Part shown: in pieces, positions 1 through 64,000 of the stretch
How positions within the stretch are numbered: the first letter of the stretch is position 1
Layout: every line of letters starts with the position of its first letter
Assembly (NCBI GenBank): GCA_947496715.1
Contig: CANMDT010000005.1
Span: 1-64,000 of the forward strand
Reading direction: 5' to 3'
DNA: 64,000 bases
From: Myxococcales bacterium
GTDB lineage: Bacteria; Myxococcota_A; Bradymonadia; REDH01
Position numbers and translations under genes: made by a program
The notes under the pieces: model-generated
What the model saw: only the letters and a program-made list of their open reading frames with translations
The model's database searches: none
What the model was told of the DNA's origin: nothing

Positions 1-1285
1 CGGCATCATCTCCTCGCTCTCTGCCGTCGGCTCGCCCGAGCTCCGCGCCGCCTACCTTCCCGGCCTGCTCTCCCGCTCCTACGCGACCCGACTCGACGGC
101 GCCCAGTTCCTCACCGAGGTCCAGGGTGGCAGCGACGTCGGGGCAGGCGACACCCGCGCCCTCCCGCTCGCCGACGGCAGCTTCGCCATCCACGGCGAGA
201 AGTGGTTCTGCAGCAACGCAGGCGCCGACCTCATCCTCATGACTGCCCGCTACCCGGATGGTCCCGAAGGAACCGCCGGAGTCGGCCTCTTCCTCGTCGC
301 CAAGACCCTTCCCGGCGGCGCGCCCAACCACTTCGCCATCCGCCGCCTCAAAGACAAACTCGGCACCCGCTCCATGCCGAGCGGTGAGATCGACTTCCAC
401 GGCGCGATTGCACACAGCGTCGGCCCCCTGCGAGACGGCTTCAAGACCGTCATGCGCTACGTCATCAACCTCTCGCGACTCTACAACGCCATCGCCGTCG
501 CCGGCGCGGCTCTCCGCGCCGCCTCCGTCGCAGCCTCCTATGCCCGCCATCGCCGCGCCTTCGGCGGCCCCATCGCCGAATACGCCTCCGTCATCGACCT
601 CGTCGCCGCCATGCGCTCCGACACCGCCGCCTCACTCGTCGCAACGCTCGCCCTCGCCCCTACTGCAGAGCGCGTCATGCGGGGCACGGCAACGCCCGAC
701 GAGCAGGCCTTCGTCCGCTTCGCCACCAACCTCAATAAGGTGGTGACCGCGCGACTCGCCGTCGAGACCACCCTCCGCGGCATCGAGACGCTCGGAGGAA
801 ACGGCGCCATCGAGAGCTTCTCGATCATGCCCCGCCTCCACCGCGACATGATCGTCTGCGAGAACTGGGAAGGAACCCCGAATGTCCTCTGCGCCCAGAT
901 CGCCCGCGACCTTCACCGCGGCCGCATCGACGACGCCTACTTCGACTACCTACGCATCCGCTTCGCCGCGCTGACCAGCCTCCCGGCTGAGCCACTCGTG
1001 ACAGCCGCCCCTGCCGCGATCGACAAACTCGCAGCAGCCCTCGACGCAACGCGCACCCTCCCCCACGACCGGGCCACGCTCGCCATCAAGCGGCTCTCCG
1101 TCCCGCTCGCAGCCCTCTGGTATGCCGCCGAGCTAGCACGCCTCGGCGAAGCCAATGCCGATAGCCAAAAACTGCCGTGGGCCCTGCAGGCTGCGCTCCA
1201 TCTCTGGAATCGCCACCTCGGGCCCACAGTCGGTGCAATCGCGGGAGACGAGTATGAACTCGCCCGCGCCGTCGCGGCGCTCTAG
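1..1285 (+). CDS. acyl-CoA dehydrogenase, 5' end outside window
   Basis: Frame of the 239..1285 ORF is open back to base 2 and includes [13 protein letters not shown]; downstream R-x2-FGGPI and [10 protein letters not shown] motifs typical of AidB-like/acyl-CoA dehydrogenases. Confidence 0.88.
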
Positions 1286-2274
1286 CCGGCGATCATCTCT
1301 TTGACGGCGTCGCGCTCGCCGAGAAGTTCGTCCGTCGTCACCTTGATGGCGGCGAGGGCATGCTCGTTGAGCTGCTGACCCTGAACGATCTCGTACTGCC
1401 AGGGCGCCGTGATCTTCACCGGGTAGGAGAAGACGAGGCCTTCGGGGATGCCGTAGGAGCCGTCCGATACCACTGCCATCGAGGTGTAGTCGCCCGGCAC
1501 CGAGCCCGTGGCCCACGAGTAGATGTGGTCGATGGCCGCGTTGGCAGCAGAGGCCGCCGACGACTTGCCGCGCGCATTGATGACCTCTGCGCCACGCTTC
1601 TGCACGCGGCTGATAAAGTCGCCCTTGAGCCAGGCCTCGTCCGTGATGACCTCGGTCACCATCTTCCCGCCGATGGTGGCCTCGTAGTAGTTGGGGAACA
1701 TGGTGGGCGAGTGGTTGCCCCAGATGGCGATGTTCCGCACATCGCCGGGCATCGCGCCGGCACGATTGGCCAGCTGGCCGACGGCCCGGTTCTGGTCGAG
1801 ACGGGTCATGGCGGTGTAGTTGCGGGGGTTGGTCCGCTTGGCCCGCGACGCTGCGATGAGGCAGTTGGTGTTGCAGGGGTTGCCGACCACAAGCACCTTC
1901 ACATCGGGGTGCGCATTCTTGTCGATCGCGTCGCCCTGCTCGATGAAGATCTTGCCGTTGTCCTTGAGGAGATCGGCCCGCTCCATGCCGGGGCCGCGAG
2001 GCTTGGCACCGACGAGCAGCGCCACATTCACATCGCCGAAGCCCTCGGCCGGGTCAGCGGTCACCACGCTACCGGCGTAGGTGGGGAAGGCGCAGTCCTC
2101 GATCTCCATGACGACGCCGCGCGCCGCATCAAGGAAGGGCGGGAGGTCGATGAGGTGGAGGATGACCGGCTGGTCCTTGCCGAGCAGGTCGCCGGAGGCG
2201 ATGCGGAAGAGCAGGCTGTAGGCGATCTGACCAGCAGCGCCGGTTACGGCAACACGAACGGGGGGCTTCGACAT
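1282..2274 (-). CDS. mdh: malate dehydrogenase
   Basis: [32 protein letters not shown]...[11 protein letters not shown]...[11 protein letters not shown]; start trimmed from the ORF at 2568 to the ATG at 2274. Confidence 0.95.
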
Positions 2275-2431
2275 TGGGGTCCTCAGGGCTAAGTCCAGGG
2301 AGAACGGAGGTGGTCCGCTGCTCCGCTTTGTCCCGCGCGAGCAAGCACCTTCGGGCCGCCCCGTCAACGGATTCGGCAACTTTCTGCCTCGCAGGGGGCT
2401 GCGGCAGGATCGGCCGTGGCCCGCCAACACC

Positions 2432-2460
2432 TTGACGCTCGCCCCTGCTTCCGCTAGAGC
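2432..2460 (+). promoter_or_regulatory. candidate sigma70-type promoter upstream of rplU
   Basis: TTGACG (2432-2437), 17-nt spacer, TAGAGC (2455-2460). Confidence 0.35.
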
Positions 2461-2550
2461 CCGCCTCCCGCTCGCCATCCCGGCAAGCGTGAGATTTGTG
2501 GCTTGCGGGTCAAGCGAATTCACTTCCCCCGCACTGCACTCGAGGAACAT

Positions 2551-2880
2551 ATGCACGCAATCATTCATACCGGTGGCAAGCAGTATCGCGTCAGAGAGGG
2601 AGACTCCCTCAACATTGAGCGGCTGCTAGACGACAACCAGAACCCCCGCGCCCTCGGCGAGATCGTGGTCTTCTCCGAGGTGCTCGCAGTCGGTGATGGC
2701 GGCTCCATCAAGGTCGGCCGCCCGCACGTCGCTGGCGCCACCGTCTCGGCGACCGTTATCGCTCAGGCCCGCGCCAAGAAGGTCATCATCTTCAAGATCC
2801 GTCGCCGCAAGAACAGCCAGCGTCGGCGCGGTCACCGTCAGTATTTCACCCGCATTCGTATCACCAGCATCGCTGGTTGA
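2551..2880 (+). CDS. rplU: 50S ribosomal protein L21
   Basis: [25 protein letters not shown]...[21 protein letters not shown]. Confidence 0.96.
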
Positions 2881-2901
2881 TCTGCCGCTCCGGAGCTCGT
2901 C

Positions 2902-3162
2902 ATGGCACATAAAAAAGGTCAAGGTTCATCACGCAACGGTCGTGATTCCGGCGGTCAACGCCGCGGCGTAAAGCGGTTTGGCGGTCAGGTCGTCCGCGCT
3001 GGCAACATCATCGTTCGCCAGGTCGGAACCAAGTTCCACCCCGGAAACAACATGGGCATGGGACGGGACTTCACCCTCTTCGCCCTCATCGACGGCGTGG
3101 TCTTCTTCTCCGTCGGCGCCGGCGGAAGGCGCTCCGTCAGCATCCTCCCCGCCGCGGCCTAA
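2902..3162 (+). CDS. rpmA: 50S ribosomal protein L27
   Basis: [48 protein letters not shown]. Confidence 0.97.
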
Positions 3163-3181
3163 CAAGCCCTCCGCTGTCGCG

Positions 3182-3219
3182 GGGCGGCTGGTTGTTACCA
3201 GTCGCCCTTCATTCGTTTT
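3182..3219 (+). terminator. candidate intrinsic terminator or attenuator between rpmA and obgE
   Basis: GGGCGGCTGG-TTGTTA-CCAGTCGCCC (10-bp stem with one G-U) followed by TTCATTCGTTTT. Confidence 0.5.
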
Positions 3220-3246
3220 GCACCCCCTCTTCTGGCTCTCTCCAAG

Positions 3247-4401
3247 ATGCGCTTCGTCGACTGCGTCACCATTCGCACCTCCGCCGGTAATGGCGGTAAG
3301 GGCGCCGTCGCCTTCCGCCGCGAAACCTACGTCCCCAAGGGCGGCCCCGCAGGCGGCAACGGCGGCGATGGCGGCAGCGTCATCCTCGTCGCCGATGCCA
3401 ACATCGGCTCGCTCCTCGACTTCCGTTTCAAGCGCCACATGGCCGCCGAGCACGGCCAACCCGGCCGTCCCAAGAACCAGGACGGCTCCGATGGCGATGA
3501 CCTCATTATCCGCCTCCCCGTAGGAACCATCCTGCGTGACGCAGAAACGGAAGAGTTCATCACTGACCTCGCCACGATCGGCGCACGCTACGTCGTCGTC
3601 AAGGGCGGACGGGGCGGAAAGGGCAACAGCTTCTTCAAGAACAGCGTCAACCAGGCGCCCCACTTCTGTCAGCCCGGCGAGCCCGGCGTCACGCGCCTCA
3701 TCCAGCTCGAGATCAAGCTCCTCGCCGACATCGGCATCATCGGCTTCCCCAGCGTCGGCAAGTCCACGCTCATCTCCGTCATCTCGAACGCGCGACCCAA
3801 AATCGCCGACTACCACTTCACCACGCTCGTCCCCAACCTCGGCCTCGTTCGGTTCCACGAAGAGGCCTCCTTCGTTGTCGCCGACATCCCAGGCATCATC
3901 GAAGGCGCAGCCGATGGCCGCGGCCTAGGCATCCAGTTCCTCCGCCATGTCGAGCGCTGCAGAGCCCTCTGTCATGTCATCGAGGTCCTCGACCCCGATC
4001 TTCTCGACGAGACCGGTCGCGATCCGATCGCCGACTTCGAAACCCTCATGAATGAGATCGCCAAGTTCTCGCCCTCGCTCGCGGTACGGCCACAGATTAT
4101 CGCGCTCGGCAAGATGGACCTGCCATACGTCGCAGCACGAGAGCCCGAGATTCGCGCCCACTTCGAGGCCCTCGGCCATAGCTTCTTCGCCTTCTCCTCC
4201 GCCACGCGCGCCGGACTACGGGGCATCGTCGACGCCATGGGCGCCCTCTGGGAGACCACACCGGCACCCGACAAGGCCCACTTCACGGTCCCCGAGATCG
4301 AGATCCCCGCCGAACTCATCCTCACCGAAGAGACCACACAGGTCGACTTCGAAGACGAAGGGCCGGCCGATTTCGAGGACTTCGAAGAGTTCGAGTCCTA
4401 G
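3247..4401 (+). CDS. obgE: Obg family GTPase (ObgE/CgtA)
   Basis: MRFVDCVTIRTSAGNGGKGAVAFRRETYVPKGGPAGGNGGDGGSV; G1 GFPSVGKST. Confidence 0.96.
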   Translation: MRFVDCVTIRTSAGNGGKGAVAFRRETYVPKGGPAGGNGGDGGSVILVADANIGSLLDFRFKRHMAAEHGQPGRPKNQDGSDGDDLIIRLPVGTILRDAETEEFITDLATIGARYVVVKGGRGGKGNSFFKNSVNQAPHFCQPGEPGVTRLIQLEIKLLADIGIIGFPSVGKSTLISVISNARPKIADYHFTTLVPNLGLVRFHEEASFVVADIPGIIEGAADGRGLGIQFLRHVERCRALCHVIEVLDPDLLDETGRDPIADFETLMNEIAKFSPSLAVRPQIIALGKMDLPYVAAREPEIRAHFEALGHSFFAFSSATRAGLRGIVDAMGALWETTPAPDKAHFTVPEIEIPAELILTEETTQVDFEDEGPADFEDFEEFES

Positions 4402-4562
4402 CTCTCGGGCGACTCGCCCCGCGCAATCGCAGCCTCGCGGCGCTTGCGACGTTCCGCCGCCGCCAGCTCAGAACGCAATGCGCTCCGGCCCCACGCCGCA
4501 CCCGCAGCGAACCCGACCGCGAGCATCAGCGGAATGTAGAAGACATGATTGGCGGTCGGCAT
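4398..4562 (-). CDS. 54-aa single-TM small protein
   Basis: Below the ORF-track cutoff; translated by hand: MPTANHVFYIPLMLAVGFAAGAAWGRSALRSELAAAERRKRREAAIARGESPES; one hydrophobic segment plus a charged tail; stop overlaps the obgE stop. Confidence 0.6.
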   Translation of the reverse strand: MPTANHVFYIPLMLAVGFAAGAAWGRSALRSELAAAERRKRREAAIARGESPES

Positions 4563-4688
4563 CGGTCCTCCACGAGCGTGTCGCGCCCCCTAACCGCCTC
4601 CGCGCGCCCCTGACAAGGCCGGTCGCAACTCGATGTTTGCGTCAGCGCCCGCCTCCACGCTACACATCACCTCACTACCTACGGATGG

Positions 4689-5678
4689 ATGATGGCCAGC
4701 AAACTCGAATCAGACCTCACGCCCGAGGCCCTCGAGGCCGAACTCGAGCTCCTCTCCAAGAAGCTCGACCGGCTCCGCGTGATCTATGAGCAGTTCTTCC
4801 TCGGCGTCGAAAAGATGGCTCCCTACACCCTGCAGAAGGATGTGGTCATCGGTTTCCACAGGCTGGGCCAAGAGCGCATCCGGAGCGCAGCCTCCAAGTT
4901 CAAGTACCAGTCGCTCGTGCAGAAGTTCAGCTCCTACAAGGCCTACTGGGCACGCACCCAGCGCGAGATCGAAGAGGGCACCTACAAGCGCCATGTACAG
5001 CGGGTGCAGCGGCGGGAGCAGGCTCGAACCGAACACGGCGAACTCTCCGCACACGACGTCGCCGAGCTCCGCGTCATCCGAGAAACCCTGGGCGATGGAG
5101 CGGCAAACGAGGCCGAGAACAAGCGCCGAGCGGAGCTCCTGGCCGAAAGCAGACAACCCGCCGGCGCACCGGCCCGAACCGCGCGAGGAGAGATGGCACC
5201 AGACGACGCCAACAACCGGGGCGATGCCCCCACCTACAGCGCCCCAGCCCCCGCCGTCACGGTCGAGGGACAGGCCGCGCTCGACTTTATGCGCGAGGCC
5301 TTCGGCGAAGAGGCTGCGCGCCTCCCCAAGGCTGCGCCACCCGAAGCGCTCCGCGGCATGTCGGCTGAGGAGGTCGCCCGCAAGGCCGAAGCCCTCAAGG
5401 CCCTCCGCGCACGGCTCGGCGGTGCAGACCGCCCCGCCGTGGGCGCTCCGATCCGCCAGTCGCCCGAGGAGATCCGCGACCGACAGGTCTACGAGAAGTG
5501 GGTTGCTGCCAAGCGTTCGGTTGGCGACAGCGCCGGCCTCGTCAGCTTCGACTCGCTCCGCCAGAGCATGGCAAGGCAGGCCGATGCGCTGCGCGAGAAG
5601 CACCCGGGCAAGGAGGTCGGCTTCGACGTCGTCGTCAAGGACGGCAAGGCCTATCTCAAGCCCATCCCCAAACCCTGA
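4689..5678 (+). CDS. MXAN_5187-like family protein
   Basis: N-terminal LDRLRVIYEQFFLGVEKMAP coiled region and C-terminal YEKWVAAKRSVGDSAGLVSFDSLRQSMARQ...GFDVVVKDGKAYLKPIPK resemble the MXAN_5187 family. Confidence 0.6.
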   Translation: MMASKLESDLTPEALEAELELLSKKLDRLRVIYEQFFLGVEKMAPYTLQKDVVIGFHRLGQERIRSAASKFKYQSLVQKFSSYKAYWARTQREIEEGTYKRHVQRVQRREQARTEHGELSAHDVAELRVIRETLGDGAANEAENKRRAELLAESRQPAGAPARTARGEMAPDDANNRGDAPTYSAPAPAVTVEGQAALDFMREAFGEEAARLPKAAPPEALRGMSAEEVARKAEALKALRARLGGADRPAVGAPIRQSPEEIRDRQVYEKWVAAKRSVGDSAGLVSFDSLRQSMARQADALREKHPGKEVGFDVVVKDGKAYLKPIPKP

Positions 5679-5685
5679 GCAACGC

Positions 5686-6627
5686 TTAGAGGTAGATCGA
5701 CATCGAGACGGAGACGGACGAGACAGCATCCTTCGCAAGCGGCTGCTCGAAGGCGAGGTCGAGCCCCGACTCTCTGCTCCGCCAGCCGATACCGCCCGTA
5801 ATCGTCTGGCCGCCGCCCACCGGCTCCTGCCGAAAGCCAACCCGAAGCGGCACGGTCTCGACGGCGAACTCAAGGCCCGCTGCGTAGCCGCTCGCCATCG
5901 CGCCATCGGCGCCCTGCTCCGGCCTGCCCTCCCAGGCGCCGCTCACAAGGAGCGGTCCGAACATGAGTCCAAGGCCCGCTGCGACCTCACGCTTGAGCCC
6001 CAGCGACTCGCTCTCCGCGAGATTGCGACCCGTCAGACCGATGAGCACTACCTTGCCCAGGACGCCGTGCAGGCCGGCATCGACGCTGATGGACGAGAGG
6101 TCGGAGCCAGGCTGGTCATCCGATACCTTCGGGGTGGTGAGCGTGGTGTAACTCCCCGTAACACCGAGCGTCAGAGCCCCCTCGACCAGTGGCAGGCCGA
6201 GACCGAGGCGGATCTGTTGCGATGCGTAGTCATCCTGCTTTTCGGTGGTGTCATCGCCCACAGAGCCGCGCGAATAACTCACGCCGCCTGCGAAGGCGGG
6301 GTTGGTCTTAGAATCCACAATCGAGACGCCCCAGGCCGACGGCCCAGCCTCGGTGGCGCGACCATAGGTCGCCTCGAGCGCGTAGAGGTGGACGGCATCG
6401 AGCCCGCCTGCGTTGCTCCGTAGCGCCCCGTTGCCGGCCGCGCCGGCGACAAAGGCGCCGCCAAAGCCGGTCGGTCGGACGCTCTGCGCCGTCATCGCTT
6501 CAACCTGGGGCGCCTCGACCGCTGCGACCGGTGCCGGCACGGCCAGACAGAGCCCTCCCGCCACCGCAACGCCCCCGCCCCATCGACCAACCCAACCGGA
6601 CGCAGCGCGCCCCGTGTCCAACATCAT
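5686..6627 (-). CDS. outer-membrane beta-barrel-like protein
   Basis: Signal peptide, alternating hydrophobic strands, C-terminal SVSMSIYL. Confidence 0.6.
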   Translation of the reverse strand: MMLDTGRAASGWVGRWGGGVAVAGGLCLAVPAPVAAVEAPQVEAMTAQSVRPTGFGGAFVAGAAGNGALRSNAGGLDAVHLYALEATYGRATEAGPSAWGVSIVDSKTNPAFAGGVSYSRGSVGDDTTEKQDDYASQQIRLGLGLPLVEGALTLGVTGSYTTLTTPKVSDDQPGSDLSSISVDAGLHGVLGKVVLIGLTGRNLAESESLGLKREVAAGLGLMFGPLLVSGAWEGRPEQGADGAMASGYAAGLEFAVETVPLRVGFRQEPVGGGQTITGGIGWRSRESGLDLAFEQPLAKDAVSSVSVSMSIYL

Positions 6628-6729
6628 CGTATCCTCCGGAAGATCCCTTCCAGTTGGCTAGGTTGCACCACCCCCCAGGTCAAAAATCAACCCGTGGTCG
6701 CTCGCACGCGTGTGCGTAGCACGCGCGCG

Positions 6730-6758
6730 TTGAAAGTTCCGATCCGGCGGCCTATGCT
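6730..6758 (+). promoter_or_regulatory. candidate sigma70-type promoter upstream of gyrA
   Basis: TTGAAA (6730-6735), 17-nt spacer, TATGCT (6753-6758). Confidence 0.55.
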
Positions 6759-6811
6759 CACCGTCACAGCAGCTCTACAAGCCGCGAAAAACCCCTTCAT
6801 ACGGAACCGAC

Positions 6812-9553
6812 ATGGCCGGCGAGAATCAGGGCAGTGGCCCACAGCCCCCTAACACCGACATCGGCACGCTGCTCCCGGTTCGCATCGAAGACGAGATGCG
6901 CACCTCCTATCTGAACTACGCGATGTCGGTCATCATCGGCCGCGCGCTCCCCGATGTCCGCGACGGCCTCAAGCCCGTCCACCGTCGCATCCTCTTCTCG
7001 ATGCACGAGCAGTCCAACACCTGGAACCGCGCCTACAAGAAGTCGGCCCGTATCGTCGGCGACGTCATCGGTAAGTATCACCCGCACGGCGACCAGGCCG
7101 TCTATGATGCCCTCGTCCGTATGGCGCAGGACTTCTCGATGCGGGTGCCGCTGATCGATGGTCAGGGCAACTTCGGCTCCGTCGACGGCGACCCGCCGGC
7201 CGCCATGCGTTACACCGAAGTCCGTATGGCTCGCATCTGCGGCGAGCTCATGAACGACATCGAGAAAGACACCGTCGACTTCCGCGACAACTACGACGGC
7301 GCCGAGCAGGAGCCGACCGTACTGCCGGCCCGCTTCCCCAACCTCATCGTCAACGGCTCCGAGGGCATCGCGGTCGGCATGGCCACGCGCATCCCGCCAC
7401 ACAACCTTGCCGAGGTGCTCCGCGCCACCATCGCGGTCATCGACGACCCCGAGATCGGCCTCGACGGCCTCATGCAGTTTGTCACCGGCCCCGACTTCCC
7501 GACCGCCGGCTACATCTACGGCACCGACGGCATCCGGCAGGCCTACGAGACCGGCAAGGGCTCCATCCGCATCCGCGCCAAGGCCGACATCGAGACCGAC
7601 GAGCGCACGGGCAAAGACTCCATCATCGTCACCGAGCTCCCCTTCCAGGTGAACAAGGCGCGGCTCCTCGAGCGCTTCGCCGAGCTCGTCCGTGAGAAGG
7701 TTGTCGAGGGCATCACCGACCTCCGCGACGAGTCTGACCGCACCGGTATGCGCATGGTCGTCGAGCTCCGGCGCGACGCCAACGCACAGGTCATCCTCAA
7801 CCAGCTCTTCAAGAAGACTGCGCTCGAGACCACCTTCAGCATCAACAACCTGGCCATCGTCGCGGGCCAGCCGCGCGTGCTGCCGCTCAAGGACATCCTC
7901 GTCCACTTCATCGACTTCCGGCGCGACGTCGTTACCCGCCGCTCCATGTTCGAGCTCGCGCAGGCGGAGCGCCGCCTCCACATCCTGCGTGGCCTCCGCA
8001 AGGCCGTCGAGATGCTTGACGAGGTCATCAAGACCATCCGCGCGAGCGCCGACCCCGAGAGCGCCGGCCAGAACCTCATGGCGCTGCTCGACTGCGACAA
8101 GCTGCAGGCCGACGCCATCCTCGAGCTCCGTCTCCAGCGCCTCACCGGCCTCGAGATCCACAAGCTCGAAGAGGAGATCAACAACCTCGACCTGATCGTC
8201 TCGCGCCTCCAGCTCATCCTTGGCGGCGAACAGGAGCTCCTGTCCGTCATCCGCGGCGAGCTCGTCGCCATCCTCGACAACAACCAGGAGGGGCGCCGCA
8301 CCAAGATCATCCCCTTCTCGGGCGAGTTCTCCATCGAGGACTTTATCGCCAACGAGGACGAGGTGCTCACCCTCACCCACACGGGCTACATCAAGCGCAC
8401 CAACATCGCCGAGTACCGCACGCAGAAGCGGGGCGGGAAGGGGCTCAAGGGCATGGAGACCAAGCAGGAGGACTTCATCGAGGATGTCTGGGTCACCACG
8501 ACCCACTCCTCGCTGCTCGTCTTCGGAACCTCCGGCTGGTGCTATCCTCTCAAGGTCTGGGAGATCCCGGCCGGCGGCCGCACCACGCGCGGCAAGCCCA
8601 TCGTCAACATGGTGCCGCTCAAGCCCGGTGAGAAGGTGGCCGCGGTCGTCCCCTTCCGCGACTTCGACCACGGCAAGTTCATCATGACCGGCACCCTCGG
8701 CGGTCAGATCAAGAAGACGCGCCTCAGCGCCTACCAGAACATCCACTCCGGCGGCCTCATCGGCGTCGCCATCCGTGAAGACGACCAGCTCATCACCGCA
8801 CGCCTCTGCGAGCCTGGTGACCACATCTTCCTCGCCTCCTCGTCGGGCCAGTCGGTCCGCTTCAGCGAGGCGCGCGTCCGTGGCACAGGCCGTAACACCA
8901 GCGGCGTCATCGGCATGAAGTTCCGCGAAGATGACGAGCTGGTCTCCCTGCTCGTCATCCCCCGCGCCGACGTGCTCGCCACAGGCGGCGTCATCGAGGA
9001 GAGCGGCGCAGACGACGACGCGGCCGAAGAGACCGCAATTGTCGAAGAGGAGACCGTCCTCGAAGAGGCCGGCGAGGAGCTCGCGGGCACCGAAGAGTCG
9101 GGCGACGAGTACAGCAAGACCACCTCGCTCCCCACCATCCTCTCGGTCACCGAGAGTGGCTTCGGCAAGCGGTCGCCGCTCAGCATCTACCGCACCCAGG
9201 GACGCGGCGGAAAGGGCATTCGGACCATCGATACCGGCGCGCGCAACGGCAAGCTCATCGGCTGCCGCCTCGTCGCCTCCGACGAGCAACTCATCCTCAT
9301 CACCGATGGCGGGCAGATGATCCGCTCGCCCATCTCCGACATCAACGTCTCCGGCCGCGCCGCCAAGGGCGTCAAGCTCATCTCGCTCGACAAGAAGGAG
9401 AAGCTGGTCAGCCTCGCCGTCTTCGCCGAGCGCGAGACGGAAGAGACCGACGCGCTGGCCGACGAAGAGACCCAGACGGGCGCCGATCTGGAGGCCATCA
9501 CGCCAGACAGCACGGCCGAGAACACAACGGAGTCCGACGAGGGCGAGGCGTGA
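6812..9553 (+). CDS. gyrA: DNA gyrase subunit A
   Basis: Breakage-reunion domain, [10 protein letters not shown] catalytic Tyr region, GyrA box QKRGGKG, acidic C-terminal tail. Confidence 0.97.
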
Positions 9554-10839
9554 ACAGAGCCCGCTCTGAAGCCCTCTTCGAGGAGGCCAAAGGGCTCATT
9601 CCCGGCGGCGTGAACAGCCCTGTCCGCGCCTTCCGTGGCGTGGGCGGGACCCCATTCTTCGTGCGGCGCGCCTACGGTCCCTACATCGAAGACGAGGATG
9701 GCAACCGCTACCTCGACTTCATCGGCTCTTGGGGTCCGATGATCCTTGGCCACGCACGGCCTGAGGTGCTCGAGGCCATCCAGCGAACCGCCGCAGACGG
9801 CACCTCCTTCGGCTGCCCGACGGCGCGCGAGAGCGACATGGCCCGCCTCATCCGCGAGCTCGTCCCCTCCATGGAGATGGTCCGCATGGTGAGCTCGGGC
9901 ACCGAGGCCACGCTGTCGGCCATTCGCCTCGCCCGGGGCTTTACGGGCCGCCCCAAACTGCTCAAGTTCTCGGGCAACTACCACGGTCACGGCGACAGCC
10001 TGCTCGTCGATGCCGGCTCAGGCGTCGCCACGCTCGGCATCCCGGCCACGCCGGGCGTGCTCCCCGAGGTCGCGCTGCAGACGCTCACCGCGCCCTTCAA
10101 CGACCTCGATGCGACGGCCGAGCTGTTCCACCGGTTCGTCGGCGAGATCGCGGCAGTCATTGTCGAGCCAGTGGCCGGCAACATGGGCTGCATCCTCCCG
10201 CAGCCAGGCTTCCTCGAAGGGCTCCGCGCCCTCTGCACGCAGCATGGCACCATCCTCATCTTCGACGAGGTCATGACCGGCTTCCGCGTTGCCCTCGGCG
10301 GCGCCCAGGCCCACTACGGCGTCAGCCCGGACCTCACGACGCTCGGCAAGATCGTCGGTGGCGGGCTCCCGGCTGCAGCCTACGGCGGACGGGCCGACAT
10401 CATGGCCCGCATCGCACCAGCAGGCGACATCTACCAGGCTGGCACGCTCAGCGGGAACCCGCTGGCCATGGCTGCCGGCATCACCACGCTTGAGCTGCTG
10501 AAAGGCATGCCGAGCCTCTACGCCGACCTGTCGCGCCGGAGCGCCCACCTTGCCTCAGGCCTCGTCGAAAGGGCGCACGCGGCAGGCTTCCCCGCCACGG
10601 CCCAGTCGGTGGGCGGCATGTTCTCGATCTTCTTCACCAACGAACCCGTCACCGACTACGCTGGTGCGAAGCGGGCCGACGCAGCGCTCTTCGGCCGATT
10701 CTTCCACCAGATGCTGGACAGGGGCTTCTACCTCGCGCCGAGCGCCTTCGAGGCGGCCTTCATCGGCTCGCAGCACAGCGACGAACTCGTCGAAGAGACG
10801 CTGGCCGCCGCAGCGGCCGCCTTCACGGCTTTGCGTTGA
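9550..10839 (+). CDS. hemL: glutamate-1-semialdehyde 2,1-aminomutase
   Basis: [36 protein letters not shown] start overlaps the gyrA stop (GTGA). Confidence 0.95.
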
Positions 10840-10901
10840 CGCTCCCTGCCTCCTCTGGTAGCCGCGCAGCGAGTTCGGGAACCCGAAAAGGCCCGTGCTG
10901 A

Positions 10902-11198
10902 ATGGACCCGCAATCACCCCAGACGAACCCTCCTCCGCCGGAGCAATCCGCGAGCCAGAAGGCGCAACTTCGCCGGCTCGCTGCCCGAGCAACCGCCATC
11001 GGCATTCAGTTCTCCGTCTCCATCGGCCTCGGCTGGTGGCTCGGTCACTGGGCCGAGCAGCGGTGGGACTTCTCGCCTTGGGGAGGATTGGTAGGACTCC
11101 TCTTCGGCGCAGCGGCGGCCTTCCGCGACCTCTACCTGCTCGGCAAACTCTCCACCCAAGTCCATTCCCATGAACGACCAACTCCTCCAGAGGGTTGA
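10902..11198 (+). CDS. AtpZ/AtpI family F-type ATPase-associated protein
   Basis: Small two-TM protein (IGIQFSVSIGLGWWLGHWAEQRW...GGLVGLLFGAAAAFRDLY) directly upstream of atpB. Confidence 0.75.
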   Translation: MDPQSPQTNPPPPEQSASQKAQLRRLAARATAIGIQFSVSIGLGWWLGHWAEQRWDFSPWGGLVGLLFGAAAAFRDLYLLGKLSTQVHSHERPTPPEG

Positions 11199-11580
11199 GC
11201 GCATCGCGCTCTCCCTCGCCGCGCTCGGGGTCGCCGGCTGGTGGTACTGGGGCTCTGCCATGGATTCCGTCTCCGCTGGCGCCGGCGGGCTGCTCGGGTT
11301 GGGCAACTTCCGCGCCCTCCGCCACCTGTTAAAAAACGTCTTCTTGGCGCAGGCCGGGGGCGACACCCGCCCCTGGGCGCTGCTCCTCGGACTCAAATTC
11401 GGCGCCTACGCGTTGATTCTCTTTTTACTTATCGCCGTTCTCCATCTAAACGCGTTGGCGCTCGTCACTGGGCTGACCGCGGTCGTGGCTGCCGGTCTCT
11501 TCGTCTCTCTTCAATCCGCCGCTGCGGCGCCTGTCTCCCCCGAGCAGCCCGCGGCCCCTGCAAATGAGCGTGTCGGATGA
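11170..11580 (+). CDS. ATP synthase subunit I-like protein
   Basis: Four hydrophobic segments; lies between the atpZ-like gene and atpB. Confidence 0.7.
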   Translation: MNDQLLQRVERIALSLAALGVAGWWYWGSAMDSVSAGAGGLLGLGNFRALRHLLKNVFLAQAGGDTRPWALLLGLKFGAYALILFLLIAVLHLNALALVTGLTAVVAAGLFVSLQSAAAAPVSPEQPAAPANERVG

Positions 11581-12359
11581 ATCTCCTCGCGTCCGATTTT
11601 ACCTGGTTCGACCTCCTGCCCGGCTACACCCATCTCCAGGAGATGATCGGGAAGAGCCTCTACTACACCTACATCGACGGTGAGCCGGTCAAGCACATCA
11701 CCCACCTCACGTTGGTGCTGTTCTCCACCCTGATCATCCTCGGTATCGGCATGGTGGCGCGCTCCCGCTGGGCAAGCGCAGACGATGGTGTGGTCCCCGA
11801 TGGGAAGTTCACCGTCGCCAACCTGCTCGAGTCCATCCTCGATGCGATCCTGAACATGTCGGAGCAGGTCCTCGGCACGCGGGAGCGGGCCATCCGCTTC
11901 ATGCCCATCATCGGTACCTGCGCCCTCTACATCCTCTTCAACAACCTCCTCGGCCTCGTCCCCGGCTTTGCCCCCGCGACCGACAACCTCAACATCACCA
12001 TCGGACCGGCGATGGTCATCTTTTTCGCGACCCACATCTACGGGCTGAAGGAGAACGGCATACACCACCTCGCTCACTTCCTAGGACCGAAGATCGGCGG
12101 CGTGCCCTGGCTCGCCCCCATCATGCTTCCCATTGAGATTATCTCCCATCTGGCACGTCCCCTCTCGCTGTCGCTCCGCCTCATGGGCAACATGACAGGC
12201 GACCATAAGGTGCTCGCGATCTTCCTGGGCCTTGCCTACTTCACGGTTCCGTTTCTCATCCTCGGAACCCTGGTCTGCGTCGTACAGACGCTCGTCTTCT
12301 GCCTGCTCTCGATGGTCTACATCTTCTTGGCGATTGAACATTCAGAAGAAGCCCACTAA
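11577..12359 (+). CDS. atpB: F0F1 ATP synthase subunit a
   Basis: LLGLVPGFAPATDNLN; PLSLSLRLMGNMTGDHKVLAIFLGL. Confidence 0.96.
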   Translation: MNLLASDFTWFDLLPGYTHLQEMIGKSLYYTYIDGEPVKHITHLTLVLFSTLIILGIGMVARSRWASADDGVVPDGKFTVANLLESILDAILNMSEQVLGTRERAIRFMPIIGTCALYILFNNLLGLVPGFAPATDNLNITIGPAMVIFFATHIYGLKENGIHHLAHFLGPKIGGVPWLAPIMLPIEIISHLARPLSLSLRLMGNMTGDHKVLAIFLGLAYFTVPFLILGTLVCVVQTLVFCLLSMVYIFLAIEHSEEAH

Positions 12360-12449
12360 GGGGCGCGCGGGCGGTCTTCCGTCTGCCCCACCAACCCTGT
12401 TTCTAAGCTGGGCCTCGGCCCAATGTAACCCTTGAGAGGAGTCCCTCCT

Positions 12450-12767
12450 ATGAGCCGCAAGTCTTTCCTGGTCACCGCCTCCTTCCTTGCCACCACCTTC
12501 CTCGCGTCGGCCGCCAACGCCGCACAGCTTGAGGGTGATGCCGGTGCCACCGCCCTCGTCGGCGCCGGTCTCGCCATTGGTATCGCCGCTGCCGGTGGTG
12601 CTGTCGGTCAGGGCCGTGCCGCTGCTGCCGCGCTTGAGGGCATCGCCCGCAACCCCAGCGCCTCGGACAAGCTCTTCACGCCGATGATCCTCGGCCTGGC
12701 GCTTATCGAGTCGCTCGTGATTTACGCGCTCGTGATCGCCTTCATGATCCTCGGCAAGGTCGCCTAA
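12450..12767 (+). CDS. atpE: F0F1 ATP synthase subunit c with N-terminal signal-like presequence
   Basis: [52 protein letters not shown] preceded by [26 protein letters not shown]. Confidence 0.94.
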
Positions 12768-13795
12768 GGCGCCCTGCGCGAGGCCATCGCTCGCGCCACC
12801 TCTGCCGCTACCATCAGACTGGCCGCTGATCCTTCACCGCGGCCGGCGATGTCGTAGGCCGTTCCGTGGTCCACGCTGGTCCGCACAATGTGCAGCCCCA
12901 GCGTGATGTTGGCCGCAGCCCCAAAGCTGACCGCCTTCAGCGGCGCAAGCCCCTGGTCGTGGTACATCGCCAGTACTGCATCGGCAGGCTGGCGACCCGA
13001 GACGACGCGCGGGAACAGCGTATCTGCTGCGAAGGGGCCGGTGACATCGATGCCCTGCGCGCGCAGCTGTGCGAGGGCCGGCGCGATCACACGCTCCTCC
13101 TCATCGCCCAACTCGCCCGCCTCGCCCGCGTGTGGATTCAGACCGCAGACAGCGATGCGCGGCGAAGCAATCCCGAAGTCGCGAACCAGTCCGTCGTGCA
13201 GCGACCGGCCGGCCGCCACCACACGCTCCTCGGTGACCGCCTTGGCCACCGCACGCAGCGGCATGTGGGCCGTAACCAGCCCTACACGGAGCGACGGACC
13301 GGCCAGGAGCATCGTAACGGGCCCGGACGCTGCCCACGCCTCGAGACACTCCGTGTGGCCCGTCACAGGGAGCCCGCAGAGGCCGAGCAGCGCCTTGTGC
13401 CATGGAAGGGTTACCACGGAGGAGATCTCCCCCCGTAGCGCGCTCTCTGTGGCCCGCTTGAGCGCCGCATGCTGGAGCGTCCCGAAGTCCGGAACTGCCC
13501 TCCCCCACGGATAGTCGCTGGCAAAGAGAGAGGCTGGCAGCCGAAGGCAGTCGATGACAGCCATCAACGACGACGGAACAGAGACCGCCTCGTCCGGCGT
13601 CGCGACAGCCACAACCCCGTCTACGAGATCCAGAACCCCCCGCGACCGCAGCGAGGCAAGCGCGGCCTGCAGCGCCATCACCGACCCGAACACCACCAGC
13701 GGTCCCGCCTCGCTGAGCGCACGGTAGGAGCGCAGGAGCAGCTCGGGGCCCAACCCCGCGCCGTCGCCCATCGTCAGGCCGAGCGGCTTGGTCAT
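12764..13795 (-). CDS. pdxA: 4-hydroxythreonine-4-phosphate dehydrogenase
   Basis: [45 protein letters not shown]. Confidence 0.92.
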
Positions 13796-13798
13796 CGG

Positions 13799-14779
13799 CT
13801 AGTCAACCCGGCCGAGCTCGCGGATCTCCACGAAGACCTTCTTCCGCAGTTCCGCCACATAGAGCTTCTCCTCGGCCTCGATCTTCTCGCCACGCACGGC
13901 CATCCGCGCCCTGTCGCGCACAGTCTCGAGGTCGTCGAAGGGCTTCTGCTCGATCGCCTCGAGCCGAATGAGGTGGATGCCGAACTGCGAACGGACGGGG
14001 CCGGAAACCTCGGTCGGCTTGAGTCGCTGCGCCGCCGCCTCGTAGTTCGGATCGAGCGAGCCGATGTCGAACCGGCCCACGCGACCTCCCGTCCGCGCCG
14101 TTGCATCCACATTCGTCTCGGCTGCGAGGCTCTCGAACGAGGCGCCCGCCTTCAGCCGCTGCTCCAACGCATCGATGCGCACCTCCGCCGCAGCCAGGTC
14201 AGGAGCCGGCGCATCGGGCGGGAGCGAGACGAAGATGTGACTCGTCGTCATCCAGGTCTCCACCAGCCCGTTCGGATAGAGCCGCGTGAGCATGGCATCT
14301 ACCTCGCCGTCGCCCACAGCGATGCGCGGAAGAACCTCCGACTGGATGAGCCTCACACGCAGCAGCTGTGCACGCACATAGTCGGCGAAGTCTTCGAGGG
14401 TGATGCCCTGCTCGGCGAGCGCGGCACCAAAGGCCTCCTCTTCGAGCCGCATGCGCGTGCGCTGCTCGGCGATGTGCTGCTGCACCTCCTCTTCGCTCAC
14501 AGAGACGCCGAGCCGCTTGGCCTGCTCTGCAAGCACCTGGTTGTCCACGAGGGTAACAAGCACCTCGCCGGCTACGGCGCTGCGCCCCTCGGGCGTCTGC
14601 AGCCGGCGCCGATCGACCGCCTCCATCTGCACAAAGAGCGGCAGCGTGCGCGCCACATCGCTCTGCGTCACGATCTGGTTGCCCACCTTGGCGACGATGC
14701 GGTCGATGATGTCTGCGCGGGCCGCCACGGGCAACGCAAGCGTCACAAGTACTGTCAGATACCACCCAGCCAAGCGCAT
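13799..14779 (-). CDS. SurA-like periplasmic peptidylprolyl isomerase
   Basis: Signal peptide, IIDRIVAKVGNQIVTQSDV N-domain, single parvulin domain ending QFGIHLIRLE. Confidence 0.85.
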   Translation of the reverse strand: MRLAGWYLTVLVTLALPVAARADIIDRIVAKVGNQIVTQSDVARTLPLFVQMEAVDRRRLQTPEGRSAVAGEVLVTLVDNQVLAEQAKRLGVSVSEEEVQQHIAEQRTRMRLEEEAFGAALAEQGITLEDFADYVRAQLLRVRLIQSEVLPRIAVGDGEVDAMLTRLYPNGLVETWMTTSHIFVSLPPDAPAPDLAAAEVRIDALEQRLKAGASFESLAAETNVDATARTGGRVGRFDIGSLDPNYEAAAQRLKPTEVSGPVRSQFGIHLIRLEAIEQKPFDDLETVRDRARMAVRGEKIEAEEKLYVAELRKKVFVEIRELGRVD

Positions 14780-14781
14780 CG

Positions 14782-15921
14782 TCACTCTCCACCACTTCCG
14801 GAGCCATCCCACGCAGCAGGAGATGCTGCAGGGTTAGCGAACGGTGCCTTCAAGTCTTTCTCGTCTGCCGTCAACTCCAGCGGCGTCAGCACACCCCGCG
14901 GGCCTTCGGCCAGGCCTGCAGCCTCGTACCGCCGCGCAACCACGGAACCTGCGGCAGGCTCCTTGGCAAGCGCCGTTCGAGCCCTGGTGAGCGCCGATAC
15001 CGCCGCCGCATCCACCTGCGCCGGCTGGCGCGCCGCCAGCTCCGAAAGCCAGCGTGCCGAGGCCTCCGCGCGGCCATCTCGGACCGCCCGCTCCACCACA
15101 ATCGGACGGGCCGCGTCGAGTCCGCCCGACAGGGGCGAGATGACGCGAATCAGCTGCACCATCTCCCACCCACGCGCGGTACGAAAGATGGGCGAAACAC
15201 GCCCCGACTTCGGCAGCGCAAAGAGCGCCTCGCTGAGCGCCGCGTTCGTCGTCGAGCCATCGGAAGTGCGGGCAACAGGGCCGGTCGCACAGTCGGTCGC
15301 CTCCGCTGCAGGATCGATCGACCGCGCGCGACAGACCTCGACAAAAATCTCCTCGTCCAGCTTCGAACTCTCGCGACGAAGCCGCACCAGCTCTGCCCTT
15401 GCGGAGGCGGCCGCTTCGGCGGTCGGCAGGACGATGATTCTTGCCTCGCGGAGTTCCGCGCCGACATCACCCGAGCCGTCGAAGGCTGCACGCACTGCGG
15501 CCTCCGAGATCCGCTGCTCACCCACTGCATCCATACCCACACGACGGAGTTGCCAGTCCGCGGGCAGCAGCCGGAGCAGCAGCCGCTCTTCGTAGTTACC
15601 CGCGAGGCCGGATGCGGTCGCCGCATTCGCCATGAGCTCCACCTGAAGCATGCTCCGCAGCAGCGAGGATCGCTGGCTCGGCTCACCCATGCGGAGCGCC
15701 GCCGTCTGCGAGAGCAGCTGGCTTCGCACCTCGAGCTCGCGCGAGCCGATGGTCCGCCCATTCACCTCGAGCAGCGGCAAATCCTCCTCCAGCGGCTCGG
15801 CGGTCTCCACCTTCGACGGCGCGCCGGCCACAGCCCGCTCGCCCGCCTCCCCAGGTGCACGCTCAGGCGCGCATGAGGCCAGCAGCAGCGGCAGCAGCAC
15901 TACGAGGCGTCGCGTGCGCAT
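14782..15921 (-). CDS. PpiC/rotamase-like lipoprotein
   Basis: Lipobox LLASC; LEVNGRTIGSRELEVR; C-terminal rotamase-like TARGWEMVQLIRV. Confidence 0.7.
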   Translation of the reverse strand: MRTRRLVVLLPLLLASCAPERAPGEAGERAVAGAPSKVETAEPLEEDLPLLEVNGRTIGSRELEVRSQLLSQTAALRMGEPSQRSSLLRSMLQVELMANAATASGLAGNYEERLLLRLLPADWQLRRVGMDAVGEQRISEAAVRAAFDGSGDVGAELREARIIVLPTAEAAASARAELVRLRRESSKLDEEIFVEVCRARSIDPAAEATDCATGPVARTSDGSTTNAALSEALFALPKSGRVSPIFRTARGWEMVQLIRVISPLSGGLDAARPIVVERAVRDGRAEASARWLSELAARQPAQVDAAAVSALTRARTALAKEPAAGSVVARRYEAAGLAEGPRGVLTPLELTADEKDLKAPFANPAASPAAWDGSGSGGE

Positions 15922-18900
15922 CGCGCAACCTCCCGAGAGATGAGCAGCGCCGTCTCCATCAGGTTGACGCTCTCACGACCCTGCAGCTTGCGCACCAGGA
16001 TGAGGCCCGGTCGAACCTCATACTGACCGCGCGTAGAGGCGATGAGCGCCATCACCTTGTCCGGCGAGAGCGTGGTCTCGGGGAGCAACTCCACGACAAT
16101 CGCCTTGGGCCCAACCTCAATTTGCTTCGCCACGATCTGCTTCATGATGAGCTTCACAAGAACGAGGTCACGCAGGTGCTCGACATTGACGGGCACCGGG
16201 CCGTAGCGGTCCTGCATCTCGTCCATGACATCGTAAACCGTGGCAGAATCGGGAGCAAGACTGAGCCGCTTGTAGAAACTGAGCCGCTGGCCGATGTCTT
16301 CCACGTAGTCCTCGGGCACGAAGGCGGCGACGGGGATCTTCACCTCCGGCTCCACCGCCTTGTGCGCCGGCTCGCCCGACAGCTCGCCAACAGCCTCCGC
16401 CAGGAGCTCGCTGTAGAGTTCGAAGCCGATGGCCTCGATGTGGCCGTTCTGGTCGTCGCCGAGGATGTTGCCAGCCCCGCGCATATCGAGGTCGTGCTGC
16501 GCGACCGCCATGCCCGAGCCAAGCTCAGAGTGCTCCATGAGCACCTCGAGCCGTCGCTTGGAGTCGGGCGGCAAGCGGCCCGGATCGGCAACAAGGAGGT
16601 AGCAGTAGGCGCGATCGCTGCCCCGCCCTACCCGTCCGCGGAGCTGGTAGAGCTGCGCCAGGCCGAACTTGTCGGCATGGTTGATGAACATGGTGTTGGC
16701 TGTGGAGATGTCGATGCCCGACTCGACGATGGTCGTGGAGATGAGCACATCGATGCGGTGCGCGATGAAGTCCATCATCACCTTCTCCAGCTCATCATCC
16801 TTCATCTGTGCGTGGCCCACTCCGACCCGCGCCTCTGGCACCATCCGACGGATCTCGTCGGCCAGCCCGTAGATCGTATCGACCCGGTTGTGCACGAAGA
16901 AGACTTGGCCGCCACGCGCCAGCTCCTGCTCAATGCCCTCACGCACCACCGAGTCGCGGAACCGTGCCAGATGGGTCCGCACGGACAGCCTGCCGGGCGG
17001 GGGCGTGGTGATGATCGAGAGGTCGCGGATGCCGAGCAGCGACATCTCGAGCGTGCGCGGGATGGGCGTGGCTGTCATCGTCAGCACATCCACACTGGTG
17101 CGGAGCTGCTTGAGCCGCTCCTTGTGCTGCACGCCAAATCGCTGCTCCTCGTCGATGATCAGCAGCGCCAGGTTGGGGATCTCCACATCCTTCGAGATGA
17201 GCCGGTGGGTGCCGATAACGATGTCGACCTTGCCCTCCGCAGTCGCCGCGAGAATGGCCTTCACCTCCTGCGGCGTCCGGAACCGTGAGAGCGCCTCGAT
17301 GCGGGCTCCCGTCTCGCTGAGCCGCCGGCGGAAGGTGTTGAGGTGCTGCTCGCAGAGCACGGTCGTCGGGACCAGGATCGCCACCTGCTTGCCATCGCAG
17401 ACCGCCTTGTAGGCGGCACGGATTGCCACCTCGGTCTTGCCGAAGCCAACATCGCCGCAGAGCAGCCGGTCCATCGGCTTGTTGGACTGCATGTCGGAGA
17501 GCACATCGTCGATGGCCCGCGCCTGGTGCGGCGTCTCCTCGTAGGGGAACGAGGCCTCAAACTCGTGGTACATCGCATCGGGCGCAGAGAAGGCGAACCC
17601 CTCGCGGGTCGCCCGCTCCGCGTAGAGCCGGATCAACTCTTCGGCGACATCTGCCAGCGCAGCCTTGATGCGTCCCTTGGTCCGCTCCCAGGTGGAGCCG
17701 GAGAGGCGGTCGAGACGGGTGAAGGTCGAAGAGCCCGTGTAGCGCTGTACCTTCGAGAGCCGATAGACGGGGATGTGGATGCGATCACCGTCGGCGAACT
17801 CCAGCGTCAGGAAGTCGTTCTCGATGTCGCCGACCGAGAGCCGCGTCAGGCCCGCATACTTGGCGACACCGAAGTCCACATGGACCACCAGGTCGCCTAC
17901 CTCGAGCTCCTTGAACGAGGCGACCGCAGTGGCCTCATGCATCTGCTCGCGCCCGGAGCGGCGCATCGCCTTGCCGAGCAGCTCGCGCTCCGTGATGACT
18001 GCGAGCGCGCGCGAGGGCGCAACGAACCCCTCCAGCGCGTCTCCAACCAGCACCTCGAGATGGGTGGCGGGCGGAAACTGAACTTCGAACAGGGCATCGC
18101 TCGAGGCCAGCGTCTGCACCTCGCGCTTCTGGCTCCGAAGCACCTCGGCCACCCGTGTCGCGGTCGACCGCGACGAGCAGACAACCACCACGCGGCCCAC
18201 CCGGTCGCGCCAGCTGTCCACCACCGTCAGCGCAGCTGCGATGGCCCCTTCATCGTTGCCGCGTGCCTTCCGCGCCCGCTCCACCTCATGCACATCGAGG
18301 CAGGGGAAGGCGAGCTCTTCAGCGGTCGTGAGCGAGGCGTCGCGTGCGCCCACCTCGATCTGAAATCCGCCCGCGCTGAAGCTCTCGATGAGCTCCTCGC
18401 TGCTCAAGAAATACTCGGAGGGCTCGAAGACGATGCTGCCCTGCTCGCGCTCTCGAGCCCACTCCCGCTCCCGCGCCTCCATCATCCGCGCATGTTCGAG
18501 GAAGAGGTCTGTGGGGTCGACCAGCACCACGGTGGCCTCCTTTGGAATCCGCGATGCCAGCGGCTCGAGCGCCTCCGCGAAGGCCGGCTGAATCGTCTCG
18601 ATGCCGAAGTATCGCTCCTTGCGCTCCAGCTCGCGCAGCAGCGCCGAGACCTTGTTCGACGGCGTGCCCAGACGGTCGGCAAGCGCACGCAACCGGCGCC
18701 GCGAAATCTCCAGCCCCTCCTCGGTCAGCAGCTCCTCGCGGGTCGGAATCGCGATGGCACGCTCCACAATCCCAGCGCTCCGCTGCGACTCCGGATCGAA
18801 CCAGCGGATGGACTCAATCTGGTCACCGAAGAGATCCACCCGGAAGGGCTTCTCGTAGGCGGGCGAGAAGACATCGAGCAGCCCGCCACGAAGACTGAAG

Positions 18901-19457
18901 GTGCCCGGATCCTCGACTACCGAGGTCGACTGGTAGCCCGCTGCTCGGAGCTGTTCCGCAACGGCCGGACCGTCGAGCCGCTCACGGATCGCGAAGGTCA
19001 CCGAAGCTGCTCGAACCATCGCCGCCGGTGTCGTCTTTCGAACCCAACCGAGCAACGGCACCACGAGCACCTGACCGCTCCGAAGTTCGCCAAGCTCCCA
19101 GCCGAGCCGCATGCGGCTGCAGAGGCTCGCACGGTCGGGGCTCATCTCTGCATAGGGCGAGCTCTCCGGAACCGGAAACTGCGAGACCTCCCAGCCGGTC
19201 TGCGGCAGAAAGAGCTCAAGCGAGGCCTGCACCTGACGCGCAGCCTGCGCCGTCGGCACCACCACCACCAGCGGCCCCTGCCGATGGCGGAGAAGGTCGG
19301 CCAGCACATAGGAGAGGTAGCCACCCTTGGCCTGCGTGATGGCAACGCGACGCCCCTGCTTCGCTGCCTGCAGGAGCTGCTCCAGCGGGTACCGGGCCGC
19401 TGCGACGGTGCGGTCTTCGCGCACCTCAGCGAGCTGTTTGCGGAGCTCCGACTTCAT
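15900..19457 (-). CDS. mfd: transcription-repair coupling factor
   Basis: CarD-like KYAGLTRL domain, LLCGDVGFGKTEVAIRA, DEEQRFGV, LYQLRGRVGRG. Confidence 0.97.
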   Translation of the reverse strand: MKSELRKQLAEVREDRTVAAARYPLEQLLQAAKQGRRVAITQAKGGYLSYVLADLLRHRQGPLVVVVPTAQAARQVQASLELFLPQTGWEVSQFPVPESSPYAEMSPDRASLCSRMRLGWELGELRSGQVLVVPLLGWVRKTTPAAMVRAASVTFAIRERLDGPAVAEQLRAAGYQSTSVVEDPGTFSLRGGLLDVFSPAYEKPFRVDLFGDQIESIRWFDPESQRSAGIVERAIAIPTREELLTEEGLEISRRRLRALADRLGTPSNKVSALLRELERKERYFGIETIQPAFAEALEPLASRIPKEATVVLVDPTDLFLEHARMMEAREREWAREREQGSIVFEPSEYFLSSEELIESFSAGGFQIEVGARDASLTTAEELAFPCLDVHEVERARKARGNDEGAIAAALTVVDSWRDRVGRVVVVCSSRSTATRVAEVLRSQKREVQTLASSDALFEVQFPPATHLEVLVGDALEGFVAPSRALAVITERELLGKAMRRSGREQMHEATAVASFKELEVGDLVVHVDFGVAKYAGLTRLSVGDIENDFLTLEFADGDRIHIPVYRLSKVQRYTGSSTFTRLDRLSGSTWERTKGRIKAALADVAEELIRLYAERATREGFAFSAPDAMYHEFEASFPYEETPHQARAIDDVLSDMQSNKPMDRLLCGDVGFGKTEVAIRAAYKAVCDGKQVAILVPTTVLCEQHLNTFRRRLSETGARIEALSRFRTPQEVKAILAATAEGKVDIVIGTHRLISKDVEIPNLALLIIDEEQRFGVQHKERLKQLRTSVDVLTMTATPIPRTLEMSLLGIRDLSIITTPPPGRLSVRTHLARFRDSVVREGIEQELARGGQVFFVHNRVDTIYGLADEIRRMVPEARVGVGHAQMKDDELEKVMMDFIAHRIDVLISTTIVESGIDISTANTMFINHADKFGLAQLYQLRGRVGRGSDRAYCYLLVADPGRLPPDSKRRLEVLMEHSELGSGMAVAQHDLDMRGAGNILGDDQNGHIEAIGFELYSELLAEAVGELSGEPAHKAVEPEVKIPVAAFVPEDYVEDIGQRLSFYKRLSLAPDSATVYDVMDEMQDRYGPVPVNVEHLRDLVLVKLIMKQIVAKQIEVGPKAIVVELLPETTLSPDKVMALIASTRGQYEVRPGLILVRKLQGRESVNLMETALLISREVARCARDAS

Positions 19458-19819
19458 GGTTTCCTGATGCTCCGTACATAGGCCGCGATGGCCTTCGCCT
19501 CATCCTCCCGCAGGCCTGTCACAGCGGGCATCCTGCCGATGCCGTTCCGCATCACCTGCAGCAGCGCAGCCTCTGTAACGCGCGCCTGCAACGACGCATC
19601 GGTGAGGTTGGCGGAGCGGGCGCCAAACGCCATCTCCTGCCCCTCTCCGGTCGGGCCATGACAGACCGCGCAGCGCCGCTGGAAGAGGCGCGCTCCGTCC
19701 GCCGGTCCAGTCGGAGCAGCCTCCTCCACAGCCGGAGCAGCCACGCCGCCCGTGGAGCAGCCTGCCACCCCCGCCGCGACAACAAACGCCAAACAGATCC
19801 GCATCAGACGGCTCACCAT
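19454..19819 (-). CDS. cytochrome c-like lipoprotein
   Basis: Lipobox VAGC; heme motif CAVCH; downstream GRMPAV Met ligand. Confidence 0.85.
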   Translation of the reverse strand: MVSRLMRICLAFVVAAGVAGCSTGGVAAPAVEEAAPTGPADGARLFQRRCAVCHGPTGEGQEMAFGARSANLTDASLQARVTEAALLQVMRNGIGRMPAVTGLREDEAKAIAAYVRSIRKP

Positions 19820-19820
19820 C

Positions 19821-21497
19821 TCAGTGGATTGTCGGGCCGGGAGGGATGGTCCCGTCGTGGCTCACGCCCACCATGCCGAGCTCGAGCAGCTGGGCAGGAT
19901 CGTAGGCATCGAGCCCATCGATCGCGTCGCTCGTCGGCGGCACCGAGCCCGCATGGCCATGCGCGAGCAGCCACCGGTCGAGCTCCTCGATCAGAGGGCG
20001 ACTCGACGCGCGATCGAGCGCCGAGATGCAGATGCCGTCGAACTCCGAAAGCAGCGCAATGCGCTCGTCGGGATCGAGCCGGTCGATCTTGTTCCAGACC
20101 CGAATCCGCGGCGTCTCCGACAGCCCCAACTCACCAAGAATCTTCTCTGTTGAGCGCATCTGGTTGATGCGAGCCGGGTCGGAGGCATCGATGACATGGA
20201 GCAGCAGATCGGCGTCGGCCATCTCCTCGAGCGTGGCGCGGAATGCCTCCATCAGCTCCCTCGGTAGGTCGCGGATGAAGCCGACCGTGTCGGTCAGGAT
20301 GAGCTCGCGGTCCTTCGGGAAGCGGAGGCGCCGCGAAGTCGGATCGAGCGTCGCAAACAGCTTGTCTTCGGCCAGTACCTCCGACTTTGTCAGGCCGTTC
20401 AGCAGGGTCGATTTGCCGGCGTTCGTGTAACCGATGATGCCCACAACAGGCACGCCCTGGTTGCGCCGGTTCTTGCGGAGCAGCTCGCGGGATCCGCCCA
20501 AGCGCTCCACCTCCTTTTCGAGCTGACGGATGCGGTCACGGGCGCGACGCCGGTCGACCTCGAGCTTCGTCTCGCCGGGGCCGCGACCTCCGATGCCACC
20601 GGCAAGCCGACTCATCGATGTGCCACGACCAGAAAGCCGCGGCAGTCGATAGGACAACTGCGCCAACTCAACCTGGATCTTGCCCACGCGGCTCTGAGCG
20701 CGCTGCGCGAAGATGTCGAGGATGAGCTGCGTCCGGTCGATGACCTTGAGCTGCGTCGACTCGCTGATGCCGCGGTTCTGCGCCGGCGTCAGCTCCTGCC
20801 CAAAGATGAGTATTTCAGCACCCGCCTGAAGGCAGCGGAGTTCCACCTCTTCGAGCGCGCCCTTGCCCAGCCCCAGCTTGGGGTCGAGCTGCGCGCGCGA
20901 CTGAACGAAGGTCTCCACGACCTCAATCCCGGCAGTGCGGCAGAGCTCGTGCAGCTCCAGCACATGGGCCTCCGACTGCTTCTCGTCACGCGTCTTCACG
21001 TAGACAAGGAAGGCGCTGTTTTCGCGCACCTCCTTGCCCTTCTCCCGCTTGAGATCGAGCTCCGTCTCCAGGACGCTCAGGAACTCGCCGAAACCCTCCT
21101 GGAGCTGGTTGGCATGCCCCACGCGGTGCTGCTGCCAGAGCTCGTGCTTGGCGTTCGGCGGCAGCACATGGGCCCAGGATACCGGGCCGGAATGACCATT
21201 CGGCGTGGTGCCGATGACCGCAACGGCATCGAGATTGAGCTTCGAGAGGTCGGTCAGGTCGTCGCGCGACAACTCGCCATCGCCGAGACAGGCGCGCACG
21301 AGCCGGATGCCGCGGAGGCGGCCGCTGGAGCGCGAACGGCCGATGTCGGGCAGGTAGAGGCGGCTGATGTCGCCCACCACCACATGCTCCACATTGCCCC
21401 GCCGATCGATGAGCAGTCCCACCGTCCGGCGCGTCTCAGCACAGATCTGCGCCAGCGCGGCAGCCACCTCCGGTGAGACGAGCTGATCAGCCTTCAT
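19821..21497 (-). CDS. hflX: GTPase HflX; true N-terminus probably upstream (about 21578)
   Basis: GRGPGETKLEVDRRRARDRI, GYTNAGKSTLLN, DTVGFIRDLP; conserved in-frame sequence continues upstream of the listed ATG. Confidence 0.94.
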   Translation of the reverse strand: MKADQLVSPEVAAALAQICAETRRTVGLLIDRRGNVEHVVVGDISRLYLPDIGRSRSSGRLRGIRLVRACLGDGELSRDDLTDLSKLNLDAVAVIGTTPNGHSGPVSWAHVLPPNAKHELWQQHRVGHANQLQEGFGEFLSVLETELDLKREKGKEVRENSAFLVYVKTRDEKQSEAHVLELHELCRTAGIEVVETFVQSRAQLDPKLGLGKGALEEVELRCLQAGAEILIFGQELTPAQNRGISESTQLKVIDRTQLILDIFAQRAQSRVGKIQVELAQLSYRLPRLSGRGTSMSRLAGGIGGRGPGETKLEVDRRRARDRIRQLEKEVERLGGSRELLRKNRRNQGVPVVGIIGYTNAGKSTLLNGLTKSEVLAEDKLFATLDPTSRRLRFPKDRELILTDTVGFIRDLPRELMEAFRATLEEMADADLLLHVIDASDPARINQMRSTEKILGELGLSETPRIRVWNKIDRLDPDERIALLSEFDGICISALDRASSRPLIEELDRWLLAHGHAGSVPPTSDAIDGLDAYDPAQLLELGMVGVSHDGTIPPGPTIH

Positions 21498-21596
21498 GCG
21501 ACGAGAAGCGAACTTCTCGAGCGCCTTCTTGTGACTGGTCTTGAGACCGGTCAGATTGCCTGCGACGATGTCAGCGATGGAAAACCTCGCACGCCC

Positions 21597-23654
21597 TCAA
21601 GGAGTGGCGTTCTGTTCAAGCCATTTCTCGTAGTCTGCACGATGAGAGTCATTGGGCTTGAGCGCAAGGTAGCGCTTGACGGCTTCGCTGGCACGCAGGG
21701 TGTTTCCGAGCGCTCGGTAGTTCGAAAAGAGCAGCTGGTTGACCTCGGCGTTCTTCGGGTCGATGCGCCTGGCCTGCTCGAGGAACTTCACCGCATCTTT
21801 GCGGTTGTTCTGCACCGCAGCGCGCTTGGCGTCGCTGATGAGTGACGCAGCGGTCGGTGCCGCAGGCGCTGCTGGGGCAACCTCCTGGAAGGGTGTGGGC
21901 GGCGTTGCTTTGACGGGCGTAGCCGCGCGGGCGGGCGTGGGCGCGGGAGCCGCAGTGCGGGCGGGAGCGGCCTGCTTGGGGGGCTGCCGCGCGGCGCGCG
22001 CTGCAGCGGCCTCTGCTGCCTTTGCTGCGCGTGCCTCTTTCGCTGCATCTGCAGCAGCCTTCCGATCTGCAGCTGCCTGACGGTCCGCTGCGGCCTTGGC
22101 GGCTCTGCCCGCTTCTGCAGCAGCCTTTGCCTCTGCGCCGCCCTGAGCCGCCTGAGCTGTGCGCGCCAACGCCACGGAGTCCGCCGCTGCCTTTGCCTCT
22201 GCGGCTGCCTTTGCATCGGCTGCCGCCTTGGCCTCTTCGGCTGCCTTTGCGTCTGCGGCTGCCTTGGCAGCTGCATCAGGCACAACGGCAGCAACCTCCA
22301 CAGCAGTTCCAGAGCCCGACCCGGCTGCCAACGCCGCTGCGCCAGAACCCGACCCGGCTGCGACCGCAGGCGCCGGGGCAACTGCCGCAACCTCCGCCGC
22401 AGCAGACCCGGAGCCGGCGCTCGAACCAGGTTCATCCTTTCCGCCAGCTGCGAGCAGCCCAACAATGCCAAGCGCCAGAGCAACACCCACGCCGATGCCG
22501 ATCTTCTGGTTACGCTTCCCGCGATTCAAGATCGCTTGGTCAAACTCGCTGTCCAGATCCCGCGCTGGCGCGGGCAACCAAGAGGCAGCGGCCGCGGCTG
22601 GAGCGGGCGCAGATGCCGTCGCCGCGACCGGCGCAAGACGCACAGACTGACGCTCGAGCGGGTCGGCAAACCGGAAGTCCAGCCCGCCGAGCGTGATGAC
22701 AGCGCCCTTCCAGAGTTTGGTCGTCGGAGTGAGGTCGCCATCCACGCGGACCTGGCCGGACAACGCGTCCACCCACCAGGAGGTCCCGTCGTAGCGCAGT
22801 GCGAGGTGCTCCGGCGCGATGCCGGGGTGCTCCAGCACAACATCGCACGAAGGACCGCTGCCAATCACCATCCGCGGCAGCGTGAGCTGTAACTCCGCGC
22901 CACCAAACGGCGCCGTCTGACCCACCAGTTTCATGGCTTGGACCGACGTCGGCCGAAGCGTCATCGTGCTCCTCGCCGGCTCGGTCGCAACCTCATCAGA
23001 GGCCGATGACGGCGCGGCCATGGCCACCGTGGATGGCGCGGTGGCAGACGGCGCAGAGGGCGGCTGAGCTGCCAACACGACGCTGCTCGGTCGTTCGACC
23101 GACGGCTCCGGCTCAACCGCCAGAGAGCCCGCGGTAGAACTACCCGACTCCGGCGGCGTCGAAGCTGCCACGGAGGCCGCGGAGGGCTTGGTGTCGAGCG
23201 CAGAAAGCGCGTTGTCGATGTCATCCGCGAGGAAGACGGCCGTACCCGTGCCGGGCGGCATCAGGCTCGAAGCGACGGGCGCGGATTCGGTCGACGCAAA
23301 CGCGGGCGCCGGAGCAGCCGTCGGCAGCGCGGGGCGGGGACGAGCTGCAGGAAGAGGCATAGAGGCACGCTCCTCCTTAAACTCCAGCAGGTAGTCGCCG
23401 AGGCGGTAGGTCTCGCCGGAAGCGACATTGCTCGTGCCATGAACCTGGCCCTTCGGCCCCTCGATGCCGTACCGCGAGAGGTCCTCCAGCGTGTAACCAC
23501 TCGCTGTGCGCACCAAGCGTGCATGAGAGCGCGAGATATTCTGGTCGGTCAGGCGGATGGTGTTGCCCTCACCGCGACCGATCGTGATCTCGGAACGGAG
23601 AAGGGGAACAACGGTACGATTCTGCTCGCCATCAACAAGGAACAACTTCAGCAT
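21597..23654 (-). CDS. two-FHA-domain, single-TM, Ala/Lys-rich protein with C-terminal TPR
   Basis: ITIGRGEGNTIRLTDQNISRSHA; second FHA MVIGSGPSCDVVLEHPGIAPEHLAL; TM GVALALGIVGLLAAGG; TPR AVKFLEQARRIDPKNAE. Confidence 0.8.
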   Translation of the reverse strand: MLKLFLVDGEQNRTVVPLLRSEITIGRGEGNTIRLTDQNISRSHARLVRTASGYTLEDLSRYGIEGPKGQVHGTSNVASGETYRLGDYLLEFKEERASMPLPAARPRPALPTAAPAPAFASTESAPVASSLMPPGTGTAVFLADDIDNALSALDTKPSAASVAASTPPESGSSTAGSLAVEPEPSVERPSSVVLAAQPPSAPSATAPSTVAMAAPSSASDEVATEPARSTMTLRPTSVQAMKLVGQTAPFGGAELQLTLPRMVIGSGPSCDVVLEHPGIAPEHLALRYDGTSWWVDALSGQVRVDGDLTPTTKLWKGAVITLGGLDFRFADPLERQSVRLAPVAATASAPAPAAAAASWLPAPARDLDSEFDQAILNRGKRNQKIGIGVGVALALGIVGLLAAGGKDEPGSSAGSGSAAAEVAAVAPAPAVAAGSGSGAAALAAGSGSGTAVEVAAVVPDAAAKAAADAKAAEEAKAAADAKAAAEAKAAADSVALARTAQAAQGGAEAKAAAEAGRAAKAAADRQAAADRKAAADAAKEARAAKAAEAAAARAARQPPKQAAPARTAAPAPTPARAATPVKATPPTPFQEVAPAAPAAPTAASLISDAKRAAVQNNRKDAVKFLEQARRIDPKNAEVNQLLFSNYRALGNTLRASEAVKRYLALKPNDSHRADYEKWLEQNATP
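22020..22290 (-). repeat. low-complexity TolA-like Ala/Lys/Glu/Asp coding repeat
   Basis: AAADAKAAEEAKAAADAKAAAEAKAAAD... within the FHA protein. Confidence 0.75.
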
Positions 23655-23805
23655 GTTCTCCCCCGACAAAGCTTCGGAAAGCGCCATCTACCATCATCCG
23701 GCGCTCCTCTGCAACACACGCTGCCAGCGCCGACCCCTCCTTGACGGGCCCGAACCCTGCGCGGTAGGCATCTCGCCGGCCCTCGCAGAGGCAGAGAACG
23801 CGACC

Positions 23806-25302
23806 ATGACCACGCATACCTTCCAGCTCTTCGATACCCTCTCAGCCACAAAGCGCCCCTTTGAACCCATCGAGCCGGGGCAGGTGAAACTCTATGTCTG
23901 CGGCGTCACGGTCTACGACCTCGCGCACATCGGCCACGGCCGCACCTTCATGACCTTCGATACCGTCGTCCGCTACCTGCGACATCGCGGGTGGAAGGTC
24001 GACTTCATCCGCAACCACACCGACATCGACGACAAGATTATCCGCCGCGCCAACGAGCGGGGGGAAGACCCCGCAGCGCTCGCCGAGCGCTTCATCGATG
24101 CGCTCGATGCAGACACCGCCCTGCTTGGCCTCATCGCCCCCGATGTCGCTCCGCGCGTCACCGGCACCATCCCCGAGATCATCAGTCTGATCGAGACACT
24201 CATCGACCGCGACCACGCCTACCCCGTAGACGGCGATGTCTACTACGCAGTCGACAGCTTCCCCGATTACGGCAAGCTGGCCCACCGCAAACTCGATGAC
24301 ATGCGGGCCGGCGAGCGGGTCGCGATCGACGACCGCAAGCGCAACCCCTTCGACTTCGCGCTCTGGAAGGCTGCAAAGCCCGGAGAACCGAGCTGGCCGA
24401 GCCCCTGGGGCGACGGCCGGCCCGGCTGGCACATCGAGTGCTCCGCGATGAGCATGAAGTATCTCGGCGTTACCTTCGACATCCACGGCGGCGGCTCCGA
24501 CCTCCAGTTCCCACACCACGAGAACGAGATCGCACAGTCGGAAGGCGCATCAGGCAAGCCCTACGTGAACTACTGGATGCACTCCGCGATGCTCAACATC
24601 GACGGCGAGAAGATGTCCAAGTCACTCGACAACTTCTGGACCCTCCGAGACGTGCTCAAGCAGCATCACCCTGAGACCATCCGCTGCTTCTTTCTGAGCG
24701 CCCACTACCGCAAGACCGTCAACTACTCGCAGAGCAACCTCGACGCTGCCCGCGAGCGCGTCCGCTACGTCCACAAGGCCCGCACCGCGCTCACTGCCCA
24801 CCTCGCCGCGGAGGCCGCTGCGGAGGCCGATCCTGCCACCGTCACCGACTTCCGCGGACGGCTCTACGAGGCCATGGACGACGACTTCAACACTCCGGTT
24901 GCGCTCGCAATCCTCCACGAGGCTGCGCGCACCACCAACGACCTCCTAGCCGATAAGAAACGCGCCAAGCTCCCTGCCTCCGTCGCGCGCATCACGGCAC
25001 TTGCCCAATTCTTCGACGTCTTTGCCGACATCTTCGGCCTGCTCGCCGCCGATTCCGCCCAGACGCTCGACGAGATCCGCACACAGCTCATCAGCAAACT
25101 CGGACTCGAGCCTGCCTGGATTGAGGAGCGCATTGCAGCGAGGGCCGAGGCACGCGCCGCAAAGGCATGGGCTGACGCCGATGCCATCCGCGTCGAACTC
25201 AGCGCCCGCCGCGTAGATCTGATGGACGGCATCAACGGCACCACCTGGGACATCGCCGCCGACCCCGAGGCGCTCGCCGGAGCCGCGGCCGCCGACGCAT
25301 GA
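23806..25302 (+). CDS. cysS: cysteinyl-tRNA synthetase
   Basis: [43 protein letters not shown]; start trimmed to the ATG at 23806. Confidence 0.96.
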
Positions 25303-27305
25303 AGGCACGCGCCGCCAACCCCTTCCAGCTCGTCTCCGACTTCACGCCCAGCGGCGACCAACCCCTTGCCATCGAGCAGCTCGTCGCTGGCGTCGAGGAC
25401 CACCACAAACACCAGGTCCTCCTCGGTGTCACCGGCTCGGGAAAGACCTTTACCATCGCCAATGTCATCGCCCGCACGGGGCTTCCGACACTTGTGCTCG
25501 CGCCCAACAAAACCCTCGCCGCGCAGCTCTTCCAGGAGTTCAAAGAGCTCTTCCCGCACAACGCGGTCGAGTACTTCGTCTCCTACTACGACTACTATCA
25601 GCCCGAGGCCTACATCCCGTCGTCCGATACCTTCATCGAGAAGGACTCCATCGTGAACGACACCATCGATCGCATGCGGCTCTCGGCCTCGCGGAGCCTC
25701 CTCGAACGCAAAGATGTCATTGTCGTCGCATCGGTCTCCTGCATTTACGGCATCGGCGGAGCCGACTCCTTCTACGGCATGATGCTCCACCTCGAGCGGG
25801 GCCAGAAGATCAGCCGTGATGCCATCCTCAGGACCCTCGTCGAGATCCAGTTCTCGCGGAACGATGTCGACTTCCACCGAGGCACATTCCGTGTCCGCGG
25901 CGACACCATCGACATCTTCCCCGCCTACGAAGAGGAGATCGCGGTCAGGGTCGAACTCTTCGGCGACGAGATCGACAACATCACCAAAATCGACCCCATC
26001 CGCGGGAAGCGACTCGAAATCCTGCCTGCCGTCTCCATCTACCCCGCCAGCTTCTATGTCGTCAGCGTCGAGCGGCGGAAAGGTGCCATCCGCGGCATCA
26101 AAGAGGAGCTCAAGAGCCGGCTCGCCCAGTTCCGCGAGGAGAACCGACTCCTCGAGGCGCACCGCATCGACACCCGCACCACGCGCGACCTCGAACTCCT
26201 CGAGACCATCGGCTTCTGCAACGGTGTCGAAAACTACTCACGGCACCTCACAGGCCGCTCACCCGGCGAAAAGCCACCCTGCCTCCTCGACTACCTCGGA
26301 GACGAGTGGCTCCTCATCGTCGACGAGAGCCATGTCTCCATCCCCCAGCTCGGCGCCATGTACCGCGGCGACCGGGCCCGCAAGGAGACGCTCGTCGAGC
26401 ACGGCTTCCGGCTGCCCAGCGCGCTCGACAATCGGCCGCTGCGGCTCGAAGAGTTCGAGACCATGATAGACCGTGTCATCTTCGTCTCGGCAACGCCCGC
26501 CGACTACGAGGTCGCCAAGGCCGACGGTGTCCTCGTCGAACAGCTTATTCGACCCACCGGACTTCTTGATCCCATCATCGAGGTTCGTCCCGCACGCACC
26601 CAGGTCGACGACCTCGTCGGAGAGATTCGCAAGCACATCGAGATGGGCGACCGCATCATCGTCACCACCCTCACCAAGCGCATGGCCGAGGACCTCACGG
26701 AGTTCCTCCGAGAGCTCGCCATCGGCGTCCGCTATCTCCACAGCGATGTCGATACGCTCGAGCGCATCGAGATCATCCGCGACTTCCGGAAGGGTGTCTT
26801 CGACGTCCTCGTCGGCATCAACCTGCTCCGCGAAGGGCTCGACATCCCGGAGTGTTCGCTCGTCGCCATCCTCGACGCCGACAAAGAGGGGTTCCTCCGC
26901 TCCCACCGCAGCCTCATCCAGACCTCGGGGCGCGCCGCCCGAAACCTCGCCGGTCGGGTCATCATGTATGCCGACCGCATCACCGGCTCCATGCAGAGCT
27001 GCATCGACGAGACCCTCCGGCGGCGACGCATACAGGCCGACTACAATGAGGAGCACGGCATCACCCCCCGCTCGGTTCGGCGACGCATCCACGACCTCGA
27101 CCTGCCGGACGACCCCAACCAGCCAGCTGCTGAGGAGCAGTCCCAAGACGACCTCTCTCTCCTCTCCCGACCCCAGCTCGACGCTGCCATCTCTGAGACC
27201 AAGTCCGGTATGCTTGCCGCTGCCAAGGAGCTTGCTTTCGAGCGCGCTGCTTCGCTCCGCGACCGCCTCAAGAAGCTCGAGACGCAGCGCCTCCTCCTCT
27301 CCTGA
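25299..27305 (+). CDS. uvrB: excinuclease ABC subunit B
   Basis: [42 protein letters not shown]. Confidence 0.97.
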
Positions 27306-27319
27306 CGAGCGTCAACACC

Positions 27320-28051
27320 ATGCAGTCTGAACCGACCAACGCATCCAACTCCGGCACGCTCCGGATTGTCCTGCTTGTCGCGCTCTCCGCGTTGGCGCTC
27401 GGGCTCCTCTACCATTTCTCCGCCCTCGACTTCCTCCGCTCGGGCGGCGCCTCCGAGCTCCTCCGTTCGCTCGGACCCAACGCTCCGATCGCCTATGTGC
27501 TGCTCATGGGCCTGCTCATGACCCTCTGGGTCCCGGGCACACTTATCGTCCTCGTTGGCACCGCCGTCTTCTCCCCCAACCAGGCGCTGCTCCTCAACTA
27601 CCTCGGCTCGCTCACCGCCGCGCTGTTCGGCTTCGCAACGGCACGCCTCATCGGCGGAAATGCCTTCCAGCAGCTCATCGCGCGGCGTGCGCCAACTCTC
27701 CTCCGCTTCCAGCGCAAGCTGGCCTCCGAAGGCTTCCTCACCATCTTCTACCTCCGACTCATCCCTACCCCCTTCAACGCAATCAGCTATCTCGCCGGAC
27801 TCTCCCCCGTCTCGGCCCCTACCTACCTCGCCGCCACAGCGCTCGCGATCCTGCCCGGCTCCTTCGCCTTCACCACCATCCTCGGCGCGGCCTTCGAGGT
27901 GCTCAAGACCCACTCTATCCAACCGCTCTTCGCCGTCCGGCCCATCGCCGGAGTGCTCGTCTTCATCGCCGCGGTGCTGCTTCCCCCGCGGATCAAGGCC
28001 CGTTTTTTCCCCACCATGCCCGACACAGGCCCAAGCGGTGATGACGCATAA
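27320..28051 (+). CDS. TVP38/TMEM64 (VTT/SNARE-associated) family membrane protein
   Basis: Multi-TM with TLWVPGTLIVLVGTAVF and FYLRLIPTPFNAISYLAGL. Confidence 0.8.
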   Translation: MQSEPTNASNSGTLRIVLLVALSALALGLLYHFSALDFLRSGGASELLRSLGPNAPIAYVLLMGLLMTLWVPGTLIVLVGTAVFSPNQALLLNYLGSLTAALFGFATARLIGGNAFQQLIARRAPTLLRFQRKLASEGFLTIFYLRLIPTPFNAISYLAGLSPVSAPTYLAATALAILPGSFAFTTILGAAFEVLKTHSIQPLFAVRPIAGVLVFIAAVLLPPRIKARFFPTMPDTGPSGDDA

Positions 28052-28122
28052 CCTCGCATCCCGCTTCCCTTTTTCTCCCGTTGCCGTAGACTCCACAATC
28101 GACCTGTGCGGAATGTGCGCCG

Positions 28123-29496
28123 ATGATCATTGAATGCCCCTCATGCCAAGCTCGCTACCGCATCCGCGAAGAGAAGCTCCCAGCGGAGGGCGGTGGCATC
28201 AAGTGTCCCAACTGCGCCCATGTCTTTGTCGTCACGCCCGACGGCCAACTCGGCGAAGCCAAGAAGTCAATCCCGCCGCACGGCACGGAGTACAATGTCG
28301 CAGTCCGCGCCGCAGAGGCAGAGATTGAGCAGGCCCGCGCTCAGGTAGAGCCTCAGGCTTCACCAGCGGCCCCGAGCGAGTCCGGAGCCAAGAAGGCCGT
28401 CGCCCGCTGGAAGGTTCGCAACGCAGGCCTCGTCTTCGACTTCGCAGACATCGACTCTGTGAAGCGCTGGCTCGCCAACCGTGAGAGCCTCGATGGCGTC
28501 GACGCCTCTGACGACCTGGGCCAGACTTGGTCGCCGATCACCGCTTTCGATGATCTCACCGACCTCCGCGTAACCCGCAAACCTCCGATCACCTTGTCGA
28601 GCGGCCAGCGCGAAGCGGCACTCGACCCGCCGCCCCCACGTGGTCGCACCATGCCGCCAGGTGCCGCAGCGGTCTCGTCCCCCGACGAACTCCGAGCCGA
28701 GGCCGAAGCGCGCCTGCGCACTGCCCGCAACGGCCGCGGCGTCACCGATGCTCCCGCCGTCGTCTCCTCCAAGCGCGACGCCAAGCAGGAGGCCGGCAAA
28801 GAAGAGAAGCCCAAAAAGTACGAGCGGCTCGCCCCCGTGAGCGAAAAGCAGCATGCGCGCATCGCCTCTGGCAGCAAGGTGCTCGCGGGCATCAGCATCC
28901 TCATTCTTCCGCTCCTGCTCGCCATCGGATTGCACGCCACGGGCACTGCCGATCTCAGCCGCTTCCTCCCCTTCCTGCCGGCCCGATCGCCCGCCTCCAA
29001 GAAGGTGCAGCTCGACAACGGACTGACCGTCGACGGAGCGCTCCGTGGCGGCGCGAGCAGACCGGTATCGTCTGGCCAGCCCGCTGCCGAGCCCGCCACG
29101 GCGACGCCCAAGCCCGCGCCTGCCGGCGTCGAGAACCCCAACAGCGCCGTGGCCGCCTATCAGGCCCGCGCTGCTATCAGCCGCGGCGACGCAGCAGAGG
29201 CCACAAAGCTCCTCGAACAGGCCAACCAGCTCTCCCGCAACGACAGGCAGCTCCTCTGCCTCCTCGCCGGCCTCTACGACGCGACGGGTGACAAGCCCCG
29301 CGCCAATAGCTCTGCCGACAAGTGCAAAGCGGCCGGTGGCACGCCAGAGCGCGTCTCGCTCCCCGCGGCACAGACGGGTGACAATCCGGCTCAGCCCCCC
29401 GCCGCCGAGCCATCTGCCCCGGTACCCCCGTCGGAGCCCGCACCAGCCACCACCATCCGCCGCCGCGTGCGACCGGCCGCGGGCGACGGCCCGTAG
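28123..29496 (+). CDS. MJ0042-type zinc-ribbon protein with TM segment and TPR-like C-terminus
   Basis: MIIECPSCQARYRIREEKLPAEGGGIKCPNCAHVFVV; TM ILAGISILILPLLLAIGL. Confidence 0.8.
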   Translation: MIIECPSCQARYRIREEKLPAEGGGIKCPNCAHVFVVTPDGQLGEAKKSIPPHGTEYNVAVRAAEAEIEQARAQVEPQASPAAPSESGAKKAVARWKVRNAGLVFDFADIDSVKRWLANRESLDGVDASDDLGQTWSPITAFDDLTDLRVTRKPPITLSSGQREAALDPPPPRGRTMPPGAAAVSSPDELRAEAEARLRTARNGRGVTDAPAVVSSKRDAKQEAGKEEKPKKYERLAPVSEKQHARIASGSKVLAGISILILPLLLAIGLHATGTADLSRFLPFLPARSPASKKVQLDNGLTVDGALRGGASRPVSSGQPAAEPATATPKPAPAGVENPNSAVAAYQARAAISRGDAAEATKLLEQANQLSRNDRQLLCLLAGLYDATGDKPRANSSADKCKAAGGTPERVSLPAAQTGDNPAQPPAAEPSAPVPPSEPAPATTIRRRVRPAAGDGP

Positions 29497-29499
29497 CCC

Positions 29500-30609
29500 A
29501 TGGATACCGGCGCGAGCTGCAGCGACTGTGGTGCTCCGCTCGGAGACGAGACCGCCAGCAAACGGTGTCCAGCCTGCGCTGCTGCCGACGACCTCCTCTC
29601 CGGTCCACGCCCCGCGGCAGCAACCCGCCAGCAGCCAACACGGCCCTTCGATGAGGGCCGGATCCTGCGGACCGGCGCGCTCCCGCAGACGCCAACCAAC
29701 CCCGTAGCCACCATGCCGCGGCTCATGACCGCGGATGTCAAAGCGGCAGTCTCGGCGATGCCGACCGCTCCGCGTGACGACGACGCCTTCACCCTCGCCG
29801 AAACCGGCGGGGCTGGCGCCACCAGCGAGGCCTGGTCGATCGGCAATGCAGCCTCCGTGGACGACGCCAGCGAGCCGCCCATCGCCTCCACCCGTTCCGC
29901 GCTACCGTCAGCCCTCCTGGTCACGGCCGGCCTGGTGGCACTCATCGCTGTCGGAGCGCTGCTCTCCATGACAGCCAAGCCCGGCCTCCCCGCCAGCGCG
30001 GAAGGCAGCGGCGTGGCCGCAGAGGCCACCGTTGGAGGCCGCGACAACTCGGGCAGCGGCACGCACGTGGCCGCCCAGCCCACTCCCGTTGACCAACCCA
30101 CCGAGCGCTCGCCACGCCGACAGAAACCACCTGCCAGCGCGACCCAGTCACCGCCCGACGCCTCTGCTGCTCCGGCTTCTCTGCCTCCCTCCGCCGATGA
30201 AGGGCCGGCTGCTGAAGCCCCCCAAGCGGTGCTGCCGCCCCCCGACTTCGCTGCCCTCATGCGAGAGGGGCACGCTTCCCTCAAACGTGGCAACCTCGCC
30301 GACGCACTTACCGCGTTCAAGGCCGCGGCCACGCTCCGACCGCGCTCCGCAGAGGCGTTCACCGGCATCGCGCGGGCCCAGGCAGGCAGCGACCAGACGG
30401 CGGAGGCGATCAAGAGCTTCGAGAAGGCGGTTGTACTCGACCCCGACTACGCACCCGCCTGGTCCGGCCTCGCACACCTCCGCGAGACCTCAGGCAATCG
30501 TGACGGCGCCATCGACGCCTACCGACGCGTCATCGCCATTCGCCCCGATTCCAGCGAGGCGAGCATGGCCCGCGAAGTGCTCGACGAGTTCGGCGCGACG
30601 GCGCCGTGA
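29500..30609 (+). CDS. zinc-ribbon/TM/TPR protein
   Basis: CSDCGAPLGDETASKRCPACAA; TM ALLVTAGLVALIAVGALL; C-terminal TPR repeats. Confidence 0.75.
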   Translation: MDTGASCSDCGAPLGDETASKRCPACAAADDLLSGPRPAAATRQQPTRPFDEGRILRTGALPQTPTNPVATMPRLMTADVKAAVSAMPTAPRDDDAFTLAETGGAGATSEAWSIGNAASVDDASEPPIASTRSALPSALLVTAGLVALIAVGALLSMTAKPGLPASAEGSGVAAEATVGGRDNSGSGTHVAAQPTPVDQPTERSPRRQKPPASATQSPPDASAAPASLPPSADEGPAAEAPQAVLPPPDFAALMREGHASLKRGNLADALTAFKAAATLRPRSAEAFTGIARAQAGSDQTAEAIKSFEKAVVLDPDYAPAWSGLAHLRETSGNRDGAIDAYRRVIAIRPDSSEASMAREVLDEFGATAP

Positions 30610-31454
30610 GGTTGCCGCTCGGCATTGCGATCGTCTCCTTCTCCTTTGCCATCGTTCCCGTCTTGGCGGGCTATCTCCTGCGAGCCTGGCATAGCCGCCG
30701 CTGGCGCCGCTCACACGCCGCAGCAGCAGCGGCCACAACCCCCGAAGAACGCCTCCAGCAGCTCTCGGTGCGACCGCCGCGTAGCCGCTGGTTCTGGCTC
30801 TTCCCAGCCCACACCATCGCCGGCGGCGGATGCGGTATCGCTGCCGCCCTCCTCCTCTCCCCACTCCTGGCCCAGCTTTCGCTTGGCGGCTCATCACTCC
30901 TCCACTTCGACAACCTCCACGAGTTCCTCACGCAGCCGCTCTGCGAAGAGCTCGGCAAGGCGCTTCCACTCCTCATCGTCTACCGAACCCGCTGGTTCCG
31001 CGACGCCCTCGATGGCATGATCCTCGGCCTCGCTGCAGGCCTCGGTTTCGCCGCCTTCGAGAACCTCCTCTACTTTGTCGTCGCCTACGACCGCGGCGGA
31101 CTCCCCGCTTGGACCACCTCGGTCTCCGAACGCGTCCTCTTCTCGACGGCGCTCCACGGCATCGCCTCCTCCCTCGTCGGCGCCTACTTCGGCGCAGCCA
31201 AGCAGAACCCCTCCGCCGCCATCCGTCGGCTTGCGCTCATCGCCGGGCTCTGCGCTGCAGTTGCACTGCATGCCAGCTGGAACGGTCTCATCACGAGCGC
31301 CCACGAACAGGCTAGCAGTCTGCTCGCACTCGGCGCGCTCGCCCTACTTGGCCTGGGCGCCGCCGCCTTCTTCCTGCTCTTCCGGCGCGCCATCCGACCC
31401 AACACGTTGGCCGACACGCTCACTACACAAGAGCATCAAATCGAGAGGATGTGA
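30606..31454 (+). CDS. PrsW-like intramembrane metalloprotease family protein
   Basis: EELGKALPLL, DGMILGLAAGLGFAAFENLLY, ALHGIASSLVG, ALHASWNGL; GTG start overlaps the upstream stop. Confidence 0.85.
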   Translation: MRLPLGIAIVSFSFAIVPVLAGYLLRAWHSRRWRRSHAAAAAATTPEERLQQLSVRPPRSRWFWLFPAHTIAGGGCGIAAALLLSPLLAQLSLGGSSLLHFDNLHEFLTQPLCEELGKALPLLIVYRTRWFRDALDGMILGLAAGLGFAAFENLLYFVVAYDRGGLPAWTTSVSERVLFSTALHGIASSLVGAYFGAAKQNPSAAIRRLALIAGLCAAVALHASWNGLITSAHEQASSLLALGALALLGLGAAAFFLLFRRAIRPNTLADTLTTQEHQIERM

Positions 31455-32113
31455 CCCGACTTCCGCTTCTTCGTCTGCAGGTAGAAGCGATTGTAGTTGT
31501 TGGGGACCGCCTGAATCGGCGTCCGAGCCCGGACATCAATACCGAACTCACGAAGCCCCTCGACCTTAGACGGGTTGTTCGTGATCAGGTTCAGCGACTT
31601 AACGCCCAGCAGTTGGAACATGCCCGCCGCAACCTCATACTCGCGCAGGTCGTCATCGAAGCCCAGATGCTGGTTCGCCTCGACCGTGTCCATGCCGCCA
31701 TCTTGCAGGCTGTAGGCCTTGACCTTGTTGGCAAGGCCGATCCCGCGACCTTCTTGGCGCATGTAGAGGATGACGCCTGCGTCCAGCGTACCAACCGTGT
31801 CGATCGCCGCCTCGAGCTGGTCGCGGCAGTCACACTTCAACGAGCCGAATACATCGCCCGTCAGGCACTCCGAGTGCAGCCGTGCAGCCACGCCTTCACG
31901 GCCCGCCACATCGCCCTTCACGATGGCCACATGGTCCAACGCATCCTTCGAGTTACGGAAGGCGACGATCTCAAACTTGCCGTGACGGGTCGGGAGCTGC
32001 GCGCGCGCAAACACCTCCACGGTCACACCACTCTCCATTGTCAGCTTCTGACCAGGCGTGCCACGAAAGGGCACCGAGCCGACCTGCGACGCTCTTGGGT
32101 TGATTTCCGACAC
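31436..32113 (-). CDS. ribA: GTP cyclohydrolase II
   Basis: HSECLTGDVFGSLKCDCRDQL; RQEGRGIGL; GTG start at 32113 with upstream GGAG preferred over the ORF ATG at 32209. Confidence 0.93.
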   Translation of the reverse strand: MSEINPRASQVGSVPFRGTPGQKLTMESGVTVEVFARAQLPTRHGKFEIVAFRNSKDALDHVAIVKGDVAGREGVAARLHSECLTGDVFGSLKCDCRDQLEAAIDTVGTLDAGVILYMRQEGRGIGLANKVKAYSLQDGGMDTVEANQHLGFDDDLREYEVAAGMFQLLGVKSLNLITNNPSKVEGLREFGIDVRARTPIQAVPNNYNRFYLQTKKRKSGHILSI

Positions 32114-32210
32114 GCTGGTTCTCCTTGGTGGAACAGGATCGCTGGTAGGCGTTTGACGGAGACCGGACAAGGTCTCCCCGAAGCCTAAGCACCTGCCACT
32201 TCGATGCACC

Positions 32211-32954
32211 TTACGCGGCTACAGATTCGCGACGAGGCGAAAGTTCCCGAAACCTGATCTGCGCCTGCTCCGCCAGCCCCTCCACAAAGAGCTCCCGCGA
32301 CCGCGAAACCTCGTAGTTGAGCGAGTGATAGTAGCGCTGCCGCTCGTAGCTCGGGATGATGACGGCGGGATACCCGTTCGCCAGCAGCACCTGATTTGCC
32401 AACAGACGAGCCACCGCAGCACTGTGCTTCTCGAACGGCCAGATCTTCACAAACCGGTGGTGTACCTGGACCGCCAGATCGATCGGGTGATGGCGGCGGC
32501 TCATCAGGTCTGCCTCCGCGAACATCATCCCGAGCGCCTTGTCGATCTGCTCAGGCGCTACAACATCGTGCTTGAACTGCTCCGTTGCGCCGGCATCCTT
32601 CCGCATCGAGCCAGCCTCGACCCGGCCCGTCAGCCAGCCGAGATAGGCAAGCGCCTGCCCCCGGTTGAGCGGCTCCGCGCTTGCCCCTACCTCCCGCATC
32701 CGCTGGTAGGCCGCTCTGAACCGGCGTGCCCGCTCAAAGGCCGTACGCTCCAAGTGTGTAGCTCCCGCCTCACCCGCCAAAGCGCGGTCGAGCGCCTGAA
32801 CCTCCATGCCGAACCCTTCGACCGCCAGTTCATGATAGACCCAGCCCTTGGTCAGCCGCTCGTGCATCGCATCGCGACGAGACACAGGAGCACTCCACTC
32901 CACGCCAATGAGTTGGTCAAGTTGTTCGTCGAGCTTCAAGTAGCAGCGTTCCAT
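32211..32954 (-). CDS. Fic-fold protein with degenerate catalytic motif
   Basis: WVYHELAVEGFGMEV (inhibitory/IEG-like region) and HHRFVKIWPFEKHSAAVARLLANQVLLANGYPAVIIP in place of HPFxDGNGRxxR. Confidence 0.75.
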   Translation of the reverse strand: MERCYLKLDEQLDQLIGVEWSAPVSRRDAMHERLTKGWVYHELAVEGFGMEVQALDRALAGEAGATHLERTAFERARRFRAAYQRMREVGASAEPLNRGQALAYLGWLTGRVEAGSMRKDAGATEQFKHDVVAPEQIDKALGMMFAEADLMSRRHHPIDLAVQVHHRFVKIWPFEKHSAAVARLLANQVLLANGYPAVIIPSYERQRYYHSLNYEVSRSRELFVEGLAEQAQIRFRELSPRRESVAA

Positions 32955-33118
32955 GGTCACTCCTTTGGTCCACGAATCGTGCGCTTCCCCAAGTGCCCGT
33001 GCTCCGCTTTCCTCTGGTCGACCACGACCTTCCGACACTATGGAGACTTCTCTCATCCAATGCAAGCAGCGGCGTTTCGCTCTGCTTCATCCCTCCCGCA
33101 GCGCGACCTATCGCTCAG

Positions 33119-33628
33119 ATGCCACCCGCCTATCATACCGCCTTCGTCGCACTCGGCAGCAACCTCGACGACCGGCTCGGCTGCATCGCCGCCGCCACTG
33201 CGCAACTCACGCGCCTCTCATGCACGCCGCTTCGTTGCTCACACCTCTATGATACCACGCCCATGTATCTTGAGGAGCAGCCCCGCTTCGTCAACGCGGT
33301 TGTCAGGCTGCAGACCGACCTGGACCCCGACGCGCTCCTCATCCGCCTCCTCGACATCGAGACCTCACTCGGCCGCATCCGAGCCGAGCGAAACGGACCG
33401 CGCGTCATCGACCTGGACCTGCTCCTCTGGGACGACCTCGTGCGCGAAAATGACGCGCTCATTCTGCCCCACCCCCGTCTGCATGAACGGCCCTTCGTCC
33501 TGCGTCCGCTGGTTGATCTCGATCCTGGACTCCGCCACCCCACACGCGGCCGTCGCGTCGACGAACTCTGGGCAGACCTGCTCCCCACTCTCGCGCCGGA
33601 CGAGCTCCCTGTGAGGCTCGAACCATGA
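33119..33628 (+). CDS. folK: 2-amino-4-hydroxy-6-hydroxymethyldihydropteridine diphosphokinase
   Basis: FVALGSNLDDRLGCI; RNGPRVIDLDLLLWDD; LPHPRLHERPFVLRPL. Confidence 0.94.
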   Translation: MPPAYHTAFVALGSNLDDRLGCIAAATAQLTRLSCTPLRCSHLYDTTPMYLEEQPRFVNAVVRLQTDLDPDALLIRLLDIETSLGRIRAERNGPRVIDLDLLLWDDLVRENDALILPHPRLHERPFVLRPLVDLDPGLRHPTRGRRVDELWADLLPTLAPDELPVRLEP

Positions 33629-34266
33629 AGCAATCCTCCCTCATCGCGGTTGCTCTGGCGCCGTTCCTGCTCACCGCCTGCGACCTTGTCGCGCCCGCCC
33701 AGCAGCGCGACAGAATCGACCGCGTCGCCATCGCGCCCACCACGCCGGTCTCCCCGCCTCAGACCCCTGCGCTGTCGGCAGAGACCCGAGCCTCCTATGA
33801 GGCGATCCTCGGCCAGGTGACCGCCTCGGGAGACCTCTTCTTCACCCGGCGTGCGCCCACCAAGGTGCTCAACGAGGTCGAGCTTGTCTTCTTCTCGCTC
33901 GGCCGCGGCCCCGAACTGCTCACACGCATCGAGACCGCGATGACCGCCGATCCGAAGGCGCGAGCCTGGCTCCTGCCGCGGCAGGCCTGGTTGCTCGGCA
34001 GACTCGGGCAGTTCGACGAAGCACGAGCAGTCGCCGAGATCGTCCGCACAGACTTCCCGGCCGAGCCCGACGCCTGGTTCGTCTGGGCCTTCGCCAACAG
34101 CCAGTCGGCCTCGGGAAGCCGCGTCCCGGTTACCGCGCTGCGCGACGCTATCGAACACCTCCTGGTCATGGCCCCCGACTACCTCGGACCAGGCGACACC
34201 ACGGCAGAGGGGCTCCGGAAGCAGCTCACTGCTCCAACGGCTCCCACGACACCCGGCGGCCCCTAA
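33625..34266 (+). CDS. lipoprotein, TPR-like
   Basis: Lipobox FLLTAC; helical repeat composition; overlaps the folK stop. Confidence 0.6.
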   Translation: MKQSSLIAVALAPFLLTACDLVAPAQQRDRIDRVAIAPTTPVSPPQTPALSAETRASYEAILGQVTASGDLFFTRRAPTKVLNEVELVFFSLGRGPELLTRIETAMTADPKARAWLLPRQAWLLGRLGQFDEARAVAEIVRTDFPAEPDAWFVWAFANSQSASGSRVPVTALRDAIEHLLVMAPDYLGPGDTTAEGLRKQLTAPTAPTTPGGP

Positions 34267-36413
34267 CGCACGCCCGGAAGAGAGATGTGGGCGTCGGGCG
34301 GCGGCTCTCCGAGCCACGCCGCATAGACCGCGGCAGAGACCGCCACCTCGCGGGCGTAGGAGCGGACCACATCGTAGGGAATGGCCTCGGTCCAGAGCCA
34401 GAGATCGGCCCCCTCATCGCCCCGGATCCAGCGGCGCGCCTTCGCAGGACCGGCCGAGTAGGCAGCCGCGACCACCTCCGTCCTGCCGCCGAACTCGGCC
34501 ATCAGATCGGCGATCATGGCCGCCGCAATCTCCAGGTTCAGACCGGGATCCTCCAGTCCGCGCGAGAGCGAGATCCCATGCCGCGCTGCCACCTCGCGCG
34601 CTGTGCCGGGAAGCACCTGCATCAAGCCCCGCGCGCCTACGGACGACCGCGCATCGGCGTCGAAACCCGACTCGCGCCGCAGGAAGGCAAGGAGCAGGCT
34701 CCGGGGAACACCCTGGCGCGCGCTCGCCGCCGCAACCTCCTTCTCCCACAGCATCGGATAGGCCTCACGCCAGACCCGGCCGGCGATGAGGGCGGTCTCC
34801 GAGGGATAGACACCCAGCGAGGCGGTCATCCTCCGCGCTGCCGAGTGAGCGAGTGCGAACTCGCCGTTGCGAGACAGCAGATCGGCGGCCAGTCCCCAGA
34901 GGCTCGGGTGCACCGCACCCGCTACCTCTGCCTGCAACAGCGCCTCGCTCCGAGCCTGCGCGATGTAGCCCTCCGACGCGAGCCAGTCTGCCGCCCAACC
35001 GATCTGCACCGGCGCCCGCACCGTGGATACAAACCGCAGCGCCGAGAGCTTCGAGGCCAGTTCGCCGGCGCCACCATCCTGCCGAAGCAGGCGATCCGCG
35101 TAGACGGCCTCGTAGCTCACCGGCGCCTCAGCCACGAGCGCATGCAGCTCCGCCATCGACCCCTTCGCCCGCGCCGCGACGAGACGATGACGGGTGGAGG
35201 CGCCGGCCTCCATCGCGAGCTCGACCGCACCCATCGACGCAATCAGGTCACGCTCGCGCAGCGCTCGCTGCGTCGCTACCTCATAAAGCAGCGCGTGGTC
35301 CCACGGCAGCGCAGTCTCAAGCCGTTCGAAGGACGCTAGGCACTGCTCAGAACGAGCCGACTCGCCCAACGACGCGGCCAGCGTCACGCAGGCCAGGAGC
35401 GACGCGGCTCCGCGCCAAGCTGACGGAGCGATCGAGAGCGATGAAGCAATCTCAAGCGCCTCCGCATCGCGGTCGGCGCGTCGGGCCAGCACCAGCGCCT
35501 GCCAACGCGACTCCCGCGAGGCCAGTTCGACCTCCACCGCCACGTCAGCATCAGCGCGGCCCAACAGCCAGCCAGCCGACCCCGTGGGGAGTAGCCCATC
35601 CTCGAGCGCAGTCTCACCGAGACACTGCGCCACAACCGGCATAAGCCGACGCACCGACGCCTCCGTCAGCGGCGGCTCTTCGTTGGCTGCAAAGCGATCC
35701 ACGCAGCGAGCAGCAAGCAAGAGCCGGTCGGAGGCCGTCAGAGAGGGTTGCGCGCGCAGCCAGGAGAGCCGCTCCAGCCAGAGCGCACCGTCACCCGTCT
35801 CGCTCTCCATGAGCCAACGCAGCGACCAGGCCAGCCGCTCGACGGCGTCCGACCCATCCATCACTCGGCGCCAACGCACCGCATCTACCCGCGCTCGGAT
35901 CCACGGCGCAGGCTCGAGCGCAAACAGCTCATCCTGCAACCAGCCATCGCCTGAGCCCCCGGAGGTCAGCGACCCAGCGAGCGTCTGCGTCGGTGCGCCA
36001 CCCCGCTCTCCGCCGCCCGTCGCCTGTGCGATACGCCGGTTCATGATGTCGCCAAGCCGCGGCTCAGCCACTGCAGCCGCCCGCCAGTGACGCACCGCCT
36101 CGCCCACCGCACCCGTACAGGAACGCCGCTCCGCCAGCAGCATCTCGGCCGACACGCCCGCCCGCGACGCCGACGCCACCGACAGCCCTTCGCACAGGCT
36201 CGAGGCCACGGCCACCGCGGGCAGCCGGCGCTCCGAGGCGGCTGGTGCTCCGCTGCCCTCAGACAGGGGAACCATCGACGGCGCCGACACGGCAGCCACA
36301 CCATCGGCCAGAAGAGGCGGCACTGGTGTCTCACCCTCCGAGCAGGCCAACAGCACCAACGCCACCGCGACACCCACGCACACTCGCCATGCTCCCAGTT
36401 CGCTCTTGCGCAA
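34263..36413 (-). CDS. lytic murein transglycosylase lipoprotein (SLT domain)
   Basis: ESGFDADARSSVGARGLMQVLPGTAREVA; AAYSAGPAKARRW; lipobox VLLAC; likely TTG start about 36413 preceded by AGGAGG. Confidence 0.88.
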   Translation of the reverse strand: MRKSELGAWRVCVGVAVALVLLACSEGETPVPPLLADGVAAVSAPSMVPLSEGSGAPAASERRLPAVAVASSLCEGLSVASASRAGVSAEMLLAERRSCTGAVGEAVRHWRAAAVAEPRLGDIMNRRIAQATGGGERGGAPTQTLAGSLTSGGSGDGWLQDELFALEPAPWIRARVDAVRWRRVMDGSDAVERLAWSLRWLMESETGDGALWLERLSWLRAQPSLTASDRLLLAARCVDRFAANEEPPLTEASVRRLMPVVAQCLGETALEDGLLPTGSAGWLLGRADADVAVEVELASRESRWQALVLARRADRDAEALEIASSLSIAPSAWRGAASLLACVTLAASLGESARSEQCLASFERLETALPWDHALLYEVATQRALRERDLIASMGAVELAMEAGASTRHRLVAARAKGSMAELHALVAEAPVSYEAVYADRLLRQDGGAGELASKLSALRFVSTVRAPVQIGWAADWLASEGYIAQARSEALLQAEVAGAVHPSLWGLAADLLSRNGEFALAHSAARRMTASLGVYPSETALIAGRVWREAYPMLWEKEVAAASARQGVPRSLLLAFLRRESGFDADARSSVGARGLMQVLPGTAREVAARHGISLSRGLEDPGLNLEIAAAMIADLMAEFGGRTEVVAAAYSAGPAKARRWIRGDEGADLWLWTEAIPYDVVRSYAREVAVSAAVYAAWLGEPPPDAHISLPGVR

Positions 36414-36475
36414 GATGCCTCCTGCCTCCAATGTTCTCCACTCTTCGACGTTTGCCAAACTTTGCGTGAACCATC

Positions 36476-37345
36476 GTGTCCACTCCGCAGCCTGCGCCAC
36501 CAACACTCCCCTTCCCCTACCTCGAGACCCTCTGGCTCCAGGTCACGGGAACGCTCTGCAACCTCACCTGCAAGCACTGCTTCATCACCTGCGGCCCAAA
36601 CAACGACAGCCACCCGATGATGACCGTCGCGCAGCTCACACAGGCTGTCGACGACGCCATCGGCTTCGGCGTGCGGGAGTTTTACTTCACGGGCGGCGAA
36701 CCCTTCCTCCACCCGGAGATCGAAGAGCTCATCGCCTTCGTCCTCGAGAGAGGCCCGCTCAGCATCCTTACCAACGGCCTGCTCATCGATGCACCCCGCG
36801 CCGACAGACTCGCCAAGCTCGCTGCCGCCTCTCCCTACAGCCTCGACCTCCGCATCTCCCTCGACGGGTTCACCGCCGACCAGAACGACCCCATCCGCGG
36901 CCGCGGAACCTTCGTGAAGATCCTCGGTGCTGTCACCCGATGCGCCGCCGCCGGCATCCCGCCCATCCTCACCATCACGGAGGTCGTCCCCTCCACAGAG
37001 GCCACACTCCCCGCCTTCCAGCAGCTGCTCGCAAGCGCCGGCATCACCCGCCCACGGCTGAAGTTCCTGCCGCCCGTTCGGCTCGGCCGTGAGGCACGCC
37101 GCGACCGAGGCTACAAGGACGACGAACGGCTCATCGACGGCGACCTCCTCCCCGATGAGGTCTTCTCGCTTGCCTGCGGCACGGGACGCATGGTCACCGC
37201 AAAGGGCGTCTACCCCTGCCCCATCCTGATCGAAGCCAAGAGCGCCCGCATGAGCGACCGGCTCGCCGACGCGCTCACCCCCATCCAGCTCCGCCACCAG
37301 GCCTGCTACAGTTGCCACGCGGAGGGCCTCCGATGCCGCACCTGA
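36476..37345 (+). CDS. radical SAM protein with C-terminal Cys-rich (SPASM-like) region
   Basis: TGTLCNLTCKHCFITCGPNNDSHPMM; YFTGGEPFLHPE; C-terminal CGTGRMVTAKGVYPCPIL...CYSCHAEGLRC; GTG start. Confidence 0.85.
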   Translation: MSTPQPAPPTLPFPYLETLWLQVTGTLCNLTCKHCFITCGPNNDSHPMMTVAQLTQAVDDAIGFGVREFYFTGGEPFLHPEIEELIAFVLERGPLSILTNGLLIDAPRADRLAKLAAASPYSLDLRISLDGFTADQNDPIRGRGTFVKILGAVTRCAAAGIPPILTITEVVPSTEATLPAFQQLLASAGITRPRLKFLPPVRLGREARRDRGYKDDERLIDGDLLPDEVFSLACGTGRMVTAKGVYPCPILIEAKSARMSDRLADALTPIQLRHQACYSCHAEGLRCRT

Positions 37346-38148
37346 ACCGGGACGGTGCCCCGCCTCACCGCATCGTCATCTTCGGCGGCGTCTACAACAA
37401 CCACCTCAGCCTCGCCGCCACTCTCGCCGAGGCCGAGCGCCGCGGCGCCGACGAAATCTACTGCCTCGGCGACATGGGAGGCTTCGGGCCCAACCCCGAC
37501 AAGGTCTTCCCGCTGCTGCATGGTGCAGGCGTCCGCTGCATGCAGGGAAACTACGACCACTCCGTCGGCAACCGCCTCGAAGACTGCGCCTGCGGCTACA
37601 CCGACCCACGCGATAACCACTTCGCGCGAATCAGTTACGACTACACCCTCGCCCGCACTTCAGAGGCCAACAAGGACTGGCTGCGGGCGCTGCCCACCGG
37701 CTTCCGCCACACATGGAACGGCAAGGAGGTCGTGATGGCGCACGGCTCCACCCGTCGAACCAACGAGTTCCTCTGGGCCTCCACCTCGCCGGACCACTTC
37801 CTCGAACACCTCCTCCGCGACGCAGGGGCCGATCTCCTGCTGGTTACCCACACGGGAATCCCCTGGTCCCGTACCCTCCCCTCCGGGCGCACTGTCATCA
37901 ACGTTGGCGCCATCGGAAGACCTGCCAACGACGGCAATCTGCACGTCTGGGCCGTCGAGATCGACCTCTCGACCCCGAGCGCAATCCGGCACCGCTTCCT
38001 CCCCATCCGTTATGACCACACCGCGCTCGCCGCGGAGATGCGTGATGAGCAGCTCCCCGAGGAGTTCGTCGCCACCATCCTCACAGGTTGGTGGACAACC
38101 TGCCTTGAAATCTTGCCCGCCAAAGAGCGCGCTCTAGGCCGCTTCTGA
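37333..38148 (+). CDS. metallophosphoesterase family protein
   Basis: CLGDMGGFGPNP, CMQGNYDHSVG, MAHGS, VTHTGIPWSR, NVGAIGRP. Confidence 0.85.
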   Translation: MPHLNRDGAPPHRIVIFGGVYNNHLSLAATLAEAERRGADEIYCLGDMGGFGPNPDKVFPLLHGAGVRCMQGNYDHSVGNRLEDCACGYTDPRDNHFARISYDYTLARTSEANKDWLRALPTGFRHTWNGKEVVMAHGSTRRTNEFLWASTSPDHFLEHLLRDAGADLLLVTHTGIPWSRTLPSGRTVINVGAIGRPANDGNLHVWAVEIDLSTPSAIRHRFLPIRYDHTALAAEMRDEQLPEEFVATILTGWWTTCLEILPAKERALGRF

Positions 38149-38165
38149 AGTTCACGAGGCCAAAC

Positions 38166-38945
38166 ATGGACGACAACGAACAGCGCCAGGCGCCCGAGGA
38201 ATTCGAGCGGGAGTTCTTCGGCCCCAATCAGGCCGGCGAACTCGGCACCGCCGAGCTTGACCGACTCGCGGAGTCGCAGGCAGCACGCATCCTTAAGCCG
38301 CTTGTCTTTGCGCTCCTGCTGGGGCTGAGCGGCCTCACGGCTTGGCAGTATGTTGGCCACCTCCGCTACTTCTTCGCTCCTGCCGCGCTCGCCACGCTTG
38401 GCGCTGCCGAAGACATCGGGGTGGCGATTCGGGCCAATCAGCCCGACCCCAACCTCCGCTCCCACCGCTTCGTCTCGCTCTCTGGCATCCCACAACGCTA
38501 CGCCTCCGCCGGCGACAAGGGTGTCTTCAAACTCATCGGCGCGCAGATCTATGTCGCCCGCGACACCACCAAGCTCCCGACAGCGAACTCCGAGACCTTC
38601 GGAGACACCGACAACCCCGATGAAAACCGCGAAGAGTTCGACGGCAGCGGATGGCTGATCGCCTTCTCCGACCTCCCCCGGAAGTATGCCGGCATCCGCG
38701 ACTTCTACGCCGAAAACTACCGCGTCCCCTTCTGCAGTCACGACCCATCGCCGCAGCTTGCCGCCTACCTCGAGGCCGAACGGGAGCGCACCGGAAGGCG
38801 CGACTGCGTAGAGGGCTACCTCCTCATCGAAGGAGAGGCCCCGCGCGACCAGTGGCCCTACCTCGCTGGACTCTCCGCCTACGCACTCCTCGTTGCAGGT
38901 GCGCTCGTGCGCGCCCTCCGCTCGCTCCGGCCTAGCCACCGTTGA
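38166..38945 (+). CDS. hypothetical protein with two hydrophobic segments
   Basis: TM-like LVFALLLGLSGLTAWQYV and YLAGLSAYALLVAGALVRAL flanking a soluble domain. Confidence 0.6.
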   Translation: MDDNEQRQAPEEFEREFFGPNQAGELGTAELDRLAESQAARILKPLVFALLLGLSGLTAWQYVGHLRYFFAPAALATLGAAEDIGVAIRANQPDPNLRSHRFVSLSGIPQRYASAGDKGVFKLIGAQIYVARDTTKLPTANSETFGDTDNPDENREEFDGSGWLIAFSDLPRKYAGIRDFYAENYRVPFCSHDPSPQLAAYLEAERERTGRRDCVEGYLLIEGEAPRDQWPYLAGLSAYALLVAGALVRALRSLRPSHR

Positions 38946-39255
38946 GGCAGCCACCATTGACGCAGCCACCGCGGCGCGTAGGTAGACCGCGTTGTCGCGC
39001 TGGGATGGACCCGCGCCCATCGTCCGTTCCTCTCGCTCCCGCTGCCCCTCTCGGTTGACGTCACGGAAGCCTCGCTCCTCAGCCACCCATCCTGCCGGCC
39101 CTGTGTCGACACCGGGGTGAGCGGCCCCTGAGCAGGTCAACAGCGTCCGGACGGAAGGGTTGCCCAGACCTGGTAGAACGCTCGACCGCCTCGTTTCCCG
39201 AAGGCGCGGCAACCTTGTTGCTTTCCACCCCCGCCGCCGCTCGACCCCAATCCTT

Positions 39256-39284
39256 TTGACACTCCCGAGTCCCGCAGATACCTA
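39256..39284 (+). promoter_or_regulatory. candidate sigma70-type promoter
   Basis: TTGACA (39256-39261), 17-nt spacer, TACCTA (39279-39284), upstream of the CDS at 39321. Confidence 0.45.
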
Positions 39285-39320
39285 CGCGCCATAATCGCTC
39301 TCACCCATCGTGACTCACAC

Positions 39321-40409
39321 ATGAACCTGAAAAGCACCGCTCTTCCCGCTGTCATGAAGGCCTCGCTCGTCGCCTCGCTGCTCTTCGCCACCGCCTGCGC
39401 CAAACCGCTCGAAGCGCCGCAGGGTCAGGTCCTCACCATCAACGGCATCGAGGTCTCTGTCACCGATGTAAAACTCGCAGCCATCGACCTCGAAGGGCCC
39501 TCCGGCGCGATCGCCACCAAGAAGTCGACGCTCATCGTCTCGCTCAAGCTCATCAACAAAGGCGCAGAGCCGCTCCGCTACGACCTGGGCTGGTCGACGA
39601 CCTCCTCCACCCAGGCCAACTCGCCCCTGCTCTTCCTCGACCCAGGCCCGGAGATACAACTCTCCGGACAGGCACAGATCCCCGCCCTCATCCTCGGCTC
39701 GTCGGTCTACACCCCCGATCCCGTCGCCTCGCCCCGAACGCTCAACCCAGGCGAAGGCGTAGACGACCTCCTCCTCTTCGACGCGCCGCCGGAGAACGCC
39801 AAGGCGCTCCTCCTCAGCCTGCCTCCTGCCCTCTTCGGCAAGCAGGCCAAGGCACCTGCCTACATCCGAATCGCCTCGGTGCCCACAGAGGTGCAGCAGC
39901 CGCAGTGGCTCTCCGAGAAGGACGAGTACAAGGGACCCAGCATCAAGTTCGTCATCAAGTCCGTCGAAACGCTCTACCCGCCCCTGGTCAAAGCTGACGG
40001 CACCCGCGGAACCTCCTCCGAACCACTCATCGGCATCCGCTTCACCGCAACCAACGCAGGCGCTGCAGCACTGGAGTATCTTCCCATGGCCGCCGGCCTC
40101 GCGGTCGATGCGCCCTCCCTCACAGACAGCGCAGGGACCCCCATCGAGCGGGTAGACTTTGGCCCCGGCCTCACCCACAACGAGACCCTCACCGCGCGAA
40201 AGTCGCTGGCTCCCGGCGCCTCCCTCGACGACACTTGGTGGTTCTCACGCCCGGTCAACACCGTCACCGAGCTCCTGCTCCGGGCCCCGGGCAAGCGCTT
40301 CGGCGACACTGGCCTCATCCGCTTCAAGATCCCCTACACTTGGTCGGACCCGCGCCAGTTTGCCGAGATCATGCCGGCGCCTGCGCAAGGCGCCCCCACC
40401 AACGAGTGA
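39321..40409 (+). CDS. hypothetical lipoprotein with duplicated beta-rich domains
   Basis: Lipobox LFATAC; two DUF4352-like halves (ITGIEVSV-type and IKFVIKSVETLYPP). Confidence 0.6.
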   Translation: MNLKSTALPAVMKASLVASLLFATACAKPLEAPQGQVLTINGIEVSVTDVKLAAIDLEGPSGAIATKKSTLIVSLKLINKGAEPLRYDLGWSTTSSTQANSPLLFLDPGPEIQLSGQAQIPALILGSSVYTPDPVASPRTLNPGEGVDDLLLFDAPPENAKALLLSLPPALFGKQAKAPAYIRIASVPTEVQQPQWLSEKDEYKGPSIKFVIKSVETLYPPLVKADGTRGTSSEPLIGIRFTATNAGAAALEYLPMAAGLAVDAPSLTDSAGTPIERVDFGPGLTHNETLTARKSLAPGASLDDTWWFSRPVNTVTELLLRAPGKRFGDTGLIRFKIPYTWSDPRQFAEIMPAPAQGAPTNE

Positions 40410-40807
40410 CCCGGGGCAACGGAAAGAAGCCGAAGGATGACCCAGCCTCGCTGGGTACCTTCGCCGGCCTCTTCCAGCGCAATGGCGACGAGCTCGCCGC
40501 GCTCCGCGCGAAGCAGCGACCCGTCAACCTCAACGAGGCACCTCGTCGCGTGGAGCCGCTCCCCGCGCCGGCTCAGCCCGCGAAGGTCATCTCTGCCGAA
40601 GAGGCGATGCGGCTCGCCTTCGAAGAGGCCACAGATGCGCGCAGCCGCAAGTTCCTCAGCGAGGGGATGAAGCTCGGTGACCTCGCCGTCGAGGGCGACC
40701 GGCCCGCCGCCCAGAGAGGCCCCCAGCAGGCGCTCGGAGCCGACTACGACTTCGAACGCGAGGTCATGGGAACCACGCCGCTCCGCCCCAACAGGCCGAA
40801 GCGCTAG
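40406..40807 (+). CDS. hypothetical small soluble protein
   Basis: GTG start overlaps the upstream stop (GTGA); stop overlaps that of the convergent gene (CTAG); charged soluble sequence. Confidence 0.55.
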   Translation: MTRGNGKKPKDDPASLGTFAGLFQRNGDELAALRAKQRPVNLNEAPRRVEPLPAPAQPAKVISAEEAMRLAFEEATDARSRKFLSEGMKLGDLAVEGDRPAAQRGPQQALGADYDFEREVMGTTPLRPNRPKR

Positions 40808-43800
40808 AAGGTATAGCCCACGTTGAGGTGGAAACGCCCAAACGGCTCACCGATGCGCCTGCTCAGGTTGGTACCGTAGTCGAGCGCCACCGGGATCATG
40901 TTGGCAATCACCCACCGCAATCCCAGTCCCGCGGCGCTGCGGAGCTCACCCGCCGAGAGCGCGCTCGCCTCCCGCGCGAGCTCACCTGCATCCACAAAGG
41001 CCGCACCCTCCACGCCCAGCGCTGGCACCAGACCATAGCGCAGCTCTGCATTCGCCTGCACGAACACGTCGCCACCCGACGCGTCTCCCTCGACCGTCTT
41101 GATCGCACCCTCGCCAAACCCACGCACGCTGCCGGAGCCACCCATCAGGAACCGCTCCGACAGAGGCAGCGCGAGCGACCTACCCGCATCGAACCCGCTC
41201 AGAAGACCACCCGTTGCATAGCCAACACGCAGCTGCGTCGCCGCTACGACGCCCGGCGCAAGAGACCAGAAGCCAACCGTACGGGCAGTCAGTTTGGTGA
41301 AGGCGCTGGCATTGGAGAGCCCTACGAAGTCATCCGCCAGCTCCACACTCACCTCGGCCAGATAACCGGCCGTTGGGCGCAGCGGATGGTTCCGACGATC
41401 GTAGGTCACACGGGGCGTCGCAGAGAGAATGGCCGCCGACTCCACGGGCCGATCCGCCTCGCCCGACTGGTCGATGGATCGCGTGTTGCGAAACGAAATC
41501 CCGAACTCGTAGAAGAGCCCGCGCCGCGTATCCGACTCATCCCGCGCCCGTGCGCCCACACCCCACTCGTCCACCTGAGGCGCCGGCGCGAGGGTGAGGC
41601 GATCGCGGTCGCCATAGACCTCAACGAGCGCCTCCGTCGCCTCCCGAAACAGCCCGAACCCGTGGAACCGCGGGTCAAAATAGGAGAGGTTCGCCCCCAT
41701 CTTGACCTCACCTGAAGAGAGCCGGCTCAGCGAGCTCGGATCGATATCCAGATTGCCTGACGCACGGAACTCCTCCAGCCGGCCGAGGATGTTTCGGTGC
41801 CGGAACACAGGCTCTGCCGACAACACCAACAGCTCGCGACCCACGCCGCCGAACTGTAACTCTACACCCGCATTCACATCCACCGTCCAGGGGTGCGTCT
41901 CCTCCACCTCCAGCACCGTGTAGACAACCTCTGCGCCAGATGCGTCGGTGATGCTGAGCGTCGAAGCGCGAACAGAATCAAAGAGGCCCAGCGACCGGAG
42001 CCCCGCCTGCGTCCGGTAGATGGCCTCCATGGAGTAGGCTTCACCCTTCTCATACTTCAGCTCCGCCAACACCGCTTCGGACTGGCTCCGATGATTGCCC
42101 AGCAGCAGCGTCCCACCGAAACGGCTCAACCGTCCGCGGGTTACCTCGAAGTCCACCGCGATCGACGGCCCGAGCGGAGCGACACCGGTGGCGCAATCTG
42201 TACCCTCCAAAAGCAGCGGACAGACGAAGAACTCCTCCCGCTTTGACTTCGTTGTCTTGTCGCGGCAGGCTGAGAGCGGAAGGGTCGCCGGGTCGATGCG
42301 GCAGGCGGCGGCCAGCGGCTCTGCCTGACAGGCCACCGGGTCGCCCGCGGCATCGCGACAGACCCCTGCCACATCCGCACCAGCATAGCCCTGCTCCGTC
42401 CAAAACCGCTTCAAGGCCTCCTTCGCCCCAAGATAGGCCGACTCCGAATAGACGCCGCCCTCATCCAGCCCCAGTGCAACCGGGCTCCGGCGAGGCTCGC
42501 CATCCAAGACATATCGCACCCGGCTCGCCGTGCGGCGCACGCCAGCCTGCACTGCAAAGGTAACTTCTAGACCGCTACCGTCACGCAGCCGCCCAACCTT
42601 GTAACCGCTCACCACCGCCTGTGGGTATCCAGCATCTCGCATCCCCTGCTCGATGCGGAGCAGATCTGCCGCCACAGCGCCCCGAATCAGGTAGCCGCCA
42701 GAACCGAACGCCGTCAGAGGCCGCGTCTCAAGTTGAGCAACAATCCCCTCTCGAAGCTCCTCGGCAACCCCCTCACATGCAACCATGCGGATGGGCAGCC
42801 GCTCACCTTCGATGATCGCGAAGGTCACAACCTCCACGCCGGACTCCTCCACGACCTGAGCCTTCACCTCCGCGAAGGTGTAGCCGAGCGACTCATATCG
42901 CCGACGCACCTGCTCCGCCGCCTCCTCGAGCACAGCACCATCTACCAGGCCCGCACTGCCGAGCGCCGCCGTCGAGATCACCTCCGCATTGCTGATGGCC
43001 GTGTTGCCTGCCACCTCGATGCGCCACGGACCACCCTCTTCCACCTGCAGGAACAGGTCCATGACACTCTGCGCGACAATCGGATGCTCCTCGCTCCGCA
43101 CCACCCGCGCCCGCAGGTAACCGGCGCCGCGGTAGAGCGACTGAATCGCCTCGAGCGCACTCCGCAGATTCGCCTTCGTGTAGCCCCGCGTCAGCGACAT
43201 CTCGCCGAGCACCACATCGCGAATCCGCTCGAAGCCAATCGCGCTGTTGCCGCGCACCGCAAGCCGACGCAGCGTTACTTGGCGACCAAGCTCCGCTCGA
43301 ACAGTCACATCCACAAGCCGGCCAGGCCGTTCCTTCGGCTCAATCGTCACCTTCGAGCCAAAATAGCCTGTTGACTCAAAGTACTCCTCGATCGCGCGCC
43401 GCTGACGGCCCAACGTCTCCTCGTCGCCCGTCCATACGCTGCCCGACCGAAGAAACAGACGACGCTGAATCTCACTCGTCAGCGCACCGCCCGGCTCGAT
43501 GAAGACATCCGCGATCCGCTGACGCCCCACCAACTCAACCTCCACGCACAAGCCCGCTTCGCAGGCCCGCGCCGTCAGCGTCACCCGCTCAAACATCCCC
43601 GCACTCTCAAGCGCCTTCGATGCCCGCGACGACCGCTCTTCACTCCACGCCGCCCCTACCTCAATGCCCGCGAGCGCCAGCAGCGACGACCGCTGCTCCG
43701 CATCGTCGCACAGCGCAAGATCGCACCGGACCTCCACGCCTGCCACAACGCCAGCAGCCTCAACGCCAGCAGCCTCAACGCCAGCAGCCTCAACGCCAGC

Positions 43801-43878
43801 AGCAGCGTGCGCAACGCCCGCCAGCAGCAGCGCTCCCAGCAGCGCGACCATCTGTAGCAATGCTATCAGCCGGCTCAC
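40804..43878 (-). CDS. TamA/BamA-like Omp85 outer-membrane protein with multiple POTRA domains
   Basis: POTRA-like RLAVRGNSAIGFERIRDVV, C-terminal barrel with LMGGSGSVRGFGEG and terminal NVGYTF. Confidence 0.88.
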   Translation of the reverse strand: MSRLIALLQMVALLGALLLAGVAHAAAGVEAAGVEAAGVEAAGVVAGVEVRCDLALCDDAEQRSSLLALAGIEVGAAWSEERSSRASKALESAGMFERVTLTARACEAGLCVEVELVGRQRIADVFIEPGGALTSEIQRRLFLRSGSVWTGDEETLGRQRRAIEEYFESTGYFGSKVTIEPKERPGRLVDVTVRAELGRQVTLRRLAVRGNSAIGFERIRDVVLGEMSLTRGYTKANLRSALEAIQSLYRGAGYLRARVVRSEEHPIVAQSVMDLFLQVEEGGPWRIEVAGNTAISNAEVISTAALGSAGLVDGAVLEEAAEQVRRRYESLGYTFAEVKAQVVEESGVEVVTFAIIEGERLPIRMVACEGVAEELREGIVAQLETRPLTAFGSGGYLIRGAVAADLLRIEQGMRDAGYPQAVVSGYKVGRLRDGSGLEVTFAVQAGVRRTASRVRYVLDGEPRRSPVALGLDEGGVYSESAYLGAKEALKRFWTEQGYAGADVAGVCRDAAGDPVACQAEPLAAACRIDPATLPLSACRDKTTKSKREEFFVCPLLLEGTDCATGVAPLGPSIAVDFEVTRGRLSRFGGTLLLGNHRSQSEAVLAELKYEKGEAYSMEAIYRTQAGLRSLGLFDSVRASTLSITDASGAEVVYTVLEVEETHPWTVDVNAGVELQFGGVGRELLVLSAEPVFRHRNILGRLEEFRASGNLDIDPSSLSRLSSGEVKMGANLSYFDPRFHGFGLFREATEALVEVYGDRDRLTLAPAPQVDEWGVGARARDESDTRRGLFYEFGISFRNTRSIDQSGEADRPVESAAILSATPRVTYDRRNHPLRPTAGYLAEVSVELADDFVGLSNASAFTKLTARTVGFWSLAPGVVAATQLRVGYATGGLLSGFDAGRSLALPLSERFLMGGSGSVRGFGEGAIKTVEGDASGGDVFVQANAELRYGLVPALGVEGAAFVDAGELAREASALSAGELRSAAGLGLRWVIANMIPVALDYGTNLSRRIGEPFGRFHLNVGYTF
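43746..43803 (-). repeat. 15-bp tandem repeat (CAACGCCAGCAGCCT, 3 full copies plus a 13-bp partial)
   Basis: Read directly; encodes AGVEA AGVEA AGVEA at the start of the mature Omp85 protein. Confidence 0.95.
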
Positions 43879-46800
43879 GGACCGCCCCCGCTGAACCGGA
43901 CGCCCGCCTCTACGCTCCCCTCCGTCCCCACCGACTGCTCCCGAAGCTCAAGCGACAGCCAGTCCAGAAGGCGGATAATCCCCTGCGCATTCTGCTGCGT
44001 CCCCTCCAAGCCACCAAGCGCCGCGCTCAGCGACCAGATAAACTTCTCCGACGGCTGATCCTGGATCGAGATCGAAGCCGTCCCAACCGTTGACGGCGCC
44101 AGCGTGAAGTCGTCCAGACTGAAACTCTCCTCCACATTCCGCTCCACCATGTCGAGTACAGGACGGAGCACCACATCCAGCGTCGGAGCGCCAGCCCGCG
44201 CCGCCGTCAACGAATCAACCGTGCACCCCGTGATGAGCAGCGCCATCTGATCCCGCTGATCATAGGACGGCGTCGAACTCAGCACGTAGTCGAGCGCCGA
44301 TGGAGCCCGCCCCTGCACCCGAGCAGTGATCGCGATGGTCGGGATCGCAGTCACAGCGCTCACGCCCCGCGCTGTCGCATTCAGCAACGAAGCCGACGAC
44401 ACCGCACATGGCTTCACGGTCGTCCGCACCTGCGCGTCCACCTTCGGGGTCGGCAGCCCCGTGGAATCGCGCGCACCATCAAAGTTCAACGTCGCATCCA
44501 GCACCTCAAACGTCTTTCCGCGAAAGGTCAGGCTCGAACCGTCCAGCGACTTCACATCGCCCGTCATCACCATGGCACGCAGCGGACCTCGAACCTGCAC
44601 GTTCGTCTCCAGTTCCACCTGCAAATCAGCTCCCGCCACCCGTGACTGAACGTAGAGCCGATCGCGACCCCGCACCGCAAGGTCCGTTTCCAACGCCCCG
44701 ACCCACGCACTTCGCTGCCAGATCGGCTGCGTCCGCGCGCTCACAACCCGCGTTACCGCGCCCGGAATGTTCGCCGCGATAAGCTCGATGGGCTTGATGT
44801 ACCTCCCCTCGAGCAACTCTACATCACCTGCCACCCGCCAACCGCCAATCGAGCGGGCATCGGCGGCCGTCAGCTGCACCTTACCGCCCACCGTCACCGC
44901 AAACTCGCGCGGTATCCGGTAGGTCAGGTTATCGAAGGAGGCCTGCAACGCGAGCGCACCCTGGCGCGCGCCGAAGAGCTGATAACTGCCAGACACATCG
45001 GCGGTCCCGCCCCAAAGCACTGCATGCAGCGGTGAACCCTCCGGGATCGTGAGCATGCCGGACGCCACCTCCAAGCGGCTCGCCGTCACCGCAACATCCA
45101 CCTTCTCAAACGACGGCGTCACACGCCCTGAAACATTCGTGACCACGCCCCGCAGATCGGGATTCTCCAGCAGCCCGCTCACCTCCAGCGAAACATCCGC
45201 CCGCCCCGAAGACTGCTTCACCAGCGACGGCAAAAATCCAAGCAGCGCAAGGTCGACCACCCCCTTCGCCTCACCCCTCACCTCACGCCAATCCCGCAGA
45301 CTGCCGCCAAAAGTCAGCGTCTGCTCCTTTGCTCCGAGCTTGCCCGAAACCGTGACCGTGTCGAGCAGCAATCCGGCCTCCAAACCCCGGCTCCAGGTCA
45401 GCTGGATCGGCTCCGGATTTGTCACCGACTGGGTGCCAGAACGCACCTCCAGGGCATCCACGCGCACCGAACCACCCATCGTCGACAGATCGCTCAGGTC
45501 TGCCTGTAAATTCACCTCACCGCTCACCAGCGCATCAAACGCCGAATCAGCAAACTGCGGCAGATACCCAAGCGGCCTGATCCCTTCGAGGCGCGCCTCC
45601 AGCGACGCCATCCGTCCATCCAGAGGCACCTGCAGCGAAAACGGAACCTCACCCAGCGCCATCCCGTAGCCCGAAACAACGCCATCCAGCGTGTCGAACG
45701 TCATGCTCACACTGTGCAGGTCAAGTCCTTCAACCTTCAACTTCTCCACAACCAGAGAACCACCGACCTCCGGCGCAGCAAGTGTCCCGCCAATGACAGC
45801 AAACCCCCACGGCTCTCCCTCCACCTCAAGCCCTAGCCGCCTCAACACCGCAGAGGCCCCAAGCGTAGCCCCAGCCACCGAAAACCGGCCAGCAAGCCGG
45901 CCCTCTGGCATCGCTTCAACCGACGCCTCACCAGCCACCGTGCCGCCCAGCACCTCGGTCGAAAAGCCCCGCACCGCGCCGCCATCCAGACCACCCTCAA
46001 AACCGAACCGCGTCTGCCGCAAAGGCTCACCCAGCAGCGACATCTCCCGTGCAAATACCTCGCCTGAAGCCCGAGGATGGCGCACGGTACCCGTGATCGA
46101 GACCCTCCCATCCGCACCGCCAACAAGCTCTCTCCGTTTTAGCCAGAGCTCCGGTCGCATGCCGCGGAACTCAACCTCCAGCGCAACGGTTGGATCCGAT
46201 GCAATCTTCGCTCCCGAAAACAGCCCCACCGAGCCTCTGCCGTCCACCTCGCCACGCGAAGACCGGTAACGCATTTCCGAAAAACGAACCGCTCCTCCGT
46301 CGCGTCGGAACGAAGCGTCTGCCGTGAAGGAGCCCAGCAGCGGATGCTCGCGCAGACTCGACACTCGGCCCTTCACGTCGAACGTCGTCGGTGCGTTCCA
46401 AGGACCAGAGAATGACCCCGCGCCCCCCACCCTGAGGCCGGCTGCCAGCGGCTCCCGCTGGAGCAGCCGACCTGCGTCCAGCAGCTCCCCCTCAAACTTC
46501 ATCCCAAGCGATGACATGCGCTCTAGGTCCCAGTCTCCGGTCGCCCGCAGCGCTGTCGTCGCTCCCACAAGGTCGACCGCCCACGCCCGCTCCTTCGACC
46601 GGAGCGCTACCCAACCTCGCGCATCCACCGTCGCGGCAACCGCCCCCTCAAGCAGCGCATCCGGAAGAGGAGACCCCTCCGGCCACGACACCGCCACCTC
46701 CGTCGCATCCACCTCCACCATCGGCGGAAGCGCCTTCCGATCCTGCGGCAGTCCAGCGTGGGAGTATCCATGAAAACTCTTCACCGAAAGGTCGCCCCAC

Positions 46801-48197
46801 GCGTGAAGCCCTCCCTTCGATGCAACACAATCCTTCCCACCCACCGACAGTTGTGCGCTGCCCACCAAGTCAAGCACAGGCTCCTGCACATAGGGAAGCA
46901 AGAGACGACGCAGCCCGAGCCCCTGCACGCAACCCCGAACATCCCAGCGGCCATCCTCCGGCGTCCACCATCCCGCGAGCTCCGTCTGACCGCCCCAGGC
47001 ACGAACCACCGTCGGACCGCCAAGCGTCATCCGACCATGCGAAAACTTCATCTCCGACTCAAACGCTTCGATCGGATGACCCAAAACTACCAAGTTCTGC
47101 ATCGCCAAACGAAGACCGCCCTCGTAGAAACGCAACGAGCCATAACCCGACGCCCCGATCCGCTGGCCAGCACCCGCCTGGATCGCCCCGGGTAGCACAA
47201 ACCCGACAAACGGCGAATCGGCCCCCAGCGACACAGACAGCTCGCCCTCGTAGCGCAGCCCAGCCGACTCCGCCAAAGGCACCTTCGGCGTATCGCCCAG
47301 CACCTGAATCGCACCCGACAGCCGCGCCTCATCCGCACCCATCTCGACCTTCAACATGTCGAAGTTCATCCCCTCGTTGTACCAGCGGAAGTTCGTCGAA
47401 GTGACCCGCGTGATCGGGATGTCGAGCACACCCCGAAGCCCATCGCGACCCTTCGGCGCCGGACCAAAGGCCGCCGCCCACGGACGCGCGCGCCGCAGCG
47501 CGTTCCACTCCACCTCCTGCCAGGTCCCGTTACCAACACCCAGGCCAAGGCCCGCCTCTGTCAGCAGCACACGACCGCCCCGTATCTTCAGATAGGGCGT
47601 CGTCACCTCCACATTGCCATCCGAAATCACCCGGCCACGGTGCAGCGAGAGGTCGTCGAGTCGAATGAGCACGTCGCCAAACTGAAGCACCGCATCCAGC
47701 CCCTCCGCTCGAATCTCATCAAAAATCACGCGCGGAACCGGCCCCTCCCCCTTCTCGGAGAACGGTCCATTGAACGCCTCGTTCAGCCCCATCCGGCCGT
47801 CAGGCTCCGCATCCACCAGAACGCGACCGCCCGACACCTCGCACTGGTCAAATAACACGCGGCCCGTCAGCAACGCCAACGGCCGGTAGGTGCACACAAT
47901 CCCGTTGGCGTGAATCACCTCGCGACCGCGCAGATCCGTGAGCGTCGCATCGTATAACTCGAACCGGAATAGGTTGCCGCCAACCTCTAGCCGGCCTATC
48001 TCCAAGCCCCCGGGAATCAGGTCATCTACCCAACGCGTCACCCACAGGTTGCCTTGCGTCGATTGAAGCACCAGCAGCGCCGTCAGGTAGGCCGACACCA
48101 GCAGCATGACCGGCACAGACAGCAGGATGCCGAGGCGAAACACGCCCCGAACTCGGTGCCGCTCCAAGCGAAGCCGTTCTGCTCCGCCCTCGCTCAT
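43875..48197 (-). CDS. TamB-like translocation/assembly module protein
   Basis: About 1440 aa, N-terminal TM, repetitive beta-rich AsmA/TamB-like sequence; ATGA overlap with the downstream Omp85 gene. Confidence 0.85.
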   Translation of the reverse strand: MSEGGAERLRLERHRVRGVFRLGILLSVPVMLLVSAYLTALLVLQSTQGNLWVTRWVDDLIPGGLEIGRLEVGGNLFRFELYDATLTDLRGREVIHANGIVCTYRPLALLTGRVLFDQCEVSGGRVLVDAEPDGRMGLNEAFNGPFSEKGEGPVPRVIFDEIRAEGLDAVLQFGDVLIRLDDLSLHRGRVISDGNVEVTTPYLKIRGGRVLLTEAGLGLGVGNGTWQEVEWNALRRARPWAAAFGPAPKGRDGLRGVLDIPITRVTSTNFRWYNEGMNFDMLKVEMGADEARLSGAIQVLGDTPKVPLAESAGLRYEGELSVSLGADSPFVGFVLPGAIQAGAGQRIGASGYGSLRFYEGGLRLAMQNLVVLGHPIEAFESEMKFSHGRMTLGGPTVVRAWGGQTELAGWWTPEDGRWDVRGCVQGLGLRRLLLPYVQEPVLDLVGSAQLSVGGKDCVASKGGLHAWGDLSVKSFHGYSHAGLPQDRKALPPMVEVDATEVAVSWPEGSPLPDALLEGAVAATVDARGWVALRSKERAWAVDLVGATTALRATGDWDLERMSSLGMKFEGELLDAGRLLQREPLAAGLRVGGAGSFSGPWNAPTTFDVKGRVSSLREHPLLGSFTADASFRRDGGAVRFSEMRYRSSRGEVDGRGSVGLFSGAKIASDPTVALEVEFRGMRPELWLKRRELVGGADGRVSITGTVRHPRASGEVFAREMSLLGEPLRQTRFGFEGGLDGGAVRGFSTEVLGGTVAGEASVEAMPEGRLAGRFSVAGATLGASAVLRRLGLEVEGEPWGFAVIGGTLAAPEVGGSLVVEKLKVEGLDLHSVSMTFDTLDGVVSGYGMALGEVPFSLQVPLDGRMASLEARLEGIRPLGYLPQFADSAFDALVSGEVNLQADLSDLSTMGGSVRVDALEVRSGTQSVTNPEPIQLTWSRGLEAGLLLDTVTVSGKLGAKEQTLTFGGSLRDWREVRGEAKGVVDLALLGFLPSLVKQSSGRADVSLEVSGLLENPDLRGVVTNVSGRVTPSFEKVDVAVTASRLEVASGMLTIPEGSPLHAVLWGGTADVSGSYQLFGARQGALALQASFDNLTYRIPREFAVTVGGKVQLTAADARSIGGWRVAGDVELLEGRYIKPIELIAANIPGAVTRVVSARTQPIWQRSAWVGALETDLAVRGRDRLYVQSRVAGADLQVELETNVQVRGPLRAMVMTGDVKSLDGSSLTFRGKTFEVLDATLNFDGARDSTGLPTPKVDAQVRTTVKPCAVSSASLLNATARGVSAVTAIPTIAITARVQGRAPSALDYVLSSTPSYDQRDQMALLITGCTVDSLTAARAGAPTLDVVLRPVLDMVERNVEESFSLDDFTLAPSTVGTASISIQDQPSEKFIWSLSAALGGLEGTQQNAQGIIRLLDWLSLELREQSVGTEGSVEAGVRFSGGGP

Positions 48198-49412
48198 CTC
48201 TGCCTCCTCGCCTGCACGGTTGCGCTTCTCCTGTCCTGCGGTCCGGGCTGCTCCGAGTTCACCGGCGAACTGTCGCCGCTACCCACGCAGTCTTCACTAG
48301 CATCTTTCACAACCAACGCCCGAATTCGCGCCGAGATTTCACCCGGCAAAATCCTCTGCGCGAGCCACCCGCTCGCCTCCGCGCTCTCCGAAGCGCCCTC
48401 CACGGACGAGCTCTGCGCCTCCGCCAACGACGGCGCTACCCAGGACCCCTTCGTCGCCGTCCTCCGCGCCTCCGCGCCACTTCCCATCCTCTTCCTGGAT
48501 AATGGAGACGCCTCCGCACGGCAGCTCCGCCTCCGTCTCACCAACGCCCGCGCCGACCTCACCACCTCCGTTGTCCTCCTCCCGCTCCGGCCAGGCGCGA
48601 CCCGAACAACCGCCTGTCCCGAGCCTGGCTCCACCTCCACCTACCTCACCCCACCTCCCGAACTCCGGCGCTCCGACACAGAGCGTGAGTGGCTACTCCT
48701 GCTCCCCGCCTGCAGCTCCATCTCACTCCGTTTCGCCCTCCCCGCAGACCGACAAGACTCCTTCCGACTCCTCATCGCAGGTCCCAACGCCAGCAGCGAC
48801 AACGAACTCGAAGCACTCATCGCCGATGCAAACGCCTGGCCAGCAGACCACATCCACTTCCTCGGCGGAATGCTCAATCCCAACGCGACGGAGCCCGCCG
48901 CACGCCTACTCAGCCTCGTTGAACCGCGCATCTCCGTCCCTTACTCCCTCTCCCTCGGCGACGCCGAACGCGCTGCCGGACGGCCTGCCTACTTCGAGCG
49001 CTTCGGCCCCTCCGACTTCTTCTCCATGCTCGGCAATGTACAACTCCTCTCACTCGATACCTCGAACGGCGAACTCAGCCTCGACCAGCTCGACTTCGTC
49101 CAAAACCTCCAACCTGCAACAGCAGGACTCGCACTCCTCTTTCATGCCCCAGCACTGCCCGCCGCGATCTCACCCGAAGGCATCGTAAGCTCCGAACGCA
49201 GCCTACGACTCCTCGAACTCCTACGAGACCATGGCTTTGGACATCTCTTCTCCGTCGCCGACCGAGCCGACACCAGCACCGTCAACAACACGCAGCTCAT
49301 CCAGCTCACAGACCCAGCCGACGACGGCCGTGCCAACTACGCACGAGTGCTCATCACCGAGCTACGCTCCGCAACACCTCGCATCACCGTAGAACTCCGC
49401 TCCGTCCGCTAG
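48156..49412 (+). CDS. lipoprotein resembling a calcineurin-like phosphoesterase with degenerate metal motifs
   Basis: Lipobox VALLLSC; DHIHFLGGML...FERFGPSDFFSMLGNVQLLSLDTSNGELSLDQLDFVQ...LLFHAPA; GTG start proposed. Confidence 0.6.
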   Translation: MPLQAKPFCSALAHLCLLACTVALLLSCGPGCSEFTGELSPLPTQSSLASFTTNARIRAEISPGKILCASHPLASALSEAPSTDELCASANDGATQDPFVAVLRASAPLPILFLDNGDASARQLRLRLTNARADLTTSVVLLPLRPGATRTTACPEPGSTSTYLTPPPELRRSDTEREWLLLLPACSSISLRFALPADRQDSFRLLIAGPNASSDNELEALIADANAWPADHIHFLGGMLNPNATEPAARLLSLVEPRISVPYSLSLGDAERAAGRPAYFERFGPSDFFSMLGNVQLLSLDTSNGELSLDQLDFVQNLQPATAGLALLFHAPALPAAISPEGIVSSERSLRLLELLRDHGFGHLFSVADRADTSTVNNTQLIQLTDPADDGRANYARVLITELRSATPRITVELRSVR

Positions 49413-49426
49413 GAAAAGCCGACAGC

Positions 49427-50302
49427 CTACTCCCGGTTCCCCAGCTGCTCTACCCAGAGCGCCACAGGGAACGACCGTACCAGCGCTGAGGACACCTGAC
49501 CCAGCGACAGAAGCGCACGGCCAACTGCTCCGCTGCCCACCACCATCACATCCACAGGCGCGGTCGAGGCCCACGCCTGCAGCGCCTCCGCCGCATCGCC
49601 ACGCACAATCTCAAGCGGCTGCAACAGGTTCCGCGTCGCATAGGCTGCACCGAACGGCAGCTCCAGCTGACCCAGCAGCTGCTCAAACCGCTTCGCCTCA
49701 CTGCCCACCCCGGCACGACGATCGCCCTCGGCTTCGGCCCGCGCCACATGCACGGGAACAACCTCAACCCCCAGACCGGACGCCAGCATCAGAGCGCGCT
49801 CTAAGAGCGCCGCGCTCCCCTCACCGAAGTCGATAGCAACACCGATCTTGCGCACGCTGCCCACAAACCCCTCGGCCACCACGCAGGTCGGAAGTTGGCA
49901 GCGACCCACCACCTCCGACAGCGCCTCGCCCGACAGCAAACGACCGCGCGCAACAACCACAACGTCCCCACCGAGCAACACCACTTGGCCCACGATGCCA
50001 TCGCGCAACGGACTGCCAAGCCCCACCGGCGTCCTCCGGCCATTCAGCCGCTCGCCATGAAACCTCGTCACCGCTGCAACCGACTCCTGAGCACGATGAT
50101 ATGGCAGAACCGCCATCTCATCGCCCATGCATGGCTCCCACGGCAGCAGGGCCTCTGCCCCCGACACGGCGCAAGCGAGCAACTGCAGCCGCTCCGCAGA
50201 GCCGCTACCAAGCAGCGCATCCGCCACCAATAGCACCTCAGATGAAGCCGAATCCGCCTCCAATAGACCGATCATTTGCGACCGCTGAACCGAGGGCCTC
50301 AC
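49427..50302 (-). CDS. universal stress protein-like
   Basis: VRKIGVAIDFGEGSAALLERALMLASGLGVEVVPVHV...EIVRGDAAEALQAWA...DVMVVGSGAVGRALLSLGQVSSALVRSFPVALWV. Confidence 0.7.
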   Translation of the reverse strand: MRPSVQRSQMIGLLEADSASSEVLLVADALLGSGSAERLQLLACAVSGAEALLPWEPCMGDEMAVLPYHRAQESVAAVTRFHGERLNGRRTPVGLGSPLRDGIVGQVVLLGGDVVVVARGRLLSGEALSEVVGRCQLPTCVVAEGFVGSVRKIGVAIDFGEGSAALLERALMLASGLGVEVVPVHVARAEAEGDRRAGVGSEAKRFEQLLGQLELPFGAAYATRNLLQPLEIVRGDAAEALQAWASTAPVDVMVVGSGAVGRALLSLGQVSSALVRSFPVALWVEQLGNRE

Positions 50303-50336
50303 AGCTCTCGCCTCGGCATCGTCCAAACCGCCGTCA

Positions 50337-50927
50337 TCACTTCGTCTCAACCTCTTCGATGGTCTCGGCTTCGCCGTCGCCGTTGAGATCACGGGTGATG
50401 TTAACCACCTTCCCCTCGGAGTAGTACTCCCAGAGGTCAGCCCGACCATCAAAATTCGTGTCCCGCGCCGTGCGCGAAAGGTTCCCCGAAATGTCGTAGT
50501 ACTTCTCGAGGGAGAGCGAACCATCGAAGCTCGTCGCAACCAGCTTCTGCACAAGCCGATTCCCCTCATACAACCTGACCACATCGACGTACGGGTCGAA
50601 GTCCATCTGAAACTGACGCTCCAGCACCTCGCCCGACGGTCCAAAGAACTCCACCACATCGGCGCGGCCATCAAAGTCCAGGTCACGAATCGCCGCACGG
50701 GTCTTGCCCGAAACGTCCGTGAAAACCTGCTGGTCCGTCACCTTGTCCATATTGATATCCGCCGTCTGCTCCGTCAGCCCGAGCAGCGACACACTGGCCC
50801 GAAACGCTGCAGGCGTGTCGCCAAGCCCCGTCATCTTCAGAGAACTGCCCGTGCCAGCCTCAGCACCACTTGCTACGGCAACGGTTAAGACCAAGCCTAC
50901 AAAAACTCCAAGCGCGCTTGCCTGCAT
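50337..50927 (-). CDS. secreted DxDxDG-repeat (calcium-binding-like) protein
   Basis: Signal peptide; DLDFDGRADVVEFF, DTNFDGRADLWEYY, DLNGDGEAETIEEV. Confidence 0.7.
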   Translation of the reverse strand: MQASALGVFVGLVLTVAVASGAEAGTGSSLKMTGLGDTPAAFRASVSLLGLTEQTADINMDKVTDQQVFTDVSGKTRAAIRDLDFDGRADVVEFFGPSGEVLERQFQMDFDPYVDVVRLYEGNRLVQKLVATSFDGSLSLEKYYDISGNLSRTARDTNFDGRADLWEYYSEGKVVNITRDLNGDGEAETIEEVETK

Positions 50928-51041
50928 CGGACTCTCTCCCGTTCAACCGCAACCGACCTTGAACACGCCACGACGGCGGCTAGGACTCTTTCCAACTTCC
51001 GAAGGTAGCAACTCACCCCCCGCCGAGCAAGCGATTCACCC

Positions 51042-52679
51042 TTGAAGATCCTCGCAGCGCAACTCAATCCCCGAGTCGGAGACCTCGCCCGAAACACCGA
51101 CCGCATCCTCGCTGCGCTCGACATCGCGCGCGCCTCCGGCGTCGACCTCGTTGTCACCCCCGAACTCGCGCTCACAGGCTATCCGCCACGCGACCTCCTC
51201 GACCGGCCCAGACTCCACGAGGCGATCGACGAAGCACTCCTCACCCTCACCCGCGCTACGGTCGGGGGCCCAGCCCTCCTCGTCGGTCTTCCCCTTCCCC
51301 ACCAGACCAGACCTCACCAGTTGCAGAATGCCGCGCTCCTCATCGACGACGGCCGCATCCTCGCCAGACACAACAAACTCCTCCTCCCCTCCTACGATGT
51401 CTTCGATGAGGCCAGACACTTCCTGCCGGGAGAGGCTCTCACTACCGTCAGCTTCCGCGGCAGAACACTCATTCTCTCTATCTGCGAAGACCTCTGGGCC
51501 TGCGACGACCCCACGCTCAGAGCCCGCTACGGGCACGACCCGCTCGACGATGCCCAGCCCGCCGACCTCCTGATCAACCTCTCCGCAAGCCCCTTTGCCC
51601 GAGGAAAAATCGAGCGCCGGCTCTCCACCCTCACCACCGCCGCCGCCAAGCTCCAGACCCCTATCCTCTACCTCAACCAGGTAGGCGCAAACGACGAACT
51701 CATCTTCGACGGAAGCAGCCTCCTCATGCTCACCAACGGAACGGCCAAACAGCTCGTGCCAGCCTTCATCGAGGCCTCCAACACCTTCGACCTCGCCCGC
51801 CTCCACGAGCTCCCAGACCTCACCGCCGCAGACCCTGTCGACCTCACCCTGCAGGCCCTCCTCACCGGCATCCGAGACTACTTCCACAAGTCCGGATTCT
51901 CCCGCGCCCTCCTCGGACTCTCCGGCGGAATCGACTCCGCCCTCACCGCCGCACTCGCTGTCCAAGCGCTCGGACCGGGCAACGTCATCGGCCTGCTCAT
52001 GCCCAGCCAATTCTCTTCGCAAGGCTCCCTCGACGATGCCGCTGCGCTCGCTCAAAACCTCGGTATCCAAACCCACACCATCCCCATCGAGCCCGCCTTC
52101 CGCGCTCTACGGGAAACCCTACAACCCTCCCTCCAGAACCAGACCCACGGCCTCACCGAAGAGAACCTCCAAGCCCGCATCCGAGGCATCCTCCTCATGG
52201 CACACGCCAACCACCACGACGCCCTCCTGCTCACCACCGGCAACAAGTCCGAACTCGCCGTCGGCTACTGCACCCTCTATGGCGACATGTGCGGCGCACT
52301 CGCGCCCATCGCAGACCTCACAAAGGGGCGCGTCTGGCAACTCGCCCGACACCTCAACCGCGACGGAATCATCATCCCCGTCAACTCCATCGAAAAGCCG
52401 CCCAGCGCCGAGCTCCGCGACAACCAGACAGACCAAGACTCGCTCCCCCCCTATGAGCTCCTCGACCGCCTCGTCGAAGCCTATGTCGAACTCGACCGCT
52501 CGACCGCAGACCTCATCCGCGACGGCTTCGACCCCGATACCGTCGCCCGCGTCACACGCCTCATCGACCTCAGCGAGCACAAGCGCCGGCAAACCCCGCC
52601 CGTGCTCCGCGTCACCGAAAAAGCCTTCGGCACAGGACGCCGCTATCCCATCGCAGCTGCACCCGTGGCGAAGCTCTAG
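51042..52679 (+). CDS. nadE: glutamine-dependent NAD+ synthase
   Basis: N-terminal nitrilase domain; ALLGLSGGIDSALTAALA; LLTTGNKSELAVGYCTLYGDMCGALAPIADL; TTG start. Confidence 0.95.
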   Translation: MKILAAQLNPRVGDLARNTDRILAALDIARASGVDLVVTPELALTGYPPRDLLDRPRLHEAIDEALLTLTRATVGGPALLVGLPLPHQTRPHQLQNAALLIDDGRILARHNKLLLPSYDVFDEARHFLPGEALTTVSFRGRTLILSICEDLWACDDPTLRARYGHDPLDDAQPADLLINLSASPFARGKIERRLSTLTTAAAKLQTPILYLNQVGANDELIFDGSSLLMLTNGTAKQLVPAFIEASNTFDLARLHELPDLTAADPVDLTLQALLTGIRDYFHKSGFSRALLGLSGGIDSALTAALAVQALGPGNVIGLLMPSQFSSQGSLDDAAALAQNLGIQTHTIPIEPAFRALRETLQPSLQNQTHGLTEENLQARIRGILLMAHANHHDALLLTTGNKSELAVGYCTLYGDMCGALAPIADLTKGRVWQLARHLNRDGIIIPVNSIEKPPSAELRDNQTDQDSLPPYELLDRLVEAYVELDRSTADLIRDGFDPDTVARVTRLIDLSEHKRRQTPPVLRVTEKAFGTGRRYPIAAAPVAKL

Positions 52680-54883
52680 CCTCGCATACGCTGCACCCGC
52701 GACGACAGCAGCGTCATCCGCGACCGCCCCTGCACATCCTCTGCGGCCATCTTGAACGCCCGCGCCTGGCCAACCAACACCAGCAGCCGCCGTGCCCGCG
52801 TCACCGCCGTGTAGAGGATCGAACGGCTCAACATCCGGAAGTGATGGTTCGTCAGAACCAGCACCACCGCCTCGAACTCCGACCCCTGAGACTTGTGAAC
52901 CGAGATGGCATACGCCAGCTCCAGATCCCGAAGCGTCTCCCCGCCGTAGCCCACCTCCCGACCCTCAAAGTCCACCCGGATACGCTGCGCTCCCTCCTGC
53001 ACCTCCGTCACAACGCCGATGTCGCCGTTGAAGACCTCGAGGTCGTAATCATTCCGCGTCTGAATCACCCGGTCGCCCACATTCGGACGAACAGGGCCGC
53101 CATCAACACCGCTGCCGCCCGTCAACCGTGACTGCAGCGCCCGATTGAGCGCCTCCGAACCAGCCGCACCTCCATGCATCGGAACCAGCACCTGAATGTC
53201 GCGCGAGGGACGAAACCCGAACCGCTTCGGAATCCGCTCCGTCACCACCCGGCTAACCACATCCAACACCGCCTCCGCGTCTGGCGCCTCGATGAAAAAC
53301 ACATCGCTCGAAGGCGCGTTCTCCACCGCATCCCAGCGCCCCGAACGCACCGCATGCGCCACCTCCAAAATCCGAGACCCTTCGCTCTGCCGGAACACCT
53401 GCGTCAGCCGAGAAACAGCCACCGCTCCGGACCGGATCAACGCCCCAAGCACATCGCCAGGGCCTACAGAAGGAAGCTGCTCTTCATCTCCCACAAGCAC
53501 CAGCTGGCTCTCAGGACCCACCGCCTCCAACAAGGCAACCGCGAGCGCCGTGTCCAGCATGCTCGCCTCGTCCACCACCACCACAGAGGCCTCGATCGGC
53601 AGCCCGCGGCCGCGCAAAAACTTCCCCGTCCGCGGATCAAACTCCAGCAGTCGATGCACCGTCTTCGCCACGATGCCCGTCGCCTCCTGCATCCGCCGCG
53701 CCGCGCGACCCGTCGGCGCAGCCAGCGCAACCTGCCCGCCAGAACGCAGCACCTGCTCCGCAAAGGTCCGCACGATCGTCGTCTTGCCCGTACCCGGACC
53801 ACCCGTCAGCACCGCCAGTCCACTCCGCGAAATCCCTAGCAGCGCCGCCACCTGCGTCGCCGCCAGACGCACCTCTCGGCTGCCACCGCTGCCCGCCACC
53901 TCCTCCGCCCTGCTCGGCCCCCACACGCCCTGTCGGCCTGCCAGCGCAACAACCTGCTCCGCCAGCCGCTCCTCGAGCCCGCTCATCTCCTTCCGCTGGT
54001 ACCCAGACTGCCGCGCGCCATCAGCCAGCGTTGCCTCGCAGGCCTCCAACTCGCCCTCCTTCAACGCGGCCGCAATCGCGCTCGCCACCACAGACGCGCT
54101 CAAGCCAGCGACCTCCATCGCCAGCTGCTCTAACCACTCCGACCCCGCCGCCGTGTGCCCCTCATCCTCCGCCGCCAGCACCGCATGATAGACAGCCGCC
54201 AGCGCACGCCGCGGATCATCACCCACAATGCCAACCTGCGCCGCGATCTGATCCGCACGACGAAACCCTACTCCATGCACCACACGCGCAAGCAGGTAGG
54301 GATTCTCCTGCACCACACGCGCCGTCCCACTTCCGAAGGCCTTGTGAACCCGCACCGACAGCGCAGCCGTCAATCCAAGCCCCTGCAGGAACGACATCAC
54401 CTCGCGGTCCGAACGGCGAGCCTGCCACCGCTCCTTCACCTCCGCCAGACGCTTCGCACCAAAGCCGCGCAGCGTCAGGAGCCGCTCCGGCTCCTCATCC
54501 AGAACCTCAAAGGTCCGCGCTCCGAACGCAGCCACAATCTTCGCGGCCCACGCCTCCCCCACGCCCGGCAAAACCCCGGAGCCGAGAAAGGCGACCATCC
54601 CGTCGCGCTCCACCGGCAACACCACCTCGACCCGCTCCGCCTCCACCTGCAACTCTCCCGTACGGAACCGCTTCAGTCGCCCCGAAACGCGCACCCGTTC
54701 GCCCTCCTCGATGCTCCCTGCGCGACTGCGCACAACCCAACTCTCCTGCGTCTCGCTCAGCATCGAGAACACCGCGAACTGGCCGTCAGACGACCGGTAA
54801 CGAACACGACGAACCGTACCCGTCAGCGCAACGCTGCTCCCCTCCGTCAGCTTCGAAAACGGCAACCCTTCCGACACACACAC
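52676..54883 (-). CDS. recD2: RecD2-like ATP-dependent DNA helicase
   Basis: LTGGPGTGKTTIVRTF; VVDEASMLDTAL; AISVHKSQGSEFEAVVLVL; TAVTRARRLLVLVG. Confidence 0.93.
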   Translation of the reverse strand: MCVSEGLPFSKLTEGSSVALTGTVRRVRYRSSDGQFAVFSMLSETQESWVVRSRAGSIEEGERVRVSGRLKRFRTGELQVEAERVEVVLPVERDGMVAFLGSGVLPGVGEAWAAKIVAAFGARTFEVLDEEPERLLTLRGFGAKRLAEVKERWQARRSDREVMSFLQGLGLTAALSVRVHKAFGSGTARVVQENPYLLARVVHGVGFRRADQIAAQVGIVGDDPRRALAAVYHAVLAAEDEGHTAAGSEWLEQLAMEVAGLSASVVASAIAAALKEGELEACEATLADGARQSGYQRKEMSGLEERLAEQVVALAGRQGVWGPSRAEEVAGSGGSREVRLAATQVAALLGISRSGLAVLTGGPGTGKTTIVRTFAEQVLRSGGQVALAAPTGRAARRMQEATGIVAKTVHRLLEFDPRTGKFLRGRGLPIEASVVVVDEASMLDTALAVALLEAVGPESQLVLVGDEEQLPSVGPGDVLGALIRSGAVAVSRLTQVFRQSEGSRILEVAHAVRSGRWDAVENAPSSDVFFIEAPDAEAVLDVVSRVVTERIPKRFGFRPSRDIQVLVPMHGGAAGSEALNRALQSRLTGGSGVDGGPVRPNVGDRVIQTRNDYDLEVFNGDIGVVTEVQEGAQRIRVDFEGREVGYGGETLRDLELAYAISVHKSQGSEFEAVVLVLTNHHFRMLSRSILYTAVTRARRLLVLVGQARAFKMAAEDVQGRSRMTLLSSRVQRMRG

Positions 54884-54933
54884 CTCCGCCTCAACACACC
54901 GTCATCCATTCGGACCAGCGCGCGCAAGTGCAA

Positions 54934-55338
54934 TCAATCCGACTCCCCCGAACCGCCCGACGACTCCCGACGACCCACCACCCGTTGGTGTCGGTCCAGC
55001 GCCTGCCGCGCCAGCATCTCCTCCGCCTCCGCCAACGCAACCTCAAGCACCGCCGCCCGCTCCGCGCGGCGAGCCTCCTCCATCTTCGGCAACAGCGCTC
55101 TCACCGCAGCCAACCGCTCCGCGCGACCAAGCTCCAGCGATGAGACCGTCAGAGCCTCCGGACCCACACCCTCATCAAACCGCGCTGCCCGCGCTGCCGC
55201 ATCCCATCGCGACTCCGCCTCTATAAACGCAGCCTCGCAGGCCGCTTGCAGTGCCCCGGCCCGCGACAACCTCGCCGAGGCGTCAACCAACTGCGACTCC
55301 AGCCGCATCCCCTCCAGCGACAGCAGCGCCCGCCTCAC
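54934..55338 (-). CDS. FliJ/SctO-like coiled-coil protein
   Basis: Small, helical, Ala/Glu/Arg-rich; directly downstream of and overlapping the FliI/SctN-like ATPase gene. Confidence 0.5.
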   Translation of the reverse strand: MRRALLSLEGMRLESQLVDASARLSRAGALQAACEAAFIEAESRWDAAARAARFDEGVGPEALTVSSLELGRAERLAAVRALLPKMEEARRAERAAVLEVALAEAEEMLARQALDRHQRVVGRRESSGGSGESD

Positions 55339-56642
55339 CGCCGCAGCCGTGAAGCAATGCTGCGAAGCTCAGACCACGACGCATCGCCCGATCCACCCGT
55401 CAGCGCCCGGCGTAGCGACTCCTCCTCCGCGATGGCCGCATCCAAGCCCGGACGACTCCCCGACCGATAGTAGCCAAGCTCCACCGCATCACGATGCTGC
55501 TCCAGAAGGCCCAGCCCTCCTCGGCACACTCGGCCAACCTCGAGCTCGCCAGCCGTAAGCAAGTCATCCGACAGCCGACTCATGCTCGCCACCCAATCCA
55601 CCGCCGGAAACTGGCCTCGATCCGCCAGACGACGACGCAGCACCAACTGAACATCCACCAGGCTTCGAACCTCCTCCGCCACCACACCCTGCTCCTGCTC
55701 CGACGACGCAAGCACCGAGTATAGCCCAGTCACGGAACCCTCCAAACCGGCTCCGGCCCGCTCCAGCAGCCGCGCCATCGACGAACCCATCGTCACGGGA
55801 AAACCCGACGCACCCAGTGGCTCTCCCCGCACCTGCGCAACCTCCCGAAGCGCCCGCGCATAGCGCGTCAGTGAGTCCAGCAGGAGTAGGCATGACCGCC
55901 CGCGACCGCGCCACGAATCAGCCAGCTCCGACGCCAGCTCCGCCGCGGCGACACGCTCCGATGCGGGCGCCTCCGAACGAGCTACAACCACCGTGACCCG
56001 ACCTGCCAGCGGCCCGCCGAACACCTCCTCCAACAGGGAGGATGCCTCGCGCGCACGCTCGCCCACCAGACCAATCACCACCACATCCTCCACCATCCGC
56101 TCACGCAGCTGCCGTAGCAGATAGGTCTTGCCCGAGCCCGCCTCCCCAATGATTGCAACGCGCGCGCCCCGACCGATAGGCGCCAGCGCATCGATGCCCG
56201 CAACCCCCGTCTCGAACCGATCCGCCACGCCAACAGACCGGCGCGAAAACAGGCCCGACGGAGCCCCTGACTCACGAGCCACCACAGCTCCTCCATCGAC
56301 CGGCTCGCCTAGCCCGTTCAGCACGCGGCCGAGCGCCTCCTCCACCCGCAAGCGCCCTCCTGCCACGCTACGAACCCGGACCCGAGCGCCCACGCCAACT
56401 CCCTCCGAACTCCCCCACGGAAGCAAACGCGCCCGCTCACCTTCGAGCCCGACCACCTCTGCCAGGACCGACCCTTCGCCAACCTCAATCTCGCACAGCT
56501 GCCCCACCACCGCATCGGCCACACAGGCCTCAATCAGCCCTCCCCCGACCGATGCCACGCGACCCGAAATCAGCTCCGAACGACCGGAACGGAGCCGCGC
56601 ATCCAACAACTTCACCCACGCAGCGCGGCTAGCTGAGGTCAT
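55335..56642 (-). CDS. FliI/SctN-family type III secretion ATPase
   Basis: APIGRGARVAIIGEAGSGKTYLLRQL; LLLLDSLTRYARALREVAQVRGEPLGASGFPVTMGSSMARLLERAG; start trimmed to MTSASRAAW. Confidence 0.9.
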   Translation of the reverse strand: MTSASRAAWVKLLDARLRSGRSELISGRVASVGGGLIEACVADAVVGQLCEIEVGEGSVLAEVVGLEGERARLLPWGSSEGVGVGARVRVRSVAGGRLRVEEALGRVLNGLGEPVDGGAVVARESGAPSGLFSRRSVGVADRFETGVAGIDALAPIGRGARVAIIGEAGSGKTYLLRQLRERMVEDVVVIGLVGERAREASSLLEEVFGGPLAGRVTVVVARSEAPASERVAAAELASELADSWRGRGRSCLLLLDSLTRYARALREVAQVRGEPLGASGFPVTMGSSMARLLERAGAGLEGSVTGLYSVLASSEQEQGVVAEEVRSLVDVQLVLRRRLADRGQFPAVDWVASMSRLSDDLLTAGELEVGRVCRGGLGLLEQHRDAVELGYYRSGSRPGLDAAIAEEESLRRALTGGSGDASWSELRSIASRLRR

Positions 56643-57228
56643 CAGGGCAACCCTCAAGTAATCCCTGTAACAGATGCAGCTGACTCCGCAGACGAGCGTC
56701 GCTCTGACCGCGAGCAAACTCGACCACCAGATCGGCTCCGCGCAAACTCCCATCCACACGCACCGCCATCCCCTCAGCAGACTCACCCAAGCGCTTCCGA
56801 ACCGAGGCCACAATCCCCGGCGCAGCACGAACAACAAGCTCTCGCTCGCCTGCCAAACCCTCCAGAGCGCGCGACAACAGAACATCGAGGACCGCCGCCT
56901 CCCGCTCCGCCAGACGCCCCAGCATCGCCTCTGCGATCAGCATCGCCAGCATCGCTGTCCGACGTGCCACCTCCTTCGGACGACCCGCCAGTGCATCCAG
57001 CATCCGCTCCATCTCATGACGCGACGAAGAAAGCGCCTCCGCCCGCGCAGACGCGACTGCAGTCACCAACTCCTCCTCCAAACGCGACCGACGCGCCTCC
57101 AGCTGCGAGAGCTCCGCGGCAAGCCCCTTCGCAGCAGCCTCTTCCTCCTGGCTCACCCAGCCCACCACGCCCGATGCCAGCAACCAGCCCGAGCCATCCT
57201 CAACCCAACCCCAGCCCCAGCCCGTCAT
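56629..57228 (-). CDS. FliH/SctL-like ATPase stator
   Basis: VDGSLRGADLVVEFARGQSDARLRSQLHLLQGLLEG matches the FliH/SctL C-terminal signature; adjacent to the ATPase. Confidence 0.72.
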   Translation of the reverse strand: MTGWGWGWVEDGSGWLLASGVVGWVSQEEEAAAKGLAAELSQLEARRSRLEEELVTAVASARAEALSSSRHEMERMLDALAGRPKEVARRTAMLAMLIAEAMLGRLAEREAAVLDVLLSRALEGLAGERELVVRAAPGIVASVRKRLGESAEGMAVRVDGSLRGADLVVEFARGQSDARLRSQLHLLQGLLEGCPDDLS

Positions 57229-57923
57229 TGTGAACCTCGACGACCCGTAGCAGCCAGAAGCCCAGCAAAAATAGACACAAGCAACAGTAGCGATACGAAC
57301 GACCACCGAAGCAGACCCGCCTGACCCGCTTCCACCCGAAACGGCCCCACCTTAGCCCACCTCACCCCAGGCGACAGACGGGGAACCGTCATCCCCACAC
57401 GCTCGATACGCGCGACCTCGCTCAGACCCTCCATCCCCCGAACCGCACGCTCAACCTGCGTCCAGTCCGCCGAACCCTCACGCATCACCAACGTCGCCGT
57501 CGCCACCTCGCCAGAACCCTCCGCGCGGAGCTCAACCCAAGCATCCTCAACCTGTGGAAGCCCGCGAAGCAACGCGGCGGCACGCGCTCCCGCCTCGTGC
57601 CGCTCCAGACGCGACCGATCCGCTGCCGATGGCCACATCCCGATCTCGGGCTTCGGAACCGCCAACCGCTGCCGCGGCAGCCCCAACTCCGAAACAGCGC
57701 CGCGCGCTCCCGCGCCATCCCAACGCGGCACCACTACCTCGCGACCGCGGCCGCAACGCTCCGCAGACGCATCAAACCCCGCGCGACGGAGCTGCCACGC
57801 CGACTCATCCGCCTCTTCCTGGCCAACGCAGCCCGTCACCGAAACCCGACATCCGGCAACCGAGAGACCAAGCAGCACCAGCGCCACCAACAATCCCCCT
57901 ACCCGCGACCGAACTGTCATCAC
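57225..57923 (-). CDS. SctJ-like lipoprotein (type III secretion inner ring)
   Basis: Lipobox SVAGC; EADESAWQLRRAGFDA and ELGLPRQRLAVPKP RBM1-like; LRGLPQVEDAWVELR RBM2-like; C-terminal TM. Confidence 0.72.
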   Translation of the reverse strand: MMTVRSRVGGLLVALVLLGLSVAGCRVSVTGCVGQEEADESAWQLRRAGFDASAERCGRGREVVVPRWDGAGARGAVSELGLPRQRLAVPKPEIGMWPSAADRSRLERHEAGARAAALLRGLPQVEDAWVELRAEGSGEVATATLVMREGSADWTQVERAVRGMEGLSEVARIERVGMTVPRLSPGVRWAKVGPFRVEAGQAGLLRWSFVSLLLLVSIFAGLLAATGRRGSQ

Positions 57924-57927
57924 CAGC

Positions 57928-58614
57928 CTACTCCTCCAACCTCGACGATGCGCTCGCCATCAGCTCCTGCAGACGAAGCAGCGCACGCGCGTGCGCCCGG
58001 CAGGCCCAACTCCTGCTCCGACCAACCCGATCTGCGTGCTCCGCCAGACTCATCGATGAAAAATAGCAGTCCGCCAGAAGCTCACGCTCGTCCTCCGGCA
58101 GGTGGCCCAACATGCGCCTCACCAAGGCCTTCGACATCTTCTGCGCCACAACCTGCTCCGGCGTTGCCGTGTAGCCGCTCAGCTCCTCCGACTCCTCCAA
58201 CTCCACCGTCGCAGACTCCATCACCTCACTCGCCGTCGTCGCGCACACCATCGCATGAACCAAATAGTCCACGTCCGACGCAGACTCCGCAACATCCGAC
58301 AGCCCCTCAAGTGCATCACCCATCGCCCGAACGCGGCGAATCGCGGCAGCCTGAGACCGCTTCAGGCCCTGCTGCGACAGAGTCTCATCCAGAATCGCTC
58401 CACGGATCCGATAGTATGCATAGGTACCGAACGACGTCGATGCCGTCGTGTCGAACCGACGAGCCGCCTCCAGCAGCCCCAGCATCCCCATCTGCTCCAG
58501 CTCTTCGAGCGCAAACTGCAACCGAAGCGTCGTCTTCAGACGGTACGCGACATGGCGCACCAGCCAACCATGCTGGGCTACCAAATCGCCCTGCTTTTGC
58601 GACTCGCCTTCCAC
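57928..58614 (-). CDS. FliA-type (sigma-28-like) RNA polymerase sigma factor
   Basis: LEELEQMGMLGLLEAARRFDTTASTSFGTYAYYRIRGAILDETLSQQGLKRS; region 4 SLAEHADRVGRSRSWACRAHARALLRL. Confidence 0.85.
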   Translation of the reverse strand: MEGESQKQGDLVAQHGWLVRHVAYRLKTTLRLQFALEELEQMGMLGLLEAARRFDTTASTSFGTYAYYRIRGAILDETLSQQGLKRSQAAAIRRVRAMGDALEGLSDVAESASDVDYLVHAMVCATTASEVMESATVELEESEELSGYTATPEQVVAQKMSKALVRRMLGHLPEDERELLADCYFSSMSLAEHADRVGRSRSWACRAHARALLRLQELMASASSRLEE

Positions 58615-58685
58615 CGAGGTAACCTCCGCTGCGGCATCTCCTAACTGCCAGAAATTTCACCTGTCAAGCCACAGGCGGACACAGC

Positions 58686-59480
58686 ATGACCTCAAGCGAC
58701 CTCTCCACCACAAGCCACGCCACGCACTCAGCACGCCGTTGGGCCCGCGCGCTCTACCTCGCCGCCTTCGATGAGCAGCCCGACGAGGTCACAACCTCCG
58801 CGCGCACACCTATCCACCCCGCCAACTTCCAGTTCCTCGCCTACCCGGCCGTCGATCAAGAACCCGTCGCCATCGCCGTCGCAGGGCTCATCCTGAACCA
58901 CGACGACGTCCGTCACCTCCTCCCCTTCGCCCACCGATTCGAAAACAATCTCAAACTCGCCACAGCGATTCTCCCGCCAACACACGAGGACAGCCAACCC
59001 CTCCTCGACGAACTCCCCAAACCCGCCGCAGCGGCTACCGCCAGAGGGCCCGCCGGAGCCATCGTTGTCGTCGAATACGAGCCGCAGCGATTTCACCACC
59101 ACCTCCCCTGGCTCCCGGGCGACAGGTTTCACCTCACACTCCCTATACCTCCCCACACAGGCAGCGGCCTGCTGCTGCCAGAACTACCCATCGCTGCCAC
59201 CCTCACAAACCTCGATGACCAGCGCGACGTCCCCATCATCCTCTCTCCCACGCGCGACGCACTCACCGCCAAACTCCTCCCCGAGCTACATTCCACAACC
59301 TCATCGCACGCCATCTGCTGGTCTGGAACCGTTCTCGCCGTCCGACCTCCGCTCGGCCTCGAACTCAAGCTTCAAGAAACGGGAACACTGCCGGCGCTCC
59401 CCTTCTCCACCGCCAACTGGCTCACCGATGGCAACAACTTTGCCATCCGCATCACCACCAACCCCCCACCAGACCGTTAA
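58686..59480 (+). CDS. hypothetical protein, divergent from the sigma/T3SS-like operon
   Basis: 264-aa ORF with coherent codon use; no family recognised. Confidence 0.6.
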   Translation: MTSSDLSTTSHATHSARRWARALYLAAFDEQPDEVTTSARTPIHPANFQFLAYPAVDQEPVAIAVAGLILNHDDVRHLLPFAHRFENNLKLATAILPPTHEDSQPLLDELPKPAAAATARGPAGAIVVVEYEPQRFHHHLPWLPGDRFHLTLPIPPHTGSGLLLPELPIAATLTNLDDQRDVPIILSPTRDALTAKLLPELHSTTSSHAICWSGTVLAVRPPLGLELKLQETGTLPALPFSTANWLTDGNNFAIRITTNPPPDR

Positions 59481-59533
59481 CGAGCCTCCGCGCGAAACGG
59501 GGCCCGCAACAAACGCCACGCGGCGACGATAAT

Positions 59534-59556
59534 ACTCCATCCCCTACCGATGGAGT
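59534..59556 (+). repeat. perfect 7-bp hairpin overlapping the putative start codon of the following CDS
   Basis: ACTCCAT-CCCCTACCG-ATGGAGT. Confidence 0.8.
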
Positions 59557-60029
59557 CCCTCATGCCAGCCCACAACAACATCCTCCTTCACCTCACCCTG
59601 CAACCCGCCCCAGGTAGCAGCCTACCCGCACACGACATCGGGCCCGAACTCGCAGCCTATGTTCGAGCGCTCCTCGACAACCTCGATGCCTCCCCAATTG
59701 TCATCGGCGCCACCAGCACCGAACTCACCATCGTCGCGCCGCTCCCCCTCTGCATGAGCACGGCCCACCTCGTCTTCTGCATCAAGCGGGGAACCGAGCG
59801 CTGGCTCACCCAACAGTGCACCTCGCAACGAGTCTTCCTCTGGGCCCCTGGCTTTCGCGCGCTCTCTGTCGACCGAGCCTCGCTCGCCGCCCTCATTCGA
59901 GGGCTCCAGCATCGCGCAACCTACTGCGAACCACCGAGCTTTGATGCACAAGCCTCGGGGCCGCAGGCCCACACTGACTTCGACCACCCGCCCCTATCGA
60001 AGTCATCCGTACAGCCAGCCACCAACTAG
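59550..60029 (+). CDS. IS200/RAYT (Y1 transposase)-like protein lacking recognisable catalytic residues
   Basis: ELAAYVRALLDNLDASPIVIGATSTELTIVAPLPLCMSTAHLVFCIKRGTERWL...FLWAPGFRALSVDRASLAALIRGLQHRATYCEPPSFDA aligns by eye with the IS200-like pattern ...GG..DHVHLL..LP...s.a.LV..iK..Ss.W...F.WQ.GYgAFSVs... Confidence 0.6.
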   Translation: MESLMPAHNNILLHLTLQPAPGSSLPAHDIGPELAAYVRALLDNLDASPIVIGATSTELTIVAPLPLCMSTAHLVFCIKRGTERWLTQQCTSQRVFLWAPGFRALSVDRASLAALIRGLQHRATYCEPPSFDAQASGPQAHTDFDHPPLSKSSVQPATN

Positions 60030-60090
60030 CCGGCGCTGCGCCCCTGCGCTCGCCCTTCACGCCCCCTGCGACCCCCGCTCCCTGCGCTAC
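59985..60090. repeat. repeat A copy 1 (includes the 3' end of the preceding CDS)
   Basis: About 106 bp, near-identical to 60261-60366 at offset 276. Confidence 0.92.
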
Positions 60091-60260
60091 GCCAACCCAC
60101 GCCTCCGCCCTGCCTCACCGCAGACGCAGCGCGCACGCAACGCTGCAGTCACCGCTCCCTGCGCTACGCCAACCCACGCCTCCGCCCTCCCTCACCTCAG
60201 ACACCCGCGTCTTGGCCGCCAACTCCCAATGCCGCACCGAAGCCTCCTGGCCGCCGCCGG

Positions 60261-60366
60261 CACCCGCCCCTATCGAAGTCCTCCGAACAGCCAGCCACCA
60301 ACTAGCTGGCTCTGCGCCGCTGCGCTCGCCCTTCACGCCCCCTGCGACCCCCGCTCCCTGCGCTAC
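60261..60366. repeat. repeat A copy 2
   Basis: CACCCGCCCCTATCGAAGTC...CCCCCGCTCCCTGCGCTAC. Confidence 0.92.
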
Positions 60367-60381
60367 CCCAAGCCTTCCGTG

Positions 60382-60506
60382 CGCCTACACCGCAGACGCC
60401 CGCGTCTTGGCCGCGCACTCCCAATGCCGCAACAAGCAAACCAGGACGCATCGCGCACGCAACGCTGCAGTCACCGAGCGCTGCGCTACCACTTCGCCCC
60501 ACGCCT
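60382..60506. repeat. repeat B copy 1
   Basis: 125 bp; CGCCTACACCGCAGACGCCCGCGTCTTGG...CACTTCGCCCCACGCCT. Confidence 0.95.
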
Positions 60507-60511
60507 TCGCC

Positions 60512-60636
60512 CGCCTACACCGCAGACGCCCGCGTCTTGGCCGCGCACTCCCAATGCCGCAACAAGCAAACCAGGACGCATCGCGCACGCAACGCTGCAG
60601 TCACGCCGCGCTGCGCTACCACTTCGCCCCACGCCT
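60512..60636. repeat. repeat B copy 2
   Basis: 125 bp at offset 130; differs from copy 1 at about 3 positions (TCACCGAGCG vs TCACGCCGCG). Confidence 0.95.
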
Positions 60637-61000
60637 ACGGTCCGCCACTCCCAGCCACGCCCTCGTCTAAACCCAGCAACGCCGCCTCCAGCGCCCCGCC
60701 AAGCTCGTAGCGCTCCCACGCCTCAAACGACATCTCCAACCGGAGTGGCAACCGCCCGGGCGCTGATACCTCAACCGTGTGCAGGCCGGCGCCTACGCCA
60801 ACCACACCCTCACCACAACGCCCAACGGCCAAACCGGAGACCTTCACAGTGGCCCCCGCAGGCGCGCAAGACAAAGCAAGAGACGCGCTCCCCGACGACG
60901 CCCAGCATCCGCCAAAAACAGAAAGAAGCGCGACCAGCAAGACCAGCCGCGCCCCATCCAATCGCAAAGTACTAGGCCTCAGCAGAGGCGCTCGCGTCAT
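60635..61000 (-). CDS. small lipoprotein with PEGA-like domain
   Basis: Lipobox [44 protein letters not shown]. Confidence 0.6.
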
Positions 61001-61406
61001 CCGCGTCGCCCGTGAGCTCGCTCATATCAACCTTCTCTACGGTCGCCTCGGCAGCATCCGTGAGCTCGACAAACGCCATCGGCGCATTGTCGCCCTGCCG
61101 CTTACCAGCGTGGAGGAACCGGGTGTAACCACCCTTCCGCTCCGCCATCCGAGGACCAATCTCCGCGAAGAGCTTCCGAAGAACCTCGGCGTCTTTCACA
61201 ACCGTCGCAGCAACGCGACGCGAGTGGAGGTCGCCCTTCTTGGCCAGCGTCACAAGCTTGTCCGCAACCGAACGAAGCTCCTTGCCCTTGGCTACCGTTG
61301 TCTCAATCCGCTCATGCAGGAACAAGGAGGTTACCAGGTTCCCAAGCATCGCGCTCCGGTGAGCGGAGGTGCGATTCAGTTTGCGGCCGTGCTTTCCGTG
61401 TCTCAT
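60972..61406 (-). CDS. rplQ: 50S ribosomal protein L17
   Basis: [37 protein letters not shown]. Confidence 0.97.
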
Positions 61407-61461
61407 AGATTCAACTCAACTTCTGAAGTTACACTTCATGTCAAAAGGGAAGGAGCGACGC

Positions 61462-62484
61462 CTACTTCGAGGCGTCCTTACCGGCCTTGATGTCCTTCGG
61501 CGGCCAGCTCTCAAGACGCATGCCCAACGACAGGCCCATCTCAGCCAGGACTTCCTTGATCTCCTTCAAGGACTTCCGGCCAAAGTTCTTCGTCTTCAGC
61601 ATCTCTGCCTCCGAACGCTGAACGAGCTCGCCAATATACTGAATGTTCGCAGCCTGCAGGCAATTCGCACTCCGGACCGACAATTCCAATTCGTCCACGC
61701 TACGAAGCAGATGCTCGTTGATCTGCTCGAGAGGATGCTCGACGACAACCGGATCCGGCTCCTCCTCCTCATCAAAGTTGATGAAGATACTGACCTGATC
61801 CTTGATGATCTTTGCCGCGAACGCGAGCGCGTCCTCAGGCGTCACCGAACCATCGGTCCAGATCTCAAGCGAAAGCCTGTCGAAGTCCGTCGACGAACCA
61901 ACCCGCGACTGCGTCACAGCAAAGTTCACCTTCCGAACCGGCGAATAGAGCGAGTCAACCGGGATCCACGAAGTGTCCCAATCTGCCTGCTTGTTGGCCT
62001 CCGCAGCCACATAGCCACGACCCGAACGACCAACCAACTCGAACTGGAACCGACCCGACTCACCAACATGCGCAATGACATGCTCAGCGTTCAGTACTTC
62101 CACGTGACCCGAGCCTGTAAGCTGACCCGCGGTAACTACCGCGGGACCCTCCACGTCCGCAGTCAGGCGGAACTCCTCATCCGAATAGGCCCGAAGCCGA
62201 AGCTCCTTCACATTCAAGATGATGTCCGAAACATCTTCGCGAACCTCAGGAAGGGTCTGAAACTCATGAAGAGCTCCCTCAACCTTGATCCCAGTCGCTG
62301 CCGCGCCCTGCAACGAAGACAACAGAACCCGGCGCAAGGCGTTACCCAGCGTCGTACCAAAACCCCGCTCGAGCGGCTCCGCCACAAAGCGTGCATAGGT
62401 CTCGGTACGGCTCTCTGCCTCGATCCGAACCTCGCGCGGCCGAATCAGGTCCCGCCAGTTCTTCCAGATCGTATCCATGGTCAC
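61462..62484 (-). CDS. rpoA: DNA-directed RNA polymerase subunit alpha
   Basis: [39 protein letters not shown]-terminal [24 protein letters not shown]. Confidence 0.97.
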
Positions 62485-62561
62485 TCTCGGTTCAAAAGAA
62501 ATTCACAACGACATCAAACCCAGCTCAGATGCGCACCAGGAGCCCCAGCGCGCGACCCTTA

Positions 62562-62951
62562 CTAGACCCGACGACGCTTCGGAGGCCGACATCCGTTGTG
62601 CGGAATCGGTGTTACATCGCGGATCAGCGTCACCTTCAGGCCTGCCGCCTGAAGAGCACGAAGCGCCGACTCACGACCGGAGCCAGGACCGCGCAACAGC
62701 ACAGTCACAGTCTTCATGCCATGATCCATCGCCTTGCGAGCCGCATCTTCCGCCGCCATCTGAGCAGCGAAAGGCGTGCTCTTACGGCTATGCTTGAAGC
62801 CACGAGCTCCGCAACTCGACCAGGCCACCGTCGCGCCGCTCACATCCGTGATCGTCACAATCGTGTTGTTAAACGTAGATGCAACATGCACTACGCCATT
62901 CTGAACATTCTTGCGGACCCGCTTCTTGCCTGCCCGTTGTACCTTTGCCAT
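62562..62951 (-). CDS. rpsK: 30S ribosomal protein S11
   Basis: [24 protein letters not shown]...[18 protein letters not shown]. Confidence 0.97.
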
Positions 62952-62987
62952 CTGGCCTCCTGCTACTCAACCCAAACGGGCCGAGCT

Positions 62988-63356
62988 TTACTTCTTCTTC
63001 TTGATCGCTGCTTTCCGGGGTCCCTTCCGCGTACGAGCATTCGTACGTGTCCGCTGACCTCGGCACGGAAGATTCCGACGATGACGAAGACCCCGGTAGC
63101 AGCCAAGATCCATCAATCGCTTGATGTTCAAAGCCCGCTCACGACGAAGATCGCCCTCAACCTTGTACTCCGTCTCCAAAATCTGACGGATCCGGCGAAC
63201 CTCGCCCTCCGTCAAATCGTCCGTCCGGACACTCTGATCGATCCCAGCCTTCGCCAAGATCTGCTCAGACGTCGAACGACCAACGCCATACAGGTAGGTC
63301 AAACCCACCACAATCCGCTTCCTTGCCGGAAGATCTACACCCGAAATACGAGCCAT
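62988..63356 (-). CDS. rpsM: 30S ribosomal protein S13
   Basis: [34 protein letters not shown]...[14 protein letters not shown]. Confidence 0.97.
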
Positions 63357-63406
63357 GCTGACTTCTCCTCAATCTCGTTGCGCCAGGAACCCCAGCGCCG
63401 TTCGTT

Positions 63407-63520
63407 CTAACCCTGACGCTGCTTGTGCTTCGGAACCTCGCAGATCACGCGCACAATTCCCTTGCGACGCACAATCTTGCACTTCTCACAAATCTTTTTC
63501 ACCGACGGCCGTACCTTCAT
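63407..63520 (-). CDS. rpmJ: 50S ribosomal protein L36
   Basis: Below the ORF-track cutoff; translated by hand: [37 protein letters not shown]. Confidence 0.95.
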
Positions 63521-63585
63521 GACACACCCTTGCTTCGCAGCTCAAAAGCTCCCCCCGAACGACAAAACGCACGAGAGGGGCAAGC

Positions 63586-63614
63586 ATCATACACGGGCCA
63601 ACCAGGATTGGCAA
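63586..63614 (-). promoter_or_regulatory. candidate strong sigma70-type promoter for rpmJ-rpsM-rpsK-rpoA-rplQ
   Basis: Minus strand TTGCCA (63614-63609), exact 17-nt spacer, TATGAT (63591-63586). Confidence 0.7.
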
Positions 63615-63632
63615 GGCCCTACCTTTCCAATT

Positions 63633-64000
63633 TTAACCCGGTAACGTCATGATCTGTGGACCTTCTGACGTCACCGCTACCGTGTGCTCAAAGTGCGCAG
63701 ACAAGCTTCGATCCTTCGTCACCACCGTCCATCCGTCCGACAGCGTCTCCGTCTCCCACCCGCCCGCGTTCACCATCGGCTCGATCGCAAGAACCAGCCC
63801 CTCGCGGAACAGATACCCACTCGCACCACCCGTCATCACATAGTTCGGAACCTGCGGATCCTCGTGAAGACGCCGACCAATCCCATGACCAACAAAATCA
63901 CGAACCACCGAAAACCCTTCGCCCAAGATCACCGACTCCACAGCACCCGAGAGGTCCCGTAGCCGCTGACCAGACCGGCACATCTCGATCCCTGCATCCA
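63633..64000 (-). CDS. map: type I methionine aminopeptidase, 5' end outside window
   Basis: DAGIEMCRSGQRLRDLSGAVE...FVGHGIGRRLHEDPQVPNY...GLVLAIEPMVN...FEHTVAVT. Confidence 0.93.
   Translation of the reverse strand, partial: DAGIEMCRSGQRLRDLSGAVESVILGEGFSVVRDFVGHGIGRRLHEDPQVPNYVMTGGASGYLFREGLVLAIEPMVNAGGWETETLSDGWTVVTKDRSLSAHFEHTVAVTSEGPQIMTLPG

Follow-up and report, generated by a model that had tools for sequence, protein, structure and literature searches.

The 'Myxo' NF-T3SS lacks secretin and needle and branches at the base of the NF-T3SS (PMC3459982), and the type III secretion system of M. xanthus (T3SS*) acts together with the Kil Tad pilus (PMC12075869). A needleless T3SS* was also proposed in Bradymonas (PMC11509652), where T3SS inner-membrane genes rise during predation and carry widely spaced locus tags (PMC7460792). 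Positions interpolated from these tags are no more than suggestive and were given no weight. Among the closest known systems is also the dispersed T3SS of Bradymonas sediminis and Persicimonas caeni (PMC7460792, PMC7188933, PMC11509652).

Here, a five-gene operon was analysed within a 64,000-nucleotide stretch of contig CANMDT010000005.1 (the window). The operon is one locus of a dispersed needleless T3SS, which is further reduced in this bacterial family.

Genomes and operon organization

The host is a freshwater relative of predatory bacteria, and its class is presumably Bradymonadia. The window's own genome (G000, assembly 93% complete) was compared with three others of its genus (G001 to G003), with two genomes from two further genera of the same family (G004, G005) and with other genomes of the class. 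All six family genomes are drafts of 77–97% completeness, for which any single absence is weak and joint absence carries the argument.

The operon consists of five minus-strand ORFs (54934-58614) in the order sigma-sctJ-sctL-sctN-sctO, with the sigma gene first. From J to O, successive ORFs overlap by 4, 14 and 4 nt, and sigma and J are separated by a gap of 4 nt. All coordinates, overlaps and the gap of the original prediction, which had described a tightly packed minus-strand operon, were reproduced. The order sigma-J-L-N-O-recD2 recurs in G001, and a G002 contig carries J-L-N-O-recD2 and ends inside J. G004 and G005 contain a diverged version of the operon order with additional genes interposed. 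Pairwise dN/dS was 0.09-0.52 for the five operon genes alone and 0.05-0.52 across every operon and gate gene tested, and internal stops were absent. As a coding control, the antisense frame of N was used, which contains stops and gave a dN/dS ratio >3. Because the order is kept in G001, G002, G004 and G005, dN/dS is low and internal stops are absent, the five ORFs are confirmed as genuine coding genes and not chance frames.

Downstream, the operon adjoins a recD2 helicase gene on the minus strand (52676..54883, TIGR01448 1.5e-202), as had been predicted. recD2 adjoins the operon also in G001, G002, G004, G005, G048 and G055; it is a conserved neighbour and probably not a component of the export system. 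A transposase-like gene had been expected on the other flank, where none is present. Instead, two plus-strand ORFs, a PEGA lipoprotein gene and two genes which we take from their sequence to be rplQ and rpoA lie upstream. The first ORF (58686..59480, plus strand) diverges from the sigma gene, shares its intergenic region and is coding in the plus frame (dN/dS 0.23). No Pfam or NCBIfam family was found for its product, which is possibly a member of the system. It was also considered as the missing SctQ and rejected: SctQ was not detectable by comparison, and the structure model was uninformative (pLDDT 35). The second ORF (59550..60029, plus strand) gave a dN/dS of 0.55 from few changes and has no Pfam or NCBIfam match.

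PEGA-like genes were seen near T3SS genes at three places: in the window (60635-61000), in G054 (L162_8, 10427-11149), adjoining sctN, and in G055 (L201_5, 7030-7416), adjoining sctQ. Elsewhere in the window (40804-48197), a gene for an Omp85/POTRA protein adjoins a TamB-like gene, which is likely a TamA-TamB pair.

Identity of the operon products

The five products had been predicted as a FliA-type sigma factor, an SctJ rather than a FliF protein, and SctL-, SctN- and SctO-like proteins. The first four assignments were borne out; for the fifth, support came from gene position.

The sigma gene (57928..58614, minus strand) heads the operon and encodes a FliA/WhiG-type protein with Sigma70_r2 and r4 domains. 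It covers the full TIGR02479 model at 3e-28, yet below the model cut-off. The gene occupies the same position in G001, G004 and G005 (dN/dS 0.09) and, among the class genomes compared, stands at the operon head in the window's family only. Inspection by eye of the sequences preceding sigma, sctR and sctV showed no FliA consensus common to the three. The operon or the substrates are probably under the control of this sigma factor.

For sctJ (57225..57923, minus strand), a lipobox, two ring-building domains and a C-terminal hydrophobic segment (residues 209-227) are consistent with an inner-membrane ring lipoprotein. Window J by itself yielded nothing of note in Pfam or NCBIfam. It matched the class SctJ set by hhalign at 5e-13; this set comprised family and class relatives from L115, L116, L154-L157, L162-L164 and L171, and the class J proteins in turn match TIGR02544 SctJ (down to 2.6e-41) and PF01514. 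An AlphaFold model of window J was of low confidence (two-sequence input, pLDDT 59). With this model, the best PDB matches by Foldseek were PrgK (1.3e-5) and EscJ (9e-4), followed by other SctJ proteins and FliF. sctJ is constrained (dN/dS 0.13). The sctL product (56629..57228, minus strand; dN/dS 0.11-0.13) is a FliH/SctL-type stator. Its profile matches alone are weak (PF02108, E 0.003; TIGR02499, E 0.008), and the match to the class SctL set by hhalign was 1.2e-9. In control comparisons of window J and L with the wrong sets, no match was obtained.

The sctN product (55335..56642, minus strand) is an export ATPase of the FliI/YscN family (TIGR02546 9e-92, below its cut-off; PF00006 1.8e-58). 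By alignment of SctN/FliI residues, it retains Walker A, the catalytic Glu motif, Walker B and the Arg, and sctN dN/dS was 0.13-0.15. In an ATPase tree built without M. xanthus, the window's family formed one clade (99/99) outside the clade of flagellar FliI and canonical SctN (99/98). The flagellar clade (98/97) contains true flagellar FliI from the same class. Monophyly of the class-wide dispersed ATPases was not shown by this tree (support 18/50); a tree joining them with the window's family was not rejected (p 0.205). The branch of the window's genus is very long, at 2.8 changes per site, and could reflect a functional shift. A lone SctN-like ATPase with 43% identity was also seen in a groundwater Deltaproteobacteria MAG (L058), where no T3SS gene was recognised up to 10 kb away.

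The last ORF (54934..55338, minus strand) is placed at the central-stalk position by synteny only and is presumably sctO; G004 and G005 likewise have an ORF separating sctN from recD2. Its protein gave no profile match and no hhalign match to the relatives' set. In G010, a class genome, the ORF in the slot after sctN matches YscO-like proteins at 4e-8. sctO is the least constrained operon gene (dN/dS 0.39-0.52).

The export gate

The original prediction found no SctRSTUV, which holds for the window and not for the genome. An sctR-S-T-U operon is located on contig C36 of G000 (L141, 10772-13027, minus strand). The suggestion of a reduced or dispersed T3SS-like machine was sustained by this arrangement, and that of an isolated gateless subcomplex was not. 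FliP/SctR was found in G000, G001, G002 and G003. The R-S-T-U set is present in G000, G001 and G003, and also in G002, where the sctU end is cut by the contig. R matches YscR models and S matches FliQ models; U of the window's genome matched full-length SctU of the family at 3.5e-9 (hhalign). The third product, for which profile recognition was absent in the window's genus, is presumably SctT from its position in the operon and its five hydrophobic segments. In the alignment, SctU of G000 and G003 ends before the autocleavage domain, and the G001 ORF stops at the same point. SctU of G004 and G005 retains this domain as NPTH.

SctV (PF00771) was found in G003, G004 and G005, where sctV is a lone gene divergent from thrS, and was not found in G000, G001 or G002. 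The essential gene thrS is likewise absent from the G000 and G001 assemblies, and in G002 it is truncated by the end of a contig; an assembly gap is therefore the simplest reading of the sctV absence. In the window's genome, sctV probably lies beside thrS, in a part missing from the assembly. Within the genus, SctV was seen in G003 only; this protein has 604 aa, compared with 693-702 aa in G004, G005 and G010, and the gaps fall in its cytoplasmic part. The SctV membrane domain is conserved.

A FliO-like gene, a flagellar trait beside an SctJ-type system, precedes sctR in G004 (L147:667-1137, PF04347 5.8e-6) and, as a weak match, in G005 (L146:11390-11857). G004 carries two similar, non-identical fliO-fliP starts of the gate operon (L145 and L147, contigs C82 and C133), perhaps from a strain mixture. 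In G003, contigs C487 and C631 hold a fragment of the FlhA C-terminus, adjoined by a FliA-like sigma gene and MotA/B-like genes, as well as a 572-aa frame with FliF; these are a real flagellum or contamination.

Missing components and class-wide arrangement

No SctC (TIGR02516) was found over the cut-off in 16 genomes, which gave weaker secretin matches only. In the six family genomes, no match was obtained for the needle (PF09392), SpoA/SctQ (PF01052) or RcpC (PF16976, one Tad marker). RcpC was found in five class genomes. PF01052 was present in all 14 of the class genomes tested outside the family, and in the seven stretches that were read its gene lies apart from other T3SS genes. In the operon of the window's genus, sigma and J stand too close for an sctI gene between them, and so do J and L for an sctK gene. 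SctQ, SctI and SctK may be too diverged to detect, encoded elsewhere or located in assembly gaps. A complete canonical flagellar or T3SS locus elsewhere, which would make the operon a plain duplicate, was not encountered: by profile, G000 has no second FliI/SctN, no FlhA and no FliF/SctJ match (PF01514), the last with the qualification that J itself is too diverged to score.

Across the class, sctI-J-K-L-N-O form a single operon; sctV and sctQ lie at distant sites, and sctRSTU are also encoded elsewhere. Among the features of needleless NF-T3SS, an ATPase outside the flagellar clade, an SctJ lipoprotein and the lack of SctC and needle were found, and the SctQ sorting platform was not (PF01052, six family genomes). 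Of the gate, R and S were recognised by profile, U by hhalign and T by position; V was seen in relatives only.

Proposed function and alternative explanations

SctJ-L-N-O are read here as the ring-base, stator, ATPase and stalk module of a needleless, scattered T3SS for ATPase-driven inner-membrane export (probability roughly 0.78). Stator L would hold ATPase N and stalk O would couple it, and the ATPase would unfold substrates and pass them to the export gate. The gate would consist of SctR-S-T, the truncated SctU and SctV, and would be encircled by lipoprotein J. Since SctC-type secretin, needle and detectable SctQ are all absent, export would end in the periplasm or use another outer-membrane channel. 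Export across the inner membrane only, the direction of which we infer, is most likely. Loss of the SctU autocleavage domain would fit a machine that no longer switches from needle to effector substrates. By analogy with relatives, the system may have a role in predation.

Stepwise loss of SctQ, SctI, SctK, the SctU autocleavage domain and part of SctV, together with the long ATPase branch, could also be expected of a decaying, functionless relic of an ancestral T3SS. This is quite improbable and is largely refuted by the dN/dS range in all operon and gate genes tested, the lack of internal stops and the intact ATPase active site. Judged from these substitution ratios, this is a reduced machine maintained by purifying selection, and decay is disfavoured. 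An ATPase-ring subcomplex working alone would agree with the window, in which there is no gate gene; it is scarcely tenable and, provided that the two loci act together, is refuted at the genome level by sctR-S-T-U on contig C36, under purifying selection.

The operon might also be part of a flagellum with dispersed genes. The FliA-like sigma and the FliO-like gene that G004 carries in its R-S-T-U operon point that way. So does G003, which has FliF and, next to genes for a FliA-like sigma factor and MotA/B-like proteins, an FlhA fragment of flagellar appearance. However, J is an SctJ by fold, FliM/FliN (PF01052) and FliF (PF01514) are unmatched by profile in G000, and the ATPase falls outside the flagellar clade, which holds the true FliI of the same class; this explanation is very improbable. 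Alternatively, ring, ATPase and gate may have been repurposed for something other than effector secretion, e.g. as an envelope-sensing complex gating the adjacent FliA-type sigma. The flagellar gate, which releases sigma-28 through FlgM export, is a model for such a role. The sigma gene at the operon head in the window's family only, and the absence of outer parts and switch domain, are in line with repurposing, but the conserved ATPase catalytic residues and SctV membrane domain suggest that transport is still needed, and no anti-sigma gene was identified. Repurposing is regarded as unlikely.

Within the preferred reading of an inner-membrane export machine, a stricter form can be proposed tentatively, with somewhat less than an even chance of being correct: that SctJ, L, N, O, R, S, T and V plus a switchless SctU, with their own sigma gene, form an inner-membrane exporter that has no secretin or needle and works without a sorting-platform C-ring or a Tad partner. 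If true, this would rank with the smallest T3SS cores in nature and would show that a T3SS* can act without the Kil pilus. The C-ring protein, the SctU switch domain and the Tad marker were lost in this lineage while purifying selection retained the core, which suggests that these parts are dispensable. The lineage would then offer a natural minimal set, bearing on what the needleless T3SS of predatory Myxococcota export and on their Tad dependence. It would also be relevant to whether such systems are, as has been proposed, extant relatives of a flagellum-to-injectisome intermediate.

Comparison with known systems

With the flagellar export apparatus, the system shares the FliA-type sigma, the FliO-like gene of G004 and a homologous ATPase and gate. 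It differs in that FliF, FliM and FliN were not found by profile in the window's genome and in the position of the ATPase outside the flagellar clade. With canonical injectisomes (e.g. Nitratidesulfovibrio), it shares the J-K-L-N-O gene order and the homology of SctJ and SctN. In contrast to these, SctC and SctF were not found, the genes are unclustered, the ATPase forms a separate lineage, and SctU lacks the NPTH domain (G000, G001, G003).

As in the bradymonads, its presumed class-mates, the operon is probably accompanied by sctV at a separate site. SctI, a K-like gene and SctQ are retained in bradymonads, as is RcpC in most of them. By contrast, the window's family has no detectable SctQ or RcpC, and the operon of the genus has neither sctI nor sctK. 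The system also resembles M. xanthus T3SS* and the Myxo NF-T3SS, of the same broad bacterial group: export apparatus, ATPase and a small inner-ring protein are present, SctC and needle are undetected, and conservation is vertical. Unlike M. xanthus T3SS*, the system of the window is scattered and not clustered, a sigma gene heads its operon and SctU lacks the autocleavage domain. Furthermore, for M. xanthus, SctQ is reported and T3SS* is recruited by the Kil Tad pilus, whereas in the window's family SctQ is undetected, sctI is absent from the operon and the Tad marker was not found. Overall, the system matches the needleless T3SS*, in a dispersed, sigma-headed form that in this family lacks detectable SctQ.
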